A DNA stretch of 64,000 nt from Diplonema papillatum (taxonomy: Eukaryota > Euglenozoa > Diplonemea > Diplonemida > Diplonemidae): assembly GCA_030068145.1 (NCBI GenBank), contig JAPJBO010000587.1, positions 80,609 through 144,608 on the forward strand, written 5' to 3'. Of the stretch, positions 1 through 64,000 are shown piece by piece (position 1 is the stretch's first letter; the number at the start of each line of letters is the position of its first letter). Under the pieces are notes generated by a model. It was not told the origin of the DNA. It saw only the letters and a program-made list of their open reading frames with translations, and ran no database searches. The position numbers and the translations under genes are program-made.

Positions 1-165
1 TCATACTCGAAGATTCGGACGACTGCATGGACGGCATCGGTGTCTTTCGCCCGACAATGGCCGGGACGAAGCAGGAACACTCGACGAAGTCGCTGTTTAC
101 AGGTCGTCGTCGTGATGCAGGAAGCCATCATCACGGCCGTGATCACATGCGCACTCATGGCTGAT
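1..165 (+). pseudogene. Decayed 5'-truncated copy of the four-helix membrane protein gene at 11853-12455
   Basis: The first ~165 bases match codons ~38-96 of the intact gene at 11853-12455. One frame reads EDSDDCMDGIGVF and AGTKQEHSTKSLF (intact gene EDSRDCMDGIGVF and AGTKQEQSTKSLF), and a second frame reads VVVMQEAIITAVITCAL (intact VVVMQVAIITAIISCAL). About 20 bases are missing between the two blocks, which changes frame, and similarity stops abruptly just after the CALM codons. The 5' part lies outside the window. The copy is therefore a dead paralogue. Many differences are at third codon positions, so the parent was probably still coding when the two diverged. Confidence 0.8.
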
Positions 166-282
166 GCCCAGCAAACTGGGCTACCTTGCAACCTGAGCTC
201 TGGATCCCACTACGGGCTTTGATCCCTGCACACCACTCGTCTCTCATCAGGGGATGGACGGGCTTGGTGAGTGATTTATATA

Positions 283-640
283 TGGGTCTGGGGCTCGGGG
301 CCACTTGAATTGATTTTGGGCTGGGGGTTGGGGTAGGGCCGGGTCACTACCAACCGGGATCAGCGGCAAGGGGTGAGCCAATGTAGGGAGGGATAAAGGG
401 GGGAGCCGAGGCAGGAGGGCCAGGGGCGGGAGGGCCAAAGGGTGGTGGGTGGCGAGACGTTGACTACCAAGTCTAATTAAATTTGAGATCCGAAATTGGA
501 CGTTGACTAGCAATTCTAATTAAATTTGGATCCGACAATAGACGTTGACTACCACTTCTAATTAAATTTGGGATCCGAAATTGGACGGTGACTACCAAGT
601 CTAATTAATTTTCTCTCAACTCCCTCCGGCAGAAAGAGGC
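283..640. repeat. Copy A of a G-rich block followed by a ~43-bp GTTGACTACCA satellite
   Basis: A purine-rich block (ATATGGGTCTGGGGCTCGGG ... GGCGGGAGGGCCAAAGGG) runs straight into about four copies of a ~43-bp unit built on GTTGACTACCA, CTAATTAAATTTGG and a variable ATCCGAAATTGGAC segment. The same block and satellite recur in the same order and orientation at 5662-6500. A few further satellite units lie at 1639-1760 and 1905-1935. No coding potential is visible. Confidence 0.85.
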
Positions 641-1640
641 GGTTGCCGTAGTATCCGACTATCACTCGACGTTAGCTACCTTACTAAGTCGACGGCCCGG
701 GTATGCCGCTGGCCTGGAAAGCTAGCAGGTCTGCTCGGCTCGCTAGCCTTGTCTCGTTTCAGGTGGAGCCGCGCTTGAGCGGGGCAGGTGCCGAGCGGCG
801 TTCCCGGCCGCCGAGTAAGGCAGGTCGAGCGATAGATACGGATGATGCATCACTGGTGAGTGCACAACTTTGCATACCGACGAGAAAGAGAACAACGTTC
901 TACTGGGGACGAGAGTCCGCATCTTTCGTCGACAACGACTTCAGAGGCGGCTTGATCGGTTGAACACAGGGGTTCAACATCACCTCGTCCTCATACCGCT
1001 TCAGACTTTCCTCGGAGTTCCATCCTCCGATTTTCTGAACCAGGTCCCGCTGGGTTCCCGCAAGGACGTAGCTCTGCGCTCCTCCCTTCCTGAGTGAGTG
1101 CGGAGAGTACAGCTGACGCTTGCGTCCATCCTGGGAATCCCCGAAGCCTGCCTGTCCCAGAAGCCAATGAAGTCCCTTTCGGAACCTGTCGAGGTTGGTC
1201 TTGGCCTTTGGTGTTCACCCAGGTGCTTGCTGCCACGTACGGACAGATGGCGTGTCTCCCCAATCGCTCGGGCTCCTCGATCGCCTTCATTGAAACAGTT
1301 CTACCGATAGCCTGTTGGTCGTTAGAAGAACATGACCACGCTCGCAGAGACGACTTCGTGGTCTTCCTTCGTCACCGCCGCCAACGCCAGTTTCCCGATC
1401 ATCTTTGTCCCTATCGGCCAGCAGTCTTCCTCTCCGGCTCCTCTCTTGAGCGACTGGTTGACGATTTTCAGGTAGTCTTGGTCCGCCGCGGGCATTCCCT
1501 AGAAGTTGAGGGCGCTGTGGGTGCGTACATGCGATATGTAGCACTTTCCCGTGGTTGGGTGGCCGCAAAGCTTCATGGCTCCGCCGAAGGCTTACAGCTT
1601 CCTCGCTGACGTCGGCCATGGCACCAGCTTGAAATGTCAA
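640..1640. other. No intact gene; weak coding-like traces on the minus strand
   Basis: No open frame longer than ~170 codons is present and none is convincing. The minus strand has stretches that look like decayed coding sequence (for example MPAADQDYLKIVNQSLKRG and VLKRYEDEVML), spread over more than one frame. I do not recognise the family. The stretch is bounded on both sides by GTTGACTACCA satellite units, so it may be a remnant of an older insertion. Confidence 0.35.
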
Positions 1641-1935
1641 TTAAATTTGGGAACCGACATTAGACGTTGACTACCAATTCTAATTAGATTTGGGATTTGG
1701 CATCGGACGTTGATTACCGATTTCAACTAAATTTGGATTCAATACTAGAAGTTGACTGGCGCGGGAATTCTTTGCTGTACCGTACCTTGCGCTGGGGGGC
1801 GCTGCCCCCCAGGCCCCCCTCTCTGACAAATTAGCTTGGCCACTTTGTCTGATTCTTAATACCAACACTGAGGTTGGGTTGGGCTGGGCTGGCATGGTAG
1901 TGCTTGCCTGTTGACTACCAATTCCACTTAATTTT
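1639..1935. repeat. Short run of diverged GTTGACTACCA satellite units
   Basis: Three or four copies of the ~43-bp unit (GTTGACTACCA/GATT ... TTAAATTTGG) occur at 1639-1760. After unrelated GC-rich sequence another unit occurs at ~1911-1935. They match the arrays at 457-620 and 5890-6500 in unit sequence but are more divergent. Confidence 0.65.
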
Positions 1936-1969
1936 GATCCGCCGCAGGACCCCGAGAGCGAAAAGGACC

Positions 1970-2130
1970 ATATAAATCCCTGGGCTTGGTAGCAGGAACA
2001 TTTCCGGAGTTGGGGCTTGCACTGATAAAAACGAAGCAACGGACGATCAGCATCAACTGACCAAAGGTGATGAAAATGATAAGGCGAAAGTTTCTTGTTC
2101 TTCGCGTGTACAGGGTATAAACCTCTCTGG
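1970..2130 (-). repeat. Dispersed repeat shared with 34905-35020
   Basis: Read on the minus strand, this segment (CTGTACACGCGAAGAACAAG ... CATCACCTTTGGTC ... GCAAGCCCCAACTCCGGAAA) matches the plus strand at ~34905-35005. The copies differ by substitutions and by ~20-25 bases present only here. Both encode a short LYTRRTR.FRL..FITFG reading, but no longer frame supports a gene. The 1970 edge carries ATATAAATCCCT, the same string as the TATA-like site upstream of the 11853 gene. Confidence 0.65.
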
Positions 2131-3060
2131 GTACAGATGTACAGTGACTTAAATTGCCTCCTTGGAGAGAGTCACTCGGAGCCGTTGTTCCTTCTCCATC
2201 CGCCAATTTAACATCCGTTTAATTCATGTCATACCTACCAAAGGATCACGGTTAGCTCTCCTTAGCTGGCTTGCTGGTACCTTGGGAACGAGCTGACCGG
2301 CGAAGTTGGCTGCCCGGCGGCTGCCTCAGTTGGGGAGATCGGTCCTCCTGGCTACCGCTCAGTCACAGCTCAACTGGCGAAGGCCTGAGTTGGCTTCAAT
2401 CTAACACAACTGGCTGCGGCGGGCCGGCTCACGATTCCTGGCTGCTCGCATTCGCCTCGCGGGACTCTGGGATTATCCCAATGGCTCTATCCCAATGGAC
2501 CGACGCAAAGAGAAGAGAAGCCAAAGATCAATGCGCAAGGACTAGCAGCCTACGGCACAAGCTGGAGGTGCCCGGGACCAAGAGGTCTGCCGTCGCCTCA
2601 TCGTTCGTGTGGAGGCCCGGCATCCGCCTAACCGGGCACGGCATAAGAGTGGACAGGGCGACTCGGAAGGTCCGCTACGTTCATCTCGCCTCCGCCCTGA
2701 CGATGCCTTTCTACAGCCCGTGGACCGGGGCAGCATTCTAGCTATGGACTGGCTCTGGACAAGGCTTGCCAGAACGACGTTGCCCACCGAAACTTGCACG
2801 CCCGTCATCTCTGTATACCACAGACCGGCCACCGCCACGGATGCGAGCTTCAGTGCGTGAATCAGCGGCCCGGACGCCCGGACAGGAAGCGGCAGGAGCG
2901 AGCACGTCGGGCTGGCCCGGAATCAGCTCCTCGACCGACATGTCCGGGTCCCGACGTAGGGCAACCCTTCCAGAGATTCGCCTCGAGTCGTCAGGCCTCG
3001 GCGATCCCCAGCTTCCCAGGAATTTCGTCGGCCACATGGCAGGCATCCAGCGGTCCAGAC
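2131..3060. other. Unassigned sequence
   Basis: A plus-strand frame of ~156 codons (2271-2741) has no recognisable domain, is Ser/Trp/Arg-rich and uses a non-ATG start, so I do not call it a gene. The 3' part grades into the 88-bp satellite that begins near 3060. I see no RNA gene, inverted terminal repeat or splice-organised coding sequence here. Confidence 0.4.
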
Positions 3061-5360
3061 GGACCTCAACCAGGCGAGCTTGCACTATGTGTCTACACGT
3101 CAACGACCATGCGCTCGACAGGCGCCTGACGGATCTCGGCAAAGCAAGCACAGACCGCAGCAGAAGCGAGTCTACGCGTCAGTGCTCAGGCCAGACGGAT
3201 TTCAGCCAGGCGAGCTTCGCCGTGCACGCGGCACGGCGGATCTCAGCCAAAAAGCGCGCCTACACGTCAGCTGTCAGGCCAGACTGATCACATCCAAGAG
3301 AGCTTCGTGCCGTGCACGCGGCACGGCGGATCTCGGCCGAAGCGTGAGAGTCCCGTATTTCCTCGACGAGCCATGTTGGATACCTCCTTGCTAGCACGAG
3401 TCGCTCAGTGGGAATACTGAGCTAATCTGCACGTCAGTTACCAGGCCAGATGGACTCATCCAGGCGAGCTTCACGCCATGCACGCGGCACGGCGGATCTT
3501 AAACGCAGCGAGCCTACACGTCAACGGCCATGCGCTCGACAGGCGCCCGACGGACCCCCGGCACGGCGAGCATGCACGCTGTGCGCGTGGCACGGCAGAC
3601 CGCAGCAGAAGCGATCCTACACGTCAGCCGTCAGGCCAACTCATCTCAGCCAGGAGAGCTTCATGCCGTGCACGCGGCAGGGCGGATCTCAGCCACAGGG
3701 AGCCTGCACGTCAGTGACCAGACCAGATGGATCTCAACCAGGCGAACTTCACGCCGTGCGCGAGGCACAGCGAGCCTACACGTCAACGACGATGCGCTCG
3801 ACAGGCGCATGACGGATCCCAGCCAAGCGAGCATGCACGCTGTTGACCGCAGCAGAAGCGAGTCCACACGTCAGTGCTCAGGCCAGGCAGATTTCAGCAA
3901 GGCTAGCTTCGCCGTGCACGCGGCACGGCGGATCTCAGCAGAAACGTGTCTAGACGTCAGGGATCAGGCTGGACGGATCTTAACCAGGCGCTTCACGCCG
4001 TGCACGGGCATCGCGGATCTCAGCCAAAGCGAGCCTGCACGTCAGTGACCAGGCCAGATGGATCTCAACCAGGCGAGTTTCACGCCGTGCACGGGGCACG
4101 GCGGATCTTAAACGCAGCGAGCCTACACGTCAACGACCATGCGCTCGACAGGCGCCCAACGGACCCCCGGCACGGCGAGCATGCACGCTGTGCGCGTGGT
4201 ACGGCAGACAGCAGAAGCGAGCCTACACGTCAGTGCTCAGGCCAGACAGATTTCAGCAAGGCGAGCTTCGCCGCGCACGCGGCACGGCGGCTCGCGTGTC
4301 TAGACGTCGGTGATCAGGCTAGACGGATCACAACCAGGCGCTTCACGCCGTCTACGGGCATCGCGGATCTCAGCCAAAAACGAGCTTACACGTCAGCCGT
4401 TAGGCCAGACTGATCTCGGCCAGGAGAGCTTCATGCCGTGCACGCGGCACAGCGGATCTCAGCCTGCACGTCAGTGATCAGGCCAGACGGATCTCAACCA
4501 AGAGAGCTTCATGCTGTGCACGCGGCACGGCGGATCTCACCCCAAGCGAGCGTACACGTCAGTGATCAGGCCAGACGGATCTCAACCAGGCGAGCTTCAC
4601 GCCGTGCACGCGGCACGGCGGATCTCAACCAAAGCGAGCCTACACGTCGGTGATCAGGGTAGACGGATCTCAACCAGGCGAGCTTCACGCCGTGCACGCG
4701 GCACGGCGGATCTCAACCACAGGGAGCCTACACTGATCAGGCCAGACGGATCTCAACCAGGCGAGCTTCACGCCGTGCACGCCGCACGGCGGATCTCAAC
4801 CAAAGCGAGCCTACACGTCGGTGATCAGGGTAGACGGATCTCAACCAGGCGAGCTTCACGCCGTGCACGCGGCACGGCGGATCTCAACCACAGGGAGCCT
4901 ACACGTCAGTGACCAGGCCGGACGGATCTCAACCAGGCGAGCTTCACGCCGTGCACGCTGCACGGCGGATCTCAACCAAAGCGAGCCTACACGTCGGTGA
5001 TCAGGGTAGACGGATCTCAACCAGGCGAGCTTCACGCCGTGCACGCGGCACGGCGGATCTCAACCACAGGGAGCCTACACGTCAGTGATCAGGCCAGACG
5101 GATCTCAACCAGGCGAGCTTCACGCCGTGCACGCTGCACGGCGGATCTCAACCAAAGCGAGCCTACACGTCGGTGATCAGGGTAGACGGATCTCAACCAG
5201 GCGAGCTTCACGCCGTGCACGCGGCACGGCGGATCTCAACCACAGCGAGCCTACACGTCGGTGATCGGGTAGACGGATCTCAACCAGGCGAGCTTCACGC
5301 CATGCACGCGGCACGGCGGATCTCAACCGAAGCGAGCCTGGCCGTCCTCGGCCTGGCGCT
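3060..5360. repeat. 88-bp tandem satellite, homogeneous at its right end and diverged at its left
   Basis: The unit contains ACACGTCAGTGATCAGGCC, GACGGATCTCAACCAGGCGA, GCTTCACGCCGTGCACGCGG and CACGGCGGATCTCAACC. ACACGTC anchors fall exactly 88 bases apart at about 4554, 4642, 4813, 4901, 4989, 5077 and 5165. From 4440 to 5340 the units are nearly identical and alternate two variants (AAAGCGAGCC and CACAGGGAGCC). From 3060 to 4400 they are rearranged, with deletions and a GCGCTCGACAGGCGCC module. Since 88 is not a multiple of three, the Arg-rich frames running through it change from unit to unit and are not genes. Confidence 0.93.
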
Positions 5361-5661
5361 CGTCAGGCGCCAGACGGATCTCCGCATGGCACTTCGAATA
5401 CTAGGCGGGATGAATCTCAGCTGGATCCAGCCGATCGACCGTCTCTCGGCGCGCGACGGCCCCCCTCAGGTGGACCGCGGCTCGCATCTCAGGCATCAGC
5501 CTGGCATGCCCCCACGCATGCTCTGCTACTCGGTATTCAGTCCCGGCGAGCAGTGGCAGGGCGCTCTCCAGCCAAACAAGTAGACCAGAAACAAATGACT
5601 GATCCGGTTTGGTGGAGATCCGCGCTCCTGCCGGGGCTTTGCTCGGAATTAGCTGAATTAA
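5360..5661. other. Unassigned spacer between satellite and G-rich block
   Basis: About 300 bases with no gene, no internal repeat and no match elsewhere in the window that I can see. The first ~70 bases still carry degraded satellite words such as GGCGCTCGTCAGGCGCC. Confidence 0.4.
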
Positions 5662-6500
5662 ACACCTATTATATATGGGTCTGGGGCTCGGGGCCACCCC
5701 GAGCGCGAAAAAAAAAATTGAATTAATTTTGGGCTGGGGGCTGGGGTAGGGCGGGTCACTACCAACCGGGATCAGCGGGGGTGAGCCACAGGGGAGGGAC
5801 GAAGCCATGGCGAAGCCATGGGGGCAGGAAGGGGAAAGAGGAGGCAGGAGGGCCAGGGGCGGGAGGGCCAAAGGGGGTGATGGGAGGCGAGACGTTGACT
5901 ACCAAGTCTAATTAAAATTGGGATCGGAAATTGAACGTTGACTACCAATTCTAATTAAATTTGGATTCAGAATTGAACGTTGACTACGAATTCTAATTAA
6001 ATTTGGGATCGGAAATTGGATGTTGACTACCAATTCTAATTAATTTTGGATCCGACAATAGACGTTGACTACCAATTCTATTTAAATTCAGAATCGGAAA
6101 TTGGACGTTGACTACCAATTCTAATTCAATTTGGATTCCGAATTTGGACGTTGACTACCACTTCCAATTAAATTTGGATACGACATCAGACGTTGACTAC
6201 CGATTGTAATTAAAGTTGGAATCCGAAATTGGACGTAGACTACCATTTCTAATTAAATTTGGGACCCGAAATTGGACGCTGACTACCAAATCTAATTAAA
6301 TTTGGCTACCGATTGTAATTAAATTTGGGAGTTGACTACCAATTCTAATTAAATTTTGGATTTGGCATCAGACGTTGACTACCGATTGTAATTAAATTTG
6401 GGATCCGAAACTGGACGTTGCCTATCAATTCTAATTAATTTTTTGGATTTGGCATCAGACGTTGACTACCAAGTCTAATTGATTTTGGATCCGAACCTAT
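5662..6500. repeat. Copy B of the G-rich block plus a long ~43-bp GTTGACTACCA array
   Basis: Positions 5662-5905 repeat the G-rich block of 283-470 in direct orientation with small indels, including an internal GCGAAGCCATGG duplication. It is followed by roughly fourteen ~43-bp units built on GTTGACTACCAATTCTAATT and AAATTTGGGATCCGAAATTG. Units vary by point changes and by loss of half-units. The array ends near 6500. No gene is visible. Confidence 0.88.
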
Positions 6501-7270
6501 GTCAGTCTATTAAGGAAATACAACTTGAGTTTGTCAAGGAGCTGAGGCACTTGATCGGCAGCTACTTCTTCGTCTTCCCCTTTCTTCGCAGCCTCGGGGG
6601 CGGGATCGGGTAATGGAATCTCCGCATCGTGCTTCTGTAAAGCTGCCCGTTAGTGTTTGCGTTTGTGCTTCCTCGGAGGATCAAGCTCATGTTCGAGGAG
6701 ACACGCTTTCAGAAAGTCGATGTTTTTATACCCTGTCCTCTACGTCTACGTCAGTAAATCTTTCTTCTGAAGGCGCCCCATTGTTGATTTTGTCCCCTGG
6801 CACGACACTGCTGCTGCAGCAACAGGACTTTCGACCACTCCTTCGTGCAGTCGAATCGGAGCGAATCGATGCGAGCAGGCCTTCTCGTTTCCTCTTTCTG
6901 CCAGCCACCAGGTCAGCTTCCTCCTGCTTGGACTTGTTCCACAACAGTCTTTCTCGACCTAGACGCACTGACAATCAGATTCGGCAACGGTGGAACCGAA
7001 GGCAACTCTCCTTCTTTGCAGCAGACCTTTGTCGAATGAGCTCGTCCCGCACGTTTGGATGAGTAGCGATTTGGAGGACCTTCTTCATCTTCCCGCGCAT
7101 CCCTTCCAAAACAGACGGTCCAAGTGCCAGATTTCTCGTCACACTTGCTACCTCCTCATCGGGCGGGCAGTACTGCACAGGCTCGTAGCAACTTCCGGCG
7201 GCAACCCGATGAACGACGCTCCGGAGACAGTCAACATCTGACGCCGTGGAGATGTCGGGCATTAGAACGG
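6500..7270 (-). pseudogene. Possible decayed minus-strand coding sequence, family unknown
   Basis: On the minus strand 7262-6975 reads ~95 residues (PDISTASDVDCLRSVVHRVA ... LIRQRSAAKKES) and, after a single stop, the same frame continues for 82 residues to 6726 (SVRLGRERLLWNKSKQEEAD ... RKRKREG). A basic, charged product interrupted by one stop looks more like a decayed gene than chance, but no domain is recognisable and the flanks (6500-6725) show nothing else. It could also be chance. Confidence 0.3.
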
Positions 7271-7912
7271 TTCACTCCCTTCCCCCCGTAGTAACGCGTG
7301 CAGGGCAGTGTGGCTCCGCACCAGGCCGCGCCAGAAAACCCTGTATGCGCGATTGGCGCGCCCTTAGTGTTTTCACCAGGAATTGACAACTTCTTCACTT
7401 CGGGATCATCATTCGTCCATTTTCTCGGCGATCCCGGCGTGCGTTCCGACAGGTTTTTGGTCCGGAGAGAAGATCGATGACGAAATCTTCCAGAAAACCT
7501 GTTCTCAGAGGGTGTCAACCTATTCTGGTGCCTTCCCACACCCCCTGTCCTTCCAGACCACACTTTGCCAAAACCAGAGTCCACTGTTTGTGCCCATTGA
7601 AAAATGACCCAGACTGGGTATCAATTCCGCCGAGGCACACTTTTGCCCACGTGGGAACCTAAATTTCCTTGGGGCTACAGGGTGCGCCAAACGCGCCGCT
7701 CCGCGCCACGCCAAACGAGCCACCACACTGTGCAGGGGAAGGGAGGCGATTCGTAGTCCACCTGTTACGGGAAACATTTGACATTTGAGTCAAAAAAAAA
7801 AAACGCAAAAATATCCAGAAAATGGGTTTGGCACCTCAAATAAAACTTCAAAGTATCATGTGGTGGTGTTTGAGTGTGGGCAAAACTTTCGGGTTCTGGG
7901 CCAAAAAGTTGC
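7271..7912. other. Unassigned sequence with a weak inverted repeat
   Basis: CTCCCTTCCCC with CAGTGTGGC (7271-7315) recurs inverted at ~7712-7752 (CCACCACACTGTGCAGGGGA, GGGAAGGGAG). The arms are imperfect and I see no target duplication, so a small transposon is possible but unproven. No gene is visible. The last ~140 bases run into the TAA flank of the transposon at 7916. Confidence 0.35.
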
Positions 7913-7915
7913 TAA

Positions 7916-10285
7916 GGGCAGACTATTTTTATTTTTTGATCCGCGTCCCCCGACCCCTGAAAATTTTCCGCGCGCGCGCAAAAAAAAAAAAAATAGTTTT
8001 TTTTAAAAAAATTGTTTGGCAAGTCACCTGGCCTGTGGGTTCCTGTGTGGAGGGGGGTGGTCTTGGTGGCAAGCGGTCGGGGGGTGGGGCCCGGAGGGGT
8101 ACGCGCCCCTCACTTTGCTTCTTCGGCGACTTTTTGCACTGGGAAATAACCGCCGTCTGCTTGTGCTCAGGCTTTTGTTGTACGGAGGGACTAGGTGAGC
8201 CTTCAGCGTAGAGCTGCTGCCACCGACAGTAGTGGGCGTCTAGTCGTGGGCCTTGCGCTGTGTATGCGACTGCCTCGCGAATACCATTGGGAACCGCTTT
8301 GTGTACCTGGCAGCAACCGTGCTGTTCGACGTACTCGGCCAGAATTGGTATCGTACCCACGTTTCGGACGGGACGTGGGCATCGGCCGGAAGCCGCTTCT
8401 GCACTTCTTCCATGAGAAGCCGGATGCTTGCGGGGGCCTCAAACGTGGGGCGTGAAACTTCTCCATGACGCCTCTCGTCCACGACAGTACCGCACTCCTC
8501 AAGAACGCGGCCCAGCCGTCGTATTTGGACGACGAAAGCGCGTCTTTTGTCGAGATTCGGAATGCAACCTCACTGAACTCCTCGGGGGTGAAATCAGTTG
8601 TGAGGAGTTCAGCCAGGTGGCTTTCGGTAGGTGTGCGCAGGGGGTTCGCATCTCCACGTTTTCATCGTCTTGAGGATGGTACGCGGAACCCCAGATGACT
8701 TCCAGACCTCGACGAACTTCATCCTCGTGGCCCGGGTGTGGAACCTTTTCCCCGTCCCGATGCACGACTTGAACGCCTTGACGACATCCTCCTGTAGGCG
8801 GCGGTCGCTCGGTGGCAGCTTGAATACCAAGCTCTTGCCCCAGCGTTGTATTTGTGGACACCGAAGGGGAAACTCGTCCTTACCCCTTGGATCTGCTTGA
8901 ACCGAGCACGGCGATCGTCAGAGAGGCCGGGCACGGTGTCCAGTGAAAACGGCTCGAATTGCCTCGACGAATTTCCCTTCCAGCTCTCCCCAAGAAGAAG
9001 ACCCCTCCGCCTTCACGGTGGACTGCTCCCAGTCGCAAACAGGGTTTCTGGATGGGACTCCCGCACTGCGTGCTTGAGCTGTTGGTTTTGCGCTTGCCGC
9101 GTGACAATATACGGGTGCACACCACGTCTCTCACTTCCTGCAGTTTCGTGCATTGGATGCTGAGAATACCTTAGCTCTGCGACCCACGGCAAGGTCAACA
9201 CATTTCTCAGGCTACTTTCTTGTTCTTGCAGGTTCTGAAGGGTGCACCGGGGGATGTCGGCGGTACGGCCGGCGCTGGGCAATCACCTTGTTGGTGCCCT
9301 CGTGCTGCTGCAACAGCTGCGCAGAAAGTGGGAGCTCATCAAGTTTGAGAAGGGTCTTGGCCACTTCCTGATAGAACGGATGTCCTTTTTCATCGACCAG
9401 GAGGGCCCTGTCGAAGTCTACGGGGTAGTCCTGGACTAGCCTGTTGAACAACACTACCCACGACTTCGTTTCACCCACTTGCAGCGGCTTCACGCGGGCT
9501 TTGCTCTTTTTCATAAGCAGGTCGAAGGCGTTGACAGGTGTTCAGCTACGGGAACTCTTGCTTCACAACGTACCGAACCTCCCGGTACTGCATGGACTCC
9601 ATGGCCTGCACAGACATCCCAAGAGAAACATCTCTCCACACACTCCTGCTATCAGCCCTAGCCGACCACCACATCATCATCATACTCGGCAGGCGTCTGA
9701 GGTGACGGTCTTTTATGATCTGCTGAAACATCTAACGACAGGTCGTTGATCTCAAGGAGGTGTCGATCCTTCACTGCACCAATCTCAACATCGATGGCGA
9801 AAAAACACGTCCCTTCCCTTTGCTTGTGCCCTGTTTTTGCGTCAGTATGCAACACTCACTTAGTCAAGGTGAAACTGCTGAAGGCTGTACTTTCTCTCAC
9901 CCGGGAAGGCGCGTCGGCAGGCGGAGCGGGTTCTCCGGTTTGTCCTCGGTCTGTGTCCGGTGTGCTTTGCCGGCGTCACAACTTTTGTGGTGCTGCAGCA
10001 ACAGATAGATCAGGGGGTCAAAACAAATTAGAGATTCGCAGCGAGCTTCTAATCCGGCGTTCCGCTGACGCGTCGTTGTTGGCCCCACGAGCGGGGTTTG
10101 GTGTTTCCGCAGCCGAAGCGCGGACTTCAGTGACCATCTGGAGTCCCCCCATGGCACCCTGTTGTGCCCTTCCCACAGCAGAAAAAAATATTTTTTTTTT
10201 CAACTATTTTTTTTTTCTTCCACGGTTTCCCAAAATTTTCCGCGCGCTAGGACGCGGATCAAAAAAAAAAAAAAATAGTCTGCCC
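7916..10285 (-). mobile_element. 2.37-kb DNA transposon with terminal inverted repeats and TAA target duplication
   Basis: The left end reads GGGCAGACTATTTTT followed by a T-rich run and GATCCGCGTCC. The right end is its inverse (GGACGCGGATC, A-run, AAAAATAGTCTGCCC at 10285). Both ends are bordered by TAA (7913-7915 and 10286-10288). Three-base TWA duplications with GGG-starting ends are typical of PIF/Harbinger elements, but no transposase domain could be recognised, so the superfamily is an inference. A second motif, AAAATTTTCCGCGCGC, lies inside each end in direct rather than inverted orientation. The interior carries decayed coding sequence on the minus strand. Confidence 0.8.
7930..9860 (-). 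pseudogene. Broken minus-strand gene inside the 2.37-kb transposon
   Basis: Open stretches on the minus strand follow one another in consistent order but in changing frames: FAIDVEIGAVKDRHLLEIND (near 9780), EVRYVVKQEF (near 9560), KSWVVLFNRLVQDYPVDFDR and QEVAKTLLKLDELPLSAQLL (9514-9212), LQEDVVKAFKSCIGTGKRFH (near 8780), LLMEEVQKRL and HVPSETWVRYQFWP (near 8370), and DAHYCRWQQLYAEG at the end. The pattern is that of one long, several-times-broken protein, presumably the element's transposase. I do not recognise the family and see no assignable DDE motif. Confidence 0.55.
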
Positions 10286-10288
10286 TAA

Positions 10289-10830
10289 GTACACAAAATG
10301 TTTTTTTTTCCGGTGAGAAAAAACACGCAGTCTTTTTTCGCTTGGTCTTATTCTCCCAACAATATAGGTGAACACCCAAACACACACCTTCTCCCTTTCC
10401 GGTTTTTTGGCGCCACTGACCCGCAGGTCAGGGGAAAAAACTTCAAGTTCCCTCCCACCCGTCCCTTGGAAAGGGGAGTTCGCACAGTTTCGTATTTGAA
10501 AACCCTTGCTCCTCCGGTTGGATTTCCTTCCGCGTGTTTGGCACACGGAAGAGGGTACCCCGCAGAAGTGTTTCCTCCTGCGAGTCAACGGGCCCTCTTT
10601 TTCCGTAGCGGGAAGAATTCAATTGACCGGCCCCCCTCGCAACCTCGCAAGGACGGGAGCAAGGTGGTCCTGTGTTTCTCCACGGGACCCCGACGCTCGC
10701 TACGTCGTAATAAAAGCCCAAACGCAGAAAAGTCTCTTCTTCCTCCTCTCGAACGTCTTCCTCCAACGTCTCATTGTACTAGGCCGGCGCAAAAACCAAA
10801 GGGATGGGAAATAAGATCAGAAATCCCACT
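10289..10830. other. Unassigned sequence between two transposons
   Basis: A 228-codon plus frame spans 10298-10984 but crosses into the neighbouring transposon and has no recognisable domain. The sequence is T/C-rich with Arg/Pro-rich readings. No gene is supported. Confidence 0.35.
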
Positions 10831-10839
10831 GTACCATGG

Positions 10840-11635
10840 CGCACATATCCCTAACCATCGTTGCATCGTTGCAGGAAATCATGGGTTTTTTTTCTTTTTT
10901 TTTGCATCGTTGCATCGTTGCATGATCGTTGCTCACTATGGTAGGCATAGGGCAACCATGCAACGATGCAGTGCAACGATGTAGTGCAGCGATGTAGTGC
11001 AACGATGTAGTGCAACGATGTAGTGCAGCGATGTATTGCAACGATGTATTGCAACGATGTAGTGCAGCGATGTATTGCAACGATGTAGTGCAACGATGCG
11101 ATGTCGTGCAACGATAGGAGTAACAAACCATAGGTTTGAACTGCGTATGCAGCAGTAGTGCAACTACAGGACACCATGCAACGATGCAATGGTTGGTTGG
11201 TTCAGTATGTTGTTGCAACTACCTGTGATGATGATGATGATGAGCTGGCGTGTCGGCTGATGAAGCCAGTGACAGCGACGTGAGCGACTCTTCGGTGGAT
11301 GACACTTCTTCGGCAGACGACGACGATTCATCTATTGATGAGAAACCTCTTTCGCAATCGCGTGTTCCCGTGCAAGTCCGGCCTCCAGAAGTGACCCCTG
11401 CACCAGTGAATACAGAGCCAGAATCGTTGCTGACCCAGGCATCTGCACCAACCGCAAAGACAGGAAAAGTGCGAAAGGCCGCTGCTGCTGGTCTCTCGAG
11501 CTTTGGCTTCACGGTAGGTGACTATCCGCCAAGAAGACGTGTACTAGTAATTATTCGTCTTTGGGCAGTATGCAGATATTTTTTTTTGCATCGTTGCAAG
11601 AGGGTCCCGGCCGCCGAGAGTTAGGGATATGTGCG
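10840..11635. mobile_element. 796-bp Mutator-like element with 9-bp target duplication
   Basis: The ends are a perfect 16-bp inverted repeat, CGCACATATCCCTAAC at 10840 and its inverse ending at 11635. Each is bordered by the same nine bases GTACCATGG (10831-10839 and 11636-11644). A 9-bp duplication is the hallmark of Mutator-like elements. Inside are TGCATCGTTGCA words near both ends, a 13-bp satellite (10957-11113) and an open stretch (11250-11624) without an ATG that is very acidic at its start (SDSDVSDSSVDDTSSADDDD). No transposase is present, so it is non-autonomous. The acidic segment resembles the N-terminal acidic region of some transposases, which may mark it as a deletion derivative. 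Confidence 0.85.
10957..11113. repeat. 13-bp satellite inside the Mutator-like element
   Basis: About eleven head-to-tail copies of TGCAACGATGTAG with variants TGCAGCGATGTAG and TGCAACGATGTAT. The same word occurs inverted (TGCATCGTTGCA) at 10904-10922 and 11588-11599, so the array sits between opposed copies of its own unit. Confidence 0.9.
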
Positions 11636-11733
11636 GTACCATGGCAGTCTACCCGACGGTTACTGGCTGTTACTGGCTGTTACTGGCAGTTACTGGCAGC
11701 GCAGACCTGTCAAACGCACCAAGGAGGAAAAGC

Positions 11734-11746
11734 TATATAAATCCCT
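11734..11746 (+). promoter_or_regulatory. TATA-like element upstream of the tetraspan gene
   Basis: CTATATAAATCCCT lies ~115 bases upstream of the ATG at 11853. A near-identical string occurs at 1970. Whether this lineage uses TATA boxes is unknown, and kinetoplastids largely do not, so this is a sequence match only. A CCCTCAG at ~11793-11799 between it and the ATG could be a trans- or cis-splice acceptor. Confidence 0.3.
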
Positions 11747-11852
11747 GCAGATGTACTATTAAAAAAATAATATATGACCAATAGTCTGCACCCTCAGGTA
11801 AATTCAGGAAAGAGTCCGAAGGAAAAGGGAAAAAAGAAGAGCCCCCCGCACA

Positions 11853-12455
11853 ATGCCGATCAGCTTCTGCAAAATGATTGTGAAGGTGGTGCTCGCGGGG
11901 GTCGCGGCGTTTCTGTGCATCATCGTGGCGGCGGTGCCGCACGCTTTATACGGCAAATGCGACGTCGAAGATTCGAGGGACTGCATGGACGGCATTGGTG
12001 TCTTTCACATTACATTGGCCGGGACGAAGCAGGAACAGTCGACGAAGTCGCTGTTCGCAGGGTGCTCCCCCGCGCCTGGCCTCGTTGTCGTGATGCAGGT
12101 TGCCATCATTACAGCCATTATCTCATGCGCACTCATGGGCATCGGCACGCTGCTTTCCTTCAGCGGCACAGTCCGCAACTCGTGCTTCCTGTTCCTGTTC
12201 GACGTGATCGCCATCGTCTCGCTGTGTCTTTCGACGGCGATGATGTTTGTTTTGTTCTACGCCGAGTTCGAATGCGACTGGGGGTTCGGCTTAAAAGGCA
12301 CGATAAAGGTCTCCAAGAGCGTAAACCTCTCCTTCGGTCCCTTCTTCATGTGTGTCGCGATTGTGTTGACGATCATCAACATGGTCATCGGCGTTATGAA
12401 AGACGGGCGAGACGATAGAGACTACAGGCAACACCAAGAGATGACTCAAAAGTGA
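11853..12455 (+). CDS. Four-transmembrane protein of amastin-like size and topology
   Basis: The 200-residue protein begins at an ATG in a clean frame. Hydrophobic segments fall at about residues 7-30, 77-101, 109-136 and 159-181. The first loop (31-76) carries Cys36, Cys44 and Cys71, the loop after helix 3 carries Cys141, and the tail from residue 182 is short and charged (KDGRDDRDYRQHQEMTQK). Both ends would face the cytosol. Length and layout match the amastin family of kinetoplastid surface proteins, but the amastin signature around the paired cysteines is not clearly present, so 'tetraspan membrane protein' is the safe call. A decayed paralogue lies at 1-165. The gene is flanked upstream by a Mutator-like insertion and downstream by duplicated repeats. 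No intron is apparent. Confidence 0.8.
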   Translation: MPISFCKMIVKVVLAGVAAFLCIIVAAVPHALYGKCDVEDSRDCMDGIGVFHITLAGTKQEQSTKSLFAGCSPAPGLVVVMQVAIITAIISCALMGIGTLLSFSGTVRNSCFLFLFDVIAIVSLCLSTAMMFVLFYAEFECDWGFGLKGTIKVSKSVNLSFGPFFMCVAIVLTIINMVIGVMKDGRDDRDYRQHQEMTQK

Positions 12456-12666
12456 GAAGTCGGCCCGTGAGCCAACCCCGCCGCAAAGCTTTCTGCATGT
12501 GTGAGTGGCAGGAAGCCGAGAGGTTTGTCAGCCAAACTGCTTTTCTTTCGTCTCCCTTTTAGAGAATCAGAACGACCACCAGCACCTTTAGTACCAAAGG
12601 GGGAAACATTCCGAGAGAGAGTTGGCGGTTCATCGGCCTCGTGGAGAACCGCGGTAGAGAGCCTTG

Positions 12667-13035
12667 GGCCAGGGGACACAGTGACAATGACGGCATCACG
12701 CAGCGGACGCCGGAGCAAACGCCGCCTACCAAGTCAGCAGCACATTCAACGTCGAATGGTGCTACCACAAGGCTAATGTTGCCGGGCTGTGCAGTGGCAA
12801 GAAGACGTACCGAAGACAACATCGCCGGCCTAGTGCAACTCGAAGAAAACGGGCTCTTCGTGTAGAGACCGTCGCGACACCGCGGTCCGTAAGCGACTAT
12901 CCACCGATGTACCACCTCGTTGCACAAGCAGAACTCTGTGCGATGATGGTGCTCGCGATTGCACTCAAGGCGGTCAAGCCCCACGCGATGTGCCAAGCCA
13001 TGAAGCGACAACATCGAGCACCATCGCCCGAATAA
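12667..13035 (+). repeat. Left copy of a duplicated segment (empty-site copy)
   Basis: From GGGCCAGGGGACACAGTGAC onward this segment matches 14243-14780. In one shared frame both read AADA.ANAAYQ, SSTFNVEWCY and KANVAGLCS with mostly silent differences, so the parent may have been coding. Here the frame runs on to a stop at 13033-13035 (PMYHLVAQAELCAMM ... KRQHRAPSPE). This copy lacks the MITE present in the right copy, giving a natural before/after pair. I cannot name the family. Confidence 0.7.
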
Positions 13036-13199
13036 GTTTCAGGTTAGTGTGAGTTTGATTAAAGTAACATCAAGGCAGCCCTTACAAAGACCAGCCACTG
13101 TCAACGCCGCGTGGGTGCGGGCTTTTGATATCAATCATCATGAATCCCGAATAAGGAGCCCCCGCAAAGGAGACCTGGTCGCCATGGCGCTGTGCACCC

Positions 13200-14236
13200 T
13201 CCTAGACATAGGTGGCGGGCGAGTCACGACTCGCCCCAGACTCGTCTTCACGCCCTGTCACTCGCCCTCACTCGCCCTTCACTCGCCCTCAGTACCATAC
13301 AGGGTCAAAAGTTTGTGCCTTCTCCGACCCAGCCAGGTGCGTGGAGTTTAACCACAAAAATCTCGGCAAATACCCCGTCGTCAAAAATAGCCCCCATTAT
13401 GGTGAAGAAACACGTGTTGGGGGGGAACGGCAGCAGAGAAGTTTCCCGCGCTGTCAACCCACATCACGGCGGTGCTGGCCTGAGAGTGACGGGGGTCGAC
13501 AGCGTCTTCTCGGTGACGAACGCCATGGAGACGATACGCTGCGCCACATGGATCCGCACAACGCAAAACTGTTTCTGCGGATGCATGGTGATGACGCATT
13601 CGTCTTTGTCGCTGCCGACGACGACAACGACGCCGACGATGACGACCTGGTAGCTCCCGACATGTGCATTGTGTGAGGCAGACCTTCAGCACACTAGGCA
13701 GTTTTCCCAAAACATCAAGATGTTCTCACCCCTACCCCTTCTCCTGCACTTGTGTTCATGCGCCGTAACAGGATCGGCAGCCCCTCGGCTTCATGAGCAC
13801 GGTGGCAGCGGCAAAACAGGTCGGGATCGAGGCGGAGTGCGCTCTTCGACGTGTGCCACCATGGTCCACGGAGGGCGAGTCTGGGGTGAGTTGGGCGAGT
13901 CGGAGGGCGAGTTGGGCGAGTCTGGGGCGAGTGGGCGAGTCAAAAGGCGAGTTTGGGGGCTCGAGGGCCCTAGGGCGAGTCTAGGGCGAGTCTGGGGCGA
14001 GTGGGCGAGTCAAAAGGCGAGTTTGGGGGCTCGAGGGCCCTAGGGCGAGTCTAAGGCGAGTCTGGGGCGAGTGGGCGAGTCAAAAGGCGAGTTTGGGGGC
14101 TCGAGGGCCCTAGGGCGAGTCTAGGGCGAGTCTGGGGCGAGTGGGCGAGTCAAAAGGCGAGTTTGGGGGCTCGAGGGCCCTAGGGCGAGTCTGGGGCGAG
14201 GTCGCGACTCGCCCGCCACCTATGCCTAGGGGGAGG
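13200..14236. mobile_element. Fold-back element with GCGAGTC-rich arms
   Basis: CATAGGTGGCGGGCGAGTC at ~13207-13225 is matched by its inverse (GACTCGCCCGCCACCTATG) at ~14206-14224, and the match continues inward through CGACTCGCCCCAGACTCG. CTAG borders both ends (~13202-13205 and ~14226-14229), but as CTAG is its own complement it may be duplication or inverted repeat. The right arm is extended by a tandem array of GGGCGAGT motifs. The interior (13240-13790) has no intact gene, though one frame reads DPHNAKLFLRMHGDDAFVFV before an acidic run. Confidence 0.65.
13875..14205. repeat. ~74-bp tandem repeat rich in GGGCGAGTC
   Basis: Four nearly identical units (GGGCGAGTGGGCGAGTCAAA, AGGCGAGTTTGGGGGCTCGA, GGGCCCTAGGGCGAGTCTAG) occupy most of the right arm of the fold-back element. 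The motif also occurs inverted (ACTCGCCC) several times in the left arm at 13215-13290. Arrays of short motifs inside both ends are typical of transposase binding regions; that role here is inferred. Confidence 0.85.
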
Positions 14237-14242
14237 TGCAGC

Positions 14243-14780
14243 GGGCCAGGGGACACAGTGACAATGACGACATCACGCAGCGGACGCCGCAGCAAACGCC
14301 GCCTACCAAAACAGCAGCACATTCAACGTTGAATGGTGCTACCGCAAGGCCAATGTTGCCGGGCTGTGCAGTAGCAAGAAATCGATACCGAAGACGACAC
14401 CGGGGAAGACCTCGCTCTAACAGCACAAAGGAAAACACCTCTTCCCCCCGCCTCACAAGTCAAACGGTGACTTCTAAAAACCGACCGCTTACTACAAGAA
14501 ACAGTCTAGAAAACGGACTCTTCATTTATGAGCCGGTCCATCCCCTCCTTGATAGAACGTGATAGACCGAAGAATACAGCACCGGGCAATTCGATGCAGC
14601 TCTAGGGACTAGAGATGAACCTGATAGACCGTGGTGGACCGTGATCACTGTGATAAACAGCGGCAGGCACTTCGATGCAGTTTCAAGAGATAGGGACGGA
14701 CCGGCTCAATTTAGGAGAAACCGTCGTGACACCGCGGTCCGTAAGCGACCATCCACCGATGTACCACCTCGTTGACTTAG
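14243..14780 (+). repeat. Right copy of the duplicated segment, interrupted by a MITE
   Basis: Matches 12667-12920 starting at GGGCCAGGGGACACAGTGAC. Similarity is interrupted by the MITE at 14529-14708 and resumes with GAGAAACCGTCGTGACACCG, ending around 14780 (CATCCACCGATGTACCACCT). The junction with the fold-back element is immediately upstream. Confidence 0.75.
14529..14708. mobile_element. 180-bp MITE with TGAGCCGGTCC ends and 5-bp target duplication
   Basis: The ends are TGAGCCGGTCC at 14529 and GGACCGGCTCA ending at 14708, flanked by ATTTA on both sides (14524-14528 and 14709-14713). The related segment at 12860-12870 lacks the element, so insertion is directly visible. A second member lies inverted at 22119-22296. 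There is no coding capacity. Superfamily is not assignable from a 5-bp duplication alone. Confidence 0.9.
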
Positions 14781-14819
14781 CGCACAAGCCCTGCGGGCCA
14801 CTGCGAAACCTGTATGGAG

Positions 14820-14965
14820 CTACAGGTCAAAAGTCTTGAGTGAAAAAAACAACACACGGTGGTGGAAGCGAAGAACAAAACAGTTTGTGTTTGTATTGCA
14901 TTGGCCCCTCTACCTCTATATTTCCTCCCTTCTATTCGGAGTCGAAGCAGCTATGTCGAGTATTT
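14820..14965 (+). repeat. Partial copy of the AACACACGGTGGTG dispersed repeat
   Basis: GGTCAAAAGTCTTGAGTGA, AACAACACACGGTGGTGGAA, TTTGTGTTTGTATTGCATTG and ATTCGGAGTCGAAGCAGCTA match fuller copies at 39565-39855 (inside BiP-1 intron 1) and 53612-53885, and a fragment at 35062-35140. This one keeps only the 3' half and then runs into a T tract. Confidence 0.8.
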
Positions 14966-15348
14966 TTTTTTTTTTTTTTTGCACCTGCTTGCAGGGGTTT
15001 TTCCACTCACCAGTTTCGGGCCAAACCCGTGGTGAAAAAAAATTTCACTCCGGCAGAAAAGTTTTTCTGCCGGTGTGGTGTGGTGTGGGTGCCAGTCGAC
15101 ACGTGCCTGTGTCTGTCTGTGTGTGGTACGCGTCGTTGACCTCGTAGCCCCATAAGCGGGGGTCCCTCTGGCCCTTCACCCCACTCAAGTTTGGGGTGCT
15201 AGCTCACTCCCTACCCTCTTGCTCCTCTTCAGATCAAGCAGGAAACGGATTCAGAGAACATGCAGAACAGCTACACATGATGCCGTGAACGATGTAAGTA
15301 GAAGATGTAAGTAGAAATCACAAAGGGTTCATGCTTCACCACCAGCCC
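14966..15348. other. Spacer with a short perfect hairpin
   Basis: CCGGCAGAAA and TTTCTGCCGG (about 15052-15075) form a near-perfect palindrome. The rest is T-tract, GTGTG-rich or unremarkable sequence with no gene. Confidence 0.45.
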
Positions 15349-15494
15349 ACCACCCACGCCCACCCACACTGTCCACCACAACCCGCGCCCTTACCACCCA
15401 CAACCCACGCCCCGACCACACACAACACGCACCCACTCCACCACCAGCGCCCACCACCCACGCCCACCCACACTGTCCACCACAACCCGCGCCC
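15349..15494. repeat. C-rich minisatellite
   Basis: ACCACCCACGCCCACCCACA followed by CTGTCCACCACAACCCGCGC occurs twice (15349-15390 and 15453-15494), separated by a related CACC-rich stretch. Strong C over G asymmetry; non-coding. Confidence 0.8.
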
Positions 15495-15521
15495 TGACCA
15501 CCTACACCCAGCAACGCAAAA

Positions 15522-15612
15522 TCCCTTTAGTGAAAAAAGTTTTTTCACCAAGCCCATTTTGGGAATTTTTTTTTTTTTAGTGAATTTTTTTTTTTTTTCA
15601 CTAAAGGGGAAA
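15522..15612. repeat. Small AT-rich palindrome (possible micro-MITE)
   Basis: ATCCCTTTAGTGAAAAAA at the left and TTTTTCACTAAAGGGG at the right are inverted copies ~70 bases apart, with internal TTTTTTCACC and TTTAGTGAA repeats. It may be a fold-back mini-element. No target duplication is clear. Confidence 0.45.
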
Positions 15613-15838
15613 ATCCCTGCCTGCTTGGGGATGCGTAGCATGGGACGCGAAGGTCCAGCGGGTGGTGGAGGCCAGGCAGAAAATCGTGCGGCCGCCGCGG
15701 AAAGGCATGAAGGCACGTGGGACCGGATCCGGACGGCCCCGGAAGCGCGTGATCTCACAGGCTGCGCGGCGCATGCGCAAGGTTAATGCGCTGAAGTACA
15801 TCGACCAACTCATTTGTGCGGCACCGACCTGCCTCATC

Positions 15839-16070
15839 CTAATCCGGGAACAAGTCAGGGAGAAGAACGGAGCAATCTTTACAAACAAACGAGTGACATA
15901 AGGTGGCCGCTTGAGCGGCGCTATTCCGAGCGCACACAGCAGCAGTGACGCGTCGGCAGTATTTGCACTTCAGGATGGGGCTGCCGTCATGAGCGTCGAC
16001 GGCTAGCGAGTGTCGGCAGAGGGTGCAGTGGTCGGAGCAAGCTTGAACGACACATACTACTACTACTACT
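15839..16070 (-). pseudogene. Cys/His-rich coding fragment, family unknown
   Basis: Read on the minus strand this gives SDHCTLCRHSLAVDA, ILKCKYCRRVTAAVC and CHSFVCKDCSVLLPDLF before a stop, with four C-x2-C pairs plus single cysteines over ~55 residues, as expected of a zinc-binding module. There is no ATG in frame upstream, and the 5' side merges into a dispersed repeat (16070-16150), so this is at best an exon or a decayed fragment. KCKYCRRVTAAV loosely resembles KCTCKRSRKTVAV in the Cys/His family near 44.2 kb. Confidence 0.35.
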
Positions 16071-16150
16071 GCACCTGCTTTGTAGGAAATGCTTGAGGAG
16101 ACTGCCAGTTGCGATAGACCAAAGGAGGTAAATGTGCTGTAGCCCACACG
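16070..16150. repeat. Dispersed repeat (CACCTGCTTTGTAGGAAATG family)
   Basis: CACCTGCTTTGTAGGAAATG, CTTGAGGAGACTGCCAG and GGAGGTAAATGTGCTGTAGC recur at 57566-57650 in the same orientation, with a diverged relative at 18557-18617. It ends in CCCACACGAA in both full copies. Confidence 0.75.
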
Positions 16151-16198
16151 AAACACAGGTAAATCTGGGTTTAGTGGCGGGCGTAAGCGTTCAACAAA

Positions 16199-16365
16199 AC
16201 ATGCGATGTGAGGAAACTGAACCGCCCAAGTAGAACCTTCTGATCATGATCATTTGCAAATTTGCCACCTGAAACCACGTCCAGGATTTGGGCTCAGGCA
16301 AGGTAGTGCGGTCAACGAAAACTCTAGTTTCCCTTTCTACTTTCTTCTACTCTCGCGGTGTACGG
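16199..16365 (+). repeat. ~160-bp SINE-like dispersed repeat, copy 1
   Basis: Begins near ACATGC.ATGTG, contains GTGAGGAAACTGAACCGCCC, CTTCTGATCATGATCATT, GAAACCACGTCCAGGATTTG and ends ACTCTCGCGGTGTACGG. Further copies lie at 21012-21172, 21173-21339 and 56987-57095. No terminal inverted repeats or open frame are visible. Confidence 0.85.
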
Positions 16366-17100
16366 TTTTTCATTTTCGGGAAGATCGCAAGATTGGCACG
16401 GCGAATACAAGAGGTACCTCTTGTATTTGACTCCCCCCCGAGTAAGCTTATTAACGTCTCACAAATACTGAACACAGAAGGAAGGAGCTGGGCCGGGCTG
16501 TGAGAGGGGATCCTCGAGTTACAAAAAAATCATCTGGACTTTTGAGGGTTGTAAACACACTTGGACTTTCTTCCGAACACAAATAAGATGCGAGTCTCGT
16601 TCCATTACAGCAGGAGTTTGCGACTTTGTGCCAACCTTTCCACGTTTCACGACAGTTTGATACTTTTGTAATTTGGTCAGCGGTGTCCCAGCTGCTGACA
16701 GAGAAGATTTCGGATCCTACCACAGCAGCTTGGGCATTGTTCATCTCGTACTGTTTGTTCTTGCTCATTTCTTTCTCCTGCCTTCCCTCCTTTCCAGTCT
16801 TTGCCTTCACCACATCACTCAAAAGGCACGTCTTCAGATGCGCCATTGTACGTGTTCCGCTGATCTAGTTCACTGTGTCGCCACGATCAGCCACCGTCAT
16901 GCTTGGTCGTTGTATTTCTGCGTCCAGCCATTTTTTCTTTGAGACCTTTGGTGGTTGCTTTTGTCTTCTTCTTTTTTTTTTTTTTGTTCACCAAAAGTTG
17001 GAAATGAATAGTGTAATACTAGTGAAAATCTTATGGGAATGCAACGTGTGTAACCTTCCCATTAGCGTGCAAGATGCAGTAACAATAAGCAGTAACAATA
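16366..17100. other. Unassigned sequence
   Basis: AT-rich mixed sequence with no frame longer than ~130 codons and no recognisable product on either strand. No RNA gene or terminal repeats are evident. Confidence 0.35.
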
Positions 17101-17104
17101 CGAT

Positions 17105-17214
17105 GTAGTCCAGCCTCAGAGGCCGGAGCTAGCAGACCTGCTTTTCGGTTGTGGCTCGGGCACACCCTCCATAAATCCAGCTTCCGAGGCTGTACTTCAC
17201 CCTGTAGAAATGAG
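17105..17214. repeat. Diverged copy of the CAGCCTCAGAAGCTGGA inverted-repeat element
   Basis: Left CCAGCCTCAGAGGCCGGAG and right TCCAGCTTCCGAGGCTG with CACCCTGTAG form the same opposed arms as the better-kept element at 36552-36735, so this is a second, more decayed member. Confidence 0.55.
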
Positions 17215-17460
17215 ACACTCGTCCCAACAGTTGCACCGGGCAATTGGTAGTTGATTCTAGCGACTAAATAAATCCGACTTTGGCCTGTGGGATGCCTCGC
17301 ACCCATCAGGATGAAGACCCGGCTTTGAAACAAGAGCAGCTGTTTGCACCCTTGTCGAGAATTAGCTGAAAGATAAAAGAACCCCTCCAGAGAAACTATG
17401 AACTGAGCCAATTCACCCCCCTTTCCGATCGAATGTTGTCGAGCCTTGTAGTTTGGGTTA

Positions 17461-17690
17461 GAATGCAAAGAATCTGTGGCGATAATCTGCATCGCCGACG
17501 GCGCGGTTATCTCTTCGCACGTGATGTGTCATGCTTTCGCCTCTTTAGCTCGTCTTGATCGTCGCGCTCAGGCGCGCGTTTGGTGCTTCGCTTCCTCTTC
17601 GATGGCTCGTCCAGGTTCATCGGTTGCCCGTCGACTTCTGCTTCTTCTCGGCGCCTGGGCGCCGAGAAGAAGCAGAAGTCTTGTAGAACG
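17461..17690. repeat. Dispersed repeat shared with 44638-44840
   Basis: GAATGCAAA.AATCTGTGGC, GTTATCTCTTCGCACGTGAT, GCGCTCAGGCGCGC and GGTGCTTCGCTTC are shared with 44638-44840. A fragment of the start also recurs at 17715-17750. Related GCAGCGGTGGCCTGC.TTAG sequences begin the tandem units at 43030 and 43520, so these may all belong to one large family. Confidence 0.75.
17633..17680. repeat. Perfect 23-bp inverted repeat with a 2-base loop
   Basis: GACTTCTGCTTCTTCTCGGC continuing GCC, a TG loop, then the exact inverse (GGCGCCGAGAAGAAGCAGAA, GTC). No mismatch in 23 pairs. The related copy at 44638-44840 has GGCGCCTGGGCGATGG at the same place and lacks the second arm, so the arm was added in this copy by an inverted duplication. 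Confidence 0.95.
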
Positions 17691-17699
17691 TAGTCGAGT

Positions 17700-19030
17700 T
17701 TAGTAGTTTGGGTTAAAAATGCAGGTAATCTGTGGCGATAATCTACGTCAGTTTAGTACCGCGTAATCGAGCTCAGATTGCTTTCAGGGAGGTTAGGTGA
17801 ATTGGCTCATGAAACACGCACGGAGTCGGGGGAGGACTAAAAACGCAAGTCTGCTACACGACGAACAGCTAGCCAGAGGATGGAGTGAGACAGGGCGTGG
17901 AAGGTTTTGAGAAAAGCGCCGACACTTTCGACACCGAAGCAAACGTTAGATTGACGGTGCTGTGAGTGGCGCTCTCGGGTGCTACCCGCGGCTGCTGATT
18001 TCTTCGAGGCCTTCTTGCATGCTGTACCCGCAATGAAGTGTTCGACTACGGCGATCGTCCACCACGAGAAAATCTCCCTTGAAGGCTCCTCCTCCCATGA
18101 TTTGTTGCGGCGCATTTGGTGGCGAGCATGCAACACAACCCATTTTGTTCACGTAGTTTGCGTACCTTCTTCCCCCGGCACCGCCCCCTCCAACAACAAA
18201 TAAATATAAGGATGCGCGTGTCAACTGCTTTCAAACCTTCTTCATTGAACGGCGTTCCCAGTTTCCGTTCGTGTTCTCCAGTTTACAAACGGTATCCCAA
18301 TACCGCCACCTTCCTCATGCTGCATAGCCCTCGGGTCGCGTTCCTTTCTTCAAGAAGCAGATGACGATGCGACACGCGTTGCGGGCTGGGATGGAACCTG
18401 CGACGAGCGGTCTCTACAGGGATACCTGCCGATTAGCTCAGCACTCCCAAACTGAGCGACCGGTGCTAGCAAGGAGTTAGCCAACATGGTTCGTCGAGGA
18501 AGTACGGGACTCTCACCCTCTGTGGATACCCCATTCCAGAAGATTTACCTCGAGCACCTCCTTTGCAGGAATTACTTGAGGAGGCCGCCAATTCCGAGAT
18601 ATCAAAGCGAGCCACACGAAAAGGTAGGTACATCGAATAATAACACAGGTCTTATTAGTCTACTGAACCTGCCTTGGATTTTAACTGAACTATCGGATGA
18701 GTTATCAAGGCGACACCCGCTAGAGACAGCTTCGCAATAGACGGCACACACTTGAAGTACACTTCTTGCTTTTCGAATCGCGCCACATCACAATCCTTTC
18801 AGGGAGCACCGCAGCCCCACCTGTTCCACACGTAGAAAAAAGAACTCGAAGCAACCCCGCCGCCCGCCTGCCTTTAAAAGAGGCTTGACGGCAACTGGGC
18901 GGCACGAGAAAGGCGAACTGCGGACGAAAGTGAAAAAGGGAATAAGAAGCAACAGAAAATTTGAAGGAGAGAATTCCGAAGAAGTTGGCTTCTCTTTTTT
19001 TTTCAGAAGCGAGGGAAGACGGGATCGGGC
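17700..19030. other. Unassigned sequence upstream of the 19139 gene
   Basis: No convincing gene on either strand. At 18557-18617 there is a diverged relative of the CACCTGCTTTGTAGG repeat. TTAGCTCAGC at ~18433 resembles a tRNA A box, but no matching B box or cloverleaf is found. Confidence 0.35.
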
Positions 19031-19043
19031 GAGTATAAAAAAA
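19031..19043 (+). promoter_or_regulatory. TATA-like element upstream of the 19139 gene
   Basis: GAGTATAAAAAAAAC lies ~100 bases upstream of the ATG, similar spacing to the TATA-like site of the tetraspan gene. The function is inferred from position only. Confidence 0.3.
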
Positions 19044-19138
19044 ACTCCGGCACACGCGCACGCAGAACCGCGTGCACAGACGCCCTCGAAAACACGCACG
19101 AAGCCAATTGGGGATAAGGAGTGTTAACCGGAGAGAGG

Positions 19139-19726
19139 ATGTGCCAGCAAAGCGTGCCGCAGGTGACCGCCGCAGACGCTTTCGAGTTGGTAGGGAAGCG
19201 GTTTGAGTTTGCCGACGGGGACGTGGTCGGTTTGGTGGAGAGCGAGCAGGCAAAGAAGACGAATCTCATCCGGATTTACGCGTTGACACAAGTAGACGTG
19301 CACCCGCCCAGCCGGTGGGGGGGCAAGCGGCGCGGGGTCGTTTTCGTGTCGAGGCCCCCGAACAAGCGCAAGGGCGTCGTCATCATCGGCGACAAGGACG
19401 GGGTCTCCGTGAGGCGGGCGTTTCGCATCGAAGACGTCGCATGCGCCCTCATCAACGAGGATCCGAAGACGGGCAAGTCGCAGTTCATGCTCGTCATGCA
19501 CGAATCTTCCCGCGAGCCCGCGATCCTCTGCGACGATTTACAAAGCGACGGCTTCCCCGTGCTCCGTGCCATCAACTTCCTCAAAGTCAAGCAAGACGTC
19601 GGCAAGCTACTCATTTACGACCTCCGCCACGTAGGCCTCGACCTACGACGCAACGCGTTGCTGCAGAAGCCTTCGGGCTACCAGTCGCCGTCGGAAAAGC
19701 TCAGTGTGCCGACTTGGCTCATGTGA
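19139..19726 (+). CDS. Hypothetical 195-residue soluble protein
   Basis: An ATG-started frame of 195 codons with balanced composition and no membrane segment. The middle (residues ~40-150) alternates short hydrophobic strands with charged turns (LIRIYALTQVDV, RRGVVFVSR, RKGVVIIGDKDGVSVRR, AFRIEDVACAL, QFMLVMHESSREPAIL) and ends in a helix-like VLRAINFLKVKQDVGKLL. That order would fit a PH-like barrel plus C-terminal helix, but this is a structural guess and no signature is present. The 3' end has been tandemly copied just downstream (19760-20060), which supports this being real transcribed or genic DNA. The four residues before the ATG are also open from a GTG at 19121, but the ATG is preferred. 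Confidence 0.65.
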   Translation: MCQQSVPQVTAADAFELVGKRFEFADGDVVGLVESEQAKKTNLIRIYALTQVDVHPPSRWGGKRRGVVFVSRPPNKRKGVVIIGDKDGVSVRRAFRIEDVACALINEDPKTGKSQFMLVMHESSREPAILCDDLQSDGFPVLRAINFLKVKQDVGKLLIYDLRHVGLDLRRNALLQKPSGYQSPSEKLSVPTWLM

Positions 19727-19759
19727 CCAAAGAAGCAGCCCGAGGAGGCGCCAGCCCTC

Positions 19760-20060
19760 CCACCCAAAAGTCAAACAAGAACGGCAGGCTATCATCATCT
19801 CTGTGGCCTCTGCGGGTGGCCTCCGCCACGTCCACCTCGACCTACGACGCAACGCGTTGCTGCAGAAGCCTTCGGGCTGCCAGTCGTCGGAAAACCTGGC
19901 TCATTTGAGCGAAAAGGCAGCCCAAGGTTGCCCCATCGCCCTCTACCTAATAGTCAAACAAGAAGTCGGCAGGCCATTCATCAGCTGCGACCTCTGCGGG
20001 TGACGACTTGATGGCCTTCGCCACGTCCACCTCGACCTACGACGCAACGTGTTGCAGGTG
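19760..20060 (+). pseudogene. Two tandem copies of the 3' end of the 19139 gene
   Basis: AAGTCAAACAAGAACGGCAG, CTCCGCCACGT.C.CCTCGAC and CTACGACGCAACGCGTTGCT repeat the gene's own 3' end (codons ~148-185) at 19766-19890 and again at ~19950-20058. The copies carry indels and stops and do not extend the frame. Unit length is ~200-230 bp. The last unit is cut short after GACGCAACGTGTTGCAGG. Confidence 0.85.
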
Positions 20061-20271
20061 TAAGGCTTCTGCTACGCCCCGCGTGCCCTACTTGGTATAT
20101 GAGAACCAAATCGCGTGAACAACCACTTCTGAGGGAACGTGATACCGTGCTCCTCTGCGACGAAGTCGAAGTCAGGCGAAGCACCAGCTGAAGAAGCTTT
20201 CGGCTGACCAGCGTTCCATTGGACGGAACCTCCAGCTCTGTGCCGGCAAAGGCTCATAAAAACGCGGCAAC

Positions 20272-20535
20272 AGACCGGTGCGGGCTACACGGAACCCCTG
20301 CTCAACTTGTAGAACGTGGGGGCCCAAGACTACACTCCACGAAGGAATGTACTTGGTGTCGGTCACAAACAGTCCCGGACATGGCTAGCCATAACCCATA
20401 TCGAAAGCGTGCACTAAATATACAACCCGCAACCATATAGCCCTTTCTTGCTCTAAGAGAACCCATTCATGAACGGTCACACGGAGACCCTAAAACCCCG
20501 GAATTTCAAGCGAACTTTAACTCTAAAAACCGCTT
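20272..20535 (+). repeat. Dispersed repeat (AACCCCTGCTCAACTTGTAG family), empty-site copy
   Basis: CGGGCTACACGGAACCCCTG, CTCAACTTGTAGAACGTGGG, AAGGAATGTACTTGGTGTCG, ACATGGCTAGCCATAACCC and TTCAAGCGAACTTTAACTCT match 38240-38558 base for base over most of the length. This copy lacks the 48-bp insertion found at 38279-38326. Fragments occur at 21366-21437 and 34397-34452. Confidence 0.9.
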
Positions 20536-21011
20536 CGCCGCTGGGTCATGAACTCAGCCAAAGCGACGTTCACGTTCGTTTCCCTTGACCGCCGTCCTTT
20601 TTTTGCTTCGCCAGTTGCCATGCTTCGTTGCTGCATTCAGGCGCTTCTTTAAGTAGAATGGTCGCCTTGTTGATGCAGCAATCGAACCTTCTCTCCTGCC
20701 CTCCCACCTCTTCCCCTCCTCTACGACATCTCCCCTTCCCATCCTCCCGGTGGAAATGTCTGTGACGAGCCTAACAAACCAGACGCACACCCCTGCTGTT
20801 CCGCCTTACGTGTGTCCGTGGTTAAAAGAACGGAAACAGGTGCGGTGTGAAGAAAAAAACACGAGCATAAACTTCTTTTAGCAATCCTCCCCATCTCCTC
20901 CTTCCGAGGTGCTACATGCCCGAAATCAGCCGCGGAACTAAAAATAATGGGGTTGCTTCACCCGAAGCAGGGATTTTGACTTTTCGTCGCAACGCTTGAA
21001 TTATGTTTTGA
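20536..21011. other. Unassigned sequence
   Basis: No gene is visible. 20807-20855 (CTTACGTGTGTCCGTGGTTAAAAG) is a fragment of the CCGTGGCTTAAAGGACCGAA repeat family described at 34766. Confidence 0.4.
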
Positions 21012-21339
21012 CCACATGCAATGTGTGTGAGGAAACTGAAGTAGGACCTTCTGATCATGATCATTAGCCAAATTTGCCACCTGAAACCACGTCCAGGATT
21101 TGGGCTCAGGGTAGTGCGGTCAACGAAAACTCTAGTTTCCCTTTCTACTTTCTCCTACTCTCGCGGTGTACGACATGCAATGTGTGAGGAAACTGAACCG
21201 CCCAAGTAGGACCTTCTGATCATGATCATTGGCCAATTTGCCTCCTGAAGCCACGTCGAGAATCTGGCTTCGGGGTATGTGCGGTACCGGAAAACTCTAG
21301 TTTCCGTTTCTGCTTTCTCCTACTCTCGCGGTGTACGGG
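21012..21339 (+). repeat. Two head-to-tail copies of the ~160-bp SINE-like repeat
   Basis: Copies at 21012-21172 and 21173-21339 abut exactly (GCGGTGTACG then ACATGCAATGTGTG). They differ from each other by ~15 percent, so this is not a fresh duplication; two members of the family lie back to back. Copy 1 lacks ACCGCCC. Confidence 0.88.
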
Positions 21340-22118
21340 TTTCGACTCGCAAAAAAATTACTTCACACAACCACTTAACAACGGTCGCACGGAGACCCTA
21401 AACCCCCAGAATTTCAAGCGAGCTTGAACTCTAAAAACGGGGCTGGGAGACGTTTCAAACAGCGGGACCTGGCCCGGCCAACCCAGCCCCAAGCCCATGT
21501 CCCAAGCCCTGCTAGCTCCCCAGAGTTCGGCAGCCCCCGGCCAAGTAGCAGCCAGGATTTCTCCACGCACCTTGTGAGGCCTTGTCCGGGAGATCTCGAG
21601 GGTTCGTTTGTTCTTCCCAACCAAGCAAAGGGTCGCATGGCACCAAACCGATCGTCCCCCAGCATGGACGGTGACTAAACTAAACAAGTTCCGCCGGCAG
21701 AGAAAAACGCGCCGAGAGGTCAACCGCCTTCAGGTGGGAAGCTTGACATTTGGTCGTCAGGGGTTTGTATAGCCCTCCCCCCCCGTCACACGAACCCTTT
21801 TCAACCTTTCCAATTCCCTTCAAGCTAGACCATTATACAACGTCCCCCCTCGTCACACTAAGAACCCATTTAAGAAAGGTCACCCGGAGACCCCAATATA
21901 CCGGAAACTCGAGCGAACTTTAACTGACTAACTAACAACAACGATGGTCACTCGGAGACTTTCGACCTCGGATCCTCACAACTCGAAGCAGCCTCAAAAA
22001 AGAAGAAAAAACAGTACCGCTTTCTATCCCTAGGGCCTCGCCCGCCGACCGCAAAGCATGCACCAAGCTGAACCTCGCAAAACAAAAAAAAACAAGACTT
22101 GAGGTCGAAAGACACTAG
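21340..22118. other. Repeat fragments, no gene
   Basis: 21366-21437 is the 3' part of the 20272 repeat (GGTCGCACGGAGACCCTAAA ... TGAACTCTAAAAACG), and 21870-21925 and 21955-21985 hold weaker echoes of the same CGGAGAC text. The remainder is unremarkable. Confidence 0.5.
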
Positions 22119-22296
22119 TGAGCCGGTCCGTCCCTATCTCTTGAAACTGCATCAAAGTGCCTGCCGCTGCATCGAAGTGCCTGCCGCTGATCACAGTGAA
22201 TCACTGTCCACCACGGTCTTTCAGGTCCCCATCGAATGGCCCGGTGCTGTATTCTTCGGTCTATCACGGTCTATCAAGAGGGGATGGACCGGCTCA
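22119..22296. mobile_element. 178-bp MITE, second member of the TGAGCCGGTCC family
   Basis: Ends TGAGCCGGTCC and GGACCGGCTCA with flanks ACTAG (22114-22118) and ACTAA (22297-22301), a 5-bp duplication with one change. The interior is the reverse complement of the copy at 14529-14708 at high identity. Confidence 0.85.
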
Positions 22297-22324
22297 ACTA
22301 ATCTGCACGTGCTCTGCCCTGTGA

Positions 22325-22490
22325 CTGACCGTCTCAACGAGCTTGTGTGGCAAACCCACCCAAGGTGCGCCACGCCTTGATGCTTTAGCTTGGGAAATCG
22401 GTAGCCACTTGACCCGTAGGCCCGTGGCTCTGCAGTACCGCCGAACACGTGAAGCTTGGCTTCCGTGTCAGGCTTTCCCTGGTACCTTTA
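22325..22490 (+). repeat. Dispersed repeat (GACCGTCTC.ACGAGCTTGTG family), copy 1
   Basis: GACCGTCTCAACGAGCTTGT, CTTGATGCTTTAGCTTGGGA, GCCACTTGACCCGTAGGCCC and CGCCGAACACGTGAAGCTTG recur at 25540-25715 and 25880-26010, the latter two as tandem units. Confidence 0.85.
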
Positions 22491-24779
22491 TAGATACACG
22501 GAGATGATCCACAAGAACAGAAACCGCAAGCAAGCAAAACAAACGAAGTCGCCAGACACCAAAACGACGCGAATCGTCCAAAACTAACACGAATGTTGGG
22601 GGCTCCGTCCTTTTGCGAGCCACAGTGTTTCGCAATTCGCGCAAGATCAGCATGCCTATGACTCACCATGGAGAACCCGATGCACGGCAAAAAGGGCGAC
22701 TCATCGGCACGCCGATATACCCGCAATGCTGCCAAAAGAGCACAAAGCCGAGAACACCCAAGCAGGAAACCTCTCAGGGCAGAGGAACGGCGGTGCAGCT
22801 CGCTCTAGTGCCCGATGAAACACCTCGTCAGTACCACTCAACGGCTTGGGCACACTCGCGGGCGCTAGCGTCTGGCAAGAACAGGCATGCCACAGCAGTA
22901 TCTGCATGGCGAGACGAGAGGCATCGGCTCACCCTGTCAACGGACAATCCACAAAATCAACAAAAGAGGCCAAATTGGTTTGAAGTTCCGTGGACCTTCC
23001 TATGCGCAGTGGGCGGCTCACTCCACCAAACGAAGCTTTCCATACTCCCCCCCGCCCCCCCCCCCCCCCCCCCCCCCCCCGCCCCTACACTTAATTCCGC
23101 GGTTAAATAACCTGGCCTCAGTGGTGCAAGCACCACGCGCTCTTCAACCCCAAGAAACATTCCCCCCCCCTCACTCCATCTCTTGCTTCTGGCGTCGGGC
23201 GGTAACTGTAAATTACCGACTTTGTGCTGTACGTATTGATGAGACTTCCATCTAGCCTTGGCCATGAGATATGTGGCCACCTTCAGATGCGCGCCTTCCT
23301 CACATCCTGAACCCCGCTGCCTGCACCAGCGAGGGGTATCTTTGCAGAAGAAGTAGCCTTCGTATGTTGTTGCTGTACCTCCCCCGCCGCAGCAGATTTA
23401 GTTCTTTGCCGCCCCTCAACACACAAGCACACGCATACACATACACGCAAGACATTCAGCAGCAGTCACCAGCATTGCACTGGACGCAGGTGGTTAGCGC
23501 CGCTTCCCCTGCGAACAGGACTCAAGACTGTGACCCAGACGGCGTCTCCATGCTTGCACCTGGGATTTGAAACAGCTGGGCAGGCCGAGCTCATTCCACA
23601 GAGAGAGGGAACACATCAAGGCAAGTCAAACCGTGTGGAGCTCCACCGTCAGGTTGGAGCGGCTCTGTGGGGTAGTCACGCCCTAGCAGTCCCTGGGCCT
23701 CTTCCACCCACCTGCATCTGTTCTCGTGGTCATGGCTACCGAGCTTTCTTTTCCCGGGGAGAGAAAGAGCTTGCCGCACCCTCGGTGACGTGTGTCGCCT
23801 TGCAGCTCACACTGCAATGAAGTCTTGAGCCGAGTGCCGGCTGGAAAAGCTGACAACCTCCCAGAATACTCGAGGAGCCCGCCGGTCGCATAGTCTCAGA
23901 GAAAACCTCTAAACCACAACAAACGCTAGAAGAACCCGTTTAGAAGAGAAGGATATGTGTAGTACGCTGGCTTTTGTTGTTGACACATTGCATTTGTTAG
24001 ACACAAAAACATTCGCGTTGACTGTTCTGCGCCCGTTTCTATTTGAGGTATTTGGAGGAGCCGCCCGGTGCTTATGTCGACGGAATGTCGACAGAACGGA
24101 GGGAAACAATACAACTGCAAAATTGGTCCCTTTTAATCGTTTTTGGGGGTGTGAAGGTCCGGAATACTTCAGTTGACCATTGAGGCTGGGAGTCGGGTTG
24201 CGACGGAGGTGCAGCCATGCACAGTTTCGGCTAGCCAAGGTTGTGACCATTCATGCGGGCTACTGACCCTCACTCCCGTTAGGGCAACAAAACCGTAAGT
24301 GCGCACTGTGCCACAAACAAGGGAAGCGCCAGATCCGTTGCCGCACAACATCAATATAGCCGACGAAGGACCTAGCACTGGTAACAAGGTTATTTCCTCG
24401 TCGCTCCTGATTTGCATCGTGACCTTTCCCGCACTTCATGAGACGAAATGTCGAAAACACGACACGACGCTGCGTTGCCGTAGAGCGAAATTGTTCCAGT
24501 CGGTCCGGCCTGTCCAAATGGCGCGTTCTTAGCACCAGAGCCAGGCTACTGCATCCCTTCAACCTTTCGGAGCACCGAGGATGTAAAAGAAGAGATACCT
24601 GTGGCCGGCAGAGGGCCCAGAAAGAAGCCGAGAGCCCCAGCCCCCCTAACGGGGGAGTCTCGGCCTTGGTTTTGTCTGTCGCTTTGCTTCAAGGAGGCTC
24701 TTCCCCTCGGAGCTTGTCCTTGCGCTTTTCTGTCTCTTTTTCTTCAAAGAAGACGTGTCCCTAGGACCAAAGAGGCCTG
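22491..24779. other. Unassigned intergenic stretch with a poly-C run
   Basis: Frames of up to ~165 codons exist but none has a recognisable product or consistent composition. 23046-23083 is an almost pure C run (~34 of 38). 23905-23935 (CTAAACCACAACAAACGCTA) echoes 55455-55485. No RNA gene is seen. Confidence 0.4.
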
Positions 24780-27090
24780 CGAGGCAGCGTTCTGCCTAAA
24801 CACAAAAGTATTCCAACCACGAAGCGATTGTTATTCGCAAACCCGCGACAGATGTCTTGCGGATTTGAGTGAGCAGGTTGCTCAGAGGTCGCTCGAACCC
24901 TCTCTCCCGAAAGGATTCGCCCGTACCACGTAGCCTGGGGGCGAGCTACGAACAGTTACCGGACTTGCATCTAGCTAGTTCCATGCTGATGTGGGGCTCT
25001 TAATAGTAGTCCTAACAAGACGCATGGAATGAGTCGCTCCGTTCACAGCAGCTCAGCGATACAAAAGACGGCGGTACGAACGGAGGTCGCTTGCCTCCTT
25101 CATTTCAACGCGCCCGCAGACACACTCTCACATTCTCGCACTCACACAAAACATACACACGTTTTCCTTCCTCCTTCCCAAACGTGCATTCTTAAGAGGC
25201 AGTGTTCTGCCTACTTAAACTACGATCCCTCCCGAAGGGATTCGCCCGTGCCGAGCAGTCGTGGGTAGTCCTGTGTCCAGGACGAGCACTGTTTTATACT
25301 CCAGGCGTCCTTGCTAGTGAACCGAACCACGGAGCATGAGGAGCACGGTGTTGGGGCAGACAACCTTCTTTCTAGGCAAAAACCCGTTTTCACATTTCTT
25401 CCCCGAAGCCAAGAAAAAGAAGAAAGAAGAAAAAGAAAAAGGCCGCTCCTGGTCCAGGAACGTGACGGTCAACCACAGCTTGCAAAGCTTGAGTCGGAGG
25501 CAGCACACTGCCGCAACCCCGTCCGCTCTGCCCTGCGGCTGACCGTCTCGACGAGCTTGTGTGTTCAGCGCGAGCGCTAAGCCCCAAGGTGCGCCAAGCC
25601 TTGATGCTTTAGTTTGGGAAATCGGTAGCCACTTGACCCGTAGGCCCGTGGCTCTGCAGTACCGCCGAACACGTGAAGCTTGGCTCCCGTGTAGCAGGCT
25701 TTCCCTGGTACCTCCAAAAGCGGATGTGCTACAACCAAACACGTGTGTAAATCCAAGAAAAAGGAAAATAAAAATAAGAAGGCGCTCCGGGTCCGGGAAC
25801 GTGACGACCAACCACAGCTTGCAAAGCTTGGGACGAAGGCAGCACAGTGCTACAACCCCGTCCGCTCTGCTGTGGCTGACCGTCTCGACGAGCTGGTGTC
25901 CAGCACGAGCCCCAAGCCCCTTGATGCTTTAGTTTGGGGAAATCGGAAGCCACTTGACCCGTAGGCCCCCGGCTCTGCAAGCTTGGCTCCCGCGTAAGCT
26001 TTCCCCGGTACCCGCGTGCTCGCATTAAGGGGAGGTGTCGCTGCTCACCTGCCAGGTCCGTCCTGACGTGGCCTTGGCCAGATTTAGCCGCTCCCCGCTC
26101 AAAACGAAAAGAAAAACAAAGAAAACACTCTCGCTTCACAAGTCAAACGGAGTCTCCAAAAGACCGACCACTCAGTACAAAAGAAACAGTCTAAAAAAAA
26201 AAGCCTTAAAAATTTGTATCCCCCCCTTTTTACCGCGTGCATAAGAGGCAGTGTCCTGCCTAAACATTAAATCAAAAAGTCCTCTCTCCCCCCCCTCCGC
26301 AGACAGTACTGCCCTATACATTTAACCACTTCCGGGCGAACTACTACTGTAGTGGTAGTTAATTCAAGAAAGCTCGCGGGCCGCCAAATAATGGTCGAAA
26401 GTGGCCCGCCGTTTGCTTTATTGGAAAGATCTGACACAGAACCCTTCATCGGGCAGAAATCCTGTTCCGAGCTCTCAACGGATATTTGTGGTTTGCCACG
26501 GAGCCCGCCCTTTTCCCGAATTAACGCTTCTCCCCTCCGTCCGTAGGTGGTTAACTCAGATCTCCCCCCCCGTGCGTGAGAGGCGGCGTCCTGTCCAAGC
26601 ATTAAATGGCACCCCCCCGAAAACCGAAGTAACGAAGTACGCAAGAACTCCGCACAAACTACGCGGGAACTACGCAATACGGGGTAGGACTACATTTTGA
26701 TACTCCACATGCCTCTGGCGGCGAACTGGGGGCCTAAACGGTCCTGACAGGGCTTGTTTTACTTGCCACCGCGGCCAAAGAAAGTCCAGTACACTTATGA
26801 AATGAGCCGTTTCACAAACCACTACGGGGCTTTCGGTACCATTAAACTGTGACATTCCCCAAAGGTAGAGCAGTGCTGCCTATACATTTGAAGATTCTCT
26901 TCCCCCGAAGCGTTCGAGGGCGGGTGTTTCGAGGTAGTAGTTTACGGGTCGCTCGGACACACGGCTGTGGGAACCCTCTCCCCGAAGGAGTTTTTCCGTA
27001 CCACATAGTCTTGCCAGCCCTGTCAGGGACGCGCTTGTCTATAGTCCATGCCAAAAAAGGTCCGTCTAGAGAACCTAAACAAGGAGCATG
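24780..27090. repeat. Cluster of short repeats, including a ~345-bp tandem duplication
   Basis: AGGCAG.GTTCTGCCT palindromic words recur at 24781, 25193, 26245 and 26577, and GA(A)GGA.TTCGCCCGTACCA words at 24912, 25237 and 26990. 25445-25715 and 25790-26015 form a tandem pair (GGAACGTGACG.TCAACCACA, GCTTGCAAAGCTTG, CCCCGTCCGCTCTGC, GACCGTCTCGACGAGCT) that also contains two copies of the 22325 repeat. 26136-26200 echoes 14450-14515. No gene is supported. Confidence 0.7.
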
Positions 27091-27540
27091 AAAGGCACGT
27101 GTTCAACCCAACGTTCTCATCAGGGGAGGTCAGGAGCCCCCCGAAAACGTGAAAAGTGGGTGTCTCTTTCTTAATCGTTCATTTGTACCGACGGGATCAT
27201 TTTTCGGAACGGTTGCGCATAGGAGAGAAAAACGAAGCCGATGAAAATATCCTATTACGGGAACCCCCCCCCCCCCCCCCAGAGACTGCCACCCAGCTCG
27301 CAAACTCCCTTACCTCGGCCAGTGCGGATCGTGATGAAATGGATGGCACCTGTCGTGAAGTGTGTAGCGACCACCGGCAGACTGCCTTACATTTTGTTTC
27401 CGACACCGCCTCATGCTACGATGCCCCTCGAGCCCGCCACCTTTTGAGAATATTGACGAGTCCTACCCGGCGAGAGTCCGATCTCCCATTTTCTACATTC
27501 GCCTGTATCGATAGACGTCCAGGGAACGAGAAGCCGCCGC
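27091..27540. other. Unassigned sequence preceding the retroelement leader
   Basis: Contains a C run (27263-27280). A plus-strand frame from 27156 lacks recognisable features. The upstream limit of the retroelement could lie anywhere here, since no terminal motif is visible. Confidence 0.3.
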
Positions 27541-29555
27541 GCGGGTGCCCAGCGTGTTCACTACATCATACAATTCTACCTGCACTTTGCCGATCGACGA
27601 TTTAACACACACCGCCGGACAACACTCGAAGCCTCCCCCTGTTCAAAACTGCTTACGCCTGCACCCTGCCGCCCCCTGTCCGAGGCTGCGTTCAACACCT
27701 ACACCCCTGATTTGCGATCCACACCCGCGATGCGTTTCCGCGGGAGGGACCGCTTATCTGGGCTGCGATGCGCTGCTGAGTGTCACAAACGCCTGCCAAC
27801 CGGCGCGAACAACAACCCGCGGACGTACGACTCTCCACCACCACGCAACCAGACACACCGACAGAGGGTTACTGCCAACACACTGCTCGAGTCTGCTTCC
27901 TACACCCCCTGCCCCCGTGGCAGACGACTGGTACTTACGACACAGACGAGCTTGCAACCGCCTGCGACCTTCCAACTGTACAACAACCATCATCCGTGCA
28001 ATACCGACGCAACGGCCTGTCGCCACACAACTTACTACACCGCCTGACACACCATAGCAGTCCACCCCCACACCCCCTTTCGAAACTGCGTCCTACATCT
28101 CGACTCCCGGTAGATGGTCAAATGCTTATCCGCTGAGTGAGCCACCGTCCCGGGTTTCACGATACTACTGACCGCCACAACACTTGCAATCTGACGTGCC
28201 CATCAGCACCCTCTCTCCTCTACGGTGTGGCCCGGTCTACTCAACGCAACATGCTGCTGCCGACTATCTACCGTAGCACTTACTCGACTCCTCTACTCCT
28301 CTACTCCCGGCGGCGCCTGTTCCCTGTACAGTCCGTTGCTCCATTGAGGCCAGCGACCCACGCACGGACGCGAGCCGGAGACACGAAGCGCGACGCTATC
28401 GCGGAAGACCATAAGACGGCTCTCCCGGACGGGATGTGAGTTCAAGTTCAAGGGTACATGTACCTTCGGCGTTGCACTTTGCCGGACGACGCCCATTCGG
28501 AGCTACGCTCTACACACCGGCCCCCGGATGGCGGTCCACCTCCTGCGACGCGCATCGCCGAGTAGACCGCCAACCGGGCTGCCCGTTGATATTGGATGCC
28601 ACGGCTGCCTGCTGACTGACATACAGATTAGTGCAACGCGCCGCCCCCCTCTCCCCTACACTACGTCCCCATGTTTACATGCCGCTGCCGACTACCTGCA
28701 CTATCACCTCCTCTACAACTACGCCCGGTACCCAGTCCGCTGCTCCGTCAGAAGCCAATGACCCATCCACGGACACGAGCCGAAGACGCGATGCGCGACG
28801 ATATCGCGGAAAAACTTAGGGCGGATGATTTAGACTGTTCCCCTGGACGGAATGTGAGTGCTTCGTTTGTTGTGTCCTTCTCCCATCAACGACAGGGGAA
28901 CCCGGTTCATTCCGGGGCCTAGGTGGACGGAGCGGCCGTACCCACCCAGTCACCCCAAACGCCGCGGGGTGACCTCTCAAAAAAAGAACCCGCTCGCTTT
29001 CTGAGGGCTCTGACGCGAGGGACGTACAGAGCCCGAAAAAAACCCGCCTTGTGCACACAACCGACGAGAAGGAAGCAACCGGTACAGGTAGGGAGACGGT
29101 CCACCCAAATCGACTTCGCCCCGCTGTACCACCAACCACGGCATCGAGACCGGGCAGAGTTTAGGTGAACTCCATCCTGCCCCCGTACGGTCTCGTCACT
29201 ACCAATCGGGACCTGTTCCATTGTACAACCGAAACCCCAGAAAATCGACAAAAGACGCGTCGGGCCCTGAGCCTGGCAAAAAAACCAGTAGCAGTAGTTT
29301 AGAAGCGTGAATTCCCTACCCCCCCGTGTATTGCACCGCCGACCGTCCAGACGAACAAGCCGCCCCATCCGCCCGCCCCTCCCTATCACCCCTTCCGTTA
29401 CGTTACGTTACGTCATAGATCTTCCCTCCGACTCGTTGGCCTTCCTCCACGACGACTCACCGTCCCCCCAAAAAAAACCCCCCGACTGTTCCGCGTGTCC
29501 GGTTTTGCGACGACCCGGTCCACAAACGCGCGAGGTCCTACCGGAACGGGTCAAG
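27541..29555 (+). other. Long C-rich leader of the retroelement with internal duplication
   Basis: Strand asymmetry is extreme: the plus strand is C- and A-rich and G-poor for ~1.9 kb. Two related segments, ~28240-28450 and ~28640-28860, share CTGCTGCCGACTA.CT, CAGTCCG.TGCTCC, GGACGCGAGCC.GA and GC.CGACG.TATCGCGGAA and both end GGACGG.ATGTGAGT, giving a ~400-bp unit repeated in tandem. Several open stretches are Pro/Thr/Arg-rich and unconvincing. The frame of the retroelement protein is open upstream of its first ATG back to ~29307. I infer a 5' untranslated or promoter region, possibly the tandem 'pseudo-LTR' arrangement known in Penelope-like elements. Confidence 0.5.
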
Positions 29556-32500
29556 ATGCGTGTACCGCCTGCCGACGCGGATATGCGGCGGCGCCCGGAG
29601 TTTGCGAAACCATTCCTCGCACCCTTCTTCCAAACCGACTGCGTTCGTACGAAGACGGAAAAGACGACGCAGATCGACTGGTCGAAATGGAAGGAGCAAG
29701 GCGTGGAATTCACGAGCCGGTTCCTGAGAAGATACGGGAGGAAGCTTGCACACACATACGCGACGCTCAAGCTCCAGCAGCCGGAGAACCCGAGCAACTA
29801 CAAGGCTTCGGGTCTCATCTATGGACTCGTGGACTCGCATGCTAACCTGTTATATATCGGCAAGACAGGCAAGACGATGCAGGAAAGGGTCGCCAAACAC
29901 TGGTCTGGCAGGAACAGCAAACAGGACCAGTTCAAGCGTCACTTACAGAACCTCCCTTCCCCGCCGTACGCTTTCGTGCTCTACGACATCCCTGGTGCGT
30001 TTTACTCCGACGGGAGTTCGTTCGACAGGGTGTCGGAGCCGATAGAGATGGCGTTCATCGCGATGCTGCAGCCGATGTTCAACACGGTGAGGACAGCCAG
30101 CGATTTGAACAGACGGAGGAAAAAGCCCCGCACTGCACCATCGTTCACAAAGGCACCGGGCAACGAACGGGACGCCCAAGGAGCTTCACGCGAGCGTGGG
30201 GAGCCGTGGGTTCACGTGGATGGCGAAGAGATACGGATCAACCAGGGACGGGGTAGATTCTTCGGCATCCGTAGGCAGTTGCAGCACCTCTTCGGACTTG
30301 AGGAGGACGCACTGCGGGAGTATGACGTGAACCCGTGGATGAAGAGCCGGGTGTACAGGGTTCGGACGTGGGTTCGGCGGTTCATGATCGAACACCTGCA
30401 GCATCCGAAGGTGGGGATCCTGGACGAGCTGCTCACTGCACGGCTTGGTGAGATAAACCACCTCGCGAAAAAGAAGAAAAGTGCGGCACGAACCCCGTGG
30501 TTCTGCATCCAACAGGTCAGCAAGCTGCTGGACGAGCGCAAACTTGCCGCTATCTTCCGCCATGATGCCCAACTCCGTGCTCTCCTCGCCGACCCCACGG
30601 AATTCATCAACACGAGAGTCTCTACGTCACTCAACCCCCCTCTCGGGGTCCTCCTTTCCAACTTCACAGAGGTTTCAAGACAGACGACCCCGGAGCCGGC
30701 CCCTCCGCCCGAAGACTGCCCGTGTCAAAAGTATCTGCTGCAAGGATACCACATTCAAGGCCATGCGTGTGGGCAAGCACACCTCCTCGACACCTGCAGC
30801 GAACTAGTTACGCTCTTCGACAAAGGTCGCAAGTTCCGCCCGGATGGCGGCGACGAAGCTATTTGTACTGAAGTGGATAGGGCGGTGGCTTTGTTCGTCG
30901 AGGGGTACTTTAATGACTCCCCGCCTAGTTTCGCCAGACTGCTGCGGGAGAAGATAATGTCGACCGTCGGCGTGACGCGTATTGGTGCCGAACCGGAGGT
31001 GACAACCACATCGCGTCGACGCCTGCGAGAACTGCACAAGGACCTCGTAATTCTCCCGGTCGACAAGAGTTCTCACGACTTCGGGTTCGTGTGTAGAAGA
31101 TTCTACAACCAGGATCTGTACACGAAGGTTAACCACAGCGTGAACTACGCCCCGAGCGAGAAGACACCGGAAGAAGTCGTAGCAGATCACAAGACGTACC
31201 TGGAGCAAAAAGGGCTGAGCCCCACGAACACCCTCCCCTACCTTTATGGCACCTTGAAACTACACAAGGAGGTGATAACCATGCGGTACATCGCCGGGGT
31301 CTCCCGCAAAAACACTGTGGGCCCGGGGGAGACTTTTCCTGAACGCGAAACACGCCGCCCCGATGCAACATTTTCATCGACGACGGATGCACAGCTGGAT
31401 CTAACGGGTCTGTTGAAATCAGTCATGGAGATCCTACGGAGGGAGGACAACGACCGATTCAACGCGACCGGGTTTAGATTCTTCTGGATCACGGAGTCCA
31501 GTGACGACACCGCCTTCTTTCTGAAGACGCATGTTGACGAGCTCTCGGGCCTGGTCGCGGGTACATGGGATTTCACGACCATGTACGACCAGCTGGGACT
31601 CGAGGAACTGCTGGAGGAAATCGCTGGTACCATCGACGAAGCCTTTGCAGCGGAGGCCGAACGGCTCGGCGTTCGGGTTGATGAACTGGTCCTAGTACGA
31701 CCGAAGAGCCAACATGGGCCGCAGAAGAAGAAACGTTGTTTTGCGTTCATGCTGTTGACGGATCTGAGCTCACAGCAGGCAGCATATTCTGCACACGACC
31801 TCAAGGCCCTCCTCGCTTTCTGCCTGGCGAACACGTACGTACTGGTGAACGGCATCCTCATGCGGCAAATATTGGGCATCCCGATGGGCGCTAACGCCTC
31901 CCCAGACATTGCCAATCTCTTCTGCTACGCAAAGGAGAAGAGGTACATGATGAGACTCCTGGCTGAAAGGGACATCCGGCGGGCTACACTCCTCAGCATG
32001 ACGCGCCGTTTTATAGATGACCTGCTCTGTTTCGGGACGAAACCCCCTCCCGAGTCCATCTACAGCATGGGGTACAAGCAGACGAATGCATGCGTAGGGG
32101 ATGCGACTTTCCTTGGCATACGGATACGACATGAGGTCTCCGGCGCGTCTGGAAGGCGATACATGCGACTGTCGGTCTTGGACAAGGCGAAAGCCTACCC
32201 GTACCGCCCCCTCGCGTACACGTCAGTCCTGTCTACGGCCCCGTCAAACTTCGGTTCGAGCATCCTCATTGGGGCCCTCGTTCGCAACGGTAGGATCGCC
32301 AACAACATATATGATTTCAAGACCGAAATGAACAACACGGTCTTGAAACTCATGCGGCGTGGTTACCGGAAAAGCGTTTTGAAGAGTGGATTCCGCAAAT
32401 GGCTCCTGGACACATACCCAGAGGCCAAATTTGGCGAGCATTGCGGGAAGGTGCGGAGGCACTTCTTCTGGCTCATTCACGAGGTGGAACGCACTCTATC

Positions 32501-34055
32501 ACTGCCAGAGCCGGCCGCGATGGACCTTGCGATCGAGCGCCTTCTGGCTGAAAGACCCTTCGTGAAATACAATGGCCGCCCCCAACCTGTCCCGGAAGCT
32601 GAAGATGACGCCCCCCGATCACCGCCCACCGAAGCACCGACCCGACAGGCTGACACGACCGCCCCCCGTGAGTCCACGCGGAAAGGCCACAAGCGAAAGG
32701 CTGAAGAGGACGAACAACGGGCTTCAAAGCGACGCCGCTCGAATGTCCACAAACCGGTTCTAACAGTTGCCCCTCCATCCACGTGCTACCGATCAGACGT
32801 TTGTACACACCCGCCTTCCGTGAGGCATGATCCGACGCTGTTTGGCCCCGCCGGCCTCCCGAATCTGGGGAACACGTGCTTCTTTGGTGCGGTGCTGCAG
32901 CTCCTGCTACGGGTTGGGCCGATCAGAGAGATGTACTGGAGCCTTGCGCAGGACCTCCCCAACTGCCGTGGATTTCTCGGGGACTTCCTGGCTTACTTTG
33001 CCATGCTGTCAAGCTCTCGCGACAGTGGTGACCAGCGTAGCCGGGATTGTCGGAGAATGGGTGTCCAAGCCATCCTGAGCATGTTCGCAAACTTCTGCGA
33101 TGCACGGCAGCACGATGCGCACGAAGCTCTGGTAGCGATACTCAGCGCGACTAGTGCGACGCTGGGTCCGGACGAAACGGGGACCCCCTGCCCGGGCTAC
33201 CAACTCTTCGTAACATGCTTGGAGAACGGCTGGACCAGCTCAGTACGATGCAGTGCATGTGGACGCACTTCTTCCAGCAGTCAGGTAATGCAATGTTTGC
33301 AAATTCCTTGCGGAAGGAAGCTGGAAGACTCTCTCCACGTGCACGGGTTTGTGAATCCGGAGAGAGTATGCGACTGCAAGGCTGTAGGTACGGTGGTTGA
33401 AAGCATGGATCTCCGTCTGACAGCTGAATGTGTTCTGATGCAGTTTGGCATCTACACGAGAAACGGTGCCAGGCGCCAGAATGACGTGAAACTGCCCCCC
33501 TTCTTCGGACCGCCGGACCATCTGCTACGCCTCGCGGCCGTCGTGGTGCACATGGGGGAGGATACGGCTAGCGGGCACTACGTCACGTACGTTGCGCAAG
33601 ACACGGGGTGGATCCTCTTCGACGACCTGCACGTCACCTCTGTCGACGACATTCCGTGGGGTGACGTTTACCTCGCGGCCTTTGTCCGGATCCCCCGGAA
33701 TGCCCACGACATGACTGTCCGTGCCCCGTCACCCTCCATGGTGCTTCCCACTCAGGATCGGCTACCCGACTTGCCTGCACCCCCAGGTTCAGCCGGTAAT
33801 TTGATGAGCCGGCAGTCGGAAGGATCACCTGACTCCTTCTGCCCCTTTGGTAATTCGCCACCCTGCCCGCCCTTGCCGGACTCCCAATGTCTGACACCGC
33901 ATGGTCAGTTGTTTGAACAGCAGTTAACAGGTTCCCCGGTGCTGCGATGTCAACACTGCTCCGTCGAATGCACGAAGGATGGCCAGACGTTCCAAGGTCT
34001 GAGGGGACTCCGCGCGCATGAGAGACGTTGCCACCTCGCGGGTGTGAGATTCTGA
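29556..34055 (+). CDS. Penelope-like retroelement polyprotein: GIY-YIG nuclease, reverse transcriptase, ubiquitin-specific protease, C2H2 finger
   Basis: One uninterrupted frame of 1,499 residues from the first ATG. Residues ~85-177 are a GIY-YIG nuclease (SGLIYGLV, LLYIGKTGKT, AKHW, EMAFIAMLQPMFN with Glu164 and Asn176). Residues ~560-900 are a reverse transcriptase: LYGTLKLHK, motif A WDFTTMYDQL (Asp672), motif B GIPMGANASPDIANLFCY, motif C RRFIDDLLC (Asp821, Asp822), then FLGIRI. A basic segment (KRKAEEDEQRASKRRRS, ~1046-1062) looks like a nuclear signal. Residues ~1095-1385 are a USP (C19) fold: GLPNLGNTCFFGAVLQLL (Cys1108), RQHDAHEAL, zinc ribbon CSAC...CDC, ASGHYVTYV (His1341) and GWILFDDLHV (Asp1356). 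A C2H2 finger follows (Cys1465, Cys1468, His1488, His1493). All catalytic residues are present. N-terminal GIY-YIG with this reverse transcriptase type fits the permuted Penelope-like clade; the USP fusion is unknown to me. Confidence 0.92.
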   Translation: MRVPPADADMRRRPEFAKPFLAPFFQTDCVRTKTEKTTQIDWSKWKEQGVEFTSRFLRRYGRKLAHTYATLKLQQPENPSNYKASGLIYGLVDSHANLLYIGKTGKTMQERVAKHWSGRNSKQDQFKRHLQNLPSPPYAFVLYDIPGAFYSDGSSFDRVSEPIEMAFIAMLQPMFNTVRTASDLNRRRKKPRTAPSFTKAPGNERDAQGASRERGEPWVHVDGEEIRINQGRGRFFGIRRQLQHLFGLEEDALREYDVNPWMKSRVYRVRTWVRRFMIEHLQHPKVGILDELLTARLGEINHLAKKKKSAARTPWFCIQQVSKLLDERKLAAIFRHDAQLRALLADPTEFINTRVSTSLNPPLGVLLSNFTEVSRQTTPEPAPPPEDCPCQKYLLQGYHIQGHACGQAHLLDTCSELVTLFDKGRKFRPDGGDEAICTEVDRAVALFVEGYFNDSPPSFARLLREKIMSTVGVTRIGAEPEVTTTSRRRLRELHKDLVILPVDKSSHDFGFVCRRFYNQDLYTKVNHSVNYAPSEKTPEEVVADHKTYLEQKGLSPTNTLPYLYGTLKLHKEVITMRYIAGVSRKNTVGPGETFPERETRRPDATFSSTTDAQLDLTGLLKSVMEILRREDNDRFNATGFRFFWITESSDDTAFFLKTHVDELSGLVAGTWDFTTMYDQLGLEELLEEIAGTIDEAFAAEAERLGVRVDELVLVRPKSQHGPQKKKRCFAFMLLTDLSSQQAAYSAHDLKALLAFCLANTYVLVNGILMRQILGIPMGANASPDIANLFCYAKEKRYMMRLLAERDIRRATLLSMTRRFIDDLLCFGTKPPPESIYSMGYKQTNACVGDATFLGIRIRHEVSGASGRRYMRLSVLDKAKAYPYRPLAYTSVLSTAPSNFGSSILIGALVRNGRIANNIYDFKTEMNNTVLKLMRRGYRKSVLKSGFRKWLLDTYPEAKFGEHCGKVRRHFFWLIHEVERTLSLPEPAAMDLAIERLLAERPFVKYNGRPQPVPEAEDDAPRSPPTEAPTRQADTTAPRESTRKGHKRKAEEDEQRASKRRRSNVHKPVLTVAPPSTCYRSDVCTHPPSVRHDPTLFGPAGLPNLGNTCFFGAVLQLLLRVGPIREMYWSLAQDLPNCRGFLGDFLAYFAMLSSSRDSGDQRSRDCRRMGVQAILSMFANFCDARQHDAHEALVAILSATSATLGPDETGTPCPGYQLFVTCLENGWTSSVRCSACGRTSSSSQVMQCLQIPCGRKLEDSLHVHGFVNPERVCDCKAVGTVVESMDLRLTAECVLMQFGIYTRNGARRQNDVKLPPFFGPPDHLLRLAAVVVHMGEDTASGHYVTYVAQDTGWILFDDLHVTSVDDIPWGDVYLAAFVRIPRNAHDMTVRAPSPSMVLPTQDRLPDLPAPPGSAGNLMSRQSEGSPDSFCPFGNSPPCPPLPDSQCLTPHGQLFEQQLTGSPVLRCQHCSVECTKDGQTFQGLRGLRAHERRCHLAGVRF

Positions 34056-34396
34056 TCCGCGTCGTTTGAGCCTCATCGGATTCTTGATTGCTGGCTGGTC
34101 TATATTTCACTCCGCACCCGTTTACCCTGACTAACGGGAAAAACTCGAAGTGTCTGTACGAGTGAACGCACACTAACATGAGAGGATGAAGGCACGTATA
34201 TGCCGCCTGGCCCTGTGCTAGGCGTAGTTTGAGGTTGTACTTATTTCCGAACAACCTACCACGAGCTTATCCACCCACACCCCCATTTTTCCCCTTTCTT
34301 TTTATTTACTTTTTCCCGCCCGATGTCGCTGATGACTAACGGACCGTCGGACCCGTCCCAACGGGGGTGCTTATGGAAGCTGCAATGAAGGCTTAG
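34056..34396. other. 3' flank of the retroelement frame
   Basis: About 340 bases with no gene. A pyrimidine-rich run lies at 34282-34318. Probably the 3' untranslated part of the element. Confidence 0.4.
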
Positions 34397-34452
34397 ACCG
34401 GTACGGGCTACATGGCAACCCCTGCTCAACATGTAGAACGTGGGGGGCCCTT
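34397..34452 (+). repeat. Fragment of the AACCCCTGCTCAAC dispersed repeat
   Basis: GACCGGTACGGGCTACATGG, CAACCCCTGCTCAAC and TGTAGAACGTGGGGGGCCC match the first ~55 bases of the copies at 20272 and 38240, then diverge into A-rich sequence. Confidence 0.8.
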
Positions 34453-34765
34453 GATCACATTCATTACGGGTGTGGTCGTGGTGTCGGTCGCAATAGTCGC
34501 TTTGCTAGCCAAAGAGAGAGATAGAGAGAAAAAGAGCGCCAGAGAGAAAAGAAAAGATAACGTTATCTTCCGGAAAAGAAGGGTTACGCGAACCCCCGAA
34601 AAAATAATTACCCCCCAAAAAAAATATACAGAAAAAAAGAAAAACACAAACCGACGGTGACCCCCAAAACCTTTTTCAACCTTTCCAACACCCTTCAAGC
34701 TAAACCATTATACAACGACCCCCCCCCCAGAGAGAGTGACAAACCAAACTAGACTCGCACCGCAG

Positions 34766-34910
34766 TCCTGTCTGCAGACACTCAGGTTCCGCGCTGATGA
34801 TGGTCCGCCTTATGTGTCCGTGGCTTAAAGGACCGAAACACGGCGCAGACGGGACCAGTGCGGTGTTGGGCACATACCCATTCCAAGCACGTTCTTGCAA
34901 TCCCTGTACA
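34766..34910 (+). repeat. Dispersed repeat (CCGTGGCTTAAAGGACCGAA family), copy 1
   Basis: CTGCAGACACTCAGGTTCCG, CGCTGATGATGGTCCGCC, TGTCCGTGGCTTAAAGGACC, GAAACACGGCGCAGACGGGA, GTGCGGTGTTG and CAAGCACGTTCTTGCAATCC define a ~140-bp unit. Others lie at 36183-36300, 36843-36985 (with partial units to 37205), 49842-49970 and 56322-56465. CCGTG ... CACGG can pair across GCTTAAAGGACCGAAA, so a small RNA or SINE origin is possible. Confidence 0.88.
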
Positions 34911-35140
34911 CGCGAAGAACAAGAATATTTCGCCTTACCTTTTTCATCACCTTTGGTCGGTTGATTTATCAGCGCAAGCCCCAACTCCGGAAATGTTCCT
35001 TTTGGAACCCACCCACCACGGAACAGTGTATATCTACAAACCGCTGCAGCCCTACACAAGACACTCAAACACGACGGGTCAGGTCAAAGTCCTCAGTGAG
35101 GAAACACACGTGGTGGAAGCGGAGAAGAAATCGAAGCCTC
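34905..35140 (+). repeat. Composite of two dispersed repeats
   Basis: 34905-35005 is the repeat also found inverted at 1970-2130. 35062-35140 (CAGGTCAAAGTCCTCAGTGA ... CACGTGGTGGAAGCGGAGAA) is a fragment of the AACACACGGTGGTG family. The junction lies in CTACAAACCGCTGCAGCC. Confidence 0.7.
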
Positions 35141-36182
35141 CATGAGGCCAGCTATCCATGTGCGGATCAAGTGCCGAAGGCACTCGTTTCTGCTCGGATT
35201 CCTGGTGCGCAGGCCGATTCTCATCGGCCCTTTTCCAGCTCTCTTTAAGCGCAGAGCTCCTCTTCATGAAGAACGAAGAATGTTGCTTTCAAAACTTCAT
35301 CCTGCTTCCTTAGAGTGGTGCTAGCTGGGGCCTGAGTAAGAGAGCTCGAGGACTGGACTTCCTGACGCAGATTCCACCGACGTTGCGGTTACCAGCGGTA
35401 ATTTTCCTGTCACCTCCGGCTTCAATCCCTTGCATATGGAGCGAGCTTGCCCGAGGACACCTGCGTGCCGCCCATCCACCTGACTGGGGTGCGTTTCACG
35501 AGTAAACCCGAGACGAAGTACGGGTGCGCACAACACCCGTGGTGAAGAGAAGAAGGCGCCTGAGGGGCCAGGGTTGACATTTACGGGAGTCTTCCGCTCC
35601 CTTTTCCTCGATTTGTTTTCTTTCCTTTTTTAACGCCTTCTATGCTGGGGAGGTCGAACGTTCTGCCCGAACTTTTGACTTAGGCTTCCGTCGAAAAGTG
35701 CTCCTCACTCCGAAACCAGAGCGAGAACAGAACATAAGAAGGAGTTATGTTCGTCGTCAGCTACGGTCTGCTAGGGTTTAACAAGAGCACCCTGCTTCAA
35801 CTCATGACGTCCAAGGGTTCTTGGGCAAGGACTGTGCGAACCTTTTGAAGAAGAAACGCGTACGTGTTTTGGTAAAACCCTCGAGGTTCGCTTGAGAATA
35901 CAGGGCTGCAGAGTCTCCGAGTTACCATTCCTTGATGGTATCGTATTCTATAGGTACTTAGGGCGACGTGTGTAATTGTCACCCTGGAGGGTGACAATGA
36001 CAAACGTAGGGTAACAACTTCAAACGTCCCTGTATACACGGGGTTAGCAGAAGGCTGTCTCTCTGGGGTCCATTTCTTTCTTTTGAAACTATGCAACTGT
36101 AGGGAATACTAGAGGTCGATTAAACCTCTTGAGTGTGTGCTAACCGATAGTGGGTAATGTAGCCTGAAGCAGGACGACCACC
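35141..36182. other. Unassigned sequence
   Basis: No gene on either strand and no repeated block that I can match elsewhere. GTCACCCTGGAGGGTGACA at 35979-35997 is a short perfect palindrome. Confidence 0.35.
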
Positions 36183-36300
36183 CCCCCTCGCTGTAGACAC
36201 TCAGGTTCCGCGCTGATGCGTGGCTTAAGAAGCCGAAAAACGGCGCAGACGGGACCAGTGCGGTGTTGAGAACACCCACTCCTAGTACGTTCTTGCAAAT
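36183..36300 (+). repeat. CCGTGGCTTAAAGGACCGAA family, copy 2 (internally deleted)
   Basis: Matches 34766-34910 but lacks the GATGGTCCGCC segment and reads CGTGGCTTAAGAAGCCGAAA, so the pairing CCGTG/CACGG is partly lost. Confidence 0.8.
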
Positions 36301-36551
36301 CCCGCTCCCCCCTTCCGTGAAAGAGAAAAGCGAAGAATAAAAGCACCTTCTTTTCCCAATCTGTTTCGTCAAGAGCTGCGGCTCAACCATTCTCCCCGCC
36401 AGTTACCCGGGTGGCTTCTGCACGCGCTCCGCTTCGACAGATTTGCGGCCGTGAGTCAGGGAAGTGTTGCTGCCCGGGGAGAAGAAGGATAAGGATCGAG
36501 GTGCAAGGCGTTGCGGAGCCGGCCAGTCGCGGGGGGCGGGCACGCCGTCCC

Positions 36552-36735
36552 CTACACGGTGGGGTCCAGCCTCAGAAGCTGGAGTTAAAGAGGGTTGTGG
36601 GCCCGAGTCACACCCAAAACGTGTGTGCTACAACCAAAAACGCGTGTGAATCCACACCCGAAAAGCGGGTGCGATGTCCGCTTTTTGAACACCAGCTTTA
36701 ACTCCAGCTTCTGAGGCTGGACTCCACCGTGTAGG
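36552..36735. mobile_element. 184-bp inverted-repeat element (CTACACGGTGG ends)
   Basis: CTACACGGTGGGGTCCAGCC, TCAGAAGCTGGAGTTAAAG at the left are matched by CTTTAACTCCAGCTTCTGAG, GCTGGACTCCACCGTGTAG at the right: ~40 bp arms with one or two mismatches. No target duplication is clear. The loop (GTGTGTGCTACAACCAAAAA) echoes 25725-25750. A decayed relative is at 17105-17214. Confidence 0.75.
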
Positions 36736-36842
36736 TGACTCTGCTTCCCGCTGCCCTCGTATTTGCCTGTGCTCTAGTAGTAGCACGGGTGGTCCTGGCC
36801 GAGATCCGAACAGCCGCCTGACAACCCAGACTCACACCGCTG

Positions 36843-37205
36843 TCCTGTCTGCAGACACTCAGGTCCCGCGCTGCTGGTGGTCCGCCTTCTGTGTCCGTGG
36901 CTTAAAAGACCGAAACACGGCGCAGACGGGACCAGCGCGGTGTTGAGCACATATCCGTTCCGAGTACGTTCTTGCAATCCCTCTTTGCCCTCGCCGTGGC
37001 TTAAAGGACCGAAACACGGTACAGATGGCCGCTCTGAAGCAGGGCTCATGCTAGTCCTTGCGGGAGGCTAAATGTACCAGGTGTGTAAGCCAAGAAGCCG
37101 GCTTCCGAACAGCCACAATAATGATTTATCAGTACTGTTCGTGACCGTGGCTTAACGGACCGAGACACGGTGTTGAGCCCATAACCGTCCAAGCGTGTAA
37201 TCCTC
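36843..37205 (+). repeat. CCGTGGCTTAAAGGACCGAA family, copy 3 and two partial units
   Basis: A full unit (36843-36985) is followed by two short units carrying only the CCGTGGCTTAA.GGACCGA.A core (36996-37030 and 37146-37205), the last again ending in GTGTTGAGC.CATA.CC.TCCAAGC. Confidence 0.8.
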
Positions 37206-38239
37206 CTCTCTTCCTGTGAGTGACTTCCTTATTCCCTTATGTTCCCAGCGCATCAGATACAATTACTATGACCCAGAAGTACCCGCTAATTCCGAGATCT
37301 TTCTCTCATCTGCACGACCTACTTGTTATATGGAAATTGCATGTGATTTCACATGCCATTTGTTGATTCCGTGAAACATAAAATGTGATCGCGTGTTTTT
37401 TGTCTAACAAATGGAATTTGTCAAGAACAAAAACCGATCGATGAGCGTACTATCCTCACTCCCCTTAGGTGAACGAAACAGATTTGAAGGAAGTGCGCAC
37501 AAACAAGTGCCATGATGACATGGTCAGTGTGCACACACATGTGCAACCTCATGACAAGTGAGTCGTGCGTACGGCGGGCTGCCCCCCCCATGAGTTCCCC
37601 CCACGAATTCCCAATCAGAAACGCCCTTGCAGAGACGGTGCGAGGTCAGAGCAATACCAAAACTAGACTGGCACGGGCGAGCCTCACGTGACCAGTGTTC
37701 GGAACACGTCTGACACTCAGAGCGAGGAAGGGCGAATGCGTGCTTTTCTTCTTTCTCTCGGCGCGTTTTCTGCTTCCCTTCCAACGGCTGTACGACTTCT
37801 GCACTTGTTCGACTTCGTTTTCCAATTCTCCTCTGCCGGGTGGCGGCGGCGCAGCAGTTCTTCTTTTTCTTTCTTCCTTCCTGATAATATCTCAAAGGCA
37901 ATGTCCGGCTCTTCAAGTGAAGTCAACCTTCACTCTTAAAGCAGCCGATGCCGACACCATCAACGATTCTAGCCCGTGGCATAGTCCATGCTAATACAGA
38001 TCTCTCTGGGTGTTAGGAGTATGCCCGTACTTAGTGGGATCAACACCTCAACGCTCGGCAGCCTTGTCAGTACTTCAACCAGCAGGTCGGTGATCCCGAT
38101 CTTCGTTGCGAGGAGACGGTGACCCTCGACGTATCACTTTAGTATCACACTGGAGCCCACGGCGATGGTGACGGACGCCCAGATTTTCAATCTCAACTTG
38201 CAGTCTCGGCTCGAGCTACTAAAAATATAAACGCGGACA
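37206..38239. other. Unassigned sequence
   Basis: Small frames only (up to ~130 codons, none convincing). ATGTGATTTCACATGCC and AAATGTGATCGCG are local AT-rich words. No RNA gene is found. Confidence 0.35.
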
Positions 38240-38558
38240 ACAGACCGGTACGGGCTACAAGGCAACCCCTGCTCAACTGCCAGTGCTCGCCTGCCTTGAT
38301 GGCACTTGCACCTTAAAGAACTCAATGCTCAACTTGTAGAACGTGGGGGGCCCAAGACTACACTCCACGAAGGAATGTACTTGGTGTCGGTCACAAACAG
38401 TCCCGGACATGGCTAGCCATAACCCATAACGAAAGCGTGCACCAAATATACAACCCGTAACCACGTAGCCCTTTCCTGCTCTAAGAGACCCCATTCATGA
38501 ACGGTCACCCGGAGACCCTAAACCCCCGGAATTTCAAGCGAACTTTAACTCTAAAAAC
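38240..38558 (+). repeat. Dispersed repeat (AACCCCTGCTCAACTTGTAG family), filled-site copy
   Basis: Nearly identical to 20272-20535 apart from the 48-bp insertion at 38279-38326. It ends in CTTTAACTCTAAAAACC as does the other copy. Confidence 0.9.
38279..38326. mobile_element. 48-bp insertion with an 8-bp target duplication
   Basis: GCTCAACT occurs once in the empty copy (20300-20307) but on both sides of the insertion here (38271-38278 and 38327-38334). The insert (GCCAGTGCTCGCCTGCCTTG, ATGGCACTTGCACC, ending CTCAAT) can fold through AGTGC/GCACT. Its reverse complement occurs at 61528-61576. An 8-bp duplication fits hAT-like elements, but at 48 bp it may instead be a repair product. Confidence 0.7.
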
Positions 38559-38812
38559 CTAACCCCAGAAGAAGCAAGCGGCGCGAAAGCGCAGCATTCC
38601 AAGAATGGGCTAGTTATCACTAGCCTGACCCATCGTCGTCCGCCCATTCGAGACCGTCTTCGGACGACGTTATTAAGTAACGGGTAGCCTTTGACAATGC
38701 AAGCCTACTCCTGTAGTTCCTCCCATTTCAAGTTCACACTACTATCCTACTATCCCTCTCAGGTGAACACCTCCTGCTATTTTTTATCGAAACAAAAACC
38801 ACGGGCTTCGCA
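38559..38812 (+). promoter_or_regulatory. 5' region of BiP-1
   Basis: Holds a pyrimidine-rich tract followed by CTATCCCTCTCAG|GTGAAC (AG at 38761-38762), 50 bases upstream of the ATG. In a euglenozoan this would be the natural spliced-leader acceptor. It is not the same 5' leader as in BiP-2, -3 and -4. Confidence 0.45.
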
Positions 38813-41800
38813 ATGTTGCGAGCCAGCTTGTATGTGTGCCTTGCGGCACTGGCCATGACTGCGCGTGCAGACGAAGAAAGCGGCGGAAGAAAGGTTGAAG
38901 GCCCTGTCATTGGCATCGACTTGGGTACCACGTACTCTGTGGTCGGCGTGTGGCAGAACGGACAAGTCGAGATCATCGCCAACGAGATGGGTAACCGTAT
39001 CACGCCGTCTGTTGTTGCGTTCACTGAGACCGAGCGACTGATCGGAGACGGTGCTAAGAACCAAATGACGCAGAATCCCGAGAACACCGTCTACACCATC
39101 AAGCGTCTCATCGGCCGCAAGTACACTGACAAGGTATGACATGCTTTAATTGCGAACCTCTTTTTCTCGCCAATCTGCAGTCGGGTTGTTCGGTTGCAAC
39201 CACGGCTTACGCTTCACGTGTGGAACGTGTGGATTGCCACACGTTCATTTTTCTTGGATTTTTTTTGTCGTATAAGATCGCAGATCTTAGAAGATTAATA
39301 TATCCGACGAATACCTAGCACTCGTTACAGGTTGAATAACCCCGTCGCTATCCCGAAAACATCGTAACTTCACCCCTCGCTTGCCCACCCACCCTTGCCC
39401 CCCCTTTTTCTGAAGCCGTGTCCTGAGGCGTCACGACGATTGTGACAAACACACCGAATCACTGCTTGACCTTTCTACTTTCGATTTATGCATCACCCGC
39501 GACGGTGAAGACGAAGCAGCAGACGGAGCCAGTATACGCAGTAGGAGGAGGATGTATTATTACATAAGCGCCAGCTTGAAAGGAAATGCTCGACGATGCT
39601 GCCCGACAAAGAACAGAAGGGATCCCAAGTGCTGTAACTACCGAACCACGTGTTGAACGGACGTGAGGTCATGCGGGTCTACCCCTACACGACAAATCAC
39701 ACAAACACAACAGGTCAAAAAATCCTGAGTGAGAAAACAACACACGGTGGTGTAAGCGAAGAACAAATCAGATTGTGTTTGTATTGTATTTGCCCCTTAC
39801 CTCTGTATTTCCCCCCTTCCATTCGGAGTCGAAGCAGCTACGTCGAGTATTTCCCCTACGTGTGGATCCACAGGTACCATATGTGGATTTCGATATATTT
39901 TTTCCCCCACGTGTGCTTGCCACAGGTTCGTCCACATGCAGGGTTTGTCTTGGCCCACAAGTCGCCAAGGGCGCACTGCCACGTGTCGCCAAGTTAGTAG
40001 TAGACACTATTTTTTTTTGCTCCCCGCACGTAGGGGGAAAGGTTTTTTTCCCCTCTAAGTTAGGCTCTAGCCTTGAGCGTCCACATGTGGACCACATGCC
40101 CAAAAGTACTCGAGACGACTCCACTTAATACTCGTCCTCTTCCTCCCTGTCTTCATAGTCGGATTGCTGAAGCGGCTTCTCTTACCACACAGTCCGTCCA
40201 AAGTGACAAGAAGCTCCTGTCGTACAACATTGTGTCTGGTCCGGACAGCAAGCCTTTGGTTCAAGTGATGTACAAAGGCGAGAAGAAGACGTACACCTCT
40301 GAGGAAGTGTCAGCGATGGTGCTCGGGAAGATGAAGGACATCGCCGAAGAGTTCCTGGGCAAGAACGTGAAGAACGCCGTGGTGACGGTGCCTGCGTACT
40401 TCAACGACGCTCAGCGTCAGTCGACTAAGGATGCCGGCACGATCTCTGGATTGAACGTGGTGCGTATCATCAACGAGCCGACGGCGGCTGCCATCGCTTA
40501 CGGACTTGACAAGAAGGCCCAAGGCGAGAAGAACATCTTGGTGTTCGACTTGGGTGGTGGTACGTTCGATGTCTCGCTTCTGCAGATCGACGACGGGTTC
40601 TTCGAGGTTGTTGCCACCAACGGTGACACGCACTTGGGTGGTGAGGACTTCGACAACAGAATGGTATGCTCACTGCCTGTAATGTTTAGACAGAACACTG
40701 CCTCCAACGGGGGAGTCGTATAGTATCAGCTTTTATGCGCCCCATGTATCAATAGTTGATCCTGGCAACGTGTGCTACGCAAGGTCAAGGGTGTAACTTT
40801 GGGAAGCTAGGGGTTCCCCCCCTTCACGGGGTAGTAGTGAGGCGACCGGAAATGCTCTCTCTCTTTCGGAAAAGGACTTTCCTTATTTGTTTCTGTGCTA
40901 TTGCGGTCACACGTTCTGGTAGCTCTTGATTGCATTGCATTGGACGAGATGCTGGCAGTTACTCGCTGATTGGCGGTCATGTGCTGAGACTGCTGAGTGC
41001 ATTGGCTGAATATGACTTTGCTACACAACAACACACAGGTGAAGCACTTCCTGGGAGTGATCCAGAAGAAGCACAACAAGGACCTTTCGAAGAACCTGCG
41101 CGCCTTGGCACGATTGAGGAAGGCTTGCGAAACGGCGAAGCGTCAGTTGTCGTCGCAGCCGGAGGCTCGTGTGGAAGTTGAAGGTCTTGACGAAGGGCTG
41201 GACTTCTCGGAGAAGATCATGCGAGCAAAGTTCGAGGAGCTGAACATGGACCTGTTCAAGGGAACGCTGAACCCTGTGAAGGCGGTGCTGGACGACGCGA
41301 AGCTGAAGAAGTCGGAGATTGACGAGATTGTGTTGGTGGGCGGGTCGACTCGGATCCCGAAGATCCAGAACCTGATCAAGGACTTCTTCAACGGGAAGGA
41401 GCCGAACAAGGGAATCAACCCTGACGAGTCTGTGGCGTACGGTGCGGCAGTGCAGGGAGCGGTGCTGAGCGGGGAGAGCGAGCTTCAGAACAAGGTGCTG
41501 CTGGTGGACGTGATCCCGCTGTCGATGGGGATTGAGACTGTGGGAGGAGTGATGACGAAGCTGATCGACCGAAACACGCCGATCCCGACGAAGAAGGCAC
41601 AGGTGTTCTCGACGCACCAAGACAACCAGCCGGGAGTGAACATCCAGGTGTTTGAGGGAGAACGTGCGATGACGAAGGACAACCGTCTGCTGGGACGGTT
41701 CGAACTGTCGGGAATCCCGCCGGCGCCGAGAGGTGTGCCGCAGATCGAAGTGTCGTTCGACGTGGACGAGAACGGGATCTTGTTGGTGGGGGCGGAGGAC

Positions 41801-42229
41801 AAGGGGTCTGGCAACAAAGAATCGATCACGATCACGAACGACAAGGGCAGGCTGAGCGAGGAGGAGATCGAGCGAATGGTGCGTGAGGCGGAGGAGTTCG
41901 AAGAGGACGACAAGAAGCTGAAGGAGAAGGTCGACGCGAAGAACAGCCTCGAGTCGACGGCGTACAGCCTGAAGAACCAGATCAACGACGACGACAAGCT
42001 CGGCGGCAAGCTCGACGACGACGACAAGACGGCCGTCGAAGAAGCTGTCAAGGAGACGTTGGACTGGCTTGACGAGAACCCGTCGGCTGACAAGGAGGAG
42101 TACGACGAGCAGCTTCAGAAGCTTCAGTCCGTCACCAACCCCATCATCTCCAAGGTCTACCAGCAGGCCGGCGCCGGCGGTGGCGGCGAAGACGCCGAGG
42201 CAGGCGGTGAAGACGAGGACGAGCTCTGA
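38813..42229 (+). CDS. BiP: BiP-1, ER-lumenal HSP70 chaperone (three exons)
   Basis: Exons 38813-39133, 40193-40663 and 41039-42229 join in phase 0 to 660 residues; both introns are GT-AG (1,059 and 375 bp). A signal peptide ([18 protein letters not shown], cleavage before Asp20) is followed by the HSP70 ATPase domain with [10 protein letters not shown] (34-43), [45 protein letters not shown] and [11 protein letters not shown]. The substrate domain follows with [17 protein letters not shown] and [13 protein letters not shown], then an acidic tail ending GGEDEDEL, a DEL-type ER-retrieval signal. BiP binds nascent and unfolded proteins in the ER lumen under ATP control. Intron 1 contains a dispersed repeat (39565-39855). 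Exon 1 starts Met-Leu where the other copies have Met-Met. Exon 2, intron 2 and exon 3 are almost identical to BiP-2. Confidence 0.96.
39565..39855 (+). repeat. Full-length copy of the AACACACGGTGGTG dispersed repeat inside BiP-1 intron 1
   Basis: ATAAGCGCCAGCTTGAAAGG, GACGATGCTGCCCGACAA, TTGAACGGACGTGAGGTCAT, AACAACACACGGTGGTGTAA and CATTCGGAGTCGAAGCAGCT match 53612-53885 at ~90 percent. The first ~60 bases also resemble the CACCTGCTTTGTAGG repeat, so the two families may share a head. BiP-2 and BiP-4 lack it in intron 1. Confidence 0.85.
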
Positions 42230-43029
42230 TCGTATCCACCACTCCTTGCATCTGCTGCGCCAATTTGAAAAGATGACACTGAGTGAAACATTCTTCTCGA
42301 GCTCGATGCACACGAAAGAAGCCACCCCGAGAAGTGTGCCATTGTGACGATGACAACACCGAGCCGGGAGATCGTATGGTGGACGCGATTATCCTCGCAG
42401 ACGAGGAGAAGCGTCGTTGCACTACCCATTGATCTCATCATTCCGATGAACGAAGGCTTTCATTCTTTTTCTTAGTTCACCGAAATCGCATCTTGCCTGC
42501 AACGCAGAGAATGCCTCGGAGTGAACAAGAAGAGAAAGCACCTTTCCGTGCGCTCTCAAGGGGCGCCTTCCCTCTGGTCTCACGTTGACGTGGGCAACTA
42601 GCAAATTTGCATTTTTCCACTTTCTCTCTCTTTTTTTTTATTTTATTCATCCTCCGCTGTATCTTTCACTTTGTCTCTTTGGTTTGTCCGCCGCCCGAAC
42701 TGCATCGGCGCCTGACCAACCCTCTGAAGTCCGGTGATGCCACGCCAAACGGGGCAACGAGCTGGACTCAGAGTACATTCAGGTCGCCGGTTGGTTTGCT
42801 GGAGTGGCTTTTCTTTTACTTGTTTCCGAAGTTCGCTGGAACTGTTTGTTTTCGCCGGTTATCCCCCTCGACTGTGACGGTGTCTGCAGGCGTGTTGCCA
42901 ATCAGAAACGCATCCAGAACCGGAAAACGGGAACAAGATGACATGAACATGTCTTTCGGTGTTGCAGGAGAGTAGAACGAAAGCGGCACCAGGGATTGAG
43001 CCAGTCCAGCTGGGGTACTTTCATAGTTA
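42230..43029. other. 3' flank of BiP-1
   Basis: No gene is visible. The first ~200 bases have counterparts after BiP-3 (GTGTTTCATTGTGACGATGA against CCATTGTGACGATGACAACA), so the duplicated unit extends past the stop codon. Confidence 0.45.
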
Positions 43030-44010
43030 AGGCTAGAATGCAGATTTCAGAAAGTCTGTAGCGGTGGCCTGCATTAGTCACTAGGGGACTACCACCTCTT
43101 CGATCGCACCGTGTCGTGCTTCTGGCGTTTGCACTCATTCGAATCATCGTCTTCGCGGTCGCTTCGCGTCCCCTTCTGCATGCTTCTGCGGTCCCTGCCT
43201 TCGCTTTCACGCACGGCGCTGAACACTTCTTCTTCTGTTCTTCCGTTGGGTCGTCATCCCTTATTTTGCTGCGACGCCGATGCCTTCCTTAGGTGTCGGC
43301 GGAGCCGGGCCGGCGCCCGCCCGTTCGCGTTCCGGAGTGGAGTTTGCTGCGGCTTCGTGTGTTCTCCTTGAAGCGTGGTTGGCCTCTGCAGCTGTGGTCG
43401 CTGCCGGTCTCCCCACTTTGCGTCCTGGGAGGCGCTGGTCCCCGCTGACCCTTCGGTTCAGCTCCAGGTGTGGCAGGCGCTAGCGAATCCTCGCGTTTCC
43501 TGCGACCGTGATCGTTTGATGCTGAAATGCAGAGTATCTGCAGCGGTGGCCTGCGTTAGTCACTGGGCGACTGCCTCCTCGATCGTCCCGTGTCGTGCTT
43601 CTCTGGCGCTTGCTCTCATTCGAATTGTCGTCTTCGCGCGGTCGCTTTTGCGTCCTTTCCCTTTTTCGTCGGTGGCGTGCTTCTCCGATCCCTGCCTTCG
43701 CTTTCACGGGTGGCGCTGACACTTCTTTTCCTGTTGGGGGCTCGTCGTCCCTCGTGTTCGTTTCGCTGGCGCTGATGCCTACCTTGTTGGTGACGGTGTC
43801 ATTGGCAGGGGGCCGGCGCCCCGTTCGCGTTCCGGAGTGTAGTTTTCTGCATCTTCGTGTGTTCTCCTCGAAGGCGTGGTTGGCCTCTCTGCACTGAGGT
43901 CGCTGCCGGTCTCTTCACGTGGTGGCGATGGCCCCCCCTGACCCTTCGATTCAGCTCCGGGTGCGGCAGGCGCTGGCGAAGCCTCGCGTTTCCTGCGGCG
44001 CTGATGCTCG
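43030..44010. repeat. Tandem duplication of a ~487-bp unit
   Basis: Units start at ~43036 and ~43523 (GCAGCGGTGGCCTGC.TTAG, GTCCCGTGTCGTGCTTC, GTCTTCGCG.GGTCGCTT, GTTCGCGTTCCGGAGTG, CTGACCCTTCGGTTCAGCTC, GAATCCTCGCGTTTCCTGCG). The minus strand gives broken Arg/Ser-rich readings such as SNESKRQRSTTRDDRGGSRP. At the far end each unit reads QETRGFASAC on the minus strand, joining it to the Cys/His reading at 43951-44427. Confidence 0.8.
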
Positions 44011-44427
44011 CTTCGTTGCAGTACTTGGTTTTGGTGGGCCTTGTTTGCAGCACTGGCCAGGCCGTCGGTTGCGCAGGTCTGGTATCCCGCTGCAGTTCTC
44101 GCGAGTCGTCAGCAGGTCATGGTTCAGGCATTCGTGGTGCGACCCCCTGCAGATCGTCATCGGGTGCTTCTCGCAGAATATTTTACGGCCAGCCCGTCCC
44201 CACTCTCGTGGCGGGCTTCGCAGCACCGCCACTGTTTTCCTGCTCCGTTTGCAGGTGCACTTCACCTTCTGGTACACTTTGCACACCCTCTCGCCCCTGT
44301 TTGTGAGCCGAGGCCCACCGTCGGCTACACACGGGCCTCCCTCGGAGATCGGTTCCAGCCTGCTGGTGCAATCGTCGTCCAAGGCGTTCAAGGGTAACCC
44401 TTCCTTCAAAAGGAGACGACTCCACAT
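43951..44427 (-). pseudogene. Cys/His-rich reading frame (158 codons), relative of 45800-46090
   Basis: From an ATG at 44427 the minus strand is open for 158 codons: RLTNRGERVCKVYQKVKC, TCKRSRKTVAV, REWGRAGRKIFCEKHPMTIC, HHECLNHDLLTTRENCSG and PGQCCKQGPPK. Spacing of Cys and His suggests a zinc-binding module, faintly like the C-terminal cysteine modules of piggyBac transposases. The segment at 46090-45800 aligns with it (CKR..K.VA, KFC..H.M..C, CL......TCE.CS). Its downstream end runs into the 487-bp tandem repeats, so it is likely a fragment of a repeated gene or transposon rather than a complete host gene. Confidence 0.45.
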
Positions 44428-44637
44428 GGTGAACAGGATCGTCAATGTGTCACCACTGCAGATCTCTGCATTCGGGTTGCGTAATGTTGACGCATTCCCT
44501 TTCGGCAATGAAGCTCGTCAGTGGCAGCTTTGAGGCCAGCAATTCCACCTTGCCTTACGACCGACTGACCCATGGCGTTCCGCTCCCTTCTTCCGTCATG
44601 CCTCGCCACTGAACCCGTGCAGTAGTTTTTAGATTAG

Positions 44638-44840
44638 AATGCAAACAATCTGTGGCGATCATCTGCCGGCGTCGCGTTTATCTCTTCGCACGTGATGTCA
44701 TGATTTCGCCTCTTCAGCTCGTGATGATCGGCGCGCTCAGGCGCGCTTGGTGCTTCGCTTCTCCTTCGACTGCTCGTCCAGCTTCATCGGTTGCGCGTCG
44801 GCAGCTGTTTCTTACGGCGCCTGGGCGATGGCCGTGTCGT
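44638..44840. repeat. Dispersed repeat shared with 17461-17690
   Basis: GAATGCAAACAATCTGTGGC, TTTATCTCTTCGCACGTGAT, GCGCTCAGGCGCGCTTGGTG and GGCGCCTGGGCGATGG. Lacks the hairpin arm of the 17461 copy. Confidence 0.75.
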
Positions 44841-45047
44841 TATTCATGTAACCGCCGACGTTAACATCGTCGCTTCTTCGTCTTTGCTCCCGAGACCGAA
44901 TTCCGTACTTCTGCGTGCTTTTTCACCTCGTCTCCGGAAAAGAACCAGCCCACGTTGGCGCTCTTCACTTTTTGCGGCGGGGAACGCCTCTGCCGCAGGG
45001 CTTAGCAGCTCCAGTTTCCGCTTCTCCATATCGTGGATCCGGCCCTC

Positions 45048-45815
45048 TCGCCACCGCCGCACGATGGTACCCCTTCCAACAGGTTGGCCTCCGACTTCCC
45101 GATCCGGACCTCACCACCGCCGCACGATGGTACCCCTTCCAACAGGTTGGCCTCCGACTTCCCGATCCGGACCTCACCACCGCCGCACGATGGTACCCCT
45201 TCCAACAGGTTGGCCTCCGACTTCCCGATCCGGACCTCACCACCGCCGCACGATGGTACCCCTTCCAACAGGTTGGCCTCCGACTTCCCGATCCGGACCT
45301 CACCACCGCCGCACGATGGTACCCCTTCCAACAGGTTGGCCTCCGACTTCCCGATCCGGACCTCACCACCGCCGCACGATGGTACCCCTTCCAACAGGTT
45401 GGCCTCCGACTTCCCGATCCGGACCTCACCACCGCCGCACGATGGTACCCCTTCCAACAGGTTGGCCTCCGACTTCCCGATCCGGACCTCACCACCGCCG
45501 CACGATGGTACCCCTTCCAACAGGTTGGCCTCCGACTTCCCGATCCGGACCTCACCACCGCCGCACGATGGTACCCCTTCCAACAGGTTGGCCTCCGACT
45601 TCCCGATCCGGACCTCACCACCGCCGCACGATGGTACCCCTTCCAACAGGTTGGCCTCCGACTTCCCGATCCGGACCAACAGGTTGGCCTCCGACTTCCC
45701 GATCCGGACCTCACCACCGCCGCACGATGGTACCCCTTCCAACAGGTTGGCCTCCGACTTCCCGATCCGGACCTCACCACCGCCGCACGATGGTGCACCT
45801 TCCGACAGGTTGGGC
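45048..45815. repeat. 63-bp tandem satellite, 12 units
   Basis: CACCACCGCCGCACGATGGT, ACCCCTTCCAACAGGTTGGC and CTCCGACTTCCCGATCCGGA make an exact 63-bp unit. ACGATGG anchors fall at 45061, 45124 and every 63 bases to 45628, then 45724 and 45787; a 33-bp partial unit is inserted after the tenth. Units are essentially identical, so the expansion is recent. As 63 is 21 codons, five of the frames stay open (three plus, two minus); the minus frame [20 protein letters not shown] is fused to the Cys/His segment upstream of it. Confidence 0.97.
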
Positions 45816-46090
45816 CTCCGGCTCCGCGAGTCCGCGTGTCGACTGCAGTGCTCGCACGTTGGCATGCCTTGGTCGAGACACCGGTGTTGACTGTTGCGGC
45901 GTCGCTCTGGCGTCGTGTTGCACGTCGCGCATTGCGCCATGCGGTGTTGCGTGCAGAATTTTGCTGCGAGACCATCATCTTCCCTGTGATGGGTCTCACA
46001 GCACCAAGCCACCGACTTACCCCGGCGTTTGCAGACGCTTTAACCTTTTGGTGCACACTCGCACAGCAGCAGCTAGCCATGAAAACAAAC
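45800..46090 (-). pseudogene. Cys/His-rich fragment head-to-head with BiP-2
   Basis: On the minus strand this reads [53 protein letters not shown] and then enters the 63-bp satellite as a 21-residue repeat, ending WRSGNWSC near 45002. It aligns with 44427-43951 (VHQKVK, CKR..K.VA, KFC..H.M..C). It has no in-frame ATG, and the part matching VYQKVK is in another frame, so it is treated as a broken copy of the same family. Its 5' edge is within ~80 bases of the BiP-2 start. Confidence 0.45.
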
Positions 46091-46165
46091 AACAGGTTTA
46101 AGAATCCTACCCGTTATCAAGAAAAGAAGAAAAAAAAAAAAGAAAGAGAGAGGCCTCTGCTTGCA
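46091..46165 (+). promoter_or_regulatory. BiP-2 5' leader with conserved splice-acceptor-like site
   Basis: AACAACAG|GTTTAAGAATCCTACC (AG at 46094-46095) is matched in BiP-3 (AAAACCAG|GTTCAAGAATCCTACC, AG 56609-56610) and BiP-4 (AACAACAG|GTTCAATAATCCTACC, AG 62428-62429), in each case 45-75 bases upstream of the ATG. Upstream flanks are unrelated, so the shared text begins at or just before this AG. A spliced-leader addition site is the simplest reading. Confidence 0.55.
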
Positions 46166-48731
46166 ATGATGCGAGCCAGCCTGTGTGTGTGCCTTGCTGC
46201 ACTAGCCATGACTGCGCGTGCAGACGAAGAAGGCGGCGGCAGAAAGGTTGAAGGCCCCGTGATTGGTATCGACTTGGGTACCACGTACTCTGTGGTCGGC
46301 GTGTGGCAGAACGGACAAGTCGAGATCATCGCCAACGAGATGGGTAACCGTATCACGCCGTCTGTTGTTGCGTTCACTGAGACGGAGCGACTGATCGGCG
46401 ACGGTGCTAAGAACCAAATGACGCAGAACCCCGAGAACACCGTCTACACCATCAAGCGTCTCATCGGCCGCAAGTACACTGACAAGGTATGTGCTTCGAA
46501 CCCCTTATCCTTTACTGCTTTCAGTTGAGTTGTTCGGTCGTACCTGAAGCAGCGCCCTCGAAGCGAATTGACACGGATCAGTATTGAGGTTCCTGGAAGC
46601 TTCAGAGACGGTTCCAAAAACTATTGTATCGCCCGTTCCTCTGTCTTCCGCTCTCCATAGTCGGATTATTGAAACGGCTTCTCTTGCAACACAGTCCGTC
46701 CAAAGTGACAAGAAGCTGCTGTCGTACAACATTGTGTCTGGTCCGGACAGCAAGCCTTTGGTTCAAGTGATGTACAAAGGCGAGAAGAAGACGTACACCT
46801 CTGAGGAAGTGTCAGCGATGGTGCTCGGGAAGATGAAGGACATCGCCGAAGAGTTCCTGGGCAAGAACGTGAAGAACGCCGTGGTGACGGTGCCTGCGTA
46901 CTTCAACGACGCTCAGCGTCAGTCGACTAAGGATGCCGGCACGATCTCTGGATTGAACGTGGTGCGTATCATCAACGAGCCGACGGCGGCTGCCATCGCT
47001 TACGGACTTGACAAGAAGGCCCAAGGCGAGAAGAACATCTTGGTGTTCGACTTGGGTGGTGGTACGTTCGATGTCTCGCTTCTGCAGATCGACGACGGGT
47101 TCTTCGAGGTTGTTGCCACCAACGGTGACACGCACTTGGGTGGTGAGGACTTCGACAACAGAATGGTATGCTCACTGCCTGTAATGTTTAGACAGAACAC
47201 TGCCTCCAACGGGGGAGTCGTATAGTATCAGCTTTTATGCGCCCCATGTATCAATAGTTGATCCTGGCAACGTGTGCTACGCAAGGTCAAGGGTGTAACT
47301 TTGGGAAGCTAGGGGTTCCCCCCCTTCACGGGGTAGTAGTGAGGCGACCGAAAATTCTCTCTCTCTTTCGGAAAAGGACTTTCCGTATTTGTTTCTGTGC
47401 TATTGCGGTCACACGTTCTGGTAGCTATTGATTGCATTGCATTGGACGAGATGCTGGCTGTTACTCGCTGATTGACGGTCATGTGCTGAGACTGCTGAGT
47501 GCATTGGCTGAATATGACTTTGCTACACAACAACACACAGGTGAAGCACTTCCTGGGAGTGATCCAGAAGAAGCACAACAAGGACCTTTCGAAGAACCTG
47601 CGCGCCTTGGCACGATTGAGGAAGGCTTGCGAAACGGCGAAGCGTCAGTTGTCGTCGCAGCCGGAGGCTCGTGTGGAAGTTGAAGGTCTTGACGAAGGGC
47701 TGGACTTCTCGGAGAAGATCATGCGAGCAAAGTTCGAGGAGCTGAACATGGACCTGTTCAAGGGAACGCTGAACCCTGTGAAGGCTGTGCTGGACGACGC
47801 AAAGCTGAAGAAGTCGGAGATTGACGAGATTGTGTTGGTGGGCGGGTCGACTCGGATCCCGAAGATCCAGAACCTGATCAAGGACTTCTTCAACGGGAAG
47901 GAGCCGAACAAGGGAATCAACCCTGACGAGTCTGTGGCGTACGGTGCGGCAGTGCAGGGAGCGGTGCTGAGCGGGGAGAGCGAGCTTCAGAACAAGGTGC
48001 TGCTGGTGGACGTGATCCCGCTGTCGATGGGGATTGAGACTGTGGGAGGAGTGATGACGAAGCTGATCGACCGAAACACGCCGATCCCGACGAAGAAGGC
48101 ACAGGTGTTCTCGACGCACCAAGACAACCAGCCGGGAGTGAACATCCAGGTGTTTGAGGGAGAACGTGCGATGACGAAGGACAACCGTCTGCTGGGACGG
48201 TTCGAACTGTCGGGAATCCCGCCGGCGCCGAGAGGTGTGCCGCAGATCGAAGTGTCGTTCGACGTGGACGAGAACGGGATCTTGTTGGTGGGAGCGGAGG
48301 ACAAGGCGTCTGGCACCAAAGAATCGATCACGATCACGAACGACAAGGGCAGGCTGAGCGAGGAGGAGATCGAGCGAATGGTGCGTGAGGCGGAGGAGTT
48401 CGAAGAGGACGACAAGAAGCTGAAGGAGAAGGTCGACGCGAAGAACAGCCTCGAGTCGACGGCGTACAGCCTGAAGAACCAGATCAACGACGACGACAAG
48501 CTCGGTGGCAAACTCGACGACGACGACAAGACGGCGGTCGAAGAAGCTGTCAAGGAGACGTTGGACTGGCTTGACGAGAACCCGTCGGCTGACAAGGAGG
48601 AGTACGACGAGCAGCTTCAGAAGCTTCAGTCCGTCACCAACCCTATCATCTCCAAGGTCTACCAGCAGGCCGGCGCCGGCGGTGGCGGCGACGACGCCGA
48701 GGCAGGCGGTGAAGACGAGGACGAGCTCTGA
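46166..48731 (+). CDS. BiP: BiP-2, ER-lumenal HSP70 chaperone (three exons)
   Basis: Exons 46166-46486, 46695-47165 and 47541-48731 join to 660 residues, introns GT-AG of 208 and 375 bp, the most compact copy. Signal peptide [19 protein letters not shown], then the same domains as BiP-1. Protein changes against BiP-1 include Leu2 to Met, Tyr7 to Cys, KGSGNKES to KASGTKES in the substrate domain, and a [11 protein letters not shown] tail; the -DEDEL end is kept. Exon 2 is the same as BiP-1 as far as I can compare, and intron 2 differs at about seven positions of 375. Intron 1 is the short ancestral form, with no inserted repeats. A long plus frame from the 63-bp satellite runs into exon 1 in phase, but it has no ATG start and is not considered part of the protein. 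Confidence 0.96.
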
Positions 48732-49499
48732 TCTCACTGCGCCCCGTCTCCCACACTCTGCCCCTAGCTGCTCCTCTCATTTCTCGGAAGCCCGCCTTTC
48801 CGCAGCAAGTGGAGAATTGAGGCTTTTCAATCTCGCCCGTCAGGCGAGCATGTGTTACCGCAGCAACTTGCTCAAGAGCATGAATAAATGGATGGCGGAA
48901 GCGCTGGGGGGCGAGCAGTAAACGTCTAACTTAGTGAGGGGAGGGTGGGAACGAAGTGTGTCATCCTGACAATGGCATCACTTCGGGAACCCCTCCCTGG
49001 CACCACTGCGGCGGCGCTTCTGCTGTGTTTCCCGCGCTGTACCCCTTCGCACTCTAGTGCGCCTGTTTTTTTTTGCTCTTGATTCGACGCTTGCGCTTGT
49101 TTCTTTTTTTCTTTCTCTCTCTCTCTCACTCTTTTTTCTTCAGCACCCCAAAAGAATTCCTGCGCGTTTGTTGTAGGCAGAATTGCTTGTTATTGGGCCG
49201 CGTTTCTTTTGGGTTACCGTTTTTAAGCAATCCCCCCCTCCTCTTCTACTCGTTCGGGCTCATTCCGCGCGTTCAAAGCGTCGGGCATGAGCAAGGTGTT
49301 ACGACACCTTGTGTGTCGTTTTTCTTTTTTTTCCCCCTTTCACTTCGTCTTTTCTCTTCTTGATTAGCTTAATCGTGCTCAGAACTAGGTGTTCCGAAAT
49401 GCTACTTCTTCTCGTTTCTTGATGATGAAACTTCTGTGATTTGTAGCAGGTCCAGTAGTGGGACAGATTGACTGGTCCAAATTTTGGGTCCAAATTTTG
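48732..49499. other. 3' flank of BiP-2
   Basis: No gene is visible. CATGAATAAATGGATGGCGG near 48880 contains AATAAA. 49066-49145 is pyrimidine-rich. Flank sequence differs from those of BiP-1 and BiP-3. Confidence 0.4.
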
Positions 49500-49812
49500 G
49501 GTCCAACATTTGGTTCCAAATTCTAGGTCCAAACTTTGGCCAGGTGTCGTCCTCAGAGTCATCGTGGGGCAAAAAGCTCTCAACATTTGGTTCCAAATTC
49601 TAGGTCCAAACTTTGGCCAGGTGTCGGCCTCAGAGTCATCGTGGGGCAAAAAGCTCTCAACATTTGGTTCCAAATTCTAGGTCCAAACTTTGGCCAGGTG
49701 TCGTCCTCAGAGTCATCGTGGGGCAAAAAGCTCTCAACATTTGGTTCCAAATTCTAGGTCCAAACTTTGGCCAGGTGTCGGCCTCAGAGTCATCGTGGGG
49801 CAAAAAGCTCTT
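49500..49812. repeat. 77-bp tandem repeat, four units
   Basis: TTTGGTTCCAAATTCTAGGT, CCAAACTTTGGCCAGGTGTC, TCCTCAGAGTCATCGTGGGG and CAAAAAGCTCTCAACA recur with anchors at 49538, 49615, 49692 and 49769. Two sub-types alternate (GTCGTCCTC and GTCGGCCTC), suggesting a 154-bp higher-order unit. Confidence 0.93.
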
Positions 49813-49841
49813 TGTTCACCTCACACCGCTGCTGAGTCGGC

Positions 49842-50240
49842 AGGCACTCAGGTTCCGTGATGATGTTCCGCGTTATGGTTTAAATGAGTGTGCAAAAAAA
49901 CACGGCGCGGAGAGTATCTGTTGCTGTGTGCAGCACACAACCGTGCCAAGCACGTTCCTTGCAATCTCCACCCCTCTTCCGGTCACGGTTGCAGAGGCAG
50001 GAGATGTACGGGTGCTGTGTTCAGCACACAACCGTTACCAGCACGGTTCTTGCAATCCCCACCGCTCTTCATGAATCGGGCGCAGAAACCAGAAATGTAC
50101 CGGTGCTGTGTTGAGCACTCGACAATTCCCAGCACGTTTCTGGCAATCCCCCCCTCAGTTCACGGGCGCAAAAGACAAGAAACGTACCAATGTTGAGCAC
50201 CCAACCATTTTCATCCAGCACGTTTCTGGCAATCCACACT
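49842..50240 (+). repeat. CCGTGGCTTAAAGG family member followed by repeated 3' tails
   Basis: A diverged unit (GGCAGGCACTCAGGTTCCGT ... CAAGCACGTTCCTTGCAATC, 49842-49970) is followed by three tail-only copies (GTTGAGCAC..AAC....CCAGCACGTTTCTGGCAATC) near 50020, 50110 and 50195. The last leads into CTCTCTTTTCAGGTCACGGG, the 5' leader of the zinc-finger gene copies. Confidence 0.75.
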
Positions 50241-50295
50241 CTCTTTTCAGGTCACGGGCGCAGCGGGGCAAACAAGGAACGGGGACTCGAAGGGT

Positions 50296-50492
50296 ATGGC
50301 GGCCGCCATGAAGTCGCTGTTCGACACGAAGCACCCGGGCGACCAGTGCACAAACTGCGGGCACGTCGTCGTGCGCACCCCGCTGAAAGCGTGCATGGCC
50401 GCGCTGAAGCAGCCGTGCGAGCCCTGCGGGTGGCGGGCGGGCGGGGCAAACAAACAACGGGGAATGGCGGCCGCCATGAAGTCTCTGTTCTC
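50296..50492 (+). pseudogene. First truncated copy of the zinc-finger gene 5' end
   Basis: From the ATG at 50296 the frame matches residues 1-46 of the gene at 51663 (MAAAMKSLFDTKHPGDQCTN, CGHVVVRTPLKACMAALKQP, CEPCGWR), then restarts at GGANKQRGMAAAMKSLF because the leader GGGGCAAACAAACAACGGGG has been joined to GGGCGGGCGGGG. The second start is cut after CTCTGTTC by the 18S rRNA fragment. Confidence 0.85.
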
Positions 50493-50493
50493 A

Positions 50494-50526
<33 letters not shown>

Positions 50527-50872
50527 ATGCACTCCCCCCTGGACCCATAATCTTTGATTTCTCGTTCGGGGAGTGCCGTGGGAGCCAAAATGGCTTCCCT
50601 CGATCCTGAGACGGCATCGTTTACAGCAGTGGACTACGACGGTATCTGATCATGTTGGATCCCCACGCTCTCGTTCTTGATAATGAAGACATTCTTGTCG
50701 AATGCTTTCGCAGATCCTACGATCTAAGAATTTCACCTCTGACGTAGGAGTACGTACGACCCCGGCAGTCCCTATTGATCCCGCGCAACGAGGCCTTAGA
50801 CGAAACTCAAAAGAGAACCGCTAAGAACTTCGTTTTGATTATTCCTTCTCGGGTTAAGAGACCAACAAAAAG
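50493..50872 (-). rRNA. 18S rRNA fragment (~380 bp, not a functional gene)
   Basis: On the minus strand it reads TTGTTGGTCTCTTAAC, GTCAGAGGTGAAATTCTTAG, ATCAAGAACGAGAGCGTGGG, GATCAGATACCGTCGTAGTC, CACTGCTGTAAACGATGCCG, CGAGAAATCAAAGATTATGG, GGGGGGAGTGCATTCGCAAG and GCTGAAACTTAAAGGAATTG, ACGGAAT. These are consecutive universal SSU landmarks from about yeast position 850 to 1140. Both ends fall inside a copy of the zinc-finger gene, replacing ~25 bases of it (between CTGTTC and GTGCACAAACTGCGGGCA). It is probably repair filler or a captured cDNA/rDNA piece. Confidence 0.93.
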
Positions 50873-51432
50873 AGTGTGCACAAACTGCGGGCACGTCGTC
50901 GTGCGCACCAGGTGGACGCCGACGAGCTGACCGTCGTCACGCTGAGCCCGGATTTTTGCTCGGGACCGGCGAGCCATTTGAAAGGCTCGTTCGGTCCCTC
51001 ATCCCTCATCGACACCGTGATGGGTGGAGGTGATGGCAATCCCCACTCACCCGGGCGCGACAAGAAACGTGTTCAGCACACGCATGTTTGGCAATCCACA
51101 CTCTCTTTTCAGGTCACGGGCGCAGCGGGGCAAACAAACAACGGGGAACCAAAGGGGGTATGGCGGCCGCTTTGAAGTCGCTGTTCGACGCGAAGCACCG
51201 GGGCGACCAGTGCACAAACTGCGGGCACGTCGTCGTGCGCACCCCGCTGAAGGCGTGCATGGCGGCGCTGAAGCAGCCGTGCGAGCCCTGCGGGCGGCGG
51301 GCGGGCGGGGCAAACAGACAACGGGGAATGGCGGCCGCCATGAAGTCGCTGTTCGACGCGAAGCACCCGGGCGACCAGTGCACAAACTGCGGGCACGTCG
51401 TCGTGCGCACCAGGCGGACGCCGACGAGCTGA
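50873..51432 (+). pseudogene. Second and third truncated 5' copies of the zinc-finger gene
   Basis: 50875-51020 carries GTGCACAAACTGCGGGCACG joined to GTGGACGCCGACGAGCTGAC and on to CATCGACACCG, an internal deletion of the gene, then a new upstream flank. From the ATG at 51160 a 90-codon frame reads residues 1-46 (DAKHRGDQ), restarts at GMAAAMKSLF and stops at VVRTRRTPTS. A third deleted segment (51398-51535) again runs to CATCGACACCG. Each block repeats leader, exon start and deleted middle, so they are unequal-crossover or break-repair products. Confidence 0.8.
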
Positions 51433-51662
51433 CCGTCGTCACGCTGAGCCCGGATTTTTGCTCGGGACCGGCGAGCCATTTGAAAGGCTCGTTCGGTCCC
51501 TCATCCCTCATCGACACCGTGATGGGTGCGGAGGTGATGGCAATCCCCACTCACCCGGGCGCGACAAGAAAGTTGAGCACACGCATGTTACTGGCAATCC
51601 ACACTCTCTTTTCAGGTCACGGGCGCAGCGGGGCAAACAAACAACGGGGAACCAAAGGGGGT

Positions 51663-53096
51663 ATGGCGGCCGCTTTGAAGTCGCTGTTCGACGCGAAGCA
51701 CCCGGGCGACCAGTGCACAAACTGCGGGCACGTCGTCGTGCGCACCCCGCTGAAGGCGTGCATGGCGGCGCTGAAGCAGCCGTGCGAGCACTGCGGGCGG
51801 CGGGCGGAGCGGGCCGCCGTCGCCTTCGGCGCCGGGAAGGCGGCGTGGCTGCCGAAGGCCGCGACGCCCATCTGCTGCGGGTGCGCAGAGCACTGCGACG
51901 AAGACGAGCGCGAGACGTGCAGAGCCTGCGGGAAGGTCTTCTGCTGCGGGTGCATGGCGGGGCGCACGCAAAAAGTGGCCGGCTACGGCGGCGACCCCCA
52001 GCCGGTGTGCACCGGATGCAACCGGCAGCTGGACGCCGACGAGCTGACCGTCGTCACGCTGAGCCCGGATTTGCTCGGGACCGGCGAGCCATTTGAAGAG
52101 CTCATTCGGGCCCTCATCGACACCGCCGCACCGAAGGCCAGGCGCCCCCGCGTCTTCATCGCTGAAACAGCCCCCGGCACCGGAACTTGCATTCGCCTGT
52201 CGCATAGATCAAAGCGCGGTGCCCCCGACGCACCTCCCGCAAGCCGAAGTGAAGCCACCCCTGCCATCAAGGACTTCACGGTTGAGGCTCGCTGGGAAGG
52301 CGTCGGCGCCGGCCCGAACGACGACGTCTGCGCCTTCCGCGAGCAGTGGTGCCTGTTTTGGAGGCGGCTGGCCGCAGAGCGGCACGGCCCGACCTTCGAC
52401 GAAGCCCACGCCGGAGGTGGGGACCCCGGGGGGTTCTTCGCGGAAGCCGCGTCGGCCGCGGTGCCTCCCGTGCAGATCACCGTGAAGCAGCCGCTGACGC
52501 ACGCGGGCGCCGCTTCGTGCGTGCAAAAGCGGTTTTCTGTGCTCGCCGCCGTCGTCGAGTCTGTCGTGGCGGCGCTGGCCGCCGAAAAAGGCGCGGCCTG
52601 CCGCGTGTCGCGGGAGGAGTCCATGCGGGGCGTCTGCCCTAAGTGCCTCTGCTCGCAGAACTTCCCGAAGGGTTGGCAGTCGGGCGCGACGGCGTGCGGC
52701 GGCTGCGGGCAGGCGTTTGAGTACCACATGGCGGACCCCAGGGGCGAGGGGAAGCGGGCGTGGGTCCACCAGCACCGGCACCTGGAGGTCGTCCACCGCG
52801 GGAGGGTCCTGGGCCCGCCGAACAGCATGCACGTTTCGAGCGAGCTGAAGCTGCTGCAGCACGAGCTGGCCGTCGTGTTCGACGAGTGGCTCGTACGCGC
52901 GTCGTGCGCGCTGACCGGCCACGCTCCGTACTGCGACGGCTCCTGTGAGAACCGCGCGTGCGCCCTGCCTTACAGGTGCCCCGCCCGGCGGCTGGATGCC
53001 GAGGTGTCCTGGACAGACGGCGGCAAGTCGTATCGGGTCGCCACGGCAACGAACGCAACATCGGGTACTCTCTGGTGTGTGCGGTGTTCTTTCTAG
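51663..53096 (+). CDS. Zinc-finger protein with FYVE-like cysteine pattern, 477 residues
   Basis: ATG at 51663 just after CTCTTTTCAG|GTCACGGGCG, a likely splice acceptor. Residues 18-44 hold paired CxxC motifs (CTNCGHVV ... PCEHCGRR). Residues 71-119 have the order CCGC...C, ETCRACGKVFCCGCM, PVCTGC, matching the eight-ligand spacing style of FYVE/RING-type fingers but without the RRHHCR motif of phosphoinositide-binding FYVE domains. Residues 123-160 continue LDADELTVVTLSPDLLGTGEPFEEL. A Trp-rich segment lies at ~206-240 (WEGVG, REQWCLFWRRLAAERHG), a zinc ribbon at 325-355 (CPKCLC ... CGGCGQAFEYH), and a Cys-rich end (CALTGH, CDGSCENRACALPYRC). I cannot assign a function. The frame is intact while all upstream copies are broken. 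It is also open upstream to ~51024 through those copies, which I do not include. Confidence 0.75.
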   Translation: MAAALKSLFDAKHPGDQCTNCGHVVVRTPLKACMAALKQPCEHCGRRAERAAVAFGAGKAAWLPKAATPICCGCAEHCDEDERETCRACGKVFCCGCMAGRTQKVAGYGGDPQPVCTGCNRQLDADELTVVTLSPDLLGTGEPFEELIRALIDTAAPKARRPRVFIAETAPGTGTCIRLSHRSKRGAPDAPPASRSEATPAIKDFTVEARWEGVGAGPNDDVCAFREQWCLFWRRLAAERHGPTFDEAHAGGGDPGGFFAEAASAAVPPVQITVKQPLTHAGAASCVQKRFSVLAAVVESVVAALAAEKGAACRVSREESMRGVCPKCLCSQNFPKGWQSGATACGGCGQAFEYHMADPRGEGKRAWVHQHRHLEVVHRGRVLGPPNSMHVSSELKLLQHELAVVFDEWLVRASCALTGHAPYCDGSCENRACALPYRCPARRLDAEVSWTDGGKSYRVATATNATSGTLWCVRCSF

Positions 53097-53611
53097 CAAA
53101 CTTGTGTGAGCACCTTCGGTGACACGAGCACAGTTAAACGAAACTAGTGCACAAGAGTTCCCGATACCAAATAGATGCTCTAATCTTACTCGTGATTACC
53201 CCCGCACTTGCCTGGCCAGATGATGGAGTTTTAAAACGCCAGTAAATCAGGAGCAGCCAAGGCTAATTGTGTCGGCTAACAGGCGTTGTCGCCTGCGAGC
53301 CTGCGTACACTTGCCGTACGAGTTAGCGTTTGCTCAAGCTGGGCCGGAGGCTGCTAGCCTGCTAACTTCCCACGTCAGGCCTGAACGGGAGCAAGGTCGC
53401 TGCCTCGCGTGTCCAACCCGTCCCCGCACCGCACACAGGATTGAAGGCACCGAGTTCAGCTTTTCTTCGGTTCAAGAGCGCCAGTCGACGCGCTCACTGC
53501 ACTTCCGGGAGCAGACAACAGACCGGCCCGTGTATGTTTCTCTTTTTCATTACAAAACAATCTACTTACAGCTTGCCCTACAATGTATTGTGTGAGATCA
53601 GCATGTGTGTT
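53097..53611. other. 3' flank of the zinc-finger gene
   Basis: No gene or repeat is recognised in ~500 bases. Contains a few TTAC/TGTTTT-rich words before the dispersed repeat at 53612. Confidence 0.4.
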
Positions 53612-53885
53612 TTACATAAGCGCCAGCTTGAAAGGAATGCTTGACGATGCTGCCCGACAACGAACAGAAGGGATCAGTGCTGTAGCAACCGAACCACGCG
53701 TTGCGTTGAACGGACGTGAGGTCATACGGGTTACCCCAACACGACAAATCACACAAACACAACAGGTCAAAGTCCTGAGTGAGAAAACAACACACGGTGG
53801 TGTAAGCGAAGAACAAATCAGATTGTGTTTGTTATTGTATTTCCTCCCTTCCATTCGGAGTCGAAGCAGCTACGTCGAGTATTGT
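53612..53885 (+). repeat. Full-length AACACACGGTGGTG dispersed repeat
   Basis: Matches 39565-39855 from ATAAGCGCCAGCTTGAAAGG to GAAGCAGCTACGTCGAGTAT with small indels. The GTGCTGTAGC.ACCGAACCACG stretch is shared. Confidence 0.88.
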
Positions 53886-55600
53886 CACCGACTAAAAGTA
53901 GAACACTGCATTGTGGCGTGCCCTTTAGTAGTTTTCCTGCTTTTTTAAGCTCTCTGAGTTCGGAAAATCCATCACAGGCCGATTCCGACGGACACTTCAG
54001 AGTACGAGAGGCTCCGGCAACTATTAAACGAGGCTAACATACCGCTGGCAGAAGTGAGAAGCGCAGCGAAGAGCAGGTGAGAGTTGTCTCGTGCGCACGT
54101 TCATGCTGTACGCCGAGCCCGTGAAACTCTTACGCGAGGTTAACACACCCCTTGCAGAGGTATGAAGCGACGCGAAAAGCCACGTTCATGCGTCGAGTAA
54201 ACTCGCGTCCACACACATCTTCAATTCTAAGACGAGGCATTTGGCTACCCGAAGAGGGCCCGCAGCAGCCCGGACTGGGCAGGGTGTATCAACTTGCAGC
54301 CAAACCGAAAAGACTGTCGCGCATACGGACCGTACGAGATAGTAAACGGAGAGGTCTCCAGGCCCAATTCTCTGAGTTCTTGGTTGCCACCACTACGAAG
54401 GAGGATTTCGACCGCGCAGTTCGGGACTCTTTCCGGAGACAGCACCCCAGGGCCCAGGTCCTCCCCGATCGACGCCACCTCATCTCATCTCATCTCATTT
54501 ATTATTGGACCATTCAGGCGCATCTTCGACTCGAAAAGGAGGGTGGACTTTTCCATCCGCCGTCTTCGACAGCACAAAATTCAGACAAGAGTCACACTCA
54601 AAAGCGTCCTCTTTCCCCGCTGACGGTTTCGCGTCTGTTTCTTGACTGCTCCTTCGTCAGTTGACGGTCAGGGCACTGGACAGAAGTTCCATTCCATTTC
54701 GATGCATCCCGGCGGGGGCGAGTTACATTCCGCTCGCCGTCACTGTATTGCATCGAAACCATTACCCGCTTGGTTTCCTCTCATTGCACTCCTTCGAGTG
54801 CAGGTATGAGGTCATTGCGTCGCCGCTTCAGGTTTCTGCTCCAGGATCCCTGGATATGGTGCAAAGTCGCTGACCCGCCACAAAAAGGACACTTCTCTCT
54901 AATCGACGACGGAACATACTACGTCTGCAACCCGTGGTGTACCATTCTCCCGCAAGCTCCAAGTGATCTCATCCTCCTGCCCCTACCCCGTCTCCAACTA
55001 GCCCTACACCTTGATCTCTAGCCCGCTCGCAGCCTGTGTTATTTTTCACTCATTCGTTGTGCCTCCCTGCGCACGCATCAGCACTCTCGACTCGTTAGCT
55101 GCTGTCAGGCTCGGGTGGGAATAGCTCCTGGCACGGCCAGCGGCAATCAAGCTCTGATTGTGCGTTCGAAGGAGTATAGCAGTGGTTTGATCCTTTACAG
55201 ACTCGAAAATGCAGACCCATTCCACCCGAAGCTCGCTCAATAAGGTGCCGACAACCGGATGGCAATCTTTTGCTCGGTTAACCTCCTCTTATTGGACGAC
55301 CGAGAAAGCGCGTGGGGGGCCCAAGACTAGATTCAAAGCGAATTGCTTCTTGGTGTCGGTCGCAACACTTGCAAACTTGGCTAGCCGTAGTTAAAAGTTT
55401 CTCCTCCTCATACTACCCGCCTCAATGGTCAACCGGAGACTCTAAAACACCGAACCTCTTAACCACAATAAACGCTAGAAACGCGATGGTGAAGAGGGGT
55501 GGAATAATAACAGTTATTTGACACGCGTCCGGTTGTCTAAGTACGTGCGCTCGGCTAAAGGCCGGCGCGGGGCGAGACTGGAGGCAGCAGTTAAAGTTCG
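53886..55600. other. Unassigned sequence with a short duplicated coding-like motif
   Basis: Two segments ~110 bp apart (~54013-54075 and ~54122-54185) read LLNEANIPLAEVRSAAKSR and LLREVNTPLAEV.SDAKSHV, the first ending AGCAG|GTGAGA. They look like paralogous exon ends or a repeated element; a 150-codon frame follows the second. CATCTCATCTCATCTCAT (54480-54497) is a microsatellite. 55313-55480 is a diverged copy of the 20272 repeat (GGGCCCAAGACTA ... TTGGTGTCGGTCGCAACA ... AACCGGAGACTCTAAAACAC). Confidence 0.4.
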
Positions 55601-55862
55601 GGAAACAGTAAAGTTCGGACGAAGCTAAGTTCTGGTGAAGCAAAGTTCGGGCGAAGCAAAGTTCTGGTGAAGCCAAGTTCGGGCGCAGCTGAGTTCGGGC
55701 GAAGCAAAGTTCTGGTGAAGTAAAGTTCGGGCGCAGCTGAGTTCGGGCGAAGCAAAGTTCGCACGAAGCTCACTGCTCAGCGCGCTGCTCAGTTCTGGTG
55801 AGATGATGCAAAGTTTGGGCGAAGCAAAGTTCGGGCGAAGCGAAGTTCTGGTGAAGCAGTTT
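55601..55862. repeat. 16-bp tandem repeat
   Basis: About fifteen units alternating GTTCGGGCGAAGCAAA, GTTCTGGTGAAGCAAA and GTTCGGGCGCAGCTGA in irregular order. Minus-strand frames through it (SPELCFARTLLHQN) are repeat artefacts. Confidence 0.9.
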
Positions 55863-56016
55863 GGGTTCTGGTCATGCTGAGTCCGGCGTGTAGAAAGTTT
55901 GGCCTGTGATGCCAAATACCGCGAGATGCTGAGAAACTCCGCAAAAAACGCAATTTCGGGCGCATTCGACCCCGAAACCCAACAAACCTCGAAAACAATC
56001 TTCGACCGGAAAAGTG

Positions 56017-56081
56017 TGAGGGGCGGGTTCGAACCCGGGCCGACCGGCCTGAAGGCCGGCGCCCGCTCACTCTGCCACCCC
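56017..56081 (-). other. tRNA-like sequence (pseudogene or SINE head)
   Basis: The minus strand has GGGGTGGCAGAGTGAGCGGG (A-box-like TGGCAGAGTGAGCGG), a GC-rich hairpin GCCGGCCTTCAGGCCGG in the anticodon position and a B box GGGTTCGAACCC near the 3' end. The T stem and acceptor stem do not pair fully and the anticodon loop is not a clean seven bases, so a functional tRNA is unlikely. Confidence 0.4.
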
Positions 56082-56321
56082 TATGCATTTTGCCAGGGGA
56101 AAAAAAAGCTTGCTCCGCACTATTATCTAGTCAAAAAAGCATACACTTTTTCATAGACAAAAGCCGGGTTAGCTCGAATAGAGGCTATTCACATTGCATG
56201 TTCATAGGACCTCCAGTCTCGAAAAACACTACTGGTCCGGTTACCCGAAACGTTTGTAGTATTTCGACAATTCGAATAATAACCACAGGTGTTATTATTC
56301 TACCCCCAGTCCCCACATCGC
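56082..56321. other. Unassigned spacer
   Basis: About 240 bases, A-rich at first, with CAATTCGAATAATAACCACA and AGGTGTTATTATTCTACC near 56265-56305. No gene. Confidence 0.4.
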
Positions 56322-56465
56322 TGTCCTGTCTGCAGACACTCAGGTTCCGCGCTGATGATGGCCCGCCTCATGTGTCCGTGGCTTAGAGGACCGAAACATG
56401 GCGCAGACGGTACCCGTGCGGTGTTGAGCACATACCCATGCCAAGCACGTTCTTGCAATCCCCCC
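56322..56465 (+). repeat. CCGTGGCTTAAAGGACCGAA family, copy upstream of BiP-3
   Basis: GTCTGCAGACACTCAGGTTC, CGCGCTGATGATGGCCCGCC, CCGTGGCTTAGAGGACCGAA and CAAGCACGTTCTTGCAATCC; nearly identical to 34766-34910. It ends ~190 bases before the BiP-3 start. Confidence 0.9.
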
Positions 56466-56656
56466 TTTGCCGTGAGTGAGGCCCCTTGCTGCTCCTCGCG
56501 ATTAAAACGAGCGGAAAAGCGATCCCTCGATCCATCACGAGTGGATGGCGGAACCAGGCAGGCGATGCTCTGTCAAAACAATACTACGCATACCCTGTCC
56601 ACAAAACCAGGTTCAAGAATCCTACCTGTTATCAGGAAAGTAAAGGTGAGCCGCCC

Positions 56657-59600
56657 ATGATGCGAGCCAGCCTGTGTGTGTGCCTTGCGGCACTGGCCAT
56701 GACTGCGCGTGCAGACGAAGAAGGTGGCAGAAAGGTGGAAGGCCCAGTTATTGGTATCGACTTGGGTACCACGTACTCTGTGGTCGGCGTGTGGCAGAAC
56801 GGGCAAGTCGAGATCATCGCCAACGAGATGGGTAACCGTATCACGCCGTCTGTTGTTGCGTTCACTGAGACCGAGCGACTGATCGGAGACGGTGCTAAGA
56901 ACCAAATGACGCAGAACCCCGAGAACACCGTCTACACCATCAAGCGTCTCATCGGCCGTAAGTACACTGACAAGGTATGTTTTAGCCACATGCAATGTGT
57001 GAGGAAACTGAAACCACGTCAGGGTTGGGGCTCAGCGTAGTGCGGTCAACAAAAACTCTAGTTTCCCTTTCTACTACTCCTCTCGCGGTGTACGGTTTTT
57101 TGCGATAACCAATTTCTGCTTCCCTGGAGACAGTATTTGTTACAGCTAAAAAGAACGTTGACAGCGGTTTAACCAAATCGCATACAGGTTAAATCGCACA
57201 AACAAAAACTTACTCAACGAACAAGAACTAGGCGTCTAGGCATAGATCCTCGGAGGCCATCCATCGTTGGCCGACGGCCCGTGCTTGGAAGCTGTGAGCT
57301 GGCACCTTAGCAGCAGGTCCGATGTTCTGGTCTCGATCAGGACGCCAGGACGGCCAGGCAGATCAGATACGAGCCCAAAGTGCTCCAAAAATGGACCCGG
57401 ACACAGCTCCGTGCACTTCAAACAATCAGCCCATACCAGTCGCAGATCCAACAACGAGACTTGTGCACAGATTCATACATCGATATTTTCTTCGATATTT
57501 CTTTCGATATATTTCGATATATCGTTTCTCGATAGTTCGATAGCGAAAAAAAGTTTTTTGTATAAGCACCTGCTTTGTAGGAAATACTTGAGGAGGCTGC
57601 CAGCTGCAAAAGATCAAGGAGGTAAATGTGCTGTAGCCCACACGAATGGCGGGCATAAGCGTTCAACAAAAAAGACCCACTTTGTATGGTGTGGTCGGTG
57701 GGCCCGCAGCCGATCGATATCTGACCGCCGCTGGGCGTTGACAAGATATCGATATATCGACATAACCATGTTGTTGCTGAAGAAGCAAAAACCGAGCCAG
57801 CGAGCTTTTTGTGTGTGGGTTTTATTATCCAAACAAAAACTAGTTGTCGTCGGGGACAAAAAAAAAGGGTTTGCTCTCTCTTTTATTTTCCGCTAAAAAA
57901 GGGAGGGGGGTGGCCCCGTGCACACTCACAGGACCGACATAAGCGTGTCTCCCCAGCACCCTACTCGACAAAATTGTTATCTCTTCCAATAGCACGAAAA
58001 GCCTCTAGGCAAAACCCCGTTTTCACATTCCTTCTTGGTTTAGCAATGCTGGTGTCCCTTCTTTGACTGGATTACATGGTTTGAACATCTAGTGCGGAAA
58101 TAAAATTGCTTTCACAGATTGGTGTTGGCCATACCTGAAGTAGTGCCCTCGAAGCGAATTAACACGCGAAAGGATCATTATAGCGATGTTAAACGGCATA
58201 GTAGCAGTTTGCTCCAAAGACAGCTGGAATGACGCCAAACCCGTGTACCCTCAGAACGTAGCCTTCGCTCAATGGAAGCTGAAGTTTCCCATCAAGGTGT
58301 TAGCCGCCGCCGTAGGCCGCGCAGTCGCGAGGAAGAAGAGGGCCCGCAGCGTTACAAGGCGGCGATCCCCCGCGAGACGAGCTCGCCCGCCGGCCAGAGC
58401 GCCCGCTGCAGCACCAACTCCGGTGCCGCCACTCACTGTAGCAGAGCCGCAACCTGCAGCGCGCCTCCGGAGCGACTTACGCCCGCCGTAGCAGTGCGAA
58501 GAGAAGTGAGGAGACCGGAAACTCCCCGGAGAGATGGTCCCTGCACTCTAACTCGTCTCTCTCTCTCTCTCTCATTATTTGAGGTGCCTGGAAGCTCGAT
58601 AGCCGGTTCCATAAAGTATTACATCGCTCGTTTCTCCCCCTCCCTGGTACGGCTAATGCAACACAGTCCGTCCAAAGTGACAAGAAGCTGCTGTCGTACA
58701 ACATTGTGTCTGGTCCGGACAGCAAGCCTTTGGTTCAAGTGATGTACAAAGGCGAGAAGAAGACGTACACCTCTGAGGAAGTGTCAGCGATGGTGCTCGG
58801 GAAGATGAAGGACATCGCCGAAGAGTTCCTGGGCAAGAACGTGAAGAACGCCGTGGTGACGGTGCCTGCGTACTTCAACGACGCTCAGCGTCAGTCGACT
58901 AAGGATGCCGGCACGATCGCTGGATTGAACGTGGTGCGTATCATCAACGAGCCGACGGCGGCTGCCATCGCTTACGGACTTGACAAGAAGGCCCAAGGCG
59001 AGAAGAACATCTTGGTGTTCGACTTGGGTGGTGGTACGTTCGATGTCTCGCTTCTGCAGATCGACGACGGGTTCTTCGAAGTTGTTGCCACCAACGGTGA
59101 CACGCACTTGGGTGGTGAGGACTTTGACAACAGAATGGTATGCTCACTCTTTTTCGTAGTAATAATGATTTGTAAACACGAAAGCGGACGCTGGCATCGT
59201 GTTTGGGAGAAGAGACGATTAGCCTAAGATCATATGCACTCACTATCAGTCACTAGCAGGCCAATCCTCCCCCGGCACGTACAAACAAAGACGCCTATTC
59301 TTTTTCCGGTTCCTCGTTTCTGTGCTATTGCGGCCACATGTTCTGAGACTTCAATGCACATTGGAAGTCCCTGCTACACAACAACAGGTGAAGCACTTCC
59401 TGGGAGTGATCCAGAAGAAGCACAACAAGGACCTTTCGAAGAACCTGCGCGCCTTGGCACGATTGAGGAAGGCTTGCGAAGCGGCGAAGCGTCAGTTGTC
59501 GTCGCAGCCGGAGGCTCGTGTGGAAGTTGAAGGTCTTGACGAGGGGCTGGACTTCTCGGAGAAGATCACGCGAGCAAAGTTCGAGGAGCTGAACATGGAC

Positions 59601-60578
59601 CTGTTCAAGGGAACGCTGAACCCTGTGAAGGCGGTGCTGGACGACGCGAAGCTGAAGAAGTCGGAGATTGACGAGATTGTGTTGGTGGGCGGGTCGACTC
59701 GAATCCCGAAGATCCAGAACCTGATCAAGGACTTCTTCAACGGGAAGGAGCCGAACAAGGGAATCAACCCTGACGAGTCTGTGGCGTACGGTGCGGCAGT
59801 GCAGGGAGCGGTGCTGAGCGGGGAGAGCGAGCTTCAGAACAAGGTGCTGCTGGTGGACGTGATCCCGCTGTCGATGGGGATTGAGACTGTGGGAGGAGTG
59901 ATGACGAAGCTGATCGACCGAAACACGCCGATCCCGACGAAGAAGGCACAGGTGTTCTCGACGCACCAAGACAACCAGCCGGGAGTGAACATCCAGGTGT
60001 TTGAGGGAGAACGTGCGATGACGAAGGACAACCGTCTGCTGGGACGGTTCGAACTGTCGGGAATCCCGCCGGCGCCGAGAGGTGTGCCGCAGATCGAAGT
60101 GTCGTTCGACGTGGACGAGAACGGGATCTTGTTGGTGGGGGCGGAGGACAAGGGGTCTGGCAACAAAGAATCGATCACGATCACGAACGACAAGGGCAGG
60201 CTGAGCGAGGAGGAGATCGAGCGAATGGTGCGTGAGGCGGAGGAGTTCGAAGAGGACGACAAGAAGCTGAAGGAGAAGGTCGACGCGAAGAACAGCCTCG
60301 AGTCGACGGCGTACAGCCTGAAGAACCAGATCAACGACGACGACAAGCTCGGCGGCAAGCTCGACGACGACGACAAGACGGCCGTCGAAGAAGCTGTCAA
60401 GGAGACGTTGGACTGGCTTGACGAGAACCCGTCGGCTGACAAGGAGGAGTACGACGAGCAGCTTCAGAAGCTTCAGTCCGTCACCAACCCCATCATCTCC
60501 AAGGTCTACCAGCAGGCCGGCGCCGGCGGTGGCGGCGACGACGCCGAGGCAGGCGGTGAAGACGAGGACGAGCTCTGA
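56657..60578 (+). CDS. BiP: BiP-3, ER-lumenal HSP70 chaperone (three exons)
   Basis: Exons 56657-56974, 58667-59137 and 59388-60578 join to 659 residues; introns are GT-AG of 1,692 and 250 bp. One codon is missing after the signal peptide ([10 protein letters not shown] against [11 protein letters not shown]). Exon 2 has [11 protein letters not shown], shared with BiP-4, where BiP-1 and -2 have [11 protein letters not shown]. Exon 3 has [10 protein letters not shown] and [13 protein letters not shown]. All HSP70 signatures and the -DEDEL end are intact. Intron 1 is swollen by at least three insertions: a SINE-like repeat starting 13 bases after the donor, a CACCTGCTTTGTAGG repeat and a 390-bp element with its own frame. 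Intron 2 is unlike that of BiP-1/2 except near the acceptor. Confidence 0.96.
56987..57095 (+). repeat. SINE-like repeat (copy 4), internally deleted, in BiP-3 intron 1
   Basis: CACATGCAATGTGTGAGGAA, ACTGAAACCACGTC, AGTGCGGTCAAC and CTCTCGCGGTGTACGG match 21012-21172. About 50 bases in the middle (CTTCTGATCATGATCATT region) are missing. Confidence 0.85.
57479..57765. repeat. TTCGATAT-rich inverted blocks flanking a dispersed repeat
   Basis: 57479-57545 is built from TTCGATAT/TCGATATATC words, and 57709-57765 carries the inverse kind (GATATCGATATATCGACAT). Between them lies the CACCTGCTTTGTAGGAAATA repeat (57566-57650). The whole may be one inverted-repeat element of ~290 bp, but the arms are too simple to be sure. 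Confidence 0.45.
58182..58571 (+). mobile_element. 390-bp insertion in BiP-3 intron 1 with 7-bp target duplication and a conserved small frame
   Basis: TCATTAT flanks both sides (58175-58181 and 58572-58578). Introns 1 of BiP-2 and BiP-4 run straight across the site (GAATTGACACG ... TATTGAGGT), so it is an insertion. It ends in a (CT)n tract. From ATG 58186 it encodes 101 residues ending at 58491. The product has [36 protein letters not shown], a long Arg/Pro/Ala-rich middle, and SDLRPP at the end. A diverged relative occupies BiP-4 intron 2. Confidence 0.75.
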
Positions 60579-62497
60579 TCACACCCACCACCCCCTTGCC
60601 TCTGCTGTACCTATCTGATAACATGATACAGAGTGAAAATACGTATTTGCCTCACAACGAGACTATCTAGCGATAAGATAAGATAAGCCAGCCTGAGTGA
60701 AGTGTTTCATTGTGACGATGACAACACTAAACCGGCGGCATTTGATTGAAACTTTTCAACGTGTTTCTGCTCTCAAACGAGGAGAAAAAAACCACCAAGA
60801 AGAAAAAATATGCTCACTAGCTTCTCAGCTGTCCACGCTGAAAATGCTTGTGGCAAACGAACCGGGGATAGCACTGTCAAGGTGCTTCTGGTTCAGCTTC
60901 TTTGTCAAGTCAACTGACGATTGTCTTTTTTACCGACTAGGTACTCTAGTTTCCCACGGGGACCAGTTCCCTACTCTTGCCTACCAGGTAATTCCTCTCC
61001 CGTTATTAGTTGATGGTTTGCTTGTCCAAAGGAAAGGGCCCTGTATTGAACACAGCACTTGAAGATCAATCGGCACACTCCAAGGAACCCTTGTAGTTTC
61101 GGTTGTCTTCAGTCGGTTCTCTCGGAGCTTCTTTCTTTGCTTTACTGCACATGCTCTTGATAGCGTCGAAGTTCTTCATTCTTCATTTGTTCCTGGACCA
61201 CGCCACAAGACCGGACCAGAGGCTTTAGGGGGGGAGCTGGGTAGATGAATATGGGGTCGTGTCTTTGGGTACAACACGACGTTTTGCCAGGAAAATGCTT
61301 GGTCACAGGCCCTAGTAAGTTCGAACGCAGACCTCGGCGTTAGTTTCTTCGTATTTCGATTCGAGCGGTTACCGCTCATACCACACAACGTTTGGGAGAC
61401 AATGTATCCTACCCAGATGCAAGGAACTAGTTGCAGGAGTTGTTTAAAGTATGGACGTCGAAACGTTCGACAGGCCTGTGGTAGGGTCAAACTGGCTGAC
61501 AGCATTCCCCACGTTAGGGACGTGCAGTATTGAGTTCTTTAAGTACAAGTGCCATCAAGGCAGGCGAGCACTGGTGTAACTTTATGACGTCGTTCGTCGG
61601 GAGAGTCAACGATGATGAGGATGAGGTCAAACTGGTCATTTCCGAGTCAAGTTCTATTCCCGCTCGCTTTCGCGGTGCGGACTTTTCCGGGCCGTTTTGG
61701 CTGTTTCCGGGTCGACGATGGGGAAGAGGTCAGACACTTCATTTCCTGATTGAGCGTCGAGTTGCTCGCGGCCTGCCGCGATCGCTTCGATCTTCGTGGC
61801 TTCCCTGTCGGGGATACGGGCTTCGAGGACTCTTGCAGAGGTTGCTACTGACCCCTCCTGGGAGGCGCGTCTCTGAGCTCCGCCGGCTGGCGTGCGAGGG
61901 TGGGTTGATTGAGCGGGGATGATATTCCCCGTTGATGTCGTCTTGGGCGACGGTGATGATGATGATGATGGAGGCGAGGAGGTCAACTCCGAGTTCGGAG
62001 TTGGTGAGCTGGTGAGGTCCAGCGCCGTCCCCGTGCGTTGCCGCGTCGCTGCTTTCTTGGCCGGCGCTTCGATCCCTGTCTGCTCCCGTCGGCTAGGGTG
62101 GTCGGTCGCGGGGAATTTGCTGTGGGATCGTGGCTCATGTAGCACGCACAAAAGGAGGGAAAACTCGTTCAGTAGTCATTCATGAATCAACCGAATCCAT
62201 GAGACATGGTAACTTGCGAGGTGGAAGAGTCTCACCAAGGTTGGAGAAACAACCCCGTGAAGTCACTTCGGGGGAAAGGGAGGGTGGGCAACTTTCCAAC
62301 GGTTTGCAAGGAGAACAACCCACTACCTGTGTTGTTCGTACGTGCAGTTCCGCACCTCCTCTGTACTTCCAGAGAATCGGGGGCAGGCGATGCTCTTTCT
62401 TTTTGAGGACTTTCATGAACAAACAACAGGTTCAATAATCCTACCTCTATCCTACTTGTATCAAAAAGGAAAGAGAGAAGCGCCTGCTTGTGCGACC
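60579..62497. other. Intergenic region between BiP-3 and BiP-4
   Basis: The first ~150 bases resemble the BiP-1 3' flank. 61528-61576 is the reverse complement of the 48-bp insertion at 38279. 61654-62148 has a minus-strand frame of ~165 codons, Ser/Thr/Pro-rich, without an ATG start, which I do not call. ATGATGATGATGATGG at 61951-61966 is a microsatellite. AG at 62428-62429 with GTTCAATAATCCTACC is the BiP-type leader acceptor. Confidence 0.45.
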
Positions 62498-64000
62498 ATG
62501 ATGCGAGCCAGCCTGTATGTGTGCCTTGCGGCACTGGCCATGACTGCGCGTGCAGACAAAGAAGGCGGCGGCAGCAAGGTTGAAGGCCCCGTGATTGGTA
62601 TCGACTTGGGTACCACGTACTCTGTGGTCGGCGTGTGGCAGAACGGACAAGTCGAGATCATCGCCAACGAGATGGGTAACCGTATCACGCCGTCCGTTGT
62701 TGCGTTCACCGAGACGGAGCGACTGATCGGCGACGGTGCTAAGAACCAAATGACACTGAACCCCGAGAACACCGTCTACACCATCAAGCGTCTCATCGGC
62801 CGCAAGTACACTGACAAGGTATGTTCTTCCATCCCCCCCTTTTTTCCTTCGTCGGATGGTTCGTTTGTAACGCCATACCTGAAGCAGCGCCTTGACGCAA
62901 CGAATTGACACGCGCAAGGAGTGTATTGAGGTACCAAAGTACTCGAGACGGCTCAATTTTATACTCGTTTCTCTTCCTCCCTGTCCGGTGAAACGATTTC
63001 TCTTGCAACACAGTCCGTCCAAAGCGACAAGAAGCTGCTGTCGTACAACATTGTGTCTGGTCCGGACAGCAAGCCTTTGGTTCAAGTGATGTACAAAGGC
63101 GAGAAGAAGACGTACACCTCTGAGGAAGTGTCAGCGATGGTGCTCGGGAAGATGAAGGACATCGCCGAAGAGTTCCTGGGCAAGAACGTGAAGAACGCCG
63201 TGGTGACGGTGCCTGCGTACTTCAACGACGCTCAGCGTCAGTCGACTAAGGATGCCGGCACGATCGCTGGATTGAACGTGGTGCGTATCATCAACGAGCC
63301 GACGGCGGCTGCCATTGCTTACGGACTTGACAAGAAGGCCCAAGGCGAGAAGAACATCTTGGTGTTCGACTTGGGTGGTGGTACGTTCGATGTCTCGCTT
63401 CTGCAGATCGACGACGGGTTCTTTGAGGTTGTTGCCACCAACGGTGACACGCACTTGGGTGGTGAGGACTTCGACAACAGAATGGTATGCTTACAGCGGC
63501 AGCTTATCTTCTAAAAAACAAACAGAAACAATTTGCGCCCGTAACAGCTGGAACGATGCCGTGCCTGAATATCCGCACGACGTACCCTTTGTTCAGTGGG
63601 AGTTGAGATTCTCCGTCAAGATGCTAGCCGCCGCCATAGGGCGGGCTATTGCCAAAAGAGCCCGCGAAACAACGTGTCAACACACGCCTGCCAGGCGGTC
63701 GCGGCCGCCAGTCAGAACGCCCCCGGCTGCGCCACCATCGGTGCAACAATCATCTTTGACAGGGCCACGGCTCGCTCCGCGCCCACGGCGCAACGACTTA
63801 CGCCCGCCGTAGTAGTACGGGATAGTAGTGGGGCGACCGGATACTCCTCGGAGAGATGGTCCCTGCATTCTAACTCGTCTCTCTCTCTTTTCTATTACTC
63901 CGTGCCGTAATGAGATACGAGCCTGCAATAAAGCCGCCGGAACATTACAGTTTCGGGCACGTAAGGGGTATTGCTGGCGGCGCGTGAGCCGGAAACTCCC
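62498..64000 (+). CDS. BiP: BiP-4, ER-lumenal HSP70 chaperone (partial, exons 1 and 2 only)
   Basis: Exon 1 62498-62818 and exon 2 63014-63484 are complete; intron 1 is 195 bp. Intron 2 begins at 63485 and continues past the window end, so exon 3 (~396 residues) is unseen. Encoded residues 1-264 carry the signal peptide ([19 protein letters not shown]), [10 protein letters not shown] and [14 protein letters not shown]. Differences from the other copies are [12 protein letters not shown] after the signal peptide and [11 protein letters not shown] where the others have [22 protein letters not shown] groups it with BiP-3. Nothing suggests inactivation in the visible part. Confidence 0.93.
63528..63885 (+). 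repeat. Diverged relative of the 390-bp intronic element, in BiP-4 intron 2
   Basis: Aligns with 58209-58571. One frame is open throughout and reads [34 protein letters not shown], an Arg/Pro-rich middle and RRNDLRPP before the same TAG. Codons differ chiefly at third positions or by conservative changes. The 3' part (CTTACGCCCGCCGTAGTAGT, GGAGAGATGGTCCCTGCATT, CTAACTCGTCTCTCTCTC) is the best conserved at the DNA level. No ATG precedes the matching region here. Confidence 0.75.

Follow-up and report, generated by a model that had tools for sequence, protein, structure and literature searches.

A ubiquitin-specific protease fused to the nuclease and reverse transcriptase of a Penelope-like retroelement in Diplonema papillatum

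The genome of Diplonema papillatum contains a repeated fusion in which the GIY-YIG endonuclease and the reverse transcriptase (RT) of a Penelope-like element are joined to a complete ubiquitin-specific protease (USP), and this fusion predates the subfamilies found in the genome. On its anatomy alone, the presence of GIY-YIG, RT, USP and finger domains in one protein is almost certain. Sequence comparison further indicates that the fused element is multicopy, mobile and frequently inserted in C-tracts. We consider it probable that this is a recently active Penelope-like retrotransposon whose single protein serves as GIY-YIG nickase, RT, USP and finger, with movement and a role for the USP as proposed below. 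The fusion was studied in a 64,000-nucleotide stretch of D. papillatum DNA, hereafter the window, and in its relatives elsewhere in the genome and in databases; the features are listed in Table 1.

A single frame joins nuclease, reverse transcriptase and protease

The open frame around the element's ORF spans 29307-34055 (1582 codons), and its first in-frame ATG is that at 29556. The database protein P0001 (1499 aa) begins at the same ATG, and an ATG stands at the matching position in subfamily C and one codon off in subfamily B. The domain order of the window protein is GIY-YIG, RT, basic linker, USP and C2HC finger, so that nuclease and RT share one ORF, as in Penelope-like elements, and the nuclease stands N-terminal to the RT, which is the permuted arrangement. 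The name 'putative ubiquitin carboxyl-terminal hydrolase 16 [Diplonema papillatum]' is given to two database proteins that match the window protein at 100% and 67% identity. Four further gene models (P0004, P0009, P0005 and P0006) match the element in part under other names or readings (RRP12, Mg/proton exchanger, hypothetical); these are perhaps annotation chimeras.

The GIY-YIG domain scores 22.4 bits in the window copy, slightly below the Pfam cut-off of 22.6 bits, and exceeds it in subfamily B (23.0 bits) and group D (27.7 bits). The roles that we assign to its five key residues (Tyr, Tyr, Arg, Glu and Asn) are presumed ones. Because Pfam RVT_1 has no match in the window protein, the RT was identified from aligned motifs; weak RVT_1 matches (E 0.004-0.1) are seen in four relatives (P0014, P0016, P0021 and group D). 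The RT region contains the motifs CxC...GHxxGQA, VDKSSHDFG, DFTTMY (motif A) and FIDD, for which we use what we take to be their Penelope-type names. The Asp of motif A (Asp672, 31569-31571) and the Asp pair of FIDD (Asp821-Asp822, 32016-32021) are invariant in all seven aligned RT proteins. A search of the PDB with the RT profile A2 returned no chain at E up to 10, and we regard the RT as putatively of Penelope type from these motifs and from its GIY-YIG partner.

The protease domain has both the UCH/USP profile and the fold of the C19 family, with a match to Pfam UCH (PF00443) at E 1.5e-20. Single-sequence and profile searches of the PDB point to human USP36 and USP12/USP46 (8bs3, 5k16, 5l8h), which have the same fold and catalytic motifs at about 22-24% identity and which, unlike the USP of the element, are stand-alone host enzymes. 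The predicted structure (mean pLDDT 66.5) resembles the USP fold. The catalytic Cys, His and Asp/Asn and the four zinc cysteines are kept in 10 of 10 aligned USP domains, including that of locus L042 discussed below, and the USP looks catalytically competent. It is followed in the window family by a finger of the form CxxC...HxxxC; in groups D and E, the USP is the last domain of the frames read. An NCBIfam scan gave weak, uninformative matches only.

An earlier note on this DNA had described one intact frame carrying a GIY-YIG domain, an RT with three catalytic Asp and a complete USP with Cys box, His, Asp and zinc ribbon, and the frame, the aligned RT motifs, the Pfam match and the residue positions bear this out. 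Its C2H2 reading of the final finger has to be corrected to C2HC for the window family; the C2H2 form is read only in P0008. The profile scans it had proposed succeeded for PF00443, fell just under the cut-off for GIY-YIG in the window copy and failed for RVT_1.

Table 1. Positions of the element, its protein domains and key residues, and of the related frame L042 (window coordinates unless another locus is named)
Feature	Position	Strand	Basis or remark
Window copy of the retroelement, 5'-truncated	27285..34728	+	Common 3' end, variable 5' ends among 20 loci
5' junction, (C)17 then AGAGA	27264..27285	+	Sequence
Retroelement ORF, 1499 aa + stop	29556..34055	+	Single frame; length equals database protein P0001
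GIY-YIG endonuclease, residues 81-200, N-terminal to RT	29796..30155	+	Pfam PF01541
GIY-YIG residues	Tyr 29820, Tyr 29853, Arg 29886, Glu 30045, Asn 30081	+	Sequence
Penelope-type RT region (putative), residues about 352-1015	30609..32600	+	Alignments A1, A2, A4
Basic linker between RT and USP, fast-evolving	32616..32846	+	dN/dS, residues 1021-1090
C19 USP domain, residues about 1098-1385	32847..33710	+	Pfam UCH, PDB searches, predicted fold, residues
USP catalytic Cys1108	32877-32879	+	Sequence
USP zinc cysteines 1232, 1235, 1272, 1274	between 33249 and 33377	+	Sequence
USP His1341	33576-33578	+	Sequence
USP FDD Asp1356/1357	33621-33626	+	Sequence
C-terminal C2HC zinc finger	33948..34031	+	Sequence; conserved in subfamilies B and C
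3' UTR ending CATTATACAACGAC(C)n	34056..34728	+	Shared 3' end
L042 frame	L042:262-2367, C9 about 544800-546900		Metallo-beta-lactamase fold joined to USP

The fused frame recurs across the genome

Searching the 271-Mb assembly, we found at least 32 matches to the fused frame (30 of 1317 candidates scored), and 23 of the 32 matches listed are open, without a stop, from residue 12 or earlier to 1581/1582. These near-full-length copies comprise 18 of subfamily A, the window's own (97-100% identical), and five of subfamily C (85%). Since the RT-USP junction recurs in all 23, the fusion is not a product of misassembly, and a misassembly at 32.7 kb, which the earlier note had named as a way for its reading to fail, is ruled out by the very search for further junctions that it had suggested. 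The other refuting case that the note had named, an RT frame stopping short of a separate USP gene, was seen in none of the copies read; the 1071-codon frame of C187, outside this set, may be of that kind, and the predicted database protein P0014 combines RT with a finger and lacks a USP.

PF00443 occurs in at least 149 places in the genome (149 of 935 candidates scored). Among the 149 listed, 34 score above 86 bits and are presumably host genes, L042 being a special case; the 115 at 85.9 bits or less are nearly all about 770-800 nt long, like the window USP, and the frames around 13 of these have 1562 codons, just as in the subfamily B copy L051. A genome search with P0020, a relative without a USP, gave at least 33 places (33 of 6295 candidates scored), and those whose coordinates were recognised are window-type copies.

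Ends and insertion sites

Of the twenty fetched loci, all that reach the 3' end have it in common (window 34728, with CATTATACAACGAC and then Cs), and the 5' ends vary; internal gaps close to the 3' end occur in L017 and L019. An 18-base pattern of this end, five Cs included, matches the genome exactly at 369 places, 181 of which carry at least ten Cs. A junction pattern derived from L011, consisting of the 3' end, six Cs and ATTCCAGCAGGG, has 12 exact matches, and on contig C230 a junction of this type links two copies head to tail. As the junction with ATTCCAGCAGGG joins copies head to tail, ATTCCAGCAGGG is taken as the 5' end; the full-length element would then measure about 7.9 kb (449 + 7457 bases), some 450 bp more at its 5' end than the window copy. 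The element thus has the tandem copies and the 5' truncation that are expected of a Penelope-like element.

The 5' junction is at or next to a C-tract in 7 of the 11 loci where it is visible (window, L002, L014, L015, L016, L019 and L020); the remaining four have a shorter C-rich stretch (L052), a G-tract (L001) or neither (L005 and L007). C or G runs of at least eight, taken with 5 bp on each side, make up 0.2% of the rest of the window. The (C)17 at the 5' junction of the window copy and the (C)10 AGAGAGAG that starts at 34719 look like a target-site duplication of a C-tract; an empty copy of this element's own insertion site was not found in the genome. L002 and L015 are both inserted in one dispersed repeat and are truncated at different 5' points. 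This repeat, with flanks CAGCCGGCTGAC and AGGCTATTTTCACTG, has 486 pattern matches in the genome and acts as an insertion site; a short stretch joins its flanks, and among the matches listed this stretch is a C-tract, in a few cases with other letters.

Rfam detected no hammerhead ribozyme, either in the window between 26500 and 35500 (E up to 5) or in L011, L051, L053, L054 and L058 (E up to 2). To our knowledge, a hammerhead is not obligatory for the permuted group.

Diverged relatives that carry the protease

A second D. papillatum family carries a USP too. Searching the genome with P0008, we found at least 29 places (29 of 904 candidates scored), each with roughly 34% identity across GIY-YIG and RT; their frames have 1071-1525 codons, the shortest being that of C187 (1071 codons). 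The C-terminal part was read at C40, C271, C516 and C10 and contains a USP-like frame in all four, with Pfam UCH matches in the three that were scanned (3.5e-17, 1.5e-16 and 3e-19). RT and UCH are likewise joined in the database proteins P0007 (ena), P0008 (lgn) and P0016 (ncbi), whose RTs are 33-46% identical; the predicted proteins of P0007 and P0016 start within the RT part and lack the GIY-YIG domain, and P0007 differs in domain order, its fingers preceding the USP. GIY-YIG precedes RT also in P0008, P0020 and group D. The recurrence of the fused frame and its persistence in diverged relatives exclude chance as its source.

A pattern search for relatives matched 30 stretches in viral_contigs and 53 in genome_contigs, none of which was confirmed. 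An RT tree of nine rows has one starred branch, with P0020 and P0021 on very long branches.

Purifying selection on the protease

Values of dN/dS, obtained by the Nei-Gojobori method, are well below 1 for the USP. Between subfamilies A and C the ratio is 0.22 (0.16-0.31) at a dS of 0.59; it is 0.13 for A-B and 0.17 for B-C, in both of which dS is near saturation. For group D it is 0.25 (0.16-0.40) against D2 and 0.15 (0.09-0.22) against E. The USP is therefore under purifying selection in two separate families, as judged from sequence, and the selection that the earlier note had deduced from intact residues is now a measured quantity.

A USP that is a passively carried fragment of a host gene, with no function in transposition, would account for some features of the element. 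The USP evolves faster than the RT: A and B are 58% identical in the USP and 78% in the RT, and the RT is under tighter constraint (dN/dS 0.05 for A-C). The linker is looser still, at 0.40 for A-C and 0.64 for A-B (residues 1021-1090), the latter with an interval of 0.30-1.22 that is indistinguishable from 1, and linker and tail together range over 0.35-0.64. In addition, P0014, a predicted protein from a 1.3-Mb contig, has an RT (40% identical) and a finger without a USP, and P0020 has an N-terminal GIY-YIG domain and an RT without one; related elements may therefore manage without the protease. However, the dN/dS of the USP lies well under 1 in both families, and its catalytic and zinc residues are kept even though, with the close pairs A-B and D-P16 set aside, identity falls to 22-28% in the USP (33-46% in the RT), so that we hold a passive fragment to be very improbable.

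Origin of the protease domain

The closest other USP found in the genome is that of L042 (C9:546040), a 702-codon frame in which a metallo-beta-lactamase fold (PF00753, E 3.2e-8; this part has one genome match) is joined to a USP that is 51% (A) to 57% (B) identical to those of the element. We built a tree of 27 USPs, using 17 of the 29 other fetched USP loci (L021-L050 without L042); the 12 left out have an incomplete, split or duplicated domain. A clade of the element USPs without L042 was rejected (p-AU 0.006). L042 may represent a host uptake of the element's USP domain, or possibly the donor of that domain.

Penelope-like families may also have gained their USPs separately, a history that concerns origin and is compatible with the explanation favoured here. 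The free tree does not bring all element USPs together, the branches of P0007 and P0008 are very long, and the position of the USP relative to the fingers varies; against this, a single clade of all element USPs with L042 is not rejected (p-AU 0.474). We regard such independent captures as possible and somewhat doubtful. Given the long P0007 and P0008 branches, the data may fit a single capture followed by a later loan to the host as well as repeated captures.

Relation to known elements

In the permuted-domain Penelope-like elements of Craig et al. 2021, 'permuted' reportedly refers to an N-terminal GIY-YIG domain. The D. papillatum element is like them in having GIY-YIG and RT in one ORF with the nuclease N-terminal, and it seems to differ in its C-terminal USP and its C-tract targets. 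The canonical Penelope/Poseidon elements described in PMC11167929 also have both domains in one ORF and a tandem arrangement, but there the GIY-YIG domain is C-terminal and a hammerhead is present, whereas in the D. papillatum element the domain is N-terminal and no hammerhead was found. Terminons, the giant Penelope-like elements of rotifers, carry accessory domains as well; those named in the passages available from PMC6431247 are exonucleases, esterases, GIY-YIG-like ENs, Rep and structural ORFs, with no USP among them.

Proteases of the ubiquitin or SUMO type are fused to, or carried with, the enzymes of DNA transposons, as PMC2836005 and PMC4067079 report: OTU or Ulp1 in Ginger1, Ulp1 in Mutator, OTU in Helitron/Helentron and, in one case of the same C19 class, a Trichomonas transposase_11 protein with Peptidase C19. 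The earlier note had placed OTU- or Ulp1-type proteases in some LINE-like elements; the examples from these two papers belong to DNA transposons. The D. papillatum element differs in being a retroelement with GIY-YIG and RT. A Penelope-like element with a USP was not found in the literature searched, which did not extend to the main permuted-element paper (Craig et al. 2021), and is absent from the passages available of PMC10161547, PMC11167929, PMC6431247, PMC4067079, PMC2836005, PMC7599744 and PMC12910113. The D. papillatum genome paper (PMC10161547) describes an assembly of about 280 Mb, 52% of it repeats, with some 2500 gene models for retroelements, and neither 'Penelope' nor 'ubiquitin' appears in its main text. 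As far as the literature searched goes, a permuted Penelope-like element bearing a USP appears to be new; as far as checked, it widens the set of domains known from Penelope-like elements, and it shows a C-tract target.

A proposed role for the protease in retrotransposition

We propose that the nuclease would nick a poly-C/poly-G tract, that the exposed G-rich 3' end would pair with the C-run terminating the element RNA, and that the RT would copy the RNA onto the nicked end by target-primed reverse transcription, often halting early. Tethered to nuclease and RT, the USP could then remove ubiquitin in place. Four things lead us to infer this activity: the tethering, the conserved catalytic residues, the selection, and the fact that DNA transposons repeatedly carry such proteases. 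Its target might be the element's own protein-RNA complex, which would thereby escape degradation, or else proteins of chromatin or of repair at the nick. Self-protection is quite plausible, though short of being the expected outcome; action on chromatin or repair factors is conceivable with less confidence, and another role, including one with a ubiquitin-like modifier as substrate, is rather unlikely. For the protease domains of DNA transposons, the activation of repair factors has been suggested in PMC2836005, and chromatin signalling or transposase cleavage in PMC4067079.

The USP could instead work in trans on host processes such as silencing, which it would counter, and not at the insertion complex. 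Its fast divergence would suit a host-facing domain, and RNAi components are reported in the D. papillatum genome paper (PMC10161547). Yet in the copies read the USP is fused to the RT, which would allow action in trans only as a whole protein, and no separate element USP gene was seen among them; we think this explanation unlikely.

Protease domains in other retroelements process the polyprotein, and the USP might do the same here. The window protein, however, contains no ubiquitin domain detectable with Pfam, its sole GG is at residue 431 (DGGDE) and its sole LRG lies inside the C-terminal finger. Self-cleavage of a polyprotein was rejected, there being no candidate site in the protein, and processing of this kind is extremely improbable.

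Returning to ubiquitin removal at the insertion site, evolution has kept the USP intact, a sign that the element may interfere with the host ubiquitin system as it jumps. It is possible, if not quite to be counted on, that diplonemids, and possibly other protists, harbour an old branch of Penelope-like elements with a deubiquitinase built into target-primed reverse transcription, which the host may have taken up at least once (L042). From the recurrence of such proteases in DNA transposons, the ubiquitin pathway has been proposed to take an active part in transposition (PMC2836005); a protease of this type, under selection that can be measured, is now found joined to the nuclease and RT of a retroelement that is apparently young. 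Gene replacement is reported for D. papillatum (PMC10161547), and changing the active site in this organism could probe the need for ubiquitin removal in retrotransposition.

Genes next to the element

Parts of HSP70 genes lie downstream of the element at window positions 40997-42229, 44915-46528 and 46584-47225 (Pfam HSP70, best E 4.3e-130), and two more ORFs, 47499-48731 and 59322-60578, are comparable in length and by this length suggest an HSP70 cluster. Between them, at 51024-53096, a 690-codon frame contains a weak FYVE finger (24.3 bits; cut-off 27.8).
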